This document shows positions 1 to 64,000 of a DNA stretch of 64,000 bases, one piece after another. The DNA lies in assembly GCA_950295325.1 (NCBI GenBank), contig OX485805.1, forward strand, positions 53,220,758-53,284,757. The letters are read 5' to 3'. This DNA comes from Polytrichum commune (lineage: Eukaryota > Streptophyta > Polytrichopsida > Polytrichales > Polytrichaceae). A model generated the notes under the pieces. That model was not told the DNA's origin. It did not search any database and worked only from the letters and a program-made list of their open reading frames with translations. The position numbers and the translations under genes were made by a program. Within the stretch, counting starts at the first letter, position 1; each line of letters begins with the position of its first letter.

Positions 1-82
1 CGCCACAAGTCCTGGGTGTCACTCCGGGGTCCCCCTTGTGCCCATGGTGTTTCGGGCACTCCTCATGGAGAGGTGCGCGACA
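1..82 (-). mobile_element. Ty3/gypsy LTR end fragment
   Basis: These 82 bases match the last 80 or so bases of the LTRs seen at 40203-41176 and elsewhere, ending in GCGACA, the inverted partner of the LTR start TGTCGC. The element itself lies to the left of the window. The 78-bp satellite starts directly after it. Strand is given by analogy with the minus-strand elements at 40-64 kb. Confidence 0.8.
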
Positions 83-1293
83 CACACTTCGAGGCTGGGT
101 TTGGGTCGAGCGACCCAAACCTTTTGGGAGGAGGGTTCAGGCTCAATACAGAGAGCACCCACACTTAGGCGCTGGGTTTGGGTCGAGCGACCCAAACCTT
201 TTGGGAGGATGGGTTTAAGGTCACGACAAGGAGCACCCATACTTAGGGGGCTGGGTTTGGGTCGAGCGACCCAAACCTTTTGGCAGGATGGGTTTAGGGT
301 CACTCCAGAGAGCACCCACACTTAGAGGGCTGGGTTTGGGTCGAGCGACCCAAACCTTTTGGGAGGAGGGTTCAGGCTCAATACAGAGAGCACCCACACT
401 TAGGCGCTGGGTTTGGGTCGAGCGACCCAAACCTTTTGGGAGGATGGGTTTAAGGTCACGACAAGGAGCACCCATACTTAGGGGGCTGGGTTTGGGTCGA
501 GCGACCCAAACCTTTTGGCAGGATGGGTTTAGGGTCACTCCAGAGAGCACCCACACTTAGAGGGTTGGGTTTGGGTCGAGCGACCCAAACCTTTTGGCAG
601 GATGGGTTCAAGCTCACAACAGTGAGCACCCACACTGTAGGGCTGAGTTTGGGTCGATCGATCCAAACCTTCTGGCAGGATGGGTTCAGGCTCAATAAAG
701 ACAGCACCCACACTTAGAGGGTTGGGTTTGGGTCGAGCGACCCAAACCTTTTGGCAGGATGGGTTTAGGGTCACTCCAGAGAGCACCCACACTTAGAGGG
801 CTGGGTTTGGGTCGAGCGACCCAAACCTCGAGGCAGGATGAGTTCAGGCTCACTACACACAGCATCCACACTTTGGGGCTGGGTTTGGGTCGACCGACCC
901 AAACCTTTTGGCAAGATGGGTTCAGGCTCAAAACAGTGAGCACCCACACTGTAGGGCTGGGTTTGGGTCGACCGACCCAAACCTTTTGGCAGGATGGGTT
1001 CAGGCTCACAACAGTGAGCACCCACACTGTAGGGCTGGGTTTGGGTCGACCGACCCAAACCTTTTGGCAGGATGGGTTCAGGCTCACAACAGTGAGCACC
1101 CACACTGTAGGGTTGGGTTTGGGTCGATCGACCCAAACCTTTTGGCAGGATGGGTTCAGGCTCACAACAGTGAGCACCCACACTGTAGGGCTGGGTTTGG
1201 GTCGATCGACCCAAACCTTGAGGCAGGATGGGTTCAGGCTCACATCAGAGAGCACCCACACTGTAAGGCTGGGTTTGGGTCGACTGACCCAAA
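83..1293. repeat. 78-bp satellite array built on a 20-bp palindrome
   Basis: About 16 tandem units of 77-79 bp. Each contains TTTGGGTCGNNCGACCCAAA (first at 100, last at 1274). The two central bases change between units (AG, AT, AC) while the 9-bp arms stay constant; the last unit has one arm mismatch. Several later units also carry a second small hairpin, GCTCAC/GTGAGC with a 4-base loop. Long open frames on both strands here (up to about 196 codons) are by-products of the repeat and are not annotated as genes. Confidence 0.95.
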
Positions 1294-1915
1294 CAATTCC
1301 GCAAAATCCGCCTATTTATTCGGGTGATTCTCTATTAATCTATATATAACCTATTTGGAACAACTGAACTCGTAGATGCTTGTTGTAATTAGCTGCTCAT
1401 GAATGGAAGCGTACACAAACCGTGTATTACAGCTCCAACTTAGAGAGCTTGCAGCAATCTCAGGATTGGGACATGAAAGAAAGAACCAGCATTTGGGGGG
1501 GTTGGGCTCTTTATACTACCCGCCTCCACTTTGGGCATCCTCTTTGGATGCCTTTCCCGCCTGGTCTCTTTTGGACGTTAATTCAAACCTTCTGACTCAA
1601 TTTCCCGCTTCTTGTCAATAATAGACAATGTATATTTAGCTTGGCTCTTCGTTGCCCCAACCATCAAATGAATAATTCAACATATATTTAAAGTTGTTAC
1701 CACCCTAACTTGGTCAACACTATTCTTCAACTCTTTCATAATTAATTTTATACATGAATACACCACCACCTTCCCTATTGCCATCTCCTTTCTCCTTTTA
1801 TCATTGTTGTATTTTTTTCTCACATCCTTACTAATACTAAATTCCTATATGTAACTTCCATATATCACCACAGTGGATATTTAGTGTTTGAGTTTACATT
1901 TAATGTTACTTACTC

Positions 1916-2051
1916 TCATAGGGTTAGTAATAGGAAGTGTATGCGTTCGTTTTAAGTGTATCAAACACTAACTATCATATAACTAAAAAGGATATAAAGA
2001 TTTTGATACACTACATATGAACGCATACACTGAATACCAATAACCCTATGA
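1916..2051. mobile_element. MITE-like element with long terminal inverted repeats
   Basis: About 136 bp. The outer roughly 50 bp on each side are imperfect inverted repeats that begin TCATAGGGTTA and share GTGTATGCGTTC and GTGTATCAAA in the same order. There is no coding capacity. No clear target-site duplication is visible, so the superfamily (hAT or PIF/Harbinger would be candidates) is unassigned. Confidence 0.65.
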
Positions 2052-2873
2052 CAATATGTAAGATTATATCTATTAAGGGGTTTTACTCTACTTGTAGTCA
2101 AACATTATGGTATATTTCAAACAATATATTGACAAAAGATGTGCATGTATTACAAAACTTCATATACTAAAAGTCACTAAAAGTCACTAAATATAATAGT
2201 TAATGCAATTACTTACACTCTCACATGAGGACTTATATTTTGAAAACAAATAATTAATGCCATGACAAACTTGAATAATTTGGCCAACTTTCAATTTCCG
2301 CTAGTTAAAAGAACATCTGTTGTGTTGTAATGTGTGCACCCAATATTGCTTCATCCTCAAGGCTCCAAGTGTGACAATAACCTAGTACCTATGTGGAAGT
2401 CATTAATGGAACCATAAACCACAAATGACATTTGGCACGTTCAATCTTTCAAGGATGTTTGAACCTATCGTGAAGTCCCTTGAACTCTAGCAATGTGTGT
2501 GAGCAAAACATGCAAAGTTCAAAAGGTATGTCCTCATATCATTCACAACATGAAATCTACCTTAAATTAATATATAATATTTCACTATTCCAAATAACAT
2601 GTTAACATGAACAACATCCTATCTATTATAATCTAGTTCTTATGCTTTTCTTACCAGGTGACAAGGTTATAGGTTAATATTGTATCACCTACTTGTGAGC
2701 ACAATATCATTTATTTCCTTTAGTGCGTTCATTCGTGAAAAACCACACATCCATCTTTCACGTTTGTGAATTAGGATGTTGTGATGACATTATACATTTG
2801 TATTGGAAACTACAAGCACCAAGGCCCATGTCATTTGACCTATGTGCCATCCAGTTATGATTTGTGTTGTTCA

Positions 2874-2895
2874 GGGTTTAGGGTTTAGGGTTTAG
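2874..2895 (+). repeat. Interstitial telomere-like run (TTTAGGG)3
   Basis: Three consecutive copies of the plant-type telomere heptamer. Too short to be a telomere; probably an interstitial repair scar or a telo-box-like promoter element. It supports a plant origin for the window. Confidence 0.7.
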
Positions 2896-3545
2896 GCATC
2901 ATCAAACATCAAATTGAATGTTTAAATGACTTCATATGATATGTGAACTCCATGGGGTTGCAGTAGATACATTTGTAATCATTTGTTTCTCCCATGTACT
3001 TCAAATGTGAACTTCTAAGTACATATATTAATGTTCACTCTAATGCTACTTGTTAGGGTATCCATTATAGACTAGAGCATTGTCCTCTACCAACAACCAT
3101 CATATAAATTACAATACATAATCCTAAACTGTTAACCATGTGAATGGTTACCATATTTATATTATTGCACCGTGTAATTGCCTTTGTGGATTGCAATATA
3201 ATTATGACTTACTCCTCTTAGACTTTGTAACACTCTCATATGATTCCATAAATTACATTATTCATACACCAAAACGATAATGGCTACATTCTACGATGTT
3301 ATCAATTCCAACGGGTGATCATTCAATTGAACACCATTAAAATATGAATTGGCGATGGTGTTAATTTTGTGGAATACCTTAGTCCACGTAGGTTTTTGAG
3401 TGGTATTGAATTGCCGCTAATGAATAGCCGGTTAGAAGGCCGGGGCCGGGCGGCCAAGAGAGGCGCCGGCCCTCCTATGTCCCGCACCTAGGGGCAAGGA
3501 CAACCAGGAAGGCAATCTGCCTAGGGTGGCAGGTGTCAACACCAC

Positions 3546-3614
3546 AAGCCTCGCGGGCAACCACCTTAACCAAGGAGGTGTCGACACCTGGCAGGGTGTT
3601 GGCCCGCGAGGCTT
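3546..3614. repeat. GC-rich inverted repeat
   Basis: AGCCTCGCGGGC near 3547 is the reverse complement of GCCCGCGAGGCT near 3602. It lies in a local GC-rich island (about 3430-3650) within otherwise AT-rich DNA, just upstream of the inferred first exon of the following gene. It may be part of its promoter region. Confidence 0.5.
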
Positions 3615-3639
3615 CTGAGCCGTTGATGTGCCCGGCGTA

Positions 3640-4381
3640 ATCTAATGGCCCGGATTCGAGGGTTTAGGGTGACCCCTTCCGCTCGCTCCTTCTCGCCCCT
3701 CCTTTTTTTTTGTTTTTTTTTTTTTCTTCATCTCTTCCTCCGCGCCAAGCGCCGCTCTTGGAAATGCCGCCGCGGCTTTCCATAGCGCCGCGCCAAGCGT
3801 TTCCACTCCCACCTTTTCATTTTGTTTTGGACGCGCCGCTTCCCGCTTCTTTCTCTTCATTTCTCTCCTCCTCTCTGATGCTTATCCTCCTTGGCTCTGA
3901 TTCTAGTTTGTTTCTCTATTCTTGTTGTAGAATGCACACATTCTGTGACTTCAGTTTGGTTTTGTTGTGTTGAAGTCCTTTCTTGTTGCAGAGTGCATGC
4001 AGTGAGTGACATCAGATTAGGGTGTGATAGAGAGGTAGTCTCCTCCTCTTCTTTGATTCTATTTTGTTTCTCTCTTCTTGTTGTAGAATGCACGCATTGA
4101 GTGACTTTAGGCAGGTTTTGTTGTGTTGAACTCTTTTCTTGTTGTAGAGTGCATGCATTGAGTGACATCAGATTCGGGTATGATAGAGAGGCAGAGTTCT
4201 TTCAAATTAGGCCTCAGCTTGCAAGAACCAGGGTGTTTGTGAGAGGGTTTTAGTGTGCTTGTGAGAATCATATTTCATCTCAGGTGATTTTGAGTGTAGA
4301 TTTTTAGTGATATCATAGAGATTCTGGGTTCTGATTTAGGAAATCAGATTTGAGAGCAGCTTGAAAGACTGTGATCAACAA
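3640..4381 (+). promoter_or_regulatory. Inferred promoter and non-coding first exon of the ParB/FCP1-like gene
   Basis: A pyrimidine-rich tract (about 3695-3735) is followed by transcribed-looking sequence ending at AACAAG/GTATAC (4381/4382), a plausible 5' splice site. The matching 3' splice site would be TTGCAG directly before the ATG at 5645. Start site and exon limits are inference; RNA reads would settle them. Confidence 0.35.
3900..4190. repeat. Diverged 156-bp tandem repeat, two units
   Basis: The segment starting TTCTAGTTTGTTTCTC near 3901 recurs near 4056 with about 156-bp spacing, and each unit has an internal half-repeat around CTTGTTGTAGA(A/G)TGCA. It lies in the inferred 5'UTR exon. 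Confidence 0.7.
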
Positions 4382-4498
4382 GGTATACAATTTCACTTGA
4401 CTTGATTTGCTTCATCTATTTAGGGTCCTGTTTTATATACAATGTATAAGCATTGTATATCTTGTCTAAACATTAAACATGTTATGGAAATTCAACAG

Positions 4499-5286
4499 TT
4501 TTGGGAGACGACCCAAACCACAATTTAAATCCAATAAAACATTGAAAACATGCTTGAAAATTAAGTTAAAGTTTGGGTCGTTCGACCCAAACTCTTGCTT
4601 ATCATGTTTGGGTCGATCGACCCAAACAGTGCAGGGAGACGAAGTAAACCACAATTTAAAATCTAATAGAACATTGAAAACAGGCTCGAAAATTAAGTTA
4701 AAGTTTGGGTCGTTCGACCCAAACTTTTGCCTATCATGTTTGGGTCGATCGACCCAAACAGTGCAGGGAGACGAAGTAAACCACAATTTAAAATCTGATA
4801 GAACATTGAAAACTGGCTTGAAAATTAAGTTAAAGTTTGGGTCGTTCGACCCAAACTCTTGCCTATCATGTTTGGGTCGATCGACCCAAACAGTGCAGGG
4901 AGACGAAGTAAACCACAATTTAAAATCTGATAGAACATTGAAAACTGGCTTGAAAATTAAATTAAAGTTTGGGTCGTTCGACCCAAACTCTTGCTTATCA
5001 TGTTTGGGTCGATCGACCCAAACAGTGCAGGGAGACGAAGTAAACCACAATTTAAAATCTAATAGAACATTGAAAACAGGCTCGAAAATTAAGTTAAAGT
5101 TTGGGTCGTTCGACCCAAACTCTTGCCTATCATGTTTGGGTCGATCGACCCAAACAGTGCAGGGAGACGAAGTAAACCACAATTTAAAATCTAATAGAAC
5201 ATTGAAAATTATCTTGAAAATTAAGTAAATGTTTGGGTCGAGCGACCCAAACATTGCAGCCACATGTTTGGGTCGTTCGACCCAAA
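4499..5286. repeat. 132-bp array, two palindromes per unit
   Basis: Six units with a strict 132-bp period. Each unit carries TTTGGGTCGTTCGACCCAAA and, about 35 bp later, TTTGGGTCGATCGACCCAAA; the last unit has AG and TT centres and degenerates at its edge. A degenerate copy starts the array at 4499. The spacer sequence is unrelated to the 78-bp satellite, so only the palindrome is shared. Lies in the inferred 5'UTR intron (4382-5644). The long open frames across it are repeat by-products. Confidence 0.95.
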
Positions 5287-5505
5287 TAAAGCATATATCC
5301 TCAACCCTAAACCCAACCCAAATGATGCCCAAATTAAAATCCTCCAAACATAAGGACTGGTTCTGGCATCCCCAAACAGAAATTTCTATTTAATGTTGCC
5401 AGAAATTGAAAGTGGTGGACTCATAGATATAAGCCTATACTATACTAATACAACCATACTCTCTAACGAGGACCTATCAAGAACACGCGCAACATGTGTT
5501 CATGG

Positions 5506-5616
5506 TTTGGGTCGATCGACCCAAACCTTGAATTCATGATGTCAAATATAATAAATTTCTCTCAATCCTCCAAATGTTAAATGCACATTGCAATACTTTG
5601 GGTCGATCGACCGAAA
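5506..5616. repeat. Two single palindromes upstream of the start codon
   Basis: An intact TTTGGGTCGATCGACCCAAA at 5506-5525 and a copy with one mismatch at 5597-5616. The second lies 28 bp before the inferred 3' splice site that precedes the ATG at 5645. Confidence 0.85.
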
Positions 5617-5644
5617 CTCACAGTTTCGATTTCTTGGATTGCAG

Positions 5645-6970
5645 ATGGCCCCTAAAAAGAGACCAGGTGAAAGGTGGTTCATGCTCGCGCCAGACCACCT
5701 TTGGCAGGAGTATGAAACTCCACAGGACGATTCTTACGTCCCAAAAGATGGCGTCGTTCTGGCATGGTCCGTTCAGGTGGTGAAGGCATCCATGTTCAAA
5801 CTGCTATTCGTGGTGAAGGTGGGGACCCACGAGCAGCACACCTGGGCAACGCTGACGGGATGGGAGGTTGCGTCTATCCAGTCTCTCGGGGACTATGTAG
5901 ACATCATACTGGAGAACTCCGCCGTGCAGAACGTCCACATGTTCATGCACCAGTCCTCCGAGCCCTTCGACCCCCTGTACGCCAAGGAAACCTGCGTCGA
6001 CCCTGAAACCATACAACCGGAGGCCATATTCATAGATGGCAGTGTAACCAACACGAAGGTTGCGAGCAGGTTCACGAAGTTAAAACAGGCCATCACGGTT
6101 CTAAACAAGGCGTTGCAAAGCAAACCCAAGACACAGCAACCTGTGAGGCGGAAGGCAACGACGGAAGAAGGCGCAGGGTCCTTAAGACCACAAACTGTGA
6201 GGAAACCGCGGGCGGTCCCTGTGGAGTCGAGACGGACAAGTACTACAACAATGCCGGCTGACAGCGAGACGCCAACGCCATCAACAAGCCGTCAAACGAC
6301 CCCTTCCAAAAGGGGAAGAGAGTCATCGGTGATGACTGACGAGCCTGTTTCCCCGGAGCTCTGGATGCCGAAGCCTGGCCAGGAGGTGGATGCAGGCGAA
6401 ATACAAAAAATAAACACCAACTTCGAAACAAAATGCCTGCACTGCTTCTTCATGGGCAGGGACTTCAAGTTTGAGGTCAACATTGCGCAGTGCCACCTTG
6501 CGCCACCCGAGAAATGTGTCCGAGCCAAGGAGGACGCCTACGTCGACTGGATGGTCGCTCAAATCTTGGGCGGGCAGTTCAAGGACGACAGGCAGACGAT
6601 TGTTGTCATGCCACAAGGGTTGAAGAGAATGCCGACGCCTGATATGTGGCTGACAATCTCCAAAGGAGACTTCTGGTTGATTGACGGGCAGCACAGTGTG
6701 GAGGCATCAAAAAAAATCCAGCTGATGACCGAGTGGAACGACCCGAACAACCAGAAGGAGAAACTAAAAGTTTGGAAGGCTTTGGTGGTTTGGTCAGACA
6801 ATGAGACGGTCCTCAACGACATCTCCAGGTTCTTCGACATGGGGAACAAAAAGAGGGCCTATCAGGCATCGTGGATCAGAAACATCATGGCCTCGAGGGA
6901 GGTGTGGGAGTTTTATGGCAGGCCTCCCAGGGAAAGGGAGAATGCTAAAGATAAGAACCCCAAATGGGAG
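5645..6970 (+). CDS. Coding exon 1: unknown N-terminus plus ParB/Srx-like domain
   Basis: 442 codons, opening with ATGGCCCCTAAAAAG right after a 3' splice site and ending at GAG/GTGAGT. Residues 1-155 form a compact unknown domain. About 157-230 is a basic, Ser/Thr/Pro-rich linker (KKR-type nuclear-localisation potential). Around residue 343 comes FWLIDGQHSVEASKKI, which resembles the core of ParB-N/sulfiredoxin-like domains (hydrophobic-DGxHR-type signature, here DGQHS), followed by about 80 residues ending in NIMASREVWEFYG. ParB-like proteins bind or hydrolyse nucleotides and often act on DNA; that function is not demonstrated here. The start is chosen because the frame opens immediately after the splice acceptor. 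Confidence 0.65.
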
Positions 6971-6979
6971 GTGAGTATG

Positions 6980-7170
6980 TTTGGGTCGACCGACCCAAAC
7001 TCTTTCATTGTTTTAGTGTCTTCAACAATTTCATAGTTTGGGTCGGTCGACCCAAACTCTTGCATGGCTTTGTTGTCTTTACCAGGTTTATAGTTTGGGT
7101 CGATCGACCCAAACTCTTGCATGGCTTTGTTGTCTTTACCAGGTTTATAGTTTGGGTCGATCGACCCAAA
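6980..7170. repeat. 57-bp palindrome array inside intron 1
   Basis: Four copies of TTTGGGTCGNNCGACCCAAA at 6980, 7037, 7094 and 7151 with centres AC, GT, AT, AT, spaced exactly 57 bp. The first starts only 9 bp after the 5' splice site (6971). Intron 1 spans 6971-7233. Confidence 0.95.
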
Positions 7171-7233
7171 CTGCTGTTACATTTGTTATTCCATGAGATG
7201 TTGTCTAACACGAATTGTTGGCTACGTGTGCAG

Positions 7234-8564
7234 GACTTCAAATATCAGATGATCAATAAATTCTCCTCGATAGACAATGCTAGCCACAAGCAAAAAAAAT
7301 ATAACGAGTTGCGAGGAGAAATATATTTGATCACCGCGTCCGACTCCATGTGGGGAAAATGGAGGAGTGTTTTTGAAAAACACGAGACGGGGGACCTTAT
7401 GGACCCGACACCGGCATGCTCTTCAACCAGACTACGCGCTTCAAACAAATGAAGCCTCTGGTGAGGGAGTTCTTCAGAGCGCTTCAAGGTCTTTCCGAGA
7501 CAGAGATGGGAAAAGCGGCGTCCCACATCCTACACTTGGAGACGACGGCGAAGAGATGCTGGGTCCACCCTAAGATCGTCTTCACCAAACCCAAGATCTT
7601 CGTCCCTTCATGCTACACCATGAAGGAATGGACGGAGAACAGGAAGAAGAAGACGACCATCGTCCAGGAGCTGCACAAGCTGGTGCCTGAGAAGAACCTC
7701 ATCGTGGACGGGGAGGTCCAAGAGGCGCACTGAAGGGCCTTCAAAGCCGAATATAAGTTCACCAGTGCGTCCATGGCGGCACTCATGAGGGAGGCGGGAG
7801 ACGACTTCCTCAGATCCAAGCTCGTGAAGGGGGGGAAGAACCGGGTGCTTCCCGAACACTCAGCGCGGGCCTTCTCCAACTTCATAAAGGAGAAGAAGAT
7901 CGTCAGTTTCGAAGGCGATGCGCAATTCAACATGGTCACCGTCGAGCCTCTCAGGATCCAAGGTTGGCCGGGCTCTGAGTCCAGGAAGGCGATCAGGACT
8001 AAAGCCGGGGACCGCTTCCCCTTCGGAATGATAGACTTCAGGAATATTCCTGGAGCCTCATTCGAGGGGACTATGAGCACCCCTTTTTACGATCCTTTCT
8101 TGTCGAAGTTCATGGACTACGCCAGCCCCAAATTCAGGGAGGTCGACGTCTGGCTCTGGATTGTCGAGGACAGGAGGGCAGAGCAGGTTTACGAGATCGT
8201 GCGCAAATTGCAGCCGGAGTATGCCGTCTCAAAATCTCACTACGTTGCTGCACCGGCGGAGGGGGCGTACAGCACGTTGAAAGACAAGAAGACGAAGATC
8301 GTCAACGTGTTGTGCTTGTACTTCGTGTACAAAGCTGATCTACTTAAGGTGCCCAACCATCCTATAGCCAGGATGGAAAAGCTCTTCCAAGTCCAAGAAG
8401 GGTTGGGTACCAGCAGGAGCTTGTATGACGAGGCGAAGTACGCCAACTACCCCGCGGATGAGCTGCGCATGGAGTTCTACCTGCGGATGATGAGGACCCT
8501 CACCAAGAGAGGGGACTGCATCTTCAACGTTTTCGGGGGATCCAAACCGATTTTTGCAGCAATG
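7234..8564 (+). CDS. Coding exon 2: unknown conserved-looking region, interrupted
   Basis: Opens after GTGTGCAG with DFKYQMINKFSSIDNAS and ends at AATG/GTAAGC. The starting frame closes at a TGA near 7450, while a second frame takes over around 7400 (MLFNQTTRFKQMKPLV...) and runs on, crossing one TGA near 7731, to the exon end. The combined product would be about 440 residues of mixed alpha/beta character with no domain I can name; charged helices (TMKEWTENRKKKTTIVQEL) are typical. The smooth continuation of composition across both interruptions suggests recent damage to a formerly open exon. Confidence 0.5.
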
Positions 8565-8599
8565 GTAAGCAAAGAACCCTGAAAACCCTATACGGACGG

Positions 8600-8763
8600 T
8601 TTGGGTCGAGCGACCCAAACTATGTTTGCCCCTAGTTTGGGTCGAGCGACCCAAACTAGGTATGCCCATAGTTTGGGTCGCTCGACCCAAACTAGGGGCA
8701 AACATAGTTTGGGTCGCTCGACCCAAACTAGGGGCAAACATAGTTTGGGTCGCTCGACCCAAA
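8600..8763. repeat. 36-bp palindrome array that reverses orientation, intron 2
   Basis: Five palindromes at 8600, 8636, 8672, 8708 and 8744, period 36. The first two have centre AG and the last three CT, its reverse complement; the spacers reverse too (TATGTTTGCCCCTAG versus CTAGGGGCAAACATA). The array is therefore an inverted repeat of palindromes. Intron 2 spans 8565-8847. Confidence 0.95.
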
Positions 8764-8847
8764 CTAACTATTCTTATTTTATTTTGGATGTCATTTTTCC
8801 TTACTCTTCATTAGTTTATACTAATACTATTGATTTGGATTGTGCAG

Positions 8848-10317
8848 ATGTCTGGGTTGAACATCTACTCCTATGTGGAGGATGCCGATGTTCAATTTTA
8901 CAGGACCCAGAAGGCACTGGCCAAGAAAATGGACATCCTTGACTGGATACCCGGATCGTACATTGAAGAGATAGTCGAGGGGGGCAAGAATCCTTTGGAT
9001 ATGGCGAGGCGAATCAACCCGGGTGAATTCGCCATGCGTGCCCCCGTTCAATTGCCAGAGCCGCTCATCGGGTTGCATCCGGGCAATCCGTCGATGGGAG
9101 CAGGTGGCGAGGTTGGGGAGGAGGGGGAGGAGGAGGAGGAGGAGGAAGCAGAGAAAGTGGAGGGGGAGGTGGAGGAAGGGGCAACAGGATTCACTCAAGA
9201 ATCCGAGGCCCCTCAGCGGAAGAAGGCCATGCGGGCTGCCACGCCGCAAAGCAGGCTGGTGCCCGCGTTGACGGTGGACGACGCGAAGGACATGTACTCG
9301 AGGGACGCGACGGCCACCTTCAGGGAGCGGAGAAGGATGAAGGGGAAGAAGGTGTACGGCGACTATGCGGTGGAGGAGACGATCGCAATAAGCTCAGAGG
9401 ACGAGGACGACATGGAACTCGCCAACAGGCTGAGGTCGGATCCTGCCTCCCCCAGAGCGTTCGCCGGGAATGTGAGGGTGAAACCGGAGGTCCTCACCGT
9501 GGAGGAGGCGAACGCAAAAATGCTCCGAGACGAGGAGCAGCGTGTGCGACTGCAGAGGGCTGCCGCCGAGGAACCCTCGGTCCGCAACGAAGTCGCGGAG
9601 TTGAGGGCTCTCCTGTTGGAGCAGGAGCGGCAAAGGGCGATGGCCCAACCTCCGTCCCAAGCGGAGCTCATCACGCAAGTGATCCAGGGCATGCTGGCGC
9701 AGGGATTGGTGATGGCTCCCTTGAGTTCATTCCCGCACTTGCCCGCAGGCTTCCCGCCACAGGATATCGCCCCGCGGCCCACACTGCAGCATTCCTTCAG
9801 CTTCGCACAGTTGCTGCAGCCGCACGCCCGTCTTTACGCGCCCGTCCAGCAGGTGGACGACCCCAACCTTTGGCGCGTCCCCGGAGCGTCCAGCTCGTTG
9901 GCGCCCCCGCCGCTCCGGCCTCCCATCCTCTTGCCCCCACACCACCAGCGGGACGACCCCCACATGTTTGGGTCGTCCGACCCAAACAGTGCCGACGTTG
10001 CAGCGTCCCAGAGCGACGCTCGCCAAGCAGCAGGGTTTGGGTCGGCCGACCCAAACCCCGTCCCCGACTAGACCCCGGTGGACGGGCCCATGTTAGACGT
10101 TGAAGGCCCGCAAGGGCCTAGTGATACCTCTACTCCTAACCCAGTCGATGAACCAATGCATGATGCGCATGCGGAGGTTGGGTTGGGACAAAGGCCTGAC
10201 AGTCCGCCTTTGCAGGAGCAGGTTGCGGCTGACGTCGTCGTCGGAGGCGGCGGTGACAGAGGTGGGGCAGTGCAGGCGATGCCGGCATCAACGTCGTCAA
10301 GGCACGACCAAGGCGAG
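8848..10317 (+). CDS. Coding exon 3: acidic, coiled and Pro-rich middle region
   Basis: 490 codons between TGTGCAG and GAG/GTAATG, starting MSGLNIYSYVEDADVQ. Residues 1-75 look folded (LDWIPGSYIEEIVEGG). A run of Glu/Gly lies at about 85-112, an acidic patch ISSEDEDDMEL near 185, a short coiled coil (VRNEVAELRALLLEQERQR) near 245-265, and a Pro-rich stretch at about 290-370. Two copies of the palindrome fall in frame, encoding FGSSDPN and FGSADPN (9967 and 10036). A TAG at 10069-10071 stops the frame shortly after, but the same frame stays open to the splice donor. TAG could derive from CAG by one transition. Confidence 0.6.
9967..10055. repeat. Two palindromes inside coding sequence
   Basis: TTTGGGTCGTCCGACCCAAA at 9967-9986 and TTTGGGTCGGCCGACCCAAA at 10036-10055. 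Both are intact in their arms and lie within exon 3 in the same reading phase, adding FGSxDPN heptapeptides to the low-complexity end of the exon. Confidence 0.9.
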
Positions 10318-10339
10318 GTAATGCACTGACCCCACTCAG

Positions 10340-10359
10340 TTTGGGTCGGTCGACCCAAA
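10340..10359. repeat. Single palindrome at the start of intron 3
   Basis: TTTGGGTCGGTCGACCCAAA, 22 bp after the 5' splice site at 10318. Intron 3 (10318-10827) is otherwise pyrimidine-rich then AT-rich, with no other feature seen. No intact copy of the palindrome was found to the right of this one; a decayed form occurs near 12219 in intron 5. Confidence 0.9.
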
Positions 10360-10827
10360 CTCCATGGGTCTTTGTCTTCTTGCCTTGGTCGTGTCCCCTA
10401 GCTACCCTAAACTCACACACACGTCGCCCCCCTGGCACTCGCGCCCTTCGCCACATCCCCCCGACCATTCGTTCGTTCACCTACCCCGGCTTGCGACCAA
10501 GTCTTCATCACGGCGGCCCGTCTCTTCAATTTTTGCTAGATGTAGAAGTAGGCTAGTTTGAACGCATCGTTCAACGCGGCTCCCCCCAATCAAGATGTAC
10601 ATAGAGCATTGTATACAATACAATCACCATTTTTGACTCCTATATACTTGTATATTGTGTTTGAATGTATTTTGTATGCTCTTGTCTCTCTTGTATCCCT
10701 TGTTGCACCCCCCCAAAATGAATCAATTGGTTTTGTGTTTGCACCAAGAACACTCGTTTCCTTAATGCTTCGTTTGGACATAGCATGACATAAGTCGCCC
10801 CCCGTTTTCTCTCGCTCGTATCCGCAG

Positions 10828-11640
10828 GGCTCGGAGCATAGCGTAGCGGCTCCCCGACGCTCTTCTCCAAGGAGCGCAGAGGGCAGCACGGCGGCCCCCC
10901 CGGTTTTACCCGCCCCGCCCCCGCTGCCGAAGAAACGATTCCTGGTGTTAGACCTGAACAGTGTCCTCGTGCAGTGCGTTCATTGCCCTAGGGCCCCCAC
11001 AGTGCCCTTTTGCAAGCCCGAGGACGCTAATTACGACGGGCCACCCACGTTCATAAAAAGCAAGCTAGTTCACCTCCGCCCGTGGCTTCGGACCTTCCTC
11101 CAGATCGCCCAACAACGATGGTGGGTGGTCGTGTGGAGCTCCATGACGGCCGAGAACACCAATGCAGTCGTGGAGTTCATCTTCAAGGGCATCGAGCCCC
11201 CCTGCATGGTCCTAGCACAGGAAGCCTGTAGAATATTGTACACACAGGACGGCAAAGTCGTCAAAAAACCAAACAACCCCGCTTCCCCCCAATACCTCAA
11301 GGTCTTGAAGCCCATTTTTTGGGACCAACGACCGTCCTTGATAGGCATCCCCTACGATGTCCGCCCCACCCGCGAGAACACGCTCATGGTGGACGACAAC
11401 GCCGCAAAGAACATGTTGAACCCGACGGCCAACTTCATAGTGTGCCCTACGTGGACGGTCGAGAAGGTCCGGGACCGATTTTTGTTAGACCTTAGTAAAT
11501 ACCTCCAGGCGCTCTGGGGAAGCGGACTTCCCGTAAACAATTTTGTTAGGAATAATCCCATAGGCGAGAGATACTTGGATCCACGAGACCACTTGTACAG
11601 AGAGTTGTTATCTCACGCGAAATTTAACAAGCTCATTTGA
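10828..11640 (+). CDS. Coding exon 4: FCP1/NIF-type HAD phosphatase-like domain
   Basis: After TCCGCAG, in phase with exon 3, a short Pro-rich lead-in is followed by KKRFLVLDLNSVLVQ (motif I near residue 41), VVVWSSMTAEN (motif II near 101) and LMVDDNAAKNMLNP (motif III/IV near 187). This order and spacing fits FCP1-like/NIF/TIM50-type HAD proteins, which dephosphorylate Ser or Thr in proteins such as the RNA polymerase II tail. Motif I has DLN instead of DxD, as in the plant subgroup with DLNG, so catalysis may be weak or lost. The frame ends at TGA 11638-11640; whether this is the natural end or a stop before a further splice is open, because the next two exon-like segments continue in the same phase. 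Confidence 0.7.
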   Translation, partial: GSEHSVAAPRRSSPRSAEGSTAAPPVLPAPPPLPKKRFLVLDLNSVLVQCVHCPRAPTVPFCKPEDANYDGPPTFIKSKLVHLRPWLRTFLQIAQQRWWVVVWSSMTAENTNAVVEFIFKGIEPPCMVLAQEACRILYTQDGKVVKKPNNPASPQYLKVLKPIFWDQRPSLIGIPYDVRPTRENTLMVDDNAAKNMLNPTANFIVCPTWTVEKVRDRFLLDLSKYLQALWGSGLPVNNFVRNNPIGERYLDPRDHLYRELLSHAKFNKLI

Positions 11641-11783
11641 GACAGTACGTGTGTTTGTATGTGTGTGTGTGTATATGCGCCCGCCCATTTTGTGTAATTT
11701 ACGCTTCATATGTATCTTGATTTTCACGCGCTCTATCTCCCCCCTTTTCCTTGGGTTTTGTTTTGTTCCAATTTTGGCTCCAG
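11641..11783. repeat. GT-rich microsatellite in the gap after exon 4
   Basis: A (GT)n-like run at about 11647-11677 lies just after the TGA. No intron donor of good quality lies directly before the stop; a GT inside this run would be the nearest candidate. A good acceptor, GGCTCCAG, ends the gap at 11783. Confidence 0.6.
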
Positions 11784-12137
11784 CGTTTGGAGCCCTCGAT
11801 TGACATCGTCAGCGAGTCAGACTTGGGGAGCTTCTTCTACGAGACCGTTTACGACACCGCGTCAACCATCGACTACTCCAAGGAGCCTCTTGACGCCGGC
11901 GTCGTCGATAGCCCCCCACCCAAGCAAATCTTCCGGCGATCTGCGTCCCCGTCACCGCTCAAAGGCATAAATCGCAAATGCGTCCGGACATCCCCCTCTC
12001 GGCCCGGCGGCAGTAGTACACCTCAACGGCGGCTGCTGATGGACGCTCGGCCTACGAAGAGTGGAACCCTTCCTATTCCTTTGTGGGATGCCTTGCCCCT
12101 CCTCGCCAACTCCGACGGGAATGCCCCCGGTGACAAG
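11784..12137 (+). CDS. Coding exon 5: disordered Ser/Pro-rich segment
   Basis: 118 codons from GGCTCCAG to GACAAG/GTGAAC, starting RLEPSIDIVSESDLGSFF. An acidic start is followed by Ser/Pro/Arg-rich sequence (RRSASPSPLKGINRK) that looks disordered and phosphorylatable. In phase with exon 6. No domain recognised. Confidence 0.5.
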
Positions 12138-12273
12138 GTGAACCCCCCCCCCCCAAAAAAAAACATGGTTATCCGCGCATTACAATCATTTTGCACTTAA
12201 AAAATGAACGTGTGACACGTTTGGGTCTTCCTCCCTAAACTAACACATGTGTTCTTGCATTGACGCGTTGCAG

Positions 12274-12591
12274 GTTGCTCCCACCTGTAAACCTATGCGG
12301 TCTAGTGCGTCCATCGAGTTGGAGCGTTTCTACTCCATGACCAGAAATGCAAGACAGTCCACTTCATCGTATTCGAATTCTTCGTCGTATAATTCGGGCG
12401 GCCGACGGAATCCAAAATGTGTTATTGATGGCGTTCACCCCAAGAATGGCTATAGTCGCGGGGCGGAGATTTTCAGGAATGTTGAAGCAATGCGAGCAAA
12501 AGAAGCTGCAGCAAAAGAAAAAGAGGCAAAAGAAAAAAAAGCAAAAGAAAATGAAGCAAAAGAAAAAGAGGTAGTATCCGAGGCTAGATAG
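12274..12591 (+). CDS. Coding exon 6: Ser-rich then Lys/Glu/Ala helical tail
   Basis: 105 codons from CGTTGCAG to a TAG. It contains ERFYSMTRNARQSTSS, a short Ser/Asn-rich run, KNGYSRGAEIFRNVEA and an (AKEKE)-type repeat likely to form a charged helix. The same exon, with its flanking intron and 3' DNA, is present as an open inverted copy at 57584-57901, differing at a handful of residues and in the number and make-up of the charged repeats. That copy supports this exon as genuine coding sequence. Confidence 0.6.
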   Translation, partial: VAPTCKPMRSSASIELERFYSMTRNARQSTSSYSNSSSYNSGGRRNPKCVIDGVHPKNGYSRGAEIFRNVEAMRAKEAAAKEKEAKEKKAKENEAKEKEVVSEAR

Positions 12592-13138
12592 GCCATAGTA
12601 GGCGTAGGGTTTTGGGCCATAGGCAAGAACATTTTGGGTCTCACTATCCAATGCATGTGTGGTGTTAGCATGATATGCATTTTACATGCCACACTTTGTA
12701 TGTTTTTTTTTGCAATAATACAAGTTAGACATGATTTTCCCTTCCATATGGTCTAAGGTTTGGATTGCCCTACCTAAACCATCACAAATATGAGTTTGGA
12801 ATATTTTGTATGCAATATTATATTGGTTAACATATTAACCCTTCAATAAGATCTATGGTTTGGATTGCCCTACCTAAACCATATTCATACAAGCTCTAAT
12901 ATTTTGTGTGCAATAATATGAATGTTTTAAGGTTTCCCCTTAAATGTGGTCTAAGATTTGGATTGCCCACCCTAAACCATCACAAATATGAGTTATTTAT
13001 GGGGTTCTTGGTCTAAACACCTGCTTCAAAGTGTTCGCATCTTACAACTTTCTCCAATATGTGTTCCATTTATCCTTGTTCTTATTTATGTGAATGTCTC
13101 AAAATGCCCAAAAAGTCTCAATTTAACGAATATAGTGT
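12592..13138 (+). repeat. 3' flank with about 100-bp repeats around an imperfect palindrome
   Basis: Three copies at 12757, 12857 and 12955 of a 24-bp imperfect palindrome with outer arms GGTTTGG and CC(T)AAACC, spaced 98-100 bp. This is a different sequence from the main palindrome but the same kind of organisation. The stretch recurs inverted at 57027-57580. Probably the 3'UTR and downstream flank of the preceding gene. Confidence 0.75.
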
Positions 13139-14049
13139 TATTGTTGACAATCCCATTACATAGTCTTAGAAGCTGGAGGATGCCTACTACTACTACATGA
13201 GGCATTGGTTCACTTTTATGATGCACAATTATTTCCGATTCATTCATGGACCATATTATCTTGGTCACACAATTGTGTATAGACTGCACCACTGGACATT
13301 TGACAATGATTGTAAATTTTATGAGCTTGAATCTAAAGATCTATTAAGTATGTGCCAAACCTCATGCTAGGTTATGGATGCATGGTATATATATGATTTC
13401 ATCCATCACGCTCATTGGTGCCATTTGAAGCAACCTTAAATCCAGTTGAGGCACCCCATAAATATGTCTCCTCTCAATGACACACAAGTGTATATATATA
13501 CACACATAATTACTCGAAATTTTGTCTGTGATTTATCATATATATTGTGTGTAATTTCTAAAATGACTAAGTACATTATTCTACATGGCATGTGGGTGGG
13601 ATTTCTCCGAAATTCTTTGCATAATGTCTCCTAGCCAATATCACGCTGACCTCTAGGAATAAGGAAGCACAAACTATTGCTATGACACTCATACTCTAGA
13701 TCAAGTACTTTGCATAAGCAATTATAATAGTGTTGCCCATAAGAGCATTCCTATTCCTTTCCATCCAACACAACTTGATGCTACCATCCTTGATGTGTTT
13801 GACAAATCATATGGGCTTGTATATAAGAATTAGGAAAGTGATGTCTTTTCATTGGTTTCTCAGAAGAAAAGAAGAAAAACTTCGGTCTTCGGAGGAGACC
13901 GACGTGAATGAAGTGTCTGTTCGATCCTCCTCCAATCCGATGCCCACAGGACAAAGGTATGGAGGTAAAGATCTACTCCTCCCTTTCGAGAGTAGACACT
14001 ATAGTCACCAGTTACTAGTAACAAGAACCAAAATGGTTAGTTTTTAGGG
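13139..14049. other. Intergenic DNA, no recognised feature
   Basis: AT-rich sequence with a short TA/CA microsatellite near 13490-13505. Short open frames are present but none resembles a protein family I know. The homology to the 57-58 kb copy ends at 13138. Confidence 0.4.
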
Positions 14050-14143
14050 GGGATTGTTAGTATGGTTTGGGTCGCCAAGTCGCTAGTGCATTTGTTAGTG
14101 GATGGAGTAGAGTGGCTTAGTTACTAAAGTTTTATGGCTTTAT

Positions 14144-15865
14144 CTATGGGGGGTCTAGTGTTTGGGGCAGGGGTTGGTGGTTTTCTATTCTTCTTTTGTG
14201 TAGGAGGATAGACATGGCATACTTAATAGCGATAGTATTGATGTTTTTAAAAGTATTTTTAATGATAGGCATAGGTATTTTAAATTTATTTTCGAGTGAT
14301 TTCATTGAAGGAATGTGTGTAGTGGCTCTAGCGCCTGCGGTGATTATAATAAGGGGGTCAACTTTCCATCCTCTAGCAGCAATACTATCGATTAATGGTT
14401 TATATTTGTTATTTTTTGCTTCGAGTGTTTCTGGGGAGAATCTATCATTACAGTATGTGAATTCGATGAATTGTATGGTGAGGTTGGGGTCCATGTCTGT
14501 GGGGGGGTCATTTTGGTACGGTAATCCTCTAACACAAAGAATGTCAGGTCTAAATCTGGAGTTACAATGGCATCTTTGTGTACCGCATGTGCAAGGGAGT
14601 AGCCAATTGGAAACGGTGTTTTCCTGGGATGTATTATTGAAGGTGCTAGTGTTCATGAGAATATAACATCGAGATTTTTCAGATGAGATTAGTAATTTCC
14701 TAATTTCCCATACATCTTTGTTGTGTCTTTTGACGTGAAGTGAATGTATATGTTGTTGTTTACACGTAAGTAGTACATGTAACCACGTGTCCGGTTTGTA
14801 TGAGTTGCAAATGGGGCATGTAATAGAGGGATATGATTGTCTACCGAAGAACAATTGTTTTCGAGCATTGCCCATATAGGTTCCTGTTCGGAATTTGATG
14901 AGGCATGATTTTTGTTTATCCGTGATTTCCGGGTTTTCCCAGAATTCGTTAGAAAGTTCTTTATCTATATCTGCATTTCCTGTCCATTTGTAAGTGTTGG
15001 GGGTTTGTGTGGCCATGTTTTCCAAGTTGTTTTCCCTATTGTATTTAATAATTTGTTTTTCTAGGAATCTAACAGGGCCTTTATCAGGAACGTCCATCAT
15101 TGAGGCCCAAACGTCCTTTTGGTAGTAGTATGGGGTGGCATGGGCATGTTCATATGGGTGAATGGCAATTCTGTGCTCTAGTTCTAGCCCTTCTTTTGCC
15201 AATTTGTCTGCTTGTTCGTTGCCGTTAATGTTGACGTGTGCTCTGACTTTGTATAGTGTGATTGGTTGTGTTCGGTTTTGAAGTAGTTGTACCATGGTGG
15301 CGAGGGTGATTTGGTCAGGGTGGCTATTGTGAAGTGTGGGGTGTTTAACTTGTGTGTTGAGTAAGTATAATACATTGAGACTGTCGGTAAATATGTATGC
15401 GGGTTCGTTTGGATATAGTGTATTAATGATTGTTAGTGTTTCATGTATGGCTATCATTTCTGCTCGTAGTATGTTTTGGAGTTCATGTAGTTTTTTGGAG
15501 ATGTTAAGGCCCTTCGGGCTATAGATTCCATAGCCAACTCTTTCTCTTCTCCATACTTCAGGGTTAATTTCTTTGGGTTTCATAAAAGAACCATTTGTAT
15601 AGTAGCTGAGTTGTGGATGGAATTTTAATGGTAAGTTGGTTTGGTAATTAGGGAATTGTGGAATAAGTATGTTATTATTATTGGGTGTGTTTGGATAGTT
15701 AGATTTAGCCCATTTTTTGCTAGGATTAACGGCGGTATTTAAGGGGGTGGGTTGTGCAATTTGTGTGTGAATTTGTAATATTTGGAGGTTATTTGCTATG
15801 TTGGTGAGTTGATTCATTTGTTCGTAGGTACCGATGTGATTGTTTTGGTGGTGGATACAAAATAT
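14144..15865 (-). pseudogene. LINE ORF2, RNase H and C-terminal RLE endonuclease part
   Basis: Open from about 15865 to the stop at 14144. RNase H: YTNGS (15590s) stands where YTDGS carries the first catalytic Asp; the Glu (RAEMIAIHE), the Asp of FTDSLNVL and the Asp of NEQADKLA are present. A CCHC-type zinc motif follows near residue 336 of the 557-residue frame (CPICNSYKPDTWLHVLLTC), then RHN, then RPDILCV and about 30 residues later EFTYC, then KNNKYKPL and an ITAGARA segment. That order matches the restriction-like endonuclease of R2-type LINEs. It would nick target DNA during target-primed reverse transcription. The Asp-to-Asn change suggests RNase H is inactive in this copy. Confidence 0.75.
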
Positions 15866-17470
15866 TCATAGTGTTGATAATTCTTTTCTCGTGATATTGA
15901 GTTCGGAGGGAATTGTGGGTTCTTCGTATATGATGGTGTTTGCTGCAAAGTGGGCAATGATATGTGTGTCCAAGAATGGGCCAGTGTATGGGTTAAAGTT
16001 ATGGTACCAATCCATATCTTTTGAAATAAGTATAGTGATTGTATTTGGGTTGTTTTTGGCCGCAATGCGGGCCCAATGGATGGCTTGTTGTAAGTCTGTT
16101 GCGTTATGGGGGTGGGCGTAACCAATTCCCTTCCAATTTTGGTCAAATGTTTTTCCTAGGGATCCAAATATTCTATCCCTAGAGAATGGTGAGTGGAATT
16201 GGGTGAATTGTGTGGGACAAATAACTGGGGATGAGAAGTATGAATGGTTGATATTAAATGATGTTATTAGGAAATCTAGTATTGGAGTTGGTATAGTATA
16301 TTGGGCACGTTTAAGTGGGTCATTTTTTGGAATACGGTATTTATACCTTTGGTATAGCCACACGATTTCAGTTTTAAATGATTGGGTAGGTGGTTCTAGA
16401 CTATGTGGGGTATTTTTAGCTTGATGGTATTGTTTCCATAGCCACAGTAATCTAGTTTTTGGGATGGTAATGAGGTGCCGGCCGTTGTCTTCATATATGT
16501 GAGCGACATCTAATTGTGTTTGGATAGTATTAGTATTTGTTTCGATGTCACTCTCTGGGTTGCATTCATTAATGGAGATATGTGCCAATGAAATTATTGT
16601 GGCAGGGATAACGTATCTAGTATCTCTTAGTTGTTCCGTGGAGAAGTATGCGTTGACGATATTTGTGAAGTACTTGTGTTGCCTTTTCGCATAATATTGG
16701 GTAAGTAGTTCAGTGTTGTGACAAATAGTATAGGCATCACAATAGGGAAATAACTCTCTTTGGGTGCGCCATTTGTTGTATCTGGTATTATTTGTTGTAG
16801 TCCATTGGCATAGGTATGATGTGTCATTTCTTTTAATCCCGTTAGAATCTATGAGTTGTCGTTGTTTGTGATCTAGTATTATGTGTATAGGAAATTGACG
16901 GGGGTTGTTAAGCATATTGTTGGGAGGCGGGGGTAGGTAGGGGGTAGGGGGATTTGGGGGGTGTATAGGGGGGGTTGGGTGTTGAGGGAGGACGGTATGA
17001 TTTATTATTATGTAATCATTCTTTAAGGTTCGTGGGGAGTAATGGTGTGGGCATGGTAGGTGGCATTTTTGGTGGCAGGAAGGGTGGCAAAATAGTTGAT
17101 TTGCGATGTTTAATGCACTCTTGATGAGTTTTGTAGGATTGAAGTGGTATATTTTAAAGTCGTTTAGGTTCATTAAGGTTGTGCCATTGGGCATGATTAT
17201 TTGTTCTAATTTTATTATATTGTGCAATAGAAGTTTTTGTAATAATTTAAGTGAAGTGTTGGGGTTTAGGCCCTGTAGGTTTTGAGCTTCTTTCAACCAT
17301 GTGGTTTTAAGTGTGGATGGGTTTAATAAGAAGCTATTTATTGTACTTTTTAGGTGGACTCCGGCTTCATGTTTAAGTAGGAATAACGTTCTAGTGATAG
17401 GTGATCTAACACAATGATGGTATTTAATGCAGGTTATTTCTTTGGAACCTCCAAATTTTGCAAGTATAAT
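15866..17470 (-). pseudogene. LINE ORF2, thumb region and unidentified interpolated domain
   Basis: Continues the polyprotein between RT and RNase H; it ends at a TGA (15866-15868) in frame with the RNase H part. It contains a Cys/His cluster (CHPSCHQKCHLPCPHH), a Pro-rich spacer (TPPIHPPNPPTPYLPPPP) and, near its end, YFSSPVICPTQFTQF, DRIFGSLGKTFDQNWKG and AIHWARIAAKNNPNTITILI. The last part vaguely resembles Dam-like adenine methyltransferase folds, but no catalytic DPPY-type motif is seen (AHPHN stands at the comparable place). Function unknown. Confidence 0.55.
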
Positions 17471-18521
17471 TTTGCAAGTATAAATTTTGCAAGCCATGAT
17501 AGATTTTACCGAGTCTACCTTTGTCATTGAGGGCATTTTGTAGTTGTTCTCCGATACAACGCAAGTAGGCATTTTGTAGAGAGAATGCTTCAATTCCAAA
17601 TAGATCGTGCGGGAGTTGTGTAGCGATATTAGATGTGCTTTTTGGTAATCCGCATATTGTTTTATGAAGTGCTATAATCTTCTTATCGAGTTTTTTGATA
17701 GCCGGAATAGAGTATGGTACTGCGTAAAAGTTGTAGGCTATACCAGCACGTATGACTGTATCTGCCATGTTGATTTTTTGTTTCATGTTAACTGGGCATG
17801 CTACAAGGGTTTGGCATTGTTTAATAACTTTAGTTGTAGTGGTATTAATTTGTGTTTTCCATTTAAGAGATGGTGCAAGATTGATTCCCAGATAGGTGTA
17901 TGGTTCGTGTTGATCTAGGACTGGTAATGGTTGGTTTCTATAGTTTATATTAGTAGATTGAATCAGGGCTTTGAATGTTATGGGGTTCATTTTAGATTTA
18001 TTAGGGCATCCGGTCACTGCACACTTGGGTATTCCAAAGTCCATTCCCGCCCATTCGCAGAATTTGTCTAATTTGTTTAGTTGTGTTTGTAATGATTTTA
18101 ATTTGTTGGCAATCGCTGCTAGATCATCGGCATATGCTGCGGATGTGATTTTAATTTTGGATGTTCCAAAGGTATATTCATTGTCACCTTGTTGTAACCA
18201 TCTAAGGAGGGGTTCTAAGAATATTAAAAATAAGTAAGGGCTGAGAGTGTCTCCTTGTATTGTACCTCTTTGAATGAGGATGAGTAGGGTTTTGCCGAAG
18301 TATTCTCCAAGATATATAATAGTGGATTGTGAGTATATATTTCCGATGAGGTTTATTGCATCTATTGGATATCCAAGGTCTTTCATTATGGCTAAGAGTC
18401 TTGCATGATCAATGGAACTGAAAGCGTTTTTGAAATCAATGTAGAGGATATATATATCTTGGTTCGTAAATCTTACGTCTTCTAATCCTGCAATGAGGAG
18501 TTGAAGTTGTCTGGATGTTCC
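17424..18521 (-). pseudogene. LINE ORF2, reverse transcriptase palm
   Basis: In frame with the upstream part across the TGA at 18522-18524. Shows YIDFKNAFSSIDH (block A), RGTIQGDTLSPYLF (block B) and AYADDLAAI (catalytic YADD), then the GIPKC block. All catalytic Asp residues are present. Near 17457-17495 a roughly 15-bp motif (TTTTGCAAGTATAA-like on the plus strand) occurs three times in a row, and the reading frame switches there, so slippage within this tandem repeat is the likely cause of the frame change. Confidence 0.8.
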
Positions 18522-20723
18522 TCATTCTGCTTTGAATCCTTCTTGGCTATCATGCAGTATTTTGTGTCTTTCACCATAAGCTGAGAGAATAGAGGTTAAT
18601 GTGCTTGTGTATAGTTTGTATATGGTGTTAGCTAGTGCAATAGGTATATGGTTAGTAAGTAGTGATGGATCACCTTTCTTGTATAGTAAAACCGTTAGAC
18701 TAGTTTTCCAAGATGCGGGGATTTGTTTTTGTTTGTAGCAGTGTTTAAAGAATAGAAAGAGTAGCTTGTGAAAACGTGGAGGCATATTCTGTAGGATTGA
18801 ATTAGGAATTTTGTCTGGTCCTGGGGCTTTATTATTTCCTAGGTTTTTGAGGCAGAAGTCGTATGTTTCTTGGTCAAAGTATGTGTGCAGGGGGGTTTGG
18901 GGTTCTCCCCGCTGTTCAATCGTGAATCCTTCTAAGTCATGCCATGGATATTGCCTAACGCCATATGTGCAGTGTGGTGGGTGAATGTTATGATAGTAGC
19001 ATGTGGGTATTGTTGGCCGATTACTGATGAATTGTTGAATGTATATTTCTTTCGCAATATTTTTTGGATTGGTTAATATGTTATTTTGTCTATCCGTGAT
19101 GGAGTCGAGGGGTGAGGTTTCGGAGTGCTTAAAGACTTTTCTATTTATCTTTCTGGGATTTTTTTCATACATTTGGCGGTATTTTGATACGGCTTTTAAA
19201 ATACAGTGTTTGGTGTATTTTGTGGTGATTTTTCTGGCTTCTTTATTGGAGGTTTTTGCGATAGCGGCTATGGTATCAATCCATTCATTTGGGGGAGTGG
19301 TTGTTGTAGGTGGATGTAGAATTTGCACATGTTGGTGATTACGGATTTCATTTAAAATGGGGTGAGTTTGCCAGTGTAGGTTGTTTTTTGCAATGTATAT
19401 CGTTTTTCTAATAAGATGGTATGTGTCGAGGTGTCGTTTCCATTCTTTGGATAGTTTTCGTGGTAGGAAGCCACCTTGCTGAGCTGTTCTGTTTGTAAGG
19501 ATTGGTATGAGGGCTGCTTTGCAGGTGTTTTCAATGGTTACTGAAATTTTTTCTACAATGTTGTCTAATGCTGTACAAGCTTCTTGCCATTGATCAAGGA
19601 TGAGGTTGTTGTGGTTTTCTAGTAGGATGGTTAGTTCGTTTACTTGCGTGGTATTTGCTTCAAAAATTTCTATATTAAATTTCTCTAAGTTTTCCGGCGG
19701 GATTGGATTGAATATTCTAGTTGGTGTAATATTTGCGGGGGGTGGTGGTCTAGCTATAAGTAAGTTTTGGGGTATGTGTAAGGTGACTGGATAGTGGTTT
19801 GAGTTTAGATTTATGTTTGTATTTGTTGTAGAGGCGAATCTGTTGTTATCTGGTGAGTTGATATAGAAACCGTCTATAAGGTTGGTTGACGTGTAATTAT
19901 AACCTCCTTGTCTTGAAAAGTTAGTGTTTGTTGGAATATATTCTAGATTTAAGGTTGTAGTGAAGTTTTTCCATTGGATGTCGTCATCTTGTGGTGGCGT
20001 GTGATTGTTGTTATTTTGTGTTCCGGTGAGTACAATATCTTTATTAAAATCTCCACATAAAATGTGCGTGTGGTTTGGGTGCGCAGTTATTTGGTTGGTG
20101 ATTGTGGTTTTGAGGTAGGGAATGAGGTGGGTGTCATCTACGTGTGTGGGCATATACATATGTATGATTAGCCATGGCAGGAGTGGATGGTTGTGTATTT
20201 TTATTATTTGTAGATAAAGGGAGATATTTGCTGGTGTGGGTATCTTGGTAACATTTCCAGGAAATGCGTATTTGTTATGAATAAGTGTGAGAAGACCACC
20301 TCTACCGGGGGTGTAAGGCATTCTTTGTTGTATGCATCTTGTGAGGGCGTGTGTGTTGTTAAAAATGAGCTTGTAGTCAGGGAATTGGTTCTGAATGTAT
20401 TTAGTGGATTTAGTTGCTGTGAATTTGGTTTCTTGGATATTTATAATCGCTATGTTGCTAAAGGAGTGATTTATTAAGCTTTGTAGGTTTGGTAAGGCTG
20501 TGTTAAGTGACGAGGCATTCCATGTTATTATATTTGTTTCGTGGTTAGAGTTTGTAATTGTTCTTAGGGCTGGTGTGGGGATGTTTGGAAGTGGAGGTGG
20601 GTATGAGTATTCATCTATGTTTCTAAGCACCGGAGTGACTCGGTAATCAATTTTACAGGGAGAAAGGGGAATTTCCTTTGGAGTGTGGTTAGTGTAGGTG
20701 GAGTCTCTTGGTTGTGGATAAAT
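18522..20723 (-). pseudogene. LINE ORF2, APE endonuclease and reverse transcriptase fingers
   Basis: APE motifs in order: NIITWNASSLN, INIQETK (metal-binding Glu), GRGGLLTLIH, LPWLIIHMYMPT, HILCGDFNKDI (Asp/Asn pair), LIDGFYIN and SNHYPVTLHI. The last stands where SDHxPV is normal, so the Asp of the catalytic Asp-His pair is Asn. After about 250 residues of connector come NNKAPGPDKIPNSILQNMP, WKTSLTVLLYKKGDP and IPIALANTIYKLYTSTL, the start of the RT. The frame is open back to a TAA at 20724. Ends at the TGA 18522-18524. Confidence 0.8.
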
Positions 20724-21230
20724 TTATATAACTCGGTATGTATAGAGTTTTTTGGGGTGTATTATATCTTGGTTATTTTCAACAAATGTTGTGTATGGGT
20801 GTTGTGTTAGAATGTGTCGCTCGGGAGGGTTGTTAAGGTTGGCTAGTCTAATGATTAGTGTGTTGGTCCATATGTCGTTAAAGTGGTAAATGCGGGGTTG
20901 GGCTAATATGTTGTTGCATGTGTCTATTGAGGGGTTTATCGTAATGACTAAAGCATATAGTATATGAGTTGATTGGGAATGACTTTGTGTTAGGATGTAT
21001 TGATGTAGGTGTGGATATATGATGGTTGTTTGGTGATGTAGTGGGTGATTCTGTTTTAGTATGGGAGCGAACGTGTTTGCTATGTGTTGGTACTCTGGTT
21101 GTAGTTTTATTGTGTTTGGGATAAAATATGTTTTGGCTCTCTTTTTATGTGTAGCGGGGTGTGTGCGTAGGATATCAGGCATTGGTTCGGGGTTAGGTTC
21201 TATATCTCCACATTGTAATAATGTTAATTT
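20724..21230 (-). pseudogene. LINE ORF2 N-terminus with 2A-like motif
   Basis: A segment of about 168 residues lies in the same frame as the APE domain, ending at a TAA (20724-20726). It begins LQLHGYYFINKLTLLQ, then CGDIEPNPEP (plus-strand 21183-21212) and MPDILRTHPATHKKRAK. DxExNPGP is the 2A ribosome-skipping signature, known at the N-terminus of several LINE ORFs; here the Gly is Glu (GAA for GGA). The rest is His/Thr/Ile-rich with no known domain. Confidence 0.65.
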
Positions 21231-21239
21231 ATTGATGAA

Positions 21240-21853
21240 GTAGTATCCGTGGAGTTGAAGTAATTTTGGTTTTTTCTTATGTATTTTTTGATATTTATTG
21301 AGTATGAACTTAGTTGTAGTAAATAGGTTAGGTAAGGCGGGTATTATGTTTGCTAGTTGTTTAGTTGAAAAATGTGTACTTGTGTTGCTTTTAGGTTCGT
21401 GATTTGTTATTGTGTTGGGTGTCCAAATGTTTGTGAATTGGTATTTGTTTTTAGTTTTGTGGCGAGGCCGGGAGGCCGGGAGGCCGAGGCCGTTTTATTA
21501 TTTGTAAGTGTGAGCAATCCGCCTTTCCCAGGTGTATAAGGCACTTGTTGGTGGTATTTTGTAGGTTTATTACTGGTTGTGTTGTTTGTTTGGTTATTAC
21601 TTTTGACGTGTTTGGTAAGTGATTTGGTTTTGGTTTTTGTTTTAGTTGTAGTATTATTGAATATTGTGTTTATATGTATTTTTTGTATGATATTTAGTAT
21701 TATTTTGTAATATTTTATTATAGCGTTGTTGTTGATGAAGTGGTGTTCGTGGTATTGTTTAACTTTTGAATCGGTCATTTTGTGATTTTGTATAAGTGTG
21801 TATTTGCTTGTGAAAAATAAGTTAGGTAATATTGGATGGTAGTTGTATGGCAC
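21240..21853 (-). repeat. Diverged internal duplication of LINE ORF2 N-terminus
   Basis: A frame at 21407-21853 carries HEHHFINNNAI, comparable to HGYYFINKLTL before the 2A motif, and VPYTPGKGGLLTLTNNK, comparable to MPYTPGRGGLLTLIHNK of the APE domain. The two source motifs lie about 0.9 kb apart in ORF2 but only about 0.3 kb apart here, so this is a shortened, diverged extra copy. A small GC-rich repeat (GGAGGCCG) lies near 21470. Confidence 0.5.
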
Positions 21854-22310
21854 AGGGGTTTTGTTTTTAGTTTTGGGTTTTGGGTTTGGTGTTGTTTTTT
21901 ATATTGGTTTTGGTGATGGTTTTGGTGTTGGTGGTGGTACCGTGGTTTTGATGTTGGTATAGTTGTGGGTGTTGATGGTTATATTGATATCTGGTTGGGT
22001 ATTGGTTTAGATATTGGTATTGGGTTTGGTATTTAGTTTGGTATATGTTTCGGTGTTTGTTTTGGTGTTGGTACTTGGTTTTGTATTTGATTTGGAGTAG
22101 GTATTTGATTTGGTATTGGTATTTAGTTTGGTATTTGATTTGGTATTTGGTTTGGTTTTGGTGTTTGATTTGGTATTTTATTTGGTATTGGTATTTGAAA
22201 AGATGTAGGTATTTGGTTTGGTATTTGATTTGGCGTTGTTGTTTGGTTGGATTTTGGTATTTGATTTGGTATTCGGTTTGGTATATAATTATTTTGGTAT
22301 ATAGTTTTAA
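21850..22310. repeat. TG-rich degenerate repeat between ORF1 and ORF2
   Basis: On the plus strand it is built from TTTGGTAT and TTTGATTTGG variants with no fixed register. Aromatic-rich plus-strand open frames here (Trp/Tyr-rich) are a by-product. It probably reflects expansion of a simple repeat in the inter-ORF linker of the LINE. Confidence 0.7.
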
Positions 22311-22545
22311 GGGGTTTTGTTCAAGAGTTGAGATAAATAGTTTAATAAGGTTAGGGGTAAATATTTTATGTGTTGTGATATGTATTGGTTTTATATATTT
22401 ATGTGTATGATTAGTTTTGTTTCTATTTTTGGATTTTTGGATAAGTGTTTCTTATTTGAGGGGGGTATTTATAAATACCTTTTTATTTTGTTTTTGTTGG
22501 TATTTTTTTGGTATTGAAGTGTTGAGGTTATTTAGTTTATCGCCA

Positions 22546-24474
22546 TTAAATCTTCTTTGTCGCTTGATGAATCTTCTTTGTCGAGCATTTCCGAGGAGTC
22601 CAAGGCTGCCATGGTTTTGGTGAGGCTTGTCGGAGTGTGGCCATCTCTTTTTTGAGTGCCCTAGTTGCCTTTTCTGCCGCGTACGTTGCAAAGTTTTTCG
22701 CTTGGCTTGTTAAGCGAGTCTCCATGGTTTGCATCTCATCTCTCACTATAGCGGTCCCTTTGGCCACAGCTTCCTCAACCATTTGGTGTATGTCTTTCTT
22801 TCTTAGTCCATTGGATGGGGCATTTTCCATGGCTTCTACGGTGTTTGCTAATGAGGTATTCATATCATTAAAGCCTAGTCGTGTAAACTCCTCTCCCGAA
22901 GGTTTAGATATTCCATCTAAGTTTTTTGGGTGAGGAGCAAATTCGACATATTTATTACATATTTTATGATTCTTTTTTACAAAAAATTTATAGACAGCCG
23001 CACTTAAGCATTGCACATTGCATACACCGGTGAGTTTGCCTTTGTCATCTGTTTTAAAGAAGATGTTTAAGACATTTTTCTCACCCATGCATGCCCTTAT
23101 TTCGGTTTCAAGGACCTCTTTAGGCTTTAATCTATTTAAATTTTTTACAATGAGGATGAGTGCATTCTTTTTAGCTAAGTCGTCGTCCAAGGGTTTTCCT
23201 ATCGTAACATCAATGCTTTCATGCCCGAATGTTATTTTGTTCTTTCTTATATTTTCTACTTGTTCCGGGTTAGTTGCAACGATCCAAGCAAAGTTGTGAC
23301 TTTCCCCTTTTCGCACATGGGTAATTTCAAAATTGTGCCCTCTATGAAATCCTTCATTTACCACTTCATCAAATACTTTGTACCATGTCTCATCTTTAAT
23401 GCTATCAGTGGTAATTTTGACTGATAACATCTCGCTGGAGGCAATGGTGTCGTAAGACTTACAAATTTTACCTCTGTGTAATTTATTATCCGGGAGCCGG
23501 ATAATAAATGGCCTAAGTCCTTGAAGCATGGGAATACCGTCTTCTTGTATATTTTTTAAATGTATTTTAGTGTGTCCTGACCATTGCTTGCCTCCATGTG
23601 TGCACATTATAGCGATTGGGTCACTTATATCATCACCTAGGGGGATTCTCATTTCATTCATCCTCTTGGTGATGCTTATAAGTGCTTCCTCTTTGGGAAT
23701 AATCATCTCATCTAACTCAAAGAATAAAGCTACATGGTAATTCATTGCAAAGCCATCACAAGTTTCTATCTCTGAAGGAATTTGTGTGTGATGATAGTTT
23801 TGTTTACCTAGGTTGTTCTTACTAGGCCATAATTCTTGAGGTACATACGGGTATGAGACAACACTATCATGGCATTCTAATGCTTCTCCTTCATACATGC
23901 CCATTTTGACTAGCTCACTAACACTCTTATGATTTTTTTTTGCTAGTTTGTTGCTTGTATTCAAAGCATTCATTGCTTTGAATCCAAGCCACACCGGAAG
24001 GGATTTTCCTTGTGTGCTAGACCGATTTTTAGTTTTATCTACAATAGTTAGGCATGCATTACTTGATGTCCTCTTTTTTGTTTGAGTTACTTCCATATCT
24101 TTTACCCCATCCAATGACTTTTCAAGACTACGAGCATATGCCATTATGCAAAAGTAAAGTATGTTGTTATTGCATGTTTTCGATATATTTTCTTTGCTCC
24201 TCAACCCATTCCCTTTCCACTTATAAATAAGTGGGCTTTGTAGGGGGGGTATTAGGAAGATGTTATTATTTATGTGTGTGTGTTGCTTACTATCATTTAC
24301 AAAATACCATGCAATTCGGTTAGATGTTCCTTTAAATGTAGCTATAGCAGTAAAACATGCTTGTGCATAACATTTCCATAGAGTGTGAGAGAGGACGCTG
24401 TGAGAGTTGTTCCAATATAGTGTGGTAATGAGCAGCCACATGAGAACAAGGCATGATGCAGTTGCAACCTTCAT
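22546..24474 (-). CDS. LINE ORF1, RNA-binding protein
   Basis: 642 residues, uninterrupted. The first 25 residues are hydrophobic (LVLMWLLITTLYW), unusual for ORF1, so translation may really start at the in-frame Met 111 (MAYARSLEKS). A middle region has QWSGHTKIHLKNIQEDG, a pattern I associate with ORF1 proteins of algal and plant LINEs. About 438-521 looks like an RRM (ALILIVKNLNRLKPKEV ... GVCNVQCLSAAVYKF ... KYVEFAPHP). About 560-615 is a coiled coil (RDEMQTMETRLTSQAKNF), which would allow multimer formation. Its likely role is binding LINE RNA into a particle with ORF2. That ORF1 is intact while ORF2 is broken is notable. Confidence 0.7.
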   Translation of the reverse strand: MKVATASCLVLMWLLITTLYWNNSHSVLSHTLWKCYAQACFTAIATFKGTSNRIAWYFVNDSKQHTHINNNIFLIPPLQSPLIYKWKGNGLRSKENISKTCNNNILYFCIMAYARSLEKSLDGVKDMEVTQTKKRTSSNACLTIVDKTKNRSSTQGKSLPVWLGFKAMNALNTSNKLAKKNHKSVSELVKMGMYEGEALECHDSVVSYPYVPQELWPSKNNLGKQNYHHTQIPSEIETCDGFAMNYHVALFFELDEMIIPKEEALISITKRMNEMRIPLGDDISDPIAIMCTHGGKQWSGHTKIHLKNIQEDGIPMLQGLRPFIIRLPDNKLHRGKICKSYDTIASSEMLSVKITTDSIKDETWYKVFDEVVNEGFHRGHNFEITHVRKGESHNFAWIVATNPEQVENIRKNKITFGHESIDVTIGKPLDDDLAKKNALILIVKNLNRLKPKEVLETEIRACMGEKNVLNIFFKTDDKGKLTGVCNVQCLSAAVYKFFVKKNHKICNKYVEFAPHPKNLDGISKPSGEEFTRLGFNDMNTSLANTVEAMENAPSNGLRKKDIHQMVEEAVAKGTAIVRDEMQTMETRLTSQAKNFATYAAEKATRALKKEMATLRQASPKPWQPWTPRKCSTKKIHQATKKI

Positions 24475-26690
24475 TTTTAATATAACCTAACAATAACTAA
24501 CAATTCTATGTGCCTATTACTAGGTGCAACTACTACTACTTCTAATAAATCACAAGTGTTGTGTGCTTTAACTAGTCTTATGTGTGTGCTTCTAAATGCC
24601 TATGTGTGTGTCAACTATGAAATCAACTAAGTGTCAACAAAATGTCTAAGTGTGTGCTTAAGAGGAGGGCTGAGAAGTCTTACCTGGTAGCGAAGGCAGC
24701 AGACCCGTTATCTGCAACTTCGCAGCTCCGCAGCTCCTTTTGATGATTAATCTGAAATCCCTTAACAGTCACAGATTCGTTAGTTTATCGGAAGCAGGGA
24801 TTAGGCTAATCTGTAACCTAAGGTAAGAGCTAATCCAGCAGGGGTCACTTCACGAATATGGACACCTTTATTGTTGATAACAAAAGTTCCGTTAACAGAA
24901 ATTAAAGTTGATTGAGTCTCTAGTTGCTGGATTGTCTCTTCTAGATTCGTTAGATTGCTGAAATCGTAGATTTAGCTAATATTCAAGCAGCTAGTGAGTA
25001 CTGATCGAAGTTAAGGTTTGAACTAAGGTCACCAAACAATTCTGGAAGCCGATATCAAGCAAGTTTGTAAAAATTTGTTTTTGAGCTAAGGTTGTAAACT
25101 AATCTAGGATTGGTTTTGGGCACACGTATTGTTGGTAACAGGGATGATACTAATATTTCAGAGACTTTAGAGGTTAGAGTGGATCTGATCTAATCACGGG
25201 TTGATTTGAGGTCACCTTATCGATACTATCTTTTGAAGCGATTTCTTCCTTTTATGTAGCTGTGTAGTTATTTCGGCCAACAACAATCATGTGGTTTCTG
25301 TCAGCTAATAGGAAGAGCAGGTTTTATTAAGTTTTAGTCCTAAGTCCTGGTAAGAATTGATTCGGCAAGAGTCACCTCACAAATCTGAGTACGTTTTATC
25401 AAGAAGAGAAGTTATGCTAACAAATCTCTATTTGCTGGATTATTTGTACTAGGTTCGTTAAATTGTCGTGGTTTTGAGCTAATCCTCAACCACTAGTTAG
25501 ATTTGATCGAAACAGAGATTAGCTAAAGTCACCTAACAACTCTGGTAGCAAGAAATTAAGCTAGTCTGTATGAAATTTTTGAGCTAAGGTTGTGATCTAA
25601 TCTGGGTTTTTTGTGAGGAACAGGGGTTAAGCTAAACTCCCGATTCTTTGAAGCATGAACTAAGGTATGGTCTGATCTATCAGACGGTTGCTTTTGGGCA
25701 TATCGGACTCATATATGCGTATTGTTGATAACAAGGATTAAGCTAAACTTTAAGAGATTTTTGAGTTATTGTGAATTTGATCTGAGTGGGGGTTGAGGTC
25801 ACCTAATCAATACTATCTTTTGAAGCGATTTCTTCCTTTTCAGAAGTTTTTTTAGTTTCTGTAGCTATCTATGTACTCCGGCCAACAACAATCATGCGGT
25901 TCCTGTCAGCTAATCAAAGAGAGCAAGGTTTTACTAAGTTTTAATCCTTTGAGCATAATGTTAGATCTAAGTCATGATCTGGTATAGTATGACGTTTCAA
26001 ATCTTTGAACTTTAGAGAGTAGGGTTAGATCTCATCTGGGCAGTGCTTTGTTGAGTTCCTTCGCTCGGTTCACACAACACACATCTCCACAATAGCTCTA
26101 ACTTGCAGAGCCTTCGCCAATGTCTTGTTTATGCAGCAACGCGGCTCTTGGTGCAATAACAACTCCTTTGTTTTAGATCTCAAGTTTGTTGATGTATCAG
26201 CACCACTCCTGTTGTAGTAGTTCCTCCTTGTAGCACATCCCAAGTTCGTGAATGCAGCAACATAGTTCCTAGTGTCAGAGCAGCTCCTCGTAGTAGATCT
26301 CAAGTCCTTCTTCGTGCAGCTCTATGGTGTATCTCTCCGGTGTTGCTCTTGGGCAACAACAGGTCCGTAGTAGCTCCCACCGTTGTCGACAGCACTGTCT
26401 CAACTCTGTCTCCGTCTCAACCAAGATCACAAGAAGATGAGTTGTGGGGATGGGTTGGGAGGTTTTTATACTCTTTGTGTGGCTACGTTAGCTGGGTGAC
26501 CCTTCGGGCATCGAAAGGGTGGGTGGCTAGGGGAGGGAGGTTTGGGGAGCAACAGACTGTTGCCGCTTCGAACCTTTCCTCCCTCCTCCCTACCTCTGGC
26601 AACCTTCTGACCAAATCTCACCGCAACAAACGCAAACCTCTAACACATCACTCCGTTTCTCACCCATCTAAGTGAGGGTATATAGATCAT
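24475..26690 (-). promoter_or_regulatory. LINE 5' leader with tandem repeats
   Basis: Two diverged units of roughly 0.52-0.6 kb: TTGAGGTCACC...ATACTATCTTTTGAAGCG occurs near 25208 and 25795, GGCCAACAACAATCATG near 25273 and 25880, and GAGCTAAGGTTGT near 25083 and 25570. Nearer the element start, about 26050-26330, shorter repeats around TAGATCTCAAGT occur with roughly 70-150-bp spacing. Repeated 5' units act as promoters in some LINEs; that role is inferred. No gene here. Confidence 0.55.
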
Positions 26691-29600
26691 ATAGATGGTA
26701 CATGTTCACAAGCACCAATTTGAGTTTGTGGTCCCATTGGTTTCTCACTATAAGTGATGGGGGTGTTTTGGTGTGTGCGAGGGTGTGTGAGCACAAGAGA
26801 GAATTATTGCACACTTGCATACCTCTCATTCACTTAACAAAAAAAAACCTTGAAATAGTATGTATGGTGGAATTATTTCTTCATTAAAATTTTGATGTCA
26901 AAATTGGTTTCAAAGATTGTAAAATATTTAATAGTGTAGTATAACACATATTGAATCAATCAACCACAAAATTTCCGCATGTTATTAACATGGATGGATC
27001 CATGATGATAGATACATTCAAGGTACTATGATTGTTTGCAACAATTCCCTCTCACTGCGGGGGGAGTCTAAGGAGATTTAGATGTACAGATATAGGTAGA
27101 TGGTGCAAAATCTAACACCCCACCCAAAACCAACACCCCAAAATCTTGCAAATTAAGCACATATTGAATATAAAATGTTCATCACCTTCACATTAGACTC
27201 AAGTGTTGGTTTGGGTCATATACCAATAAAACCTTGAACTCTTGTCTTGAGTTTTGCATGGACATAATTCAAGTAAGACAAAAAAATATTAATTTAAAAA
27301 AAAATTGGTGCATTCATTCAAAGCCCTATCAATTGCCCACAAGTCTTATCATGTAGAACTTCTTAAATCTAATAATAATGTCTATGTTCAAGATTCAAAC
27401 TTAATCTAAGTCTCCTTGCACTAAGTTGGGGCATCCCATGATTATATTTTTAGGACCCACATGCATGAACGCACCCTGCTTAATAATGTTATGATTGAAT
27501 GTACCCCCCGGGATTGAGTTGAGTGCACCCCCGGGATGTAGGATCCTAAACGACTTCTAAGAGGTTACAACAAATAATATTCTCAAATTGCAAACTTAAT
27601 GTCATAAATGGGTTGTGGGTGGGAAGGTAAATACATGTGTTGAGAATTAACCATTGACATGTTCTAACAATTTAGTGGGCATGTATACTCCTGAAGGCAA
27701 TGCAACCATCGATTTTGTTATGACAAACACTAACTATTGAAACAAGACACATTCCTTTGTTTGAAATCAAGGATGTGCCTAAATTATGCATGACTGTATG
27801 AATACTACAGGTTAGTGTTTAATTAGTGTGGATTAGCAACCCATCAGCAATTAAAGTTACGGAGTGCTAATTACACATTTTATTTGCACTAAACTAAGAC
27901 TAAGCTCACTATGTCATGTTCAAAAGTAGTCTTCAGATTGTCACGTAATAAAGGAGCAAGGAGAAATAAGCCCAATAATTTCACCATGTTATGAAGCCTT
28001 TTTACTTTGGCTAAGGGCACTCTTTCATGTGCTAGCAAAGTCGGAAAAAACTATTAGATGATCAAAATTTGGAACCCCCCCCCCCCCAAACAACAATTGT
28101 AGTGTGAGCAGATCAATCATTCACCACACTAGTGGCTCCAAGCTCACCAAGGCGGAGCTGTGCCGCAACCCACACCAAGAATGCTAGCAAGTATGCATCC
28201 AAACAAGACCACGAGGAAGACAAAGCAAAGCTTGGAGCAAAAAGTAGTAGACACACAAGAAAACTCGCAATGGAGATAAACCAAGAGCAGAATGAACCCC
28301 AATGAGGCAACAACATAGCAAGCAACACAACCGAAAATAGAACTAAATGCAGATTGCTAGTTTGCAAGCTAACAACACACCAATCCGGCGAGAGCAAGAA
28401 GGCGTCCTCAAAAGGCAAACACTGGATTCATGTGCTTATGGTGTTCAACTGTATTTTCTTAGCCTATCAATTACAGTGTCAAAAAACACTAATAGCTTTA
28501 CAAACTCATCCTAAAACCTTAACCTTAACATCTTGCACAACCCAACCCTACCCCAATCATACACCAGATTTGCATTAAGAAGAAGAAAATATTGGAATTT
28601 TGACATAAGTTGACGTTAATCCATAACAAAATGACAAAACACAATAATAGTACATGCAAATAAAATAAAATGGTACATGGTTGTTGCACTATCTTCGATT
28701 TCAAAATGACCACACAAGCTTGTCAACATCTAAATTCGATGACTTTTAATTAATTGAGGCAACTTCTCATCTATTCCAAGGACAATCATTGAATATCACG
28801 TAGTTAGGTTTTTGCTTTGACTTACAATAATCAAAACCCAAGGTATAGACTCTCTAGGAAGGCTTAACAGGTGTCTGTTACATGCATTTGTCACATTACA
28901 ATTCATTAATTGGACAAACGGGTTGCTATTTCATTCTAAAAACACAACTAACATGTCTTTCACTTCTCTTTCTCTCCAAGGGTTTCTCTCATGACCTCTC
29001 TTCCAATATCTCATTCAATCTTGCTTTTTGGCTATGGTTTGTTAGTTTCCGTTCCCTCGTGGTGAAGTGTGACAATAGTCTTTGGTAACCATGACCTTTT
29101 TCTTTGTAACAATTGTATTTGTAACCATTGGCCAATGCATCTTCAATTCATAATGAATTCCTTCATTAATTGGTCAATGTTAATTCCAATGCAAGACAAA
29201 TTGTTCATTTATTACTTCCAAGATTTACTTATTACTTACAACTTTGCAATTAATAGCTACAACCAAGGTGAAGCTATAGTCTTGGCCCCCTTGCACAACC
29301 TACAACATTCATAACAATAACCAAGGTAACACACAAAACCATAGTTAAGTTGGTTAGCTTACACTTTAGTACCATAGATCATAGTTCCTAGGCAAGATAT
29401 CTATCTAAGATTCTTAGTTCATCCAGTGACAACTCATGCCTAAATTAAAACGATAATCTAGAATTTATCCTAATACTTTAACTCACAATCTATCATCCCC
29501 ACTGAAAATGATGAAAGTGGATTCTTCTACAAACCCACAAACAAGATTATAGTCACAAATATAATTACAAACCTAATAACATGACCCTTCATGCTCTTCA

Positions 29601-31630
29601 CCTTTCATAGTCTTTGACAATAGTCAAATGGCCTCTCTCTTAGACTAACCCTTAACCTTCTCTCTTCCTAACACTTCATTTGTCTTTCACAAGATTTTTT
29701 TTTATTCAAGTGGCTCCTCTCATGTAACTCTTGGTAACTTTTCATTTCTATCACACGGTAACTCCCTCTCAATCTCACTTTACAATGGTCTTTGCTTTCT
29801 GCATCAATTGAATTTGCTCTCCACTCATTCTTTGTCCTAGTCACTCAAGCCTCTATGTCTTTGAGTGTTGGTAAGCTATAGTTTGATACACTTTGTGCAA
29901 TATAGCCTTCCTCAGCTAGTAAATTTACAGTGCTTTTAGGTTTCAAATGTGCATTCCACACTTGCTGATAATTCATTTACTTTCAATTTTCTTTTATTTT
30001 AACACCTTCTCTCTCACACACAATGGGCATCATTCATTCTTTCTCTCATTTCAAATTCTTTCTCACATTACTCTCTATCAATTTCAATTTGCTCTTACCC
30101 ATCTCAAACAAACATTATCCCAATTTTACAATGTTGCGACCTCAATCAACATGTCTTAATTCCAATTCGATGTTACTCATCTTTCACGCAAGCAAACTTT
30201 TAGTTTCACAATTTAGTCCAAGTCTATCAATCCAACTATCTCACATTCACTACTAAACCGGCTCATAGTTTTAATCTAATCAACCATTTCTATAGTTTTG
30301 AACTCACTCCAATGCTATTGCAGCAAAAGACAATAGTTGTTAGCTTCACATAACTCAAATAATTTCCTATCAATTCTAGAATTCTCATATTCATAATAAA
30401 ATTGGTTCAAACTTCCTATTCACATAAAGACATCTCCATCAAAAGTTTAGACACAACCAACTGCATTCACCACAAAAGACAATCGTTTACAATTTGACAT
30501 ACATGAAATAGTTTAGCCGGCCGTTGGCACTAAAGTGTAACTCATATTCAGAATAACAAAAAACTTAATTTCAAAGCTACAATCCTTCATTCATTGCAAC
30601 AATTGTTAATTTGTTTACAAAAAATAATTGAATTGTTGAGCTTGCATAATCCATGTGTCGAGGGAGACAAGACTATGAGTTTAACAATGTGCTCAAAAGG
30701 TTCAAAGGAATGCCTCCCTTTTTGTCCTCCTTATGCCTCCTCATGGCCAGAGAGGGAAGATGATAGAACTTTCTAATTAACTAGGGGTTCGTAAGCCCAT
30801 GATTATAGTTTTAACGTCCAAACTCCGTCCATAGGTCACTACTTTCATCCCTTGAAGTAAAATTTTCATCTAGATATCACTAAAATGTCTACATTAAAAC
30901 TATTAGCCTAAAATTTAAATACTACTTTCACCTACCTTATTTTAGTTATAATAGTAATTCCAAAAACATTTCTTTTTTCTTGAATTGAAAATATCCTATA
31001 TTTTCCCTTACAATGGTTTAATAAAATTTCAACATTGACCTCCTATGGCACTGCTTGAATTGCCAAGACGACACCGACACCACCAAGCCGCCCCACAATT
31101 CTGTTGTGCACAAACCACACAACTCACAAAGAATGCGCACAGAAGGAACCAACGTCTTAGACCATCAGGGGAACAAACTTTGCCTGCCAAAGGTCAGTGA
31201 CACCAAAGCGCGGCAACACAACGAAAGAGGTAAACATGCTCCCTTCACCCTCACATCCCCTCTCACTTCCCGTACACTACTTGCTCACAAAATATATCAT
31301 CAAATCACCACAAAGTTGCCCACACAACACTCCAACCGTTCCATCAAAATATTCCTCGATAGCATACAATTGCCCCACCAACATCGTACAACAACACTAA
31401 AACCATATGCCACTTAGCTAGCCATGCTCCTCAAGAACTCCACCTGGATTTCACCAAAAAAATCCACACGACATTTGCACCTTGCACCGAAGCCCCAAAT
31501 CCACAAAGCTCCTCCCACCTAGACGGCCACACCAAATAGCAGCAAACCCATCAAGCCCCCTCCAAGATCCCCACAAAGCACTCTCAATACCTCCACCAAA
31601 AACCCAACAAACCCTTCCACAATATCCATG
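26691..31630. other. AT-rich intergenic DNA
   Basis: About 5 kb with no recognisable gene, RNA or complete transposon. It contains a poly(C) run near 28076-28087 and two short C-rich near-repeats (TGTACCCCCCGGGATTG and TGCACCCCCGGGATG) near 27500-27540. Short open frames have no resemblance I can support. Confidence 0.5.
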
Positions 31631-31632
31631 TA

Positions 31633-32470
31633 CAGTCAAGACTCTATAAATGTTACAAGTTGGGAGTAGCAAAAAAATAACATATATAGAATTATAACAA
31701 GTAACACTTATAGAATTCATACCGATGATTAATAACATTTATAGAAATAACACTTCAAATTTTTGAAAATGAAGAACATAACATTTTATAAAAATAAAAA
31801 ATAAAAACAAATGATAATACATAATTCAACTAAACTAATTGAAAGAAATAATCTATATAATAGTAACTTGACAAGAAGCTTCCAAATGATGAGATGAAAC
31901 TTCCTTCTGGAGTCCTTGAATGCTCCTGATATGTGATAGGGCATCATTTGGTCTTTGTTCAAAGTATTTCTTCAAATTCTCTAGAGACGCTTAGCAACAC
32001 TAACAACTTCTTCTACCACATCAACCATAACCTCATCAATATCAATTTCTTGATGTTATGAGGAATACATACCCAAAAAATCCTCTTTGGTAGGTTCATA
32101 GGGGTTGTTTAAATCAAACTCCATCTCATAATTGAGGTGTTCATGAGCATACATCATGTCACCCACCTCAATATCAGATGACAACAACGTCAGTTGATGA
32201 AGTAGAGTAGCAACTTCATCAACCTCTACCAAGCGCCTAGCTTCCTTTATCTCCCTCTCAATAGAGATCGAAAGAACACCCGTGTGCCATCAACAATTTT
32301 GAATTGTACGCAAAGAATATGGGATAAATGTCATTACATGTTTAAAATGTAGGCTCTGATATATTATTACCTTGATTTTCTCAAAATTAACACTTATAGA
32401 GGTGCAATTAACAAAGAAGGGAGTAGATCATGTTATAACACTTAACACATAACACTCACTAGTCTTACTG
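31633..32470 (-). mobile_element. Pogo/Tigger-like DNA transposon remnant
   Basis: Ends are inverted repeats: CAGTCAAGACTCTATAAATG on the left, and the right end read on the minus strand begins CAGTAAGACTAGTGAGTG. Each is flanked by TA (31631-31632 and 32471-32472), the target duplication of the Tc1/mariner-pogo group, and CAGT is the usual pogo-group terminus. The interior holds only the end of a transposase on the minus strand. At 838 bp it is an internally deleted, non-autonomous copy. Confidence 0.65.
31860..32320 (-). pseudogene. C-terminal remnant of a CENP-B/Tigger-type transposase
   Basis: Minus-strand reading gives an acidic stretch (EIDIDEVMVDVVEEVV), HEHLNYEMEFDLNNPYEP and ASLENLKKYFEQRPNDALSH followed by IRSIQGLQKEVSS. 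An acidic tail and a YFEQ-type helix resemble the C-termini of jerky/Tigger-like transposases. The DDE catalytic core is absent and the frame is broken near 31990 by a stop. Assignment rests on resemblance plus the TA/CAGT ends. Confidence 0.5.
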
Positions 32471-32472
32471 TA

Positions 32473-35400
32473 GTTAGCTTTTTATGCCAGGTTCCAACTC
32501 GAAAAAACACCCAGGGAAGACTAAATAAGTGTCAGATGTATCTTTAGTTTGTCACGATAAGGTCAATTGATAGTTCAAAGTGTTAATGGAATCTGTTTAA
32601 CACTCAATTATCAGAAGGGATGTGTTCTCATTTGACTTTAATTGTCACTCTCTCACCACAAATTGATTTATTTAAGAAATACTTTTCAAACTCATGGTGA
32701 GACTATAAAAACTACCTCACATATTTTTGCCATGAATTTTCCATACTTATAAAAATTACAACTTGGTAATTTTTTATAAAAGCTTAGTTACAAGTAATGG
32801 AACCTCGTTCCGGAAACTAATCGAGCAGCGTCACCATAACAGTTACATGAGTCTAGTATCCAAGACAGTCTAGTCACAAGTTCCCAATAATGAGTTTTAG
32901 TTCCAAGTAACGAGTCTAGTAACCAGTAACCACTCACAAGTAAGGAGTCCTATAGTGTCAGAGAAGCGTCTAGTCAGATTTGAGCACCTGGAAGGATGCC
33001 TTATATACCTGCTTTTGGCTTTTATCCCAATCGATATGGGATAACTTGACTCCTTGCTTCTTCACAACTGCTCCTTCCTCCATGCAACTCCTTCTCCTCC
33101 CATCGACAATGACTCAATTCTCTCCGCGGTGGCTCTTGATTGAAATTAACTCGCAGACACACCGATCACCTGCATCGCCACCAATGGACCTTCTCTTTCA
33201 CCCCGTCGTCACTTACTGTCAATGGCAATCGAATATTCACAAACTTTCCCGTTAACTTTTGCTCTTGCGTTCCCGGGGACAAAATGATCCTTCATGTAAT
33301 TCTTCAAAGCAAGTTCTACATTTGAATATAATCTTCACAGAGATCTTCTTACCGTCATAAAATGCGAGGAGATCCTTATAAGACACCCTTGACTTCGTAT
33401 CTAAAAGGCATCAGGAGAAAACAACTTCACGCTTTGGGTGACTTAAGGCATTAAACTGATACACCACGATTTATCTTCTCAAGAATCAATTCTTCAAATC
33501 ACAGGGAATTAACCATCATTGTGATCTATTCATACACATTTTGAATCAATGATAACTTACAAAGTGAGCTGAGATTCACTTCTGACTGTTTTAGTGAAGA
33601 GATGGCATTTTATACTCGGACTCATAACTCACAAATCAGATCCAATGAGGAAGTGGAGAAGCAAGAAATTGGATTAGTTACTTTCCAATTATTCTCTTGC
33701 TGCCGAAACTAATATGACCAACCTTGACTGTTAAGGCTCCCGCGACGGGGATGTTGGCTGTATCGCTCACTTGGTTTGAATTCTTTCTACCCTGGAGATT
33801 CTTACAGCAGTTCTCTTATCTGATTTGAACTTCTCTCAGTGGTTTCACAAGAATGAGTCAAACATATACATATGCTAGGGTTTTTCATTCCACGAGTGCG
33901 TTGTGACCAGGGATTAGGATGTGATTTATGATCCTCTTCGTATGATCTATGGATTTCAATGTTAGAGCCGATTTGCATCAGCCAGAACACAAATAAAGTT
34001 TGTCAGTTCACTGGTTCGCGACCAGTTATATTTGAGATTGAATTCTCATCACGTCTAGGAGTCTTATACTCAAAACACTTAAGACGTCAGGGCATTTTCC
34101 TCATAGAATCATAACCTTAAAATACTATCAAATGAACTTTTGTCTTAATCCGACTTCGACACAGATATGATTCCCTCATTCATTCATTCAAGAGGGATAC
34201 ACTTCAGAACTAACTTTCAATCAGAAGATAATGTTTTCAACTCCAACATACAAGATTACGTTTGTACGGAAAGAGATGATTAAAACGTAGCTCGATATAT
34301 TTCGTAATATGAATCAGAAGAGGACTAAGGGTTTCACACCCGACTATGTCCGATAATCAGAAGGAGACAAAACATGCTAGACACATTCATTCTCTTCACG
34401 AGAGGAAGGTAAAAATTAATGTTCTCCCCCCCTCTGTCTTCTTCCTCCTCCTTCTTATCCTTCCTTCCCGAAGAGTCATGTCTGACCATAGCTCTGATAC
34501 TAAAATACTTCATCTAATACTCACATGTCAATTTCATGACTTGTGAGATTTCCTATATTACGGTCAGGCATAGAGATCCATATCTCACATACTTGCTTCC
34601 TTTCCTAAGTGACTAATTACATATTTCTTTACTTTTTAAAGAGTTCCGAATGTAATTTCTCATTCATCTACTCTTCAAAACTAAAACCTATGCTTCCCAT
34701 CCAAAAAATAGCATCACACTTACCAATTATGTTTTTGTAGGGGAGTAAAATTTTCTTAACATATATGAAAAGGAGTAATATTTGAGGATGTTGAGGTGAC
34801 TAGAAGATGTATGAAAAGAAATTTGAGACAATGATTGTATTTCTACACTTTGTTTAAGAAAATGGTAAATTTTGGGACCATTTTTTTTTTAGGTTTTTTT
34901 TTTGAAAAAAAACTTGATATGTAATTTTTAGATGTTTTTAATGATATACTTCACGTGCATGCAAAGTTAGAGGGCGTACATTTTATTGGAGAGAAAAATA
35001 TTAGAATCTTGAAACGAAGGGTGTCTATAATTCAAGACAACTAGGTGAACTAACTTTAAAGGTTTGGTTCTCGATAAATATTGTATGTGTATTGATGAAA
35101 TTTAAGAGCTGGTTATTGAAATAGCTTGTGTAGTTTGTGACAAAATCTTAAATGCGTGGTACGTAGAATTTTAGATCTATAGGTACAAATGCAACTGGCT
35201 CTATAAGATAGAATTGAGGGATAAAATATTATGTTGGTTAAAAGTAGCACTACAGCTTGTGTAGAATATTTATAGAGGTGAAATTTGCTAAGTATCTAAT
35301 TAAATAATTATATAACGAATATAAATAATTATAAAAAAAACTAAAAGACATGATAGATAACTAAATGCAAAGAACAAACGGTTAGTTTTAAAAGATAATC

Positions 35401-35939
35401 AATATTTGATAAATGTTGGTTAAGAGAGATAAGATACTCCGTAAGCTATAAACTACCTTATCTAGAAAGCCAGTGACTTTACTAACATCGTACAACAAAT
35501 TACATAACAACGTTAACAAGGGTCGTGATAAATTTGACTTTCATTTTATTCAATCAAATTTAATAATATTGTATATTTCATTTGGTTTGAATGAAATATT
35601 AAAATGATTACATAAAAATATATCTTTTAGTTGGTTTCAATGATAATATGTATTTCATTTAATTTGAATCCACGTTTTTATTTTATGTATTTTATCAAAT
35701 TTTATTCTTTAGTTAGATTAATAAAAAAATTATCATAAATTAATTGCTTCTGTCATGGCCCACAGTTTCCTGAATTTTCAACTAACCTTGTTTTTAGGTT
35801 CAAAAAATAGATAGGACAAAGGAAAACAAGATAAGTAGAGTAATTGATAAGCAGATTGTTAGGTAAGTTCTTTTGAAGCGAGAAGAAAAATAAAAATCCT
35901 TAAAGTAGTTAAAAACATCAAATTAAGTTAGTATTAGGA
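32473..35939. other. AT-rich intergenic DNA
   Basis: No gene recognised. Near 32870-32950 there are short repeats of AGTAACNAGTC type. Near 34483-34504 the minus strand reads AGTATCAGAGCTATGGTC, resembling a retroelement primer-binding site, but no LTR boundary could be placed beside it. The right part (34700-35940) is very AT-rich. Confidence 0.45.
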
Positions 35940-36004
35940 ATTCCATTTCGGCAGAAACCTTAGAACGGAGTGGACCGCACAGGTGACAGCGGGCCGCAAC
36001 CGCC

Positions 36005-37883
36005 ATGGCGACCCAATCCCGGAGGAGGATTTCGGACAAGCCGATAGCCCTCCGTAAGGTACATGTCTTCACCTCCATTGGCAGAGAGGAGAGTAATGAG
36101 CTGGAGGCAGACCTGAGGCGCATGGGCCGCCTCGGGCTATTGGAAAAGTCTTGGAGAGTACGATGTGAGGAGATGGTGAGGGAATTGGTCACTGGGGAGG
36201 TGGACCAGATTTACGCTTCCACCATCCGGGGCCGACATGATAGATGGAATGCGGAATTGTGGAGTAGGGTTTACAGGTCCAAGCAGGGAGGGAAGATATG
36301 GCCACTAAGAAAGATGATTGCACCAAGGATAAATTCTCTCAGAAATTGGATCCCAAATATGGCTACTTTATGAGAAATTGCAAGGACGAGAGAGAAAGGA
36401 GGATGTTAGCTTTCTAGGTACCCATTTTGAGCCCGAAGAAGCCCTACACCATCACTCTTACCCTAGCCACCACCTTGCATCTTGCATACTCCGATAAGAA
36501 GGTGGTGGATTGTGGAAGTATTATTGGGGAGTTGGTGCACCGGTTGGCAACCAACACCAAGCGTAGACAACCTTCCTACATTGGTATTTTCCTCTTCCAC
36601 CTTTACGCGCACGAAAACTTGCTCACGGACGAAGAGGAAACCCAATGGACAGGGCATCAGATTATGCGGGAGCTCCAGACCACCGACTCTGAGCCAAAGA
36701 TGGGCCAAGAGTATTCAAAGAAGGAAGATGTGGCGGACTTCAGCAACGAAGAGTGGCTCGTGTCCAAGAAGAAGAAACTGATGTTGGGGAATCTTACGAC
36801 GTGGACCAGGTCCGCCACCAAGCCCGGAGGAGGTGGAACTTCCACATTCACCTTGGAGGACAATCCGGTGGATTCCATTATCCGCGACCTGGAGGGAGTA
36901 CAGTCCTGGATTGCGGAGTATGAGCTGCAAATGCAACAGATGGGGAACTTGTGGGCAACCCTCCGCGGGAGAGTTTGGTTGCCGCAATACAAGAGGCCAT
37001 CCAAGATCCGCGCCGGTTGCGGGAGCTGGAGCGTAAGGTGGACCACCTTACTGCGGAAAATCGGAAGACCACGGAGCAAATGCAGAAATTGAAGGCGGAG
37101 CGAGAGGCGCTCCTGAAGCAGATGAAGGATACCACCTTCACGGTGCAAAAAATGAGTGACATGGTGGATATCCCGGGGAATGTGTGGTGGAAGGCCAAGA
37201 TGTTCGACGTAGAATTGAAGAATGCGGGTCACGTTTCCGAGTCGAAGATGGTTACCTTCATCATGGAACAAGAAAGTAAGATGGACGCAACTTTGAAAGC
37301 AATGAAGGCTCTCATTGCTAGCTGCACGGAGTTGTTTCCCACCACGGTAGAGTTATCCGAAGAAGGGGAGACCTCATCGAGCTACTCCGACTTGAACCCT
37401 CATGATATGGTGGAAATTCAGGGTGTCGCAGTAGGAGGTAGAAACCAACATGTGGAAGAGGTGGACCAAGTGGAAGACATCACGGCGATTACGGCCTCGC
37501 CGGTTTTTGCCACTGAGGTGGTGGTTCCCATTGCCACCCCAGTTTCCTCCACGGTTGGGGAGGAAACCCTAGATGGTTGCCACGTGGCCGAGGTAACACC
37601 ACCGAGCCCTGCCATGGCCTTCCAGATGGTTGCCCGGAATCCGCCGCTGCTTGCACTACTTGCTCTGGGATTTCCGTCGGACAGCCAACTGTCCGCACCA
37701 CTGGCGCCGGACGTTGCGGAGACGGTGGACCACGTGGGAGTGATTCCCGGGCCCGATGGACACGAGGTGTCAGTGCCACCACCACGTGCTCCATCTTTGG
37801 CAACGGACAGAGTGGACCGCCGCGAGGAGCGGAAGCATAATAAGAAAGAAGCCAAGATGAAAAAGCGGAAGGATAGGGAGTAG
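36005..37883 (+). pseudogene. Broken unknown coding region, possibly retroelement Gag-like or plant transposon protein
   Basis: Begins at an ATG in a strong plant context (CCGCCATGGCG) just inside a GC-richer block that starts abruptly near 35940. The first part is basic and charged (MATQSRRRISDKPIALRKV ... TIRGRHDRWNAELWSRVY), reminiscent of the putative plant transposon protein family found beside retroelements. A middle part has VVDCGSIIGELVHRLATN. The last part has a coiled coil (LERKVDHLTAENRKTTEQMQ) and a Lys/Arg-rich end (KKEAKMKKRKDRE). The region spans different frames and is broken in roughly two places. Family assignment is weak. Confidence 0.4.
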
Positions 37884-39146
37884 ATTTTAGTTAGGATTAC
37901 ATTTTGGGTTGTTAGTTTGGTTTAAGAAGGAGCACTTCGGTGTTTTCCTCATTATTTTGCAATGCAAGTGTTTTTTTGTTCAATTCAGACCTTATGCTTT
38001 ATTCCACCTTCGGTTTGAGTTGAGTCTTAAGTCCATGTGTAATGCAAGTGGTCCCTCATTTCCGTACTTGAGGTTTCGGAGTTTTCCGCCATTCCCTATC
38101 ACTGTGTAGGTTAGTTAGGTTAGTATTCCGTGATAGGACATGGGGTCAGTAATACCCCGAGGTGCGTGTGGTTAAAACGTCCATGTGTGAGCAGGTGATG
38201 GGCGGAGGAATCTTAAGCACGGAAAGGCGGAAAGGATTGGACGAGCAAGGGGAAAGAACCCCACCGTAGGGTTGTTGGGCAAGGGGAGTTCCGCGCACAC
38301 GGTAGGTTCTTCCCCACTTACTCCGTCCAACTGGGGACTGACAATGAGCAGCAGTGGATAGACTTGTCCAATAGTAGGGGGAGAGTTATGGTTTACGCCT
38401 TTCGCTTGCCGTGACCTGGAGATGGATCATACCGATCAATAGTAACGGATTGGTCTAGAACACTCATGCACCTGTCGCGACTGGCGCTTGGTTCCCACCG
38501 CGGATGGTAGGCGTAATAGCCCCATCCCTATGTTAGCCCCGCCGTCACGGAAAACAACATACCCTGGGTCCTATTCTATGTGACCGGTGGAACAGCACAA
38601 GCTACCCATTGTGAGGATATGAGCGCAAATGTTGCGTTTCCACCTTTCTCGAGGGATGATTCAGTTTCCGCGTGTGGTATAGTGGAAACTGTGCCATCAC
38701 GGAAAGCGGATCAGACTGGTTTTGTAGACCCAAAACTTCCTCCACCTTTCCCCCCATCAAAGGGGGTGGCACGTGTTGGATACCTGAGTGGGATACCTTC
38801 CCGAGGGAGGGTTGCCCCCATCATAACACCAGTCTAAGGGAGTAGTAGTTAGGAGGAGGAAGTGGAGATAGGGAGACAACCCGGAGAAACCAACCCAAAG
38901 GGCGAGATCCTAATGAACAACTACCAAGTCTCTCTGAGCATTCTGGCCTAAAACACTAGAATTATTGTCCTTGTGACACGATAAAAAATCTAGCGGATAG
39001 TGGAAATACAGGTCAGATCCGCTACCTCTATCGCGGAAACCTTATCCCGGAAGTCATGACCCGTAATAAGGAATCTTAGAATGGAGTGTATATAGTTGTT
39101 ATACTATGGATTCGGGACGCTGAGTCTATTGTTGTTACTACTCTAG
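37884..39146. other. Non-coding tail of the GC-richer block
   Basis: No recognisable gene. A purine-rich stretch (about 38840-38875) precedes an old LTR. It may be the 3' untranslated part of the element to which 36005-37883 belongs. Confidence 0.35.
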
Positions 39147-39440
39147 TGTCGCAATCCTTGCTAGTTTTCCTTCACTTAGCTTGACCGCCTTTCTATCCTA
39201 GCAAGTGTCACGAGCGTTAACCTGCACATCCCACGCATATGCATGGTTAGCTCCCAAAACCGCGGACCTTCAAGCTCATGGCTTGGTCACCAAACCCTCC
39301 TACACATGCATTCGGACTTCTCCCTTAGTAGGTAGCCAATGGCTAAGGTGGACTTCCATCCATGGAAGTCCACTCTTGAATTGATCATCGTGTTGCCAAA
39401 ACAACACTACAACTATGTGAGGCCAAACCCACCACCCTCA
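39147..39440. mobile_element. Old, diverged Ty3/gypsy LTR fragment
   Basis: Begins TGTCGCAATCCTTGCTAG and follows the same order of landmarks as the young LTRs (GTTAGCTCC, CCCTCCTAC, the GGACTTCCAT/ATGGAAGTCC palindrome, TTGATCATCG, CAACACTACAAC) but with many differences and no visible right half. Clearly older than the copies at 40-64 kb. Confidence 0.7.
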
Positions 39441-39819
39441 AGCGTCCTAGTCCGGGTATGGGTTTGACAATCACATGTCTTATGTCGAGAATCGCAGAAA
39501 CATGAAATTCAACTTCAACTCTCCACCAATGCACTAGTCGTGCTAGTCTTTATTAACTTCTTCCAGGGTTGTCTATCGCGACGTCCTCCCACCGTCATGA
39601 CGTGTCGTGTCGGGGCGGACCCCTCCGTCACGACATAATAGGGTCCACGTAGGGTCATACTAGGGGGAAGCTAGTAGGGTGGGTAAAATACTTACCTTCT
39701 TGCCAAGGTGGCATCCAATGTGGCAAAAAAATCCGACGTGGATGTGTATATTTTCCTTGCCAGGTAAATCATTTTGCCTTTGTGTTTATCATTCTGTTAA
39801 AATCAAAGTAGTAAAATAT

Positions 39820-40202
39820 GACAAATGAGGGTGTGGGGGGGAGGGGAACGGAGCGGACGGGGACGGGAACGGGGGCGGGAACGGATGCGGACGGGGGGAA
39901 CGCCGCATGGAGGGCCGGATGGGGTACCGGATGGAGGCCGGATGGGGTACGGATGGGGGCCGGATTGGGGTTCGGATTGGGGGGGGAGGGGTTTCGGATT
40001 AGGGGGGGCCGGGTTAGGATGGGGGGGAGGGGGTTCGGATTAGGGGGAGCCGGGTTCGGATGGGGGGGGGAGGGGGTTCGGATTAGGGGGGGGCCGGGTT
40101 CGGATGGGGGGGAGGGGGTTCAGATTAAGGGGGGCCGGGTTCGGATGGGGGGGGGGGCGGGTCGGATAGGGGGGGGAGGGGTTCGGATGAGGGGGGGGGC
40201 GT
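39820..40202 (+). repeat. G-rich minisatellite with strong G-quadruplex potential
   Basis: Two parts: GGACGGG/GGAACGGG-type repeats (39840-39900), then units of roughly 40-50 bp made of GGTTCGGATTAGGGGG and GCCGGGTTCGGATGGGGG. Runs of 5-12 G recur throughout on one strand. It ends 1-2 bases before an LTR start at 40203. The open frames here are by-products. Confidence 0.85.
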
Positions 40203-41176
40203 GTCGCAACCCTTGCTAGCCCCCCCTTGACCATCTTGCCAATTTTCAATTCTAGCAAAGGTTACGAGTCGCTAACCCTTCGCATACCGCCATGCTAATG
40301 GTTAGCTCCTCTTACCTCGGACCATTAGTTCATAGGAGGGGAACCAACCCTCCTACTTTGATTTCGGCACTCACCCCTTTAATCGGTAACCAATCCTTAG
40401 ATGTGGACTTCCATCCATGGAAGTCCAATCTTATGTTGATCATCGCGTTGCCGGAGCAACACTACAACAACCCGAAGCATACTAGGCAACTATGGCCTCA
40501 CAATGGGCCAAAGCCCATGGAGGCCGTGCCATTCGGCCTCGGGTGGGTGAGGCCACACCACCTCACCCATATAAGCCTCTAGGACTTCACGCGGGGCCCC
40601 TACCCCACCGTCAACCAACCTCTTGTCTCTCTACCAAGAGTTGGGGCCAAGTGGACATTTTCCTTTAGCTGCTGGGCCTAGAACCCCCTAGCAGCTTCAG
40701 ACCATCATAACTTCCTTGTATGATGTCTGATCATAACAACCAACCACTCCATCTTCATCTACGCTTCACGTAGATGCCAATGGACTCCTCACTTGCCCCA
40801 TTCGGACAAGTATTGAGGACGTTATGCCTGTTTGAACCTTGGCAGTCCCGGGAATCACTCCCAGGCACTGCTGCACCAGGGCGCTGTCCCGGGACAGCGC
40901 CCCACTCAAATGGCCATAACTCCTAGCTCACACCTCCGATTGGGGTGTTCTTGAGCTTTCTAGAATCACCACGCCATGAGCTACGCATAGCTCAGGGCCT
41001 TACCCTTGTGCCTCCTAGTCTTCGTGGGTGGGAGGCGTTCCCAACGCCCGGGCCCTCACCCACACTAGGATCACTTGGGCCCTCTCACCAACGGCGCCAC
41101 AAGTCCTGGGTGTCACTCCGGGGTCCCCCTTGTGCCCATGGTGTTTCGGGCACTCCTCATGGAGAGGTGCGCGACA
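40203..41176 (-). repeat. LTR of element A, left copy
   Basis: 974 bp, TGTCGC...GCGACA. It contains three hairpins shared by the family: GGACTTCCAT/ATGGAAGTCC with a 2-base centre (40405-40426), CATCTACG/CGTAGATG (40756-40776) and a perfect 24-bp palindrome centred on CCCGGG (40879-40902). Confidence 0.85.
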
Positions 41177-43859
41177 CTCACCCCCACCAAACGGAGTCGA
41201 TGCCCTCATCGACTATACTCGTAGTCGGCACACCAATTCTCAAGTTGCCATCCTCTATGGTGCCGCATTGTGTTTACCTTAGGGCGCGACCCCCACAATG
41301 CATCTTCAAATTTGGCATAGTCCCAAAGGTGTCGTTCCTAGGTGGTCCGTTAGCGACCTTGGATCTCTCCTCCAAGGACCTAACCTATACTAGACCCACC
41401 TACTTTGGGACTCACTTGGGTTGCCCCTCCTTTGGGGCCTCCCCCGTTAGGCTCCACTAGCCTAACGTGACACATCTAGGCGAGACCTCAACGCTTCCAC
41501 TAAGTTGTCTCGGTTGCAACTCCGAGATGGCTTTCCATTGTTAAGCCACGCCTCGATCGCACGGGGGTGATGCCAAGTCCCGCCCGACTCGGTTCCCACT
41601 TTGCTCTTTCGAGACATGGGTTCATGACTTCCATGCGCCAACTCTCGTTGGCTCGCGGGTAGCACTTTTATGAGCACGCGCCATCACCTTGCCCCCGCCC
41701 GGACAAACCCACAACTAAGAAGTTTCTTGGTTTTATCCAAGGCCCCTCCAAGCCATGGCCCCCAATTACTCGGCTTGCCCAACCTAGTTTGGCATGTCTA
41801 TTCCCCCTCTTCCATTAACCAAGCACAAGTACAAGACTAGGACCTCATCTCATACTTTTCTCTTTGCACCACTAAAGTTTGGACTTTATTTCCTCAAGCC
41901 AAAGAACAAGTTCATGTTGTGGAGTAATTAACCTCGAAGCTAAGTGTGCTACTAGCGTCTCTCCCCCACTAAAGGAGATTGATGTCCTCATCAATGCCTA
42001 CGCTTCTTTTTATTGGAATGTCTAGCCTTAGTTTATTCAAAGTGCTTTACCAATTCCTTGGCGTTCACCATGTCCCTTGCCGCCACCTAAGCGATTTCTT
42101 TGTACCATTTCACCAAATACTCCTTTGTTTCCTTTTCTTTCATTTTCACTTGGGCTTCCTACACTTGAGGATGCCCTCCTACCTCCTATTCCAAATGACA
42201 TCCACAAGGTCGGGAGGTGGCCTAATCACTTGCTTGTGATCGGGCCACAAGGTGTCGTCCTAAAATGACTTTCGTAATCAGACATGAAATGTCGGATGCA
42301 CTTTGATCTCCGGCGATAATTCCAACTTATATATGTCCTTGACCACTTGTTCCACAATGGGAAACGGAGCTCCAATTTTGGACATGAACTTTGGAGTGAG
42401 GCCTTTCGGCTAAGTGAAGTTGTTCTCATTCAACAACAACTTTTGGCCCATCTCATTCTCCACTTCGCGTCTTCCGGCATTGACTTGCACTCCGTAGCAC
42501 CTTCGGGCTTTCTCCACCAACAACTTGGTCATCTCCAAGACTTGTTCACCATCCTTGGCCAAATCCTCACCATCTTGGTTGAACTCTAGTGTTGAATGTG
42601 CCCCCTCGAGAGCTAGGTTAATAGGTTGGAGCGTATCCACTCCATAAGCCACCACGAAAGACCACCCCTTGGTAGCCAAGTGCGTGGCTACATTGCAATT
42701 ACACTCCGCTCGATCCACATAGTCCGCCCAATCTCCTTGGTCCGCCTCCACCAAGTTCCTCAAGTATTGCTTCAAGACTCCATTCACATGCTCCGCTTTC
42801 CCATTCATTTGGGAATGCAAGGTCGTGCTAAACCTTAGTTTCATTCCGACCTCCTTAGAGAAATGCATTGAAAATGCACTTGTGAACTTTGGATCTTGAT
42901 CCCACACAATCACTCTTGGCAACCCGTGGTGCCTCAACCATCCTTTGAGAAAAGGCTATGCGGTCTCCAACGCGGAGGCGGTTTCCACAATCGGCACCAT
43001 GTGTGCCAACTTGGCAAACCGCTCAACCATCAACAAGATGGCATCATATCCATGTGACTCCGGCAAACTTGTGATCAAGTCCATGCACATACTATGCCAT
43101 GGCGCTGACGGGATAGGCAACGGTTGCAAGAGACCGCCTTGCTTTTGGTAAGAGGCTCGGTTCACTTGGCACTTTGATTCAAGCCTTCACAAAGTAGGCT
43201 ATATCTTCCTTTATGCACCACCAATGGTACCTCCATGATACCATTCTATGGCGATTTTTTCTTTCTCCTCTAAGGCCGGCAATAGGACTATCATATTCCT
43301 CCTTCAAAACCGATAGCCTCTACTTGCCTTGTGGCACATACACCCAACTTTGCTTGCACTTGAACAATCCGTCCACCAACTTAACCTCTTTGAGCACCTT
43401 GCTCTTGCGAAACTCACCTAAAAGCTTTTGTGCTTTGGGGTAGTTAATTTACCCCTCCCGTATCTTGCATCACAAGTTTCCTTCGCCGGCACACATTAGC
43501 CACAAGGTTTGGATGGTTCTCATTGCTTGGAATTTTTCCGGTCTACTTCGCGCATCCGGCACCACATTTCCACGGTCCGGTTTGTGGATCAAATCCACCT
43601 TCATAAGCGCCAAACTATCATGTCACCGCAATGACTTGGCGCTCACTTGCGCTTGAATGTCAAAATTCTTTTAGGACACATTGTCCATGTAGACCTTTGC
43701 TTTGTGCGACCCCAAATAGTGTCGCCACATCTTCAAGCAATGCACTACGGCAAAGAAATTCTTTGTCATGAGTTGGTTGTCTTCTTTGACAACCATCGAG
43801 CTTCATGCTCCCATATGCAATGGCCATCCAATTACACATAATCCACCATTGGAAAGTCG

Positions 43860-44690
43860 CTCACCCCCGTATGCACCTCAAAAGGTTTGTCAAGCTCCGC
43901 GAACTTGAGCACGGGCGTCTAAGAACACTTGCTCTCAAGCTCCCCAACGACTTGGTGGCAAGGCTCATCCCACTCTTGGGATAGCCATTTCTTCCACAAG
44001 TCGGATAAGGTCGGATAACCATCAAGCTTAACGCTCTCATATGCAATGGCCATCCATCTTACATTAACCATCCGCCAATGGCAAAGTCACTCGCCTCCCC
44101 CGTATGCACCTCAAAAGGTTAGTCAAGCTCCGCGAACTTGAACACGGGTGGCAAAGACAATTTTGTATTAAGCTCCCCAAAGACTTTGGGGCAAGGCTCA
44201 TCCCCCTCTTGAGATAGCCATTTCTTTCATAGGTCGCACAAGGTTTGACAACCTTTAAGCTTAATACTCCCATATGCAATGGGCATCCATCTTGGATCAA
44301 CATTCGCCAATGGTAAAGTCACTCGCCCCCGTATGCACCTCAAAAGGTTTGACAAATTTCGCAAACTTGAGTATGGGCGGCGAAGAGAACTTGATCTTAA
44401 GCTCCCCAAAGACTTGGAGACACGGCTCAACCCACTCTTGGGATAGCCATTTCTTTCACAAGTCGCATAAGGTTCGGCAACCATGGAGCTTAATGCTCCC
44501 ATAAGCAATGGTCATCCATCATGGATAAACATCCGCCAATGGTAAAGTCACTCGCCCCCGTATGCACCTCAAAAGGTTTGTCAAAGTTCGCGAACTTAAG
44601 CACGGGCGGCGAAGAGAACTTGTTTTTGAGCCCCCCAAAGGCTTGGTGACAAGGCTCATCCCACTCTTGGGATAGCCATTTTCCTCAATA
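43860..44690 (-). repeat. About 230-bp internal tandem repeat of element A
   Basis: Four units, marked by CCCCCGTATGCACCTCAAAA near 43865, 44098, 44330 and 44558. On the minus strand each reads as part of the RT/RNase H connection (a PVLKFA-KPFEVHT-type segment). The same repeat occurs in element B (49690-50560) and in the duplicate at 61681-62511. Confidence 0.75.
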
Positions 44691-45479
44691 AGTTGAATAA
44701 GGTCCTAGCAACCTTAGAAAACTCTCGAATGAAGTGGTGGTAGTAGTTGGCTGGCCAACAAATGACCTAAGCCATTTTTGAATGAAGGGCCAATTATCCT
44801 TTTGGATTGCCTTGACATTCTTCATGTTCGTCCACCAACTTCCTTTGTCACCACATACCTTAAGAACTCAATCTCTCGTTGAGCAAAGTTATTTTCCACT
44901 CCTTGGCGGTAACTTTTTGGGCAACACATTGGTGAATACATCCTTGTATCTCACCAACATCCCACATGTATGGTTTGGGGGAGGCCCATCTTTCCTAGCC
45001 TCCCCATGAGTTCCTTGGAGTTGCTCCAATTGAACCACGACCATTATGTTTACCATTTTCATTTGGTCCATTAAGACCAAATTCAATTTGGGTCCTCCTA
45101 CAATAGGAGTCCTTGTCAATTTGAACTTCAATTCTTTGCCATTATGACACATCATAATGCACCGCAAGCACACCGGCTTGCACCTCACATCTATCATGTG
45201 AGTTTCAAAGAAGGCGGCCTTCACAATGACATGCATTTCATCTATTTCACTTGGTGTGAAATTTTGACAAAAATCCAATGTCCCACATTGAAAGGTTACA
45301 TGCATCGCGGCCTCCTTTGTCTCATGCGGTTTGCCCTTTCCAAACCGCACCTTGGTGAGCTTGCCCGCTCTATCAATCGCCAAGCCCCAACTCCCTTGTG
45401 AGTTTTGGGCTCAAGAAGGAATGGCTTGCCTCTTTGTCAACACATGAGACTTGGCCTCGGCTTAAGGCTACTAGCCTTG

Positions 45480-45750
45480 GCCACAAAGCCATCTTCCAAC
45501 ATTCCGTCCTCGGCAACTTGGCTTAGCTTGGTCCGCAAAGCCAACTTCAAACATTTCGTGCGCGGGACAAATTGGTTTGGTGCCACAAAACCAATTTCTA
45601 ATAGTTTGTCCGCAAAACAAACATGTTTTGCCTTGGTAGCACAAAGCCACCTTCCCACACTCCGTCCGCGGCACAAACATGAATTGCCTTGGTAGGACAA
45701 ACCCACCTCCCAACATTCCGTCCGCGGCACGACTATGTTTTGCCTTGGTA
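45480..45750 (-). repeat. About 55-bp internal tandem repeat
   Basis: Five diverged units around (A/C)CATTCCGTCCGCGGCAC. On the minus strand they read as an 18-residue repeat of the type VPRTECWEVGLSYQGNSC. Also present at 51400-51720 and 63301-63571. Located between the leader and the protease-like part of the element. Confidence 0.7.
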
Positions 45751-46000
45751 TAATGGGCCAAACTACTTTCGCCCATTTCTTTGGGACCAATATCGGCTAA
45801 AACCCACTTTGTGGTGATGCGCCGCCCAACTTCTTTTCGGGACCATCGGCTTCAATGTTTTACACATCTTAAAGATTCCCGATACGTCCTCAAGAAGCTT
45901 TGGGAAGTTGAACATGGTATTTACCACCCGCTTTTGAAACCCCATTTAAAACGATGTGTTTCTTAGCCAACTAGTCAATCTTAGTTGTGCCATTTAATAT

Positions 46001-46991
46001 TGTCGCAACCCTTGCTAGCCCCCCTTGACAATCTTGCCAATTTTCATTTCTACCAAAGGTTACGAGCGCTAACCATTCGCATTCCGCCATGCCAATGGAT
46101 AGCTCCTCTTACCCCGGACCAATAGTTCATAGGAGGGAACCAACCCTCCTACTTTGCTTTCGGGACTCACCCCTTAATCGCTAACCAACCCCTTTAATCG
46201 GTAACCAATCCTTAGATGTGGACTTCCATCCATGGAAGTCCAATCTTATGTTGATCATCGCGTTGCCGGAGCAACACTACAACAACCCGAACCATACTAG
46301 GCAACTATGGCCTCACATTAGGCCAATGCCAATGGAGGCCGTGCCGTTCGGCCTCGGGTGGGTGAGGCCACACCACCTCACCCATATAAGCCTCTAGGAC
46401 TTCACGCGGGGCCCCTACCCCACCGTCAACCAACCTCTTGTCTCCCTACCAAGAGTTGGGGCCAAGTGGACAATTTCCTTTAGCTGCTGGGCCTAGAACC
46501 CCCCAGCAGCTTCAGACCATCATAACTTTCTTGTATGATGTCTGATCATAACCACCAACCACTCCATCCTCATCTACGCTTCACGTAGATGCCGATGGAC
46601 TCCTCACTTGCTCCATTCGAGCAAGTCTTGGGGAAGTTATGCCTGTTTGAACCTTGGCAGTCCCGGGAATCCCTCCCAGGCACTGCTGTACCAGGGCGCT
46701 GTCCCGGGACAGCGCCCCACTCAAATGGCCATAACTCCTAGCTCACACCTCCGATTGAGGTGTTCTTGAGCATTCTAGAATCACCACGCCATGAGCTACG
46801 CATAGCTTATGGCCTTACCCTTGTGCCTCCTAGTCTTCGTGGGTGGGAGGCGTTCCCAACGCCCGGGCCCTCACCCACACTAGGATCACTTGGGCCCTCT
46901 CACCAACGGCGCCACAAGTCCCGGGTGTCACTCCGGGGTCCCCCTTGTGCCCATGGTGTTTCGGGCACTCCTCATGGAGAGGTGCGCGACA
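46001..46991 (-). repeat. LTR of element B, left copy
   Basis: 991 bp, TGTCGC...GCGACA, pairs with 52382-53373. Confidence 0.9.
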
Positions 46992-49900
46992 CTCACCCCC
47001 ACCAAACGGAGTCGATGCCCTCATCGACTATACTCGTAGTCGGCACACCAATTCTCAAGTTGCCATCCTCTATGGTGCGGCATTGTGTTTACCTTAGGGC
47101 GCGACCCCCACAATGCATCTTCTAATTTGGCATAGTCCCAAAGGTGTCGTTACTAGGTGGTCCGTTAGCGACCTTGGAACTCCTCCAAGGACCTAACCTA
47201 TACTAGACCCACCTACTTTGGGACTCACTTGGGTTGCCCCTCCTTTGGGGCCTCCCCCGTTAGGCTCCACTAGCCTAACGTGACACATCTAGGCGAGACC
47301 TCAACGCTTCCACTAAGTTGTCTCGGTTGCAACTCCGAGATGGCTTTCCATTGTTAAGCCACGCCTCGATCGCACGGGGGTGATGCCAAGTCCCGCCCGA
47401 CTCGGTTCCCACTTTGCTCTTTCGAGACATGGGTTCATGACTCCCATGCGCCAACTCTCGTTAGCTCGCGGGTAGCACTTTTATGAGCACGCGCCATCAC
47501 CTTGTCCCCGCCCGGACAAACCCACAACTAAGAAGTTTCTTGGTTTTATCCAAGGCCCCTCCAAGCCATGGCCCCCAATTACTCGGCTTACCCAACCTAG
47601 TTTGGCATGTCTATTCCCCCTCTTCCATTAACCAAGCACAAGTACAAGACTAGGACCTCATCTCATACTTTTCTCTTTGCACCACTAAAGTTTGGACTTT
47701 ATTCCCTCAAGCCAAAGAACAAGTTCATGTTGTGGAGTAATTAACCTCGAAGCTAAGTGTGCTACTAGCGTCTCTCCCCCACTAAAGGAGATTGATGTCC
47801 TCATCAATGCCTACGCTTCATTTTATTGGAATCCTTAGCCTTAGTTTCTTCAAAGTGCTTCACCAATTCATTGGTGTTCACCATGTCTCTTGCCGCCACC
47901 CAAGCGGTTTCTTTCTCATGGTATCCTCACCATTTCACCAAGTATTCCTTTGTACATTTTCTTTCATTTTCACTTGGGCTTCCTACACTTGAGGATGCCC
48001 TCCTACCTCATGTTCCAAGTGACCTCCACAAGGTCGGGAGGTGGCCTAATTACTTGCTTGTGATCGGGCCACAAGGTGTCGTCCTAAAATGACTTTCGTA
48101 ATGAGACATGAAATGTCGGATGCACTTTGATCTCCGGCGGTAATTCCAACTTATACATGTCCTTGAACACTTGTTCCACAATGGAAAACGAAGTTCCAAT
48201 TTTGGACATGAACTTTTGGAGTAAGGCCTTTGGGCAAGGTGAAGTTGTCCACATTCAACAACACCTTATTGGCCCACCTCATTCTCCACTTCGCGTCTTC
48301 CGGCATTGATTTGCACTCCGTAGCACCTTCGGGCTTTCTCCACCAACAACTTGGTCATCTCCAAGACTTGTTTACCATCCTTGGCCAAGTCCTCACCATC
48401 TTGGTTGAACTCTAGTGTTGAATGTGCCCCCTCGAGAGCTAGATTAATAGGTTGGAGCGCATCAACTCCATAAGCCACCACCAAAGACCACCCCTTGGTA
48501 GCCAAGTGCGTGGCTACATTGCCATTACACTCCGCTCGACCCACATAGTCCGCCCAATCTCCTTGGTCCGCCCCCACCAAGTTCCTCAAGTATTGCTTCA
48601 AGACTCCATTCACACGCTCCGTTTTCCCATCCATTTGGGGATGCAAGGCCGTGCTAAACCTTAGTTTCATTCCGACCTCCTTAGAGAAATGCATTGAAAA
48701 TGCACTTGTGAACTTTGGATCTTGATCCCACACAATCACTCTTGGCAACCCGTGGTGCCTCAACCATCCTTTGAGAAAAGGCTATGCGGTCTCCAACGCG
48801 GTGGCGGTTCCCACAATCGGCACCATGTGTGCCAACTTGGCAAACCGCTCTACCATCAACAAGATGGCATCATACCCATGTGACTCCGGCAAACTTGTGA
48901 TCAAGTCCATGCACATACTATGCCATGACGCCGACGGGATAGGCAACGGTTGCAAGAAACCGCCTTGCTTTTGGTAAGAGGCTCGGTTCGCTTGGCACTT
49001 TATTCACGCCTTCACAAAGTGGGTTATATCCTCCTTTATGCACCGCCAATGGTACCTCTTTGACACCATTCTATGGCGGTTGTTTCTTTCTCCTTTATGG
49101 CCGGCAATAGGACTATCATATTCCTCCTTCAAAACCGATAGCCTCAACTTGCCTTGTGGCACATACACCCAACTTTGCTTGCACTTGAACAATCCGTCCA
49201 CCAACTTAACCTCTTTGAGCACCTTGCTCTTGCGAAGCTCACCTAAAAGCTTTTGTGCTTTGGGGTAGTTAATTTACCCCTCCCATATCTTGCATTACAA
49301 GTTTCCTTCGCCGGCACACATTAGCCACAAGGTTTGGATGGTTCTCATTGCTTGGAACTCTTCCGGTCTACTTCGCGCATCCGGCACCACATTTCCACGG
49401 TCCGGTTTGTGGATCAAATCCACGTTCATAAGCGCCAAACTATCATGCCACCGCAATGACTTGGCGCTCACTTGCGCTTGAATGTCAAAATTCTTTTAGG
49501 ACACATTGTCCATATAGACCTTTGCTTTGTGCGACCCCAAATAGTGTCGCCACATCTTCAAGTAATGCACTACGGCAAAGAAGTTGTTTGGCATGAGTTG
49601 GTTGTCTTCTTTGACAACCATCGAGCTTCATGCTCCCATATGCAATGGCCATCCATCTTAAATCAACAATCCGCCATTGGCAAAGTCATTCACCCCCGTA
49701 TGCACCTAAAAAGGTTTGTCAAGCTCCGCGAACTTGAGCACGGGCGTCTAAGAGAACTTGCTCTCAAGCTCCCCAAAGACTTGGTGGCAAGGCTCCTCCC
49801 ACTCTTGGGATAGCCAATTCTTCCACAAGTCGGATAAGGTCGGATAACCATCAAGCTTAACGCTCTCATATGCAATGGCCATCCATCTTACGTTAACCAT

Positions 49901-50099
49901 CCGCCAATGGCAAAGTCACTCGCCCCCCCGTATGCACCTCAAAAGGTTTGTCAAGCTCCGCGAACTTGAACACGGGTGGCAAAGACAACTTTGTATTAAG
50001 CTCCCCAAAAACTTGGGGACGAGGCTCATCCCACTCTTGGGATAGCCCTTTCTTTCACAAATCGCACTAGGTTTGACAACTATTAAGCTTAATGCTCCC

Positions 50100-50369
50100 T
50101 CGGGGGGTGCACTGTACTAAACTTGTACGAATCCACGTGAGTGCACATGAGGGGTATTGATTTGGACCTTGCCGTATTACGTATACATACAATAGACACA
50201 TTTAGAACTGAAAAACATTCACGTATACTTACATTGAACATATATTTAAAACGGAATACATCTGTATACAAAGATATCAAGACATATAACCTCTCGTATA
50301 CAGGGGGTTTTTAGGAGGGGTCATGAACGCACGTGGTTCTCAAACATAATATATAGTGCACCCCCCGAG
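50100..50369. mobile_element. 270-bp MITE, Mutator-like, inside element B
   Basis: Flanked by 9-bp duplications AATGCTCCC (50091-50099 and 50370-50378). The ends are inverted repeats starting TCGGGGGGTGCACT and recognisable for about 50 bp (CCACGTG is shared further in). Elements A and the duplicate lack it, giving an empty-site comparison. A 9-bp duplication is typical of Mutator-like elements. No coding capacity. Confidence 0.8.
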
Positions 50370-52363
50370 AATGCTCCCATATGCAATGGGCATCCATCTC
50401 GGATCAACATCCGCCAATGGTAAAATTACTCGCCCCCATATGCACCTCAAAAGGTTTGTTAAAGTCCGCGGACTTAAGCACGGGCGGCGAAGAGAACTTG
50501 TTTTTGAGCCCCCCAAAGGCTTGGTGACAAGGCTCATCCCACTCTTGGGATAGCCATTTTCCTCAATAAGTTGAATAAGGTCCTAGCAACCTTAGAAAAC
50601 TCTCGAATGAAGTTGTGGTACTAATTGGCTAGGCCAACAAATGACCTAAGCCCTTTTGAATGAAGGGCCAATTCTCCTTTTGGATTGCCTTGACATTCTT
50701 CATGTTCGTCCACCAACTTCCTTTGTCACCACATACCTCAAGAACTCAATCTTTCGTTGAGCAAAGTTATTTTTCACTCCTTGGCGGCAATTTTTTTGGG
50801 CAACATATTGGTGAATACATCCTTGTATCTCACCAACATCACACCAATGTTGTTTGGGGGAGGCCCATCTTTCCTAGCCTCCCCATACGTTCCTTGGAGT
50901 TGCTCCAATTGAACCACGACCATTATGCTTTGTATTTTTCATTTGGTCCATTAAGACCAAATTCAACTTAGGTCCTCCTACCATAGGAGTCCTTGTCAAT
51001 TTGAACTTCAATTCTTTGCCATTATGACACATCATAATGCACCGCAAGCACACCGGCTTGCACCTCACATCTATCATGTGAGTTTCAAAGAAGGCGGCCT
51101 TCACAATGACATGCATTTCATCTATTTCACATGGTGTGAAATTTTGATAAAATTTCAATGTCCCACATTGAAAGGTTACATGCATCGCGGCCTCCTTTGT
51201 CTCATGCGGTTCGCCCTTTCCAAACCGCACCTTGGTGGGCTTGTTTTCTCTATCAATCGGCAAGCCCCAACTCCCTTGTGAATTTTGGGCTCAAGAAGGA
51301 GTGGTAGCCTCTTTGTCAACACATGAGACATTTCTCCCATTCATTGAGCCTCAAGGTACAAAAGATTTGGCCTCGGCTTAAGGCTACTAGCCTTGGCCAC
51401 AAAGCCATCGTCCAACATTTGGTCCTCGGCAACTTGGCTTGGCTTGGTCCGCAAAGCCAACTTTAAACATTTCGTCCGCGGGACAAATTGGTTTGGTGCC
51501 ACAAAACCAATTTCTAATAATTTGTCCGCAAAACAAACATGTTTTGCCTTGGTAGCACAAAGCCACCTTCCCACACTCCGTCCGCGGCACGAACATGAAT
51601 TGCCTTGGTAGGACAAACCCACCTCCCAACATTCCGTCTGCGGCACAAGTATGATTTGCTTTGGAAGCATAAAGCCACCTTTCAACATTCCGTCCGCGGC
51701 ACCAACATGTTTTGCCTAAGTAAAATGGACCAAACAATTTGCACTCATTTCTTTGGGACCTACTTTGGCTAAAGCCACTTGTGGTGATGCGCCGCCAAAC
51801 TTCTCTTTGGGACCATCGGCTTCAATGCTCTTGCAAACTTGATGGTCCCCACCATGTCCTCAAGAAGCCTTGGGGACTTAAACAAGGCATCCACCACCCG
51901 CTTTTAAAACCCCACCTAAAAGGATGCATTTCTTAGAAAGATTGTCCATTTTAGGTGTATCCTTCATTTATGCGTATGAATAGCGCACATAGGCCTTAAG
52001 AGGCCCCGGGTGCCTCATTAGCACGAAATTCATTCCAACATCAATACCTTCCAAGCATTTCGTATTGGAATTTCAATCCAACATTAATGCCCTCCAAGGT
52101 TTTGGGTGCTTTCGGTATTCTAGGCCCCAAATGTTTTTTGAGGTTTGGGGGAGCCCTTTTCAAAGCACTCCTCCATTTTCCTTACCAAATCCACCCTCAT
52201 GCCCACCATTGTCATTTGAACCAATGGTATGGTCAAATTCCACTTGCACATGATCCTTGTTCCAATTTGAGCCTCACAACCTTTTGGAAACCCCGGGCTC
52301 ACCATCATAACCCTCATTTTTGATACCCATGTTTCCCTCAAAGTGCGAGCTCAAAACTTAGAA

Positions 52364-52379
52364 CCCTGCTCTGATACCA
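52364..52379 (-). other. Primer-binding site of element B
   Basis: Minus strand TGGTATCAGAGCAGGG, complementary to the 3' end of initiator-Met tRNA as in most plant LTR elements, two bases from the LTR edge at 52382. Confidence 0.8.
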
Positions 52380-52381
52380 CG

Positions 52382-53373
52382 TGTCGCAACCCTTGCTAGC
52401 CCCCCTTGACAATCTTGCCAATTTTCATTTCTACCAAAGGTTACGAGCGCTAACCATTCGCATTCCGCCATGCCAATGGATAGCTCCTCTTACCCCGGAC
52501 CAATAGTTCATAGGAGGGAACCAACCCTCCTACTTTGCTTTCGGGACTCACCCCTTAATCGCTAACCAACCCCTTTAATCGGTAACCAATCCTTAGATGT
52601 GGACTTCCATCCATGGAAGTCCAATCTTATGTTGATCATCGCGTTGCCGGAGCAACACTACAACAACCCGAACCATACTAGGCAACTATGGCCTCACATT
52701 AGGCCAATGCCAATGGAGGCCGTGCCGTTCGGCCTCGGGTGGGTGAGGCCACACCACCTCACCCATATAAGCCTCTAGGACTCTACGCGGGGCCCCTACC
52801 CCACCGTCAACCAACCTCTTGTCTCCCTACCAAGAGTTGGGGCCAAGTGGACAATTTCCTTTAGCTGCTGGGCCTAGAACCCCCCAGCAGCTTCAGACCA
52901 TCATAACTTCCTTGTATGATGTCTGATCATAACCACCAACCACTCCATCCTCATCTACGCTTCACGTAGATGCCGATGGACTCCTCACTTGCTCCATTCG
53001 AGCAAGTCTTGGGGAAGTTATGCCTGTTTGAACCTTGGCAGTCCCGGGAATCCCTCCCAGGCACTGCTGTACCAGGGCGCTGTCCCGGGACAGCGCCCCA
53101 CTCAAATGGCCATAACTCCTAGCTCACACCTCCGATTGAGGTGTTCTTGAGCATTCTAGAATCACCACGCCATGAGCTACGCATAGCTCATGGCCTTACC
53201 CTTGTGCCTCCTAGTCTTCGTGGGTGGGAGGCGTTCCCAACGCCCGGGGCCCTCACCCACACTAGGATCACTTGGGCCCTCTCACCAACGGCGCCACAAG
53301 TCCCGGGTGTCACTCCGGGGTCCCCCTTGTGCCCATGGTGTTTCGGGCACTCCTCATGGAGAGGTGCGCGACA
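52382..53373 (-). repeat. LTR of element B, right copy
   Basis: 992 bp, the 5' LTR in element orientation. Confidence 0.9.
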
Positions 53374-53781
53374 AATATGGTGGTTAAATCGCACACATAG
53401 GCCTAAAAGCCTTGAGTGCCGCATTTGCACCCATTCCAACTTCACCACATTCTAAGCAATTTGGATTGTAATTTCAATCCAATATCACCACCGTCCAAGC
53501 TTTCGGATGCATTCGGTATTCTAGCCCCCGAATACTTTTCGAGGTTTGCGGGAGCCCTTTCAAAGCACTCCTCCATTTTCCTCACCGAATCCACCCTCAT
53601 GCCCACCATTGTCATTAGAATCAATGGTATGGTCACAATCCACTTGCACATGATCCTTGTTCCAATTTGAGCCTCACAACCTTTTAGAAACCCCGGGCTC
53701 ACCATCATAACCCGCATTTTTGATAGCCATGTCTTCCTCAAAGTGCTAGCTCAAATATTGGAACCCTGCTCTAATACCAAG

Positions 53782-54753
53782 TGTCGCAACCCTTGCTAGG
53801 TCCCTTAATAATCTTGCCAATTTTCGTTTCTAGCAAAGGTTACGAGCGCTTACCCTTCGCATTCCGCCATGCTAATGGATAGCTCCTCTTACCCCGGACC
53901 AATAGTTCATAGGAGGGAACCAACCCTCCTACTTTGCTTTCGGGACTCACCCCTTAATCGGTAACCCATTTCCCCAATGTGGACTTCCATCCATGGAAGT
54001 CCAATCCTATGTTGATCATCGCGTTGCCGGAGCAACACTACAACAACCCGCACCATACTAGGCAACTATGGCCTCACAATAGGCCAAAGCCCATGGAGGC
54101 CTTGCCGTTCGGCCTCGGGTGGGTGAGGCCACACCACCTCACCCATATAAGCCTCTAGGACTTCACGCGGGGCCCCTACCCCACCGTCAACCAACCTCTT
54201 GTCTCTCTACCAAGAGTTGGGGCCAAGTGGACATTTTCCTTTAGCTGCTGGGCCTAGAACCCCCCAGCAGCTTCAGACCATCATAACTTCCTTGTATGAT
54301 GTCTGATCATAACAACCAACCACTCCATCCTCATCTACGCTTCACGTAGATGCCGATGGACTCCTCACTTGCCCCATTCGGGCAAGTATTGAGGAAGTTA
54401 TGCCTGTTTGAACCTTGGCAGTCCCGGTAATCACTCCCAGGCACTGCTGTACCAGGGCGCTGTCCCGGGACAGCGCCCCACTCAAATGGCCATAACTCCT
54501 AGCTCACACCTCGGATTGAGGTGTTCTTGAGCATTCTAGAATCACCACGCCATGAGCTACGCATAACTCATGGCTTTACCCTTGTGCCTCCTAGTCTTCG
54601 TGGGTGGGAGGCGTTCCCAACGCCCGGGGCCCTCACCCACACTAGGATCACTTGGGCCCTCTCACCAACGGCGCCACAAGTCCCGGGTGTCACTCCGGGG
54701 TCCCCCTTGTGCCCATGGTGTTTCGGGCACTCCTCATGGAGAGGTGCGCGACA
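53782..54753 (-). repeat. LTR of element A, right copy, subfamily 2
   Basis: 972 bp. It starts TGTCGCAACCCTTGCTAGGT, a variant shared with the LTRs at 55509, 56231 (inverted) and 58027 but not with those at 40203 and 46001. Confidence 0.85.
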
Positions 54754-55508
54754 AAGGAGGTCGGAATGAAACTAAGGTTTAGCACGGCCTTGCATTCCTA
54801 AATGGATGGGAAAGCGGAGCATGTGAATGGAGTCTTGAGGCAATACTTGAGGAACTTGGTGGGGGCGGACCAAGGAGATTGGGCGGACTATGTGGGTCGA
54901 GCGGAGTGTAATTGCAATGTAGCCACGCACTTGGCTACCATGGGGTGGTCTTTCGTGGTGGCTTATGGAGTGGATGCGCTCCAACCTATTAACCTAGCTC
55001 TCGAGGGGGCACATTTAACACTAGAGTTCAACCTAGATGGTGAGGACTTGGCCAAGAAGCGTGAACAAGTCTTGGAGATGACCAAGTTGTTGGTGGAGAA
55101 AGCCCGAAGGTGCTACGGAGTGCAAATCAATGCCGGAAGACGCGAAGTGGAGTATGAGGTGGGCCGAAAAGGTGTTGTTGAATGTGGACAATTTTACCTT
55201 GCCCAAAGGCCTTACTCCAAAAGTTCATGTCCAAAATTGGAGCTTCGTTTTCCATTATGGAACAAATGTTCAAGGACATGTATAAGTTGGAATTACCGCC
55301 GGAGATCAAAGTGCATCCGACATTTCATGTCTGATTACGAAAGTCATTTTAGGACGACACCTTGTGGCCCGAACACAAGCAAGTGATTAATTAGGCCACG
55401 TCCCGACCTTGTGGAGGTCATTTGGAACATGAGGTAGGAGGGCATCCTCAAGTGTAGGAAGCCCAAGTGAAAAGGAAAGAAAATGTACAAAGGAGTAGTT
55501 GGTGAAAT
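54754..55508 (+). mobile_element. Inverted gypsy integrase fragment
   Basis: Plus-strand homologue of about 47920-48680 (integrase core end and C-terminal region, e.g. VNGVLRQYLRNLVGADQGDW). It is joined directly to the LTR end at 54753 and ends at an LTR start, so both edges are rearrangement or insertion junctions. A fragment. Confidence 0.75.
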
Positions 55509-56230
55509 TGTCGCAACCCTTGCTAGGTCCCTTAATAATCTTGCCAATTTTCAATTCTAGCAAAGGTTACGAGTCGCTAACCCTTCGCATTCCGCCATGC
55601 TAATGGTTAGCTCCTCTTACCCCGGACCAATAGTTCATAGGAGGGAACCAACCCTCCTACTTTGCTTTCGGGACTCACCCCTTAATCGGTAACCCATTTC
55701 CCCAATGTGGACTTCCATCCATGGAAGTCCAATCCTATGTTGATCATCGCGTTGCCGGAGCAACACTACAACAACCCGAACCATACTAGGCAACTATGGC
55801 CTCACAATAGGCCAAAGCCCATGGAGGCCTTGCCGTTCGGCCTCGGGTGGGTGAGGCCACACCACCTCACCCATATAAGCCTCTAGGACTTCACGCGGGG
55901 CCCCTACCCCACCGTCAACCAACCTCTTGTCTCTCTACCAAGAGTTGGGGCCAAGTGGACATTTTCCTTTAGCTGCTGGGCCTAGAACCCACTAGCAGCT
56001 TAAGACCATCATAACTTCCTTGTATGATGTCTGATCATAACAACCAACCACTCCATCTTCATCTACGCTTCACGTGGATGCCGATGGACTCCTCACTTGC
56101 CCCATTCGGACAAGTATTGAGGACGTTATGCCTGTTTGAACCTTGGCAGTCCCGGGAATCACTCCCAGGCACTGCTGTACCAGGGCGCTGTCCCGGGACA
56201 GCGCCCCACTCAAATGGCCATAACTCCTAG
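55509..56230 (-). repeat. Partial LTR
   Basis: TGTCGC start and about 722 bp of LTR, then an abrupt junction to an inverted LTR start. Same subfamily as 53782-54753; strand given by analogy. Confidence 0.8.
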
Positions 56231-56262
56231 ATTATTAAGGGACCTAGCAAGGGTTGCGACAG
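56231..56262 (+). repeat. Inverted 32-bp LTR start
   Basis: Reverse complement of the first bases of the subfamily-2 LTR, ending GCGACA. It makes a head-to-head arrangement with the preceding partial LTR. Confidence 0.8.
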
Positions 56263-57026
56263 AGACATGGAATGTCGGATGCACTTTGATCTCGGGCGGT
56301 AAGTCCAACTTATATTCGTCCTTGAACACTCGTTCCACAATCGGAAACGGACCCGCAAATTTGGACATGAACCTTGGAGTGAGGCCTTCGGGCATTGTGA
56401 AGTTTTTCACATTCAACAACACCTTTTGGTCCACCTCATATTCCACTTCACGTCTTCTGGCATTGACTTGTTTTTCGTAGCGCTTTTGAGCTTTCTCCAA
56501 CAACAACTTGGTTTTCTCCAAAACTTGTTCACGCTTTTTGGCCAAGTCCTCACCATCTTGGTTGAACTTTAGTGTTGAACGTGCCCCCTCGAGAGCTAGG
56601 TCGGCGGGTTGGAGCGGATCCACTCCATAAGCCACCTTGAATGGCGATTGCTTGGTCGCCGAGTGCGTGGCCGCATTATAACTAAACTCCGCTAAACCCA
56701 CATAGTCCGCCCAATCTCGTTGGTCCGCACTCACAAAGTTCCTCAAGTATTGGTTCAAGACTCCATTCACACGCTCGGTTTGGCCATCTGTTTGGGGATG
56801 GAAGGCCGTGCTAAAGGTTAGTTTTGTTCCAACCTTCCTTAAGAAATGCCTCCAAAATGCGCTTGTGAACTTCGGATCTCGATCGGATACAATCACTCTC
56901 GGCAACCCGTGATGCCTCCACCATGCATTGAAAAAGAGCTTTGCGGTCTCCAAAGCGGTTGCCGTTCCCACGGTTGGCACCATATGCGCCAACTTACTAA
57001 ACCGGTCCACCATCACCAAGATGGCA
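56263..57026 (-). mobile_element. Gypsy integrase fragment, better preserved
   Basis: An open minus-strand stretch of integrase core and C-terminal part: MVDRFSKLAHMVP, VIVSDRDPKFTS and FHPQTDGQTERVNG carry the D, D and E of the catalytic triad, and KFAGPFPIVERV is in the C-terminal region. It is more intact than the homologous parts of A and B and may come from a related, more recently active lineage. It ends at a junction with host-gene sequence. A fragment only. Confidence 0.8.
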
Positions 57027-58026
57027 TTAACACTATATTCGTTAAATTGAGACTTTTTGGGCATTTTGAGACATTCACAGAAATAAGAACAAGGATAAAT
57101 GGAAAACATATTGGAGAAAGTTGTAAGATGCGAACACTTTGAAGCGGGTGTTTAGAACAAGAACCCCATTAATAACTCATATTTGGGATTGTTTAGGGTG
57201 GGCAATCCAAACCTTAGGCCAAGTTGAAGGGGAAATCTTAAAACATTCATATTATCGCACAAAAACTTGTATGAATATGGTTTAGGTAGGGCAATCCAAA
57301 CCATAGATCATATTGAAGGGAAAATATGTGAACCAATGTAATATAACATACAAAATATTCCAAACTCATATTTGTGATGGTTTAGGTAGGGCAATCCAAA
57401 CCTTAGACCATATGGAAGGGGAAATCATGTGACACTTATATTCTTGCAAAAAAAACATACAAATTATGGCATGTAAAATGCATAGCATGCTAACACCACA
57501 CATCCATTGGATAGTGCGACCCAAAATGGTGTTGCCTATGCCCCCAAAACCCTACGCCTACTATGGCCTATCTAGCCTATGGCCTATCTAGCCTCGGAGA
57601 CTGCCTCTTTCTCTTTTGCAATTTTTTCTTTTGCCTTTTTTTCTTTTGCCTTTTTTTCTTTTGCTGCGGCTTCTTTTGCTCGTATTGCTTCAACATTCCT
57701 GAAAATCTCCGCCCCGCGACTATAGCCATTCTTGGGGTGACCGCCATCAATAACACATTTTGGATTCCGTCGGCCGCCCGAATTATACGACGAAGAATTT
57801 GAATACGATGAAGTGGACTGTCTTGCATTTCTGGTCATGGAGTAGAAACGCTCCAACTCGACGGACGCACTAGCCCGCATAGGTCTACGGGTGGGAGCAA
57901 CCTGCAACGCGTCAATGCAAGACCACATGTGTTAGTTTAGGGAGGAAGACCCAAACGTGTCACACGTTCATTTTTTAAGTGCACGATGATTGTAATGCGC
58001 GCTTAACCAGGTTTTTTGGGGGGGGG
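57027..58026 (-). pseudogene. Inverted copy of the host gene tail (exon 6 plus flanks)
   Basis: Homologous to 12145-13138 in opposite orientation, introns and 3' repeats included, so it arose by DNA-level duplication and not through mRNA. The exon 6 counterpart (57584-57901) is open, with the same Ser-rich then Lys/Glu-rich layout and a handful of substitutions. It is bordered by integrase sequence on one side and, in a G-run derived from intron 5, by an LTR on the other. Confidence 0.85.
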
Positions 58027-58997
58027 TGTCGCAACCCTTGCTAGGTCCCTTAATAATCTTGCCAATTTTCGTTTCTAGCAAAGGTTACGAGCGCTAACCA
58101 TTCGGATTCCGCCATGCTAATGGTTAGCTCCTCCTACCCCGGACCTTATAGTTCATAGGAGGGAACCAACCCTCCTACTTTGCTTTAGGGACTCACCCCT
58201 TAATCGGTAACCCATTCCTAGATGTGGACTTCCATCCATGGAAGTCCAATCCCATGTTGATCATCGCGTTGCCGGAGCAACACTACAACAACCCGAACCA
58301 TACTAGGCAACTATGGCCTCACATTGGGCCAAAGCCCATGGAGGCCGTGCCGTTCGGCCTCGGGTGGGTGAGGCCACACCACCTCACCCATATAAGCCTC
58401 TAGGACTTCACGCGGGGCCCCTACCCCACCGTCAACCAACCTCTTGTCTCTCTACCAAGAGTTGGGGCCAAGTGGACATTTTCCTTTAGCAGCTGGGCCT
58501 AGAACCCCCTAGCAGCTTCAGACCATCATAACTTCCTTGTATGATGTCTGATCATAACACCCAACCACTCCATCTTCATCTACGCTTCTCGTAGATGCCA
58601 ATGGACTCCTCACTTGCTCCATTTGAGCAAGTCTTGAGGAAGTTATGCCTGTTTGAACCTTGGCAGTCCCGGTAATCACTCCAGGCACTGCTGTACCAGG
58701 GCGCTGTCCCGGGACAGCGCCCCACTCAAATGGCCATAACTCCTAGCTCACACCTCCGATTGAGGTGTTCTTGAGCTTTCTAGAATCACCACGCCATGAG
58801 CTACGCATAACTCATGGCCTTACCCTTGTGCCTCCTAGTCTTCGTGGGTGGGAGGCGTTCCCAACGCCCGGGGCCCTCACCCACACTAGGATCACTTGGG
58901 CCCTCTCACCAACGGCGCCACAAGTCCCGGGTGTCACTCCGGGGTCCCCCTTGTGCCCATGGTGTTTCGGGCACTCCTCATGGAGAGGTGCGCGACA
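58027..58997 (-). repeat. LTR, subfamily 2
   Basis: 971 bp, complete TGTCGC...GCGACA. Left LTR of the duplicated element that follows. Confidence 0.85.
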
Positions 58998-61900
58998 CTC
59001 ACCCCCACCAAACGGAGTCGATGCCCTCATCGACTATACTCGTAGTCGGCACACCAATGCTCAAGTTGCCATCCTCTATGATGCCGCATTGTGTTTACCT
59101 TAGGGCGCGACCCCCACAATGCATCTTCAAATTTGGCATAGTCCCAAAGGTGTCGTTCCTAGGTGGTCCGTTAGCGACCTTGGATCTCTCATCCAAGGAC
59201 CTAACCTACACTAGACCCACCTACTTTGGGACTCACTTGGGTTGCCCCTCCTTTGGGGCCTCCCCCGTTAGGCTCCACTAGCCTAACGTGACACATCTAG
59301 GCGAGACCTCAACGCTTCCACTAAGTTGTCTCGGTTGCAACTCCGAGATGGCTTTCCATTGTTAAGCCACGCCTCGATCGCACGGGGGTGATGCCAAGTC
59401 CCGCCCGACTCGGTTCCCACTTTGCTCTTTCGAGACATGGGTTCATGACTTCCATGCGCCAACTCTCGTTGGCTCGCGGGTAGCACTTTTATGAGCACGC
59501 GCCATCACCTTGCCCCCGCCCGGACAAACCCACAACTAAGAAGTTTCTTGGTTTTATCCAAGGCCCCTCCAAGCCATGGCCCCCAATTACTCGGCTTGCC
59601 CAACCTAGTTTGGCATGTCTATTCCCCCTCTTCCATTAACCAAGCACAAGTACAAGACTAGGACCTCATCTCATACTTTTCTCTTTGCACCACTAAAGTT
59701 TGGACTTTATTTCCTCAAGCCAAAGAACAAGTTCATGTTGTGGAGTAATTAACCTCGAAGCTAAGTGTGCTACTAGCGTCTCTCCCCCACTAAAGGAGAT
59801 TGATGTCCTCATCAATGCCTACGCTTCTTTTTATTGGAATGTCTAGCCTTAGTTTATTCAAAGTGCTTTACCAATTCCTTGGCGTTCACCATGTCCCTTG
59901 CCGCCACCTAAGCGATTTCTTTGTACCATTTCACCAAATACTCCTTTGTTTCCTTTTCTTTCATTTTCACTTGGGCTTCCTACACTTGAGGATGCCCTCC
60001 TACCTCCTATTCCAAATGACATCCACAAGGTCGGGAGGTGGCCTAATCACTTGCTTGTGATCGGGCCACAAGGTGTCGTCCTAAAATGACTTTCGTAATC
60101 AGACATGAAATGTCGGATGCACTTTGATCTCCGGCGATAATTCCAACTTATATATGTCCTTGACCACTTGTTCCACAATGGGAAACGGAGCTCCAATTTT
60201 GGACATGAACTTTGGAGTGAGGCCTTTCGGCTAAGTGAAGTTGTTCTCATTCAACAACAACTTTTGGCCCATCTCATTCTCCACTTCGCGTCTTCCGGCA
60301 TTGACTTGCACTCCGTAGCACCTTCGGGCTTTCTCCACCAACAACTTGGTCATCTCCAAGACTTGTTCACCATCCTTGGCCAAATCCTCACCATCTTGGT
60401 TGAACTCTAGTGTTGAATGTGCCCCCTCGAGAGCTAGGTTAATAGGTTGGAGCGTATCCACTCCATAAGCCACCACGAAAGACCACCCCTTGGTAGCCAA
60501 GTGCGTGGCTACATTGCAATTACACTCCGCTCGATCCACATAGTCCGCCCAATCTCCTTGGTCCGCCTCCACCAAGTTCCTCAAGTATTGCTTCAAGACT
60601 CCATTCACATGCTCCGCTTTCCCATTCATTTGGGAATGCAAGGTCGTGCTAAACCTTAGTTTCATTCCGACCTCCTTAGAGAAATGCATTGAAAATGCAC
60701 TTGTGAACTTTGGATCTTGATCCCACACAATCACTCTTGGCAACCCGTGGTGCCTCAACCATCCTTTGAGAAAAGGCTATGCGGTCTCCAACGCGGAGGC
60801 GGTTTCCACAATCGGCACCATGTGTGCCAACTTGGCAAACCGCTCAACCATCAACAAGATGGCATCATATCCATGTGACTCCGGCAAACTTGTGATCAAG
60901 TCCATGCACATACTATGCCATGGCGCTGACGGGATAGGCAACGGTTGCAAGAGACCGCCTTGCTTTTGGTAAGAGGCTCGGTTCACTTGGCACTTTGATT
61001 CAAGCCTTCACAAAGTAGGCTATATCTTCCTTTATGCACCACCAATGGTACCTCCATGATACCATTCTATGGCGATTTTTTCTTTCTCCTCTAAGGCCGG
61101 CAATAGGACTATCATATTCCTCCTTCAAAACCGATAGCCTCTACTTGCCTTGTGGCACATACACCCAACTTTGCTTGCACTTGAACAATCCGTCCACCAA
61201 CTTAACCTCTTTGAGCACCTTGCTCTTGCGAAACTCACCTAAAAGCTTTTGTGCTTTGGGGTAGTTAATTTACCCCTCCCGTATCTTGCATCACAAGTTT
61301 CCTTCGCCGGCACACATTAGCCACAAGGTTTGGATGGTTCTCATTGCTTGGAATTTTTCCGGTCTACTTCGCGCATCCGGCACCACATTTCCACGGTCCG
61401 GTTTGTGGATCAAATCCACCTTCATAAGCGCCAAACTATCATGTCACCGCAATGACTTGGCGCTCACTTGCGCTTGAATGTCAAAATTCTTTTAGGACAC
61501 ATTGTCCATGTAGACCTTTGCTTTGTGCGACCCCAAATAGTGTCGCCACATCTTCAAGCAATGCACTACGGCAAAGAAATTCTTTGTCATGAGTTGGTTG
61601 TCTTCTTTGACAACCATCGAGCTTCATGCTCCCATATGCAATGGCCATCCAATTACACATAATCCACCATTGGAAAGTCGCTCACCCCCGTATGCACCTC
61701 AAAAGGTTTGTCAAGCTCCGCGAACTTGAGCACGGGCGTCTAAGAACACTTGCTCTCAAGCTCCCCAACGACTTGGTGGCAAGGCTCATCCCACTCTTGG
61801 GATAGCCATTTCTTCCACAAGTCGGATAAGGTCGGATAACCATCAAGCTTAACGCTCTCATATGCAATGGCCATCCATCTTACATTAACCATCCGCCAAT

Positions 61901-63821
61901 GGCAAAGTCACTCGCCTCCCCCGTATGCACCTCAAAAGGTTAGTCAAGCTCCGCGAACTTGAACACGGGTGGCAAAGACAATTTTGTATTAAGCTCCCCA
62001 AAGACTTTGGGGCAAGGCTCATCCCCCTCTTGAGATAGCCATTTCTTTCATAGGTCGCACAAGGTTTGACAACCTTTAAGCTTAATACTCCCATATGCAA
62101 TGGGCATCCATCTTGGATCAACATTCGCCAATGGTAAAGTCACTCGCCCCCGTATGCACCTCAAAAGGTTTGACAAATTTCGCAAACTTGAGTATGGGCG
62201 GCGAAGAGAACTTGATCTTAAGCTCCCCAAAGACTTGGAGACACGGCTCAACCCACTCTTGGGATAGCCATTTCTTTCACAAGTCGCATAAGGTTCGGCA
62301 ACCATGGAGCTTAATGCTCCCATAAGCAATGGTCATCCATCATGGATAAACATCCGCCAATGGTAAAGTCACTCGCCCCCGTATGCACCTCAAAAGGTTT
62401 GTCAAAGTTCGCGAACTTAAGCACGGGCGGCGAAGAGAACTTGTTTTTGAGCCCCCCAAAGGCTTGGTGACAAGGCTCATCCCACTCTTGGGATAGCCAT
62501 TTTCCTCAATAAGTTGAATAAGGTCCTAGCAACCTTAGAAAACTCTCGAATGAAGTGGTGGTAGTAGTTGGCTGGCCAACAAATGACCTAAGCCATTTTT
62601 GAATGAAGGGCCAATTATCCTTTTGGATTGCCTTGACATTCTTCATGTTCGTCCACCAACTTCCTTTGTCACCACATACCTTAAGAACTCAATCTCTCGT
62701 TGAGCAAAGTTATTTTCCACTCCTTGGCGGTAACTTTTTGGGCAACACATTGGTGAATACATCCTTGTATCTCACCAACATCCCACATGTATGGTTTGGG
62801 GGAGGCCCATCTTTCCTAGCCTCCCCATGAGTTCCTTGGAGTTGCTCCAATTGAACCACGACCATTATGTTTACCATTTTCATTTGGTCCATTAAGACCA
62901 AATTCAATTTGGGTCCTCCTACAATAGGAGTCCTTGTCAATTTGAACTTCAATTCTTTGCCATTATGACACATCATAATGCACCGCAAGCACACCGGCTT
63001 GCACCTCACATCTATCATGTGAGTTTCAAAGAAGGCGGCCTTCACAATGACATGCATTTCATCTATTTCACTTGGTGTGAAATTTTGACAAAAATCCAAT
63101 GTCCCACATTGAAAGGTTACATGCATCGCGGCCTCCTTTGTCTCATGCGGTTTGCCCTTTCCAAACCGCACCTTGGTGAGCTTGCCCGCTCTATCAATCG
63201 CCAAGCCCCAACTCCCTTGTGAGTTTTGGGCTCAAGAAGGAATGGCTTGCCTCTTTGTCAACACATGAGACTTGGCCTCGGCTTAAGGCTACTAGCCTTG
63301 GCCACAAAGCCATCTTCCAACATTCCGTCCTCGGCAACTTGGCTTAGCTTGGTCCGCAAAGCCAACTTCAAACATTTCGTGCGCGGGACAAATTGGTTTG
63401 GTGCCACAAAACCAATTTCTAATAGTTTGTCCGCAAAACAAACATGTTTTGCCTTGGTAGCACAAAGCCACCTTCCCACACTCCGTCCGCGGCACAAACA
63501 TGAATTGCCTTGGTAGGACAAACCCACCTCCCAACATTCCGTCCGCGGCACGACTATGTTTTGCCTTGGTATAATGGGCCAAACTACTTTCGCCCATTTC
63601 TTTGGGACCAATATCGGCTAAAACCCACTTTGTGGTGATGCGCCGCCCAACTTCTTTTCGGGACCATCGGCTTCAATGTTTTACACATCTTAAAGATTCC
63701 CGATACGTCCTCAAGAAGCTTTGGGAAGTTGAACATGGTATTTACCACCCGCTTTTGAAACCCCATTTAAAACGATGTGTTTCTTAGCCAACTAGTCAAT
63801 CTTAGTTGTGCCATTTAATAT
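58998..63821 (-). mobile_element. Duplicate of element A internal region
   Basis: Exactly the same length as 41177-46000, offset 17,821 bp. Four differences lie in the first 212 bp (58998-59209); from there on I see none, and every open frame compared translates identically. Parts and damage are therefore the same as in element A. Confidence 0.85.
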
Positions 63822-64000
63822 TGTCGCAACCCTTGCTAGCCCCCCTTGACAATCTTGCCAATTTTCATTTCTACCAAAGGTTACGAGCGCTAACCATTCG
63901 CATTCCGCCATGCCAATGGATAGCTCCTCTTACCCCGGACCAATAGTTCATAGGAGGGAACCAACCCTCCTACTTTGCTTTCGGGACTCACCCCTTAATC
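63822..64000 (-). repeat. Start of a second copy of element B's left LTR, cut by window end
   Basis: Identical over its 179 bases to 46001-46179 and preceded by the same CATTTAATAT. The A/B insertion junction was therefore duplicated as a unit. Confidence 0.85.

Follow-up and report, generated by a model that had tools for sequence, protein, structure and literature searches.

A 24-bp inverted repeat with nearly frozen arms and a free centre recurs in tandem arrays and as single copies in Polytrichum commune

Results

The palindromic unit and its copies

The window analysed here, a stretch of 64,000 nucleotides of the moss Polytrichum commune, contains a short palindrome of which the arms are nearly frozen, the two central bases vary and the outermost bases vary in letter yet are complementary in 38 of the 42 copies. 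The unit that fits best is the 24-bp inverted repeat N-GTTTGGGTCG-NN-CGACCCAAAC-N', having 10-bp arms, a 2-bp centre and one outer pair. The first-pass annotation had described a 20-bp palindrome with 9-bp arms and a free centre; the dyad and its free centre stand, whereas the size is better given by the longer unit. The 20-mer, TTTGGGTCGNNCGACCCAAA, is found as 39 exact copies and as three copies with one mismatch (starting at 648, 1274 and 5597), all within positions 100-10359 (the first exact copy is at 100 and the last at 10340-10359), in agreement with the approximately 42 copies counted earlier in this region. The palindrome ends GTTTGGG...CCCAAAC in 40 of these 42 copies, and its half-sites rarely occur alone, since 42 of the 43 TTTGGGTCG and 39 of the 41 CGACCCAAA sequences of the 64-kb window lie within dyads. 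The centres of the exact copies are AG (12), AT (10), TT (6), AC (4), CT (3), GT (2), TC (1) and GC (1), being the same eight kinds as previously listed. Chance is excluded as the origin of these copies, as no exact copy was found in 100 dinucleotide shuffles and decayed relatives (see below) are far above expectation. It is also correct that the window has no other intact copy, the nearest match outside 100-10359 (at 57506) having three mismatches; this says little on locality, because a large share of the 12.1-64 kb region, as characterised at 12.1-24.5 and 39-64 kb, is retroelement or repeated sequence.

Arrays and single copies

The palindrome occurs in four arrays, of which the reported periods of 78, 132, 57 and 36 bp are confirmed by TRF, and also, as had been claimed, singly (at 5504, 5595, 9965, 10034 and 10338). 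Array A (83-1294, 78 bp) has 16 copies with AG, AC or AT centres, one arm change each at 648 and 1274, and near-identical multi-unit blocks. Array B (4494-5287, 132 bp) has 12 copies, two per unit; in its last unit, the spacer between the palindromes is altered and one outer arm position (5287) has changed, and a degenerate copy with six mismatches is present at about 4498-4517. The single copy at 5504-5527 (24 bp) has a G-C closing pair and an AT centre, and the arms of the one at 5595-5618 are changed twice, at the outer G and at one position of the 20-mer.

The latter copy is located approximately 26 bp before the inferred ATG of a gene-like sequence on the forward strand (5645-11640), with inferred exons at about 5645-6970, 7234-8564, 8848-10317 and 10828-11640. 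Its introns are of the GT-AG type with phase-0 joints, the borders being deduced from the sequence, and it is broken by a frame break near 7.4 kb and by in-frame stops at 7731 and 10069. Palindrome copies are found upstream of this broken gene and, within it, in one exon and in four of the inferred introns. Array C (6978-7172, 57 bp, four copies) lies in the inferred intron 6971-7233; its spacers 1 and 2 differ at 10 of 35 positions with identical 10-bp arms, and its spacers 2 and 3 are identical. Array D (8598-8765, 36 bp, five copies) lies in the inferred intron 8565-8847. Its spacers 3 and 4 match the reverse complement of spacer 1 exactly, its centres (AG, AG, CT, CT, CT) are flipped in step with the spacers, and it forms 82-nt arms of 96 percent; it has the appearance of an inversion that ends in two palindromes. 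The copies at 9965-9988 (centre TC) and 10034-10057 (centre GC), which share one inferred coding exon, read FGSSDPN and FGSADPN, respectively, and the frame through the second of these hits a stop shortly downstream. The last single copy (10338-10361, centre GT) lies about 20 bp into the inferred intron 10318-10827. The 24-mer is stop-free in three frames for every centre (0 of 192 with stops), a property shared by 76 percent of random palindromes matched for arm composition. The periods of the four intact arrays are multiples of three; the period of the 98-bp array described below is not.

The last piece of the gene-like sequence has a NIF phosphatase domain (PF03031, E 1.5e-13), which was the only match to reach the curated cut-off when the gene pieces were searched; these searches gave no candidate enzyme, no REP-type transposase and no match in PHROGs. 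No relative of the first exon was found in the PDB, and the structure models of two gene pieces are unusable (mean pLDDT 31.5 and 34.6). A bacterial or viral origin was rejected: the exact palindrome is absent from viral_contigs and occurs once in genome_contigs, where roughly four occurrences of 18 fixed bases in 257 billion are expected by chance, and no relatives were found for two gene pieces searched against viral_contigs or for one searched against plasmids. No structured RNA family (Rfam) or tRNA was matched, and a bacterial promoter and terminator scan of positions 1-2000 gave counts near those of shuffles.

Arms, centre and spacers

The arms have five changes in 840 positions over the 42 copies. 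Counted conservatively within arrays, 3 of 100 arm columns are variable as compared with 65 of 193 spacer columns. Of the centre columns, 8 of 10 are variable. Equal variability of centres and arms, which the first-pass annotation had set against its proposal that the arms are constrained or copied around a free centre, is thus not seen in the window, and the proposal is supported there. The contrast between arm and spacer is strong in array A (2/20 arm vs 26/56 spacer columns over all 16 units, p 0.0002) and array B (1/40 vs 26/88, 0 of 20000 permutations as extreme), moderate in array C (0/20 vs 10/35 internal spacer columns, hypergeometric p ~0.006) and weak in array D (0/20 vs 3/14 internal spacer columns when orientation is matched, hypergeometric p ~0.06); arrays C and D on their own give little support. 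Each copy has two CpG dinucleotides in its arms, and over the 42 copies one has been lost (at 1274). All five arm changes are single-sided, and no compensatory change was found inside the ten arm pairs of the 42 copies, such that folding alone does not explain the arms.

A free centre with changing flanks is not trivial for dyads in this DNA, because two other recurring perfect dyads of the window (seven and six copies), which belong to repeated retroelement-like sequence, each keep similar flanks and one fixed centre. A property common to all dyads of the window is therefore rejected.

Closing pair and flanks

The outermost pair is complementary in 13 of 15 contexts (5.3 expected, p 5e-5), in 8 of 10 first copies (p 0.0046) and in 9 of 10 last copies (p 0.0007), the p values of this study being optimistic, as the number of contexts is small and some of them share descent. 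The next pair outward is at background level (4 of 15 contexts complementary). The standard closing pair is missing in the copies at 648, 1274, 6980 and 8600. A single 22-nt copy folds as RNA with -13.2 kcal/mol (z -4.5).

The spacers of the different arrays had been called unrelated. This holds to the extent that invariable sharing of flanking spacer, the outcome that the earlier annotation had set against its own proposal, is not seen within the window; the spacers are not wholly unrelated, some flanking bases being common between arrays. The summed similarity of six flanking bases over 15 contexts is 368, compared with a mean of 315 at random sites (p 0.0015); for 3, 4, 5, 8 and 10 bases, p is 0.0045, 0 of 2000, 0.004, 0.0275 and 0.0475, respectively. 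Full spacer homology as a complete explanation was rejected, since the flanks are only partly shared. Visual inspection of the flanks of the 15 contexts gave no adjacent target-site duplication; the copy at 5506 has TTCATG on both sides, the right one several bases distant. Flank positions 1-8 are heterogeneous across contexts, without a fixed tetranucleotide tag beside the palindrome.

Decayed relatives

Degenerate relatives of the palindrome extend to about 12980. Between 10361 and 14000, there are four sites with at most four mismatches, compared with 0.035 expected, and none of 200 shuffles had as many. An inferred later intron contains a decayed copy at 12219-12240, with mismatches at 4 of 18 positions, which is identical in an inverted copy near 57936. 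In an array of 98-bp period (12704-12988), the related core GTTTGGATTGCCCTACCTAAAC is no longer perfectly palindromic and is conserved relative to its spacers.

Discussion

The nearly frozen arms, the free centre, the covarying closing pair, the inversion-like array D, the scraps of shared flank and the decayed relatives together lead us to read the palindrome, tentatively, as a sequence-recognised, recombination-prone foldback element, with a dimeric protein site as a close rival. It is possible that each arm is read by some factor through its ten fixed letters and that arm-damaged copies therefore drop out, the two central letters being the tip or the spacer of the dyad and drifting freely. 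The outermost letters would need only mutual pairing, by which the halves may fold on or template each other as a DNA hairpin or cruciform; the covarying outer pair favours such a folded or self-templated step. The palindrome would land, or be copied with a few flanking bases, in introns, an exon and intergenic DNA, and would then seed tandem and inverted duplications; the inverted 36-bp array favours recombination at the palindrome. The trans-acting protein, the folding and the mobility (the palindrome is perhaps mobile) are predictions of the foldback reading. The mechanisms listed by the first-pass annotation cannot be narrowed to one.

The nearly frozen arms around a free centre would also suit a duplex site for a homodimeric host protein, regulatory or chromatin-associated and CENP-B-box-like, in which selection at each site would keep the arms for a predicted binding, the centre is an uncontacted spacer and the arrays are ordinary tandem duplications retained for binding. 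This is a serious though somewhat doubtful alternative. The copies are concentrated around one gene, a 17-bp box conserved in otherwise divergent nematode satellites provides a precedent (PMC3694981), and the conserved, non-palindromic core of the 98-bp array speaks for recognition of duplex or sequence rather than for a folding requirement. However, independent half-sites would give no covariation of the outer pair (p 5e-5 for the 15 contexts, 0.0046 for the 10 first copies), and regulatory selection is hard to envisage for the many copies that lie within a now-broken gene, in its inferred introns and in an exon. It is quite unlikely that the arrays are ordinary young satellites, one palindromic stretch having been recently and repeatedly copied, with arms frozen by recency or local gene conversion. 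The tandem arrangement, the near-identical multi-unit blocks of array A, the flank scraps common between contexts and the identical spacers (2 and 3 of array C; 1, 3 and 4 of array D once orientation is matched) agree with recent copying, but the difference between spacers 1 and 2 of array C is not accompanied by any in the arms, the same contrast is seen in A and B, and conversion tracts limited to 20-24 bp between unrelated spacers would be improbable. Recency also sits poorly with the single loss of an arm CpG over 42 copies, although three of the four inferred introns are CpG-poor (observed/expected 0.31-0.64, the fourth being 0.99).

An RNA hairpin with an 11-bp stem that would work at the level of the transcript, for instance in RNA processing or the handling of introns, is very unlikely: some 3 kb separate array A from the inferred start of the gene downstream, and the arms lack compensatory changes and an Rfam match, even though copies are present in four inferred introns and one exon, one copy folds well as RNA and the closing pair covaries. 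For a palindrome, a strand preference is impossible to show. Still less probable is a site of a site-specific recombinase that flips and duplicates spacers, with the free 2-bp centre between fixed arms as its central overlap. Array D, with its inversion-like structure and its centres flipped in step, is what such a site would produce, but it is the single inversion seen, centres are mixed within arrays despite the need for matching overlaps, and the nine open frames that were searched gave no recombinase match other than a retroelement integrase core.

Among the matches listed, no paper describes this palindrome in its title or the start of its abstract. Box 1 of Meloidogyne satellites, a CENP-B-box-like sequence of 17 bp, is conserved in divergent satellites; array junctions fall at the conserved boxes, and a transposase-related mechanism has been proposed (PMC3694981). 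The likeness is that a short box is constant while satellites diverge, and the box is kept while monomers diverge also here, clearly in arrays A and B, moderately in C and weakly in D, as well as in the 98-bp array. In the parts of that source drawn on, Box 1 is not termed a palindrome (PMC3694981), whereas the moss word combines dyad symmetry with a free centre and a covarying closing pair, and can also be found as single copies, within inferred introns and within an exon. The short palindromic repeats of the organelle and nuclear DNA of Volvox carteri form hairpins, lie in either orientation in intergenic DNA and in introns, and are thought to be selfish; they are 11-79 nt long (average 50), with loops that are often TAAA or TTTA, and the nuclear copies are called inert, many being degenerate (PMC2670323). 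The moss unit resembles these in that it folds, at 24 nt, and is found in four inferred introns and an upstream array; it differs by its fixed 10-bp arms, its 2-base centre of eight kinds and its nearly invariant copies among exons that are inferred to be spliced. LIMP of Lobosphaera incisa mitochondria is likewise a recurring palindrome and a possible rearrangement substrate, but its 7-nt loop is invariant and its arms, built of pentanucleotide repeats, vary in length (PMC4524435), which is the reverse of the arrangement in the moss. The Rickettsia palindromic elements share the location within genes, but are about 150 bp long and code for a peptide in an open frame (PMC10969869), compared with 24 bp here. 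The Fusarium mitochondrial palindromes are no close match, as their arms are runs of A and T (PMC7218506).

Bacterial REP/BIME sequences are palindromes of 20-40 bp tied to a transposase, also found in arrays of alternating orientation, and REPs are described as GTAG- or CGTC-tagged (PMC3733652). The moss palindrome is eukaryotic, has no fixed flanking tag and is not accompanied by a REP-type transposase in the gene pieces searched. A bolder extension of the foldback reading, which we consider unlikely, is a REP-like system of a eukaryotic nucleus, with a 24-bp foldback of which the arms are read by sequence and the foot by pairing, and which an enzyme copies, inverts and multiplies. Such a trans-acting enzyme would multiply the palindrome in introns and even in coding sequence, and the 98-bp array would be an older family with a diverged version of the word.

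Conserved boxes within fast-evolving repeats are mostly unexplained. The palindrome described here is sharply delimited and symmetrical; its end pair covaries, and its centre serves as an internal neutral control. It is found in four arrays that differ in their spacers, as single copies and, in a diverged version, in a fifth array. With such a delimited word and its neutral control, the question of what holds a short box constant while the satellite around it drifts becomes directly testable.

Arm conservation within the arrays

The palindrome, a 20-mer with 9-bp arms and a free 2-bp centre, is present as 39 exact copies between positions 100 and 10359, as compared with none in 100 shuffles of the window, and three further copies with one mismatch fall within the same span. 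This agrees with the roughly 42 copies reported by the first-pass annotation, whose four periods and eight kinds of centre are also recovered. The copies are divided over array A (83-1294, 78-bp period, 16 copies), array B (4494-5287, 132-bp period, 12 copies, two per unit), array C (6978-7172, 57-bp period, four copies), array D (8598-8765, 36-bp period, five copies) and five single copies, starting at 5506, 5597, 9967, 10036 and 10340. The centres are AT, single-step neighbours of AT, or TC and GC, a set that free drift from AT could yield.

Over the 42 copies, the arms have five changes in 840 positions, one each in the copies at 648, 1274 and 5267 and two in the copy at 5597. Variable columns were compared inside the arrays, after orientation matching of the array D spacers and using internal spacers only for arrays C and D. 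In array A (16 units), 2/20 arm columns vary versus 26/56 spacer columns (p 0.0002), a value as low being reached in 2/78 rotations. For array B (6 units), the numbers are 1/40 and 26/88; none of 20,000 permutations is as low, and among 132 rotations only the true one is. The arms of arrays C and D are invariant (0/20 each), whereas their internal spacers vary at 10/35 and 3/14 columns, respectively (hypergeometric p about 0.006 and about 0.06, calculated by hand); these modest counts give both arrays less weight. The case for arm conservation rests on arrays A and B, array C adds support, and array D is insufficient alone. When the four arrays are pooled, 3/100 arm columns vary versus 65/193 spacer columns and 8/10 centre columns, such that the centres are indeed freer than the arms, as had been proposed.

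A closing pair extends the unit to 24 bp

The 20-bp unit of the first-pass annotation stands as a core, but its extent is better described by 24 bp, with 10-bp arms and a closing pair. G and C adjoin the 9-bp arms in 40/42 copies. One position further out, the letters vary by context and are complementary in 38/42 copies (G-C in 16, A-T in 14 and T-A in 8); the four exceptions are those at 648 and 1274 and the copy that opens each of arrays C and D. Over 15 contexts, 13 pairs are complementary versus 5.3 expected with shuffled partners (p 5e-5), and the single copies combined with array-internal, first or last copies give 10/10 (p 0.0004), 8/10 (p 0.0046) and 9/10 (p 0.0007), respectively; the contexts are partly related, which makes these p values optimistic, and the test on first copies is the most cautious of them. 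The next pair outward (position 2) is at background level (4/15 contexts), and from position 3 to position 8 of the flank no evident excess of pairing is seen (lowest p 0.056, at position 7, 15 contexts).

Array D, shared flanks and the host gene

The internal spacers of array D are s1, s2 (differing from s1 at 3/14 positions) and two exact reverse complements of s1, and the centres are, in order, AG, AG, CT, CT and CT. Such an order would result from an inversion with one end inside palindrome 3 and the other inside palindrome 5. It is less readily explained by a plain inverted duplication centred on palindrome 3, since the third spacer is the reverse complement of s1 and not of s2.

Some distant copies have flanking bases in common: the exon copy at 9967 and copies of array B are preceded by CAT and followed by AGTGC, and TCTTGC follows copies in array B and in array C alike. 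Summed over the 15 contexts, flank similarity exceeds that of random sites (p 0.0045, 0/2000, 0.004, 0.0015, 0.0275 and 0.0475 for 3, 4, 5, 6, 8 and 10 bases, respectively). The inverted comparison is at least equally strong (0/2000 to p 0.0015), in part because of the closing pair and neighbouring array copies.

The palindromes lie in and around gene-like sequence (about 5645-11640, forward strand), predicted to be spliced and now broken, with a frame break near 7.4 kb and stops at 7731 and 10069; its last piece has a phosphatase domain of the NIF type (PF03031, E 1.5e-13). Four predicted introns (4383-5644, 6971-7233, 8565-8847 and 10318-10827) contain arrays B, C and D and three single copies; two single copies are within one predicted exon, in equal reading phase, and insertion of 24 bp would preserve the frame. 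The palindrome with any centre is stop-free (0/192 with a stop), which is not special, because the same holds for 76 percent of random palindromes with comparable composition.

Decayed relatives

Between 10361 and 14000 there are four sites with at most 4 mismatches of 18 (0.035 expected; 0/200 shuffles have as many), and 10361-64000 has 11 such sites versus 0.32 expected, some of them inverted duplicates of these same sites and three of them (43696, 49521 and 61517) belonging to copies of a single repeat. Two of the four, with a third core having 5 mismatches, form a 98-bp array (12704-12988), in which 3/22 core columns vary versus 45/78 in the surroundings (p 0.00015; 6/100 rotations as low); in its inverted copy (57.2-57.4 kb) the values are 2/22 and 42/77 (0/20000 permutations; 2/99 rotations). 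These comparisons take in some edge sequence, and the two array copies are non-independent. The core has lost perfect palindromy, and its conservation nevertheless argues for keeping of the sequence, not for folding alone. Beyond about 12.1 kb, a good part of the DNA is retroelements and repeats, so that the missing intact palindrome there says little on spread.

Other elements of the window

By its features, the window is eukaryotic DNA: reading by eye shows GT-AG introns and, near 2875, about three telomere-like GGGTTTA repeats, and domain matches mark a LINE-like block as well as an integrase core together with a Tf2-type SH3 domain. The telomere-like repeats tentatively suggest a source in the green lineage. 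The LINE-like coding block (14144-22900, reverse strand; RNase H and weak endonuclease matches) has very strong strand skew, with GC skew up to 0.64. An inverted counterpart of 12146-13143, the 3' portion of the gene region that bears the palindromes, stands at 57025-58026 (91 percent identity), where repeated sequence adjoins it on both sides. Two directly repeated segments, each about 6 kb long (40193-46179 and 58018-64000), are 99.1 percent identical; with further copies of 0.7-4 kb beginning at 46001, 52382, 53782 and 55509, they make up nested, retroelement-like repeats. A perfect 24-bp palindrome, GGGCGCTGTCCCGGGACAGCGCCC, is present in six repeat copies with nearly equal flanks (40880, 46695, 53076, 54456, 56184 and 58700), and seven repeat copies (39350, 40405, 46220, 52601, 53981, 55709 and 58226) carry another dyad, GGACTTCCATCCATGGAAGTCC, whose centre is fixed and whose flanks are alike. 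Immediately ahead of the first 6-kb repeat is a tandem array of G-rich GGGGTTCGGAT (39838-40199). An imperfect 178-bp inverted repeat (1895-2072, 71 percent identity) could represent a short foldback element or something akin to a MITE. At 36427-37883, three open frames (221, 204 and 310 aa) overlap one another.

Possible mechanism

It is possible that the palindrome is a sequence-recognised foldback element, which would recombine and be copied locally, and this reading is tentatively favoured. The frozen arms fit it and a putative homodimer binding site alike; the latter, a close runner-up, is favoured by the 98-bp core, whereas the closing pair and array D favour the foldback element. Covariation of the closing pair is predicted by a fold or by self-templated copying and not by independent dimer half-sites. 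The searches of the gene pieces yielded no acting protein: the phosphatase domain alone passed a curated cut-off, and a PHROGs search returned nothing convincing.

The palindrome resembles several known elements: short palindromic repeats in the organelles of algae (PMC2670323, PMC4524435), REP elements and Rickettsia palindromes (PMC10969869). In each of three comparisons, with the Volvox repeats, REP elements and the Rickettsia palindromes, it lacks at least one of the features tested. It works like the conserved boxes of divergent satellites, as in Meloidogyne Box 1 (PMC3694981), and this conserved satellite-box kind, with putative protein binding, may be compatible with the palindrome.
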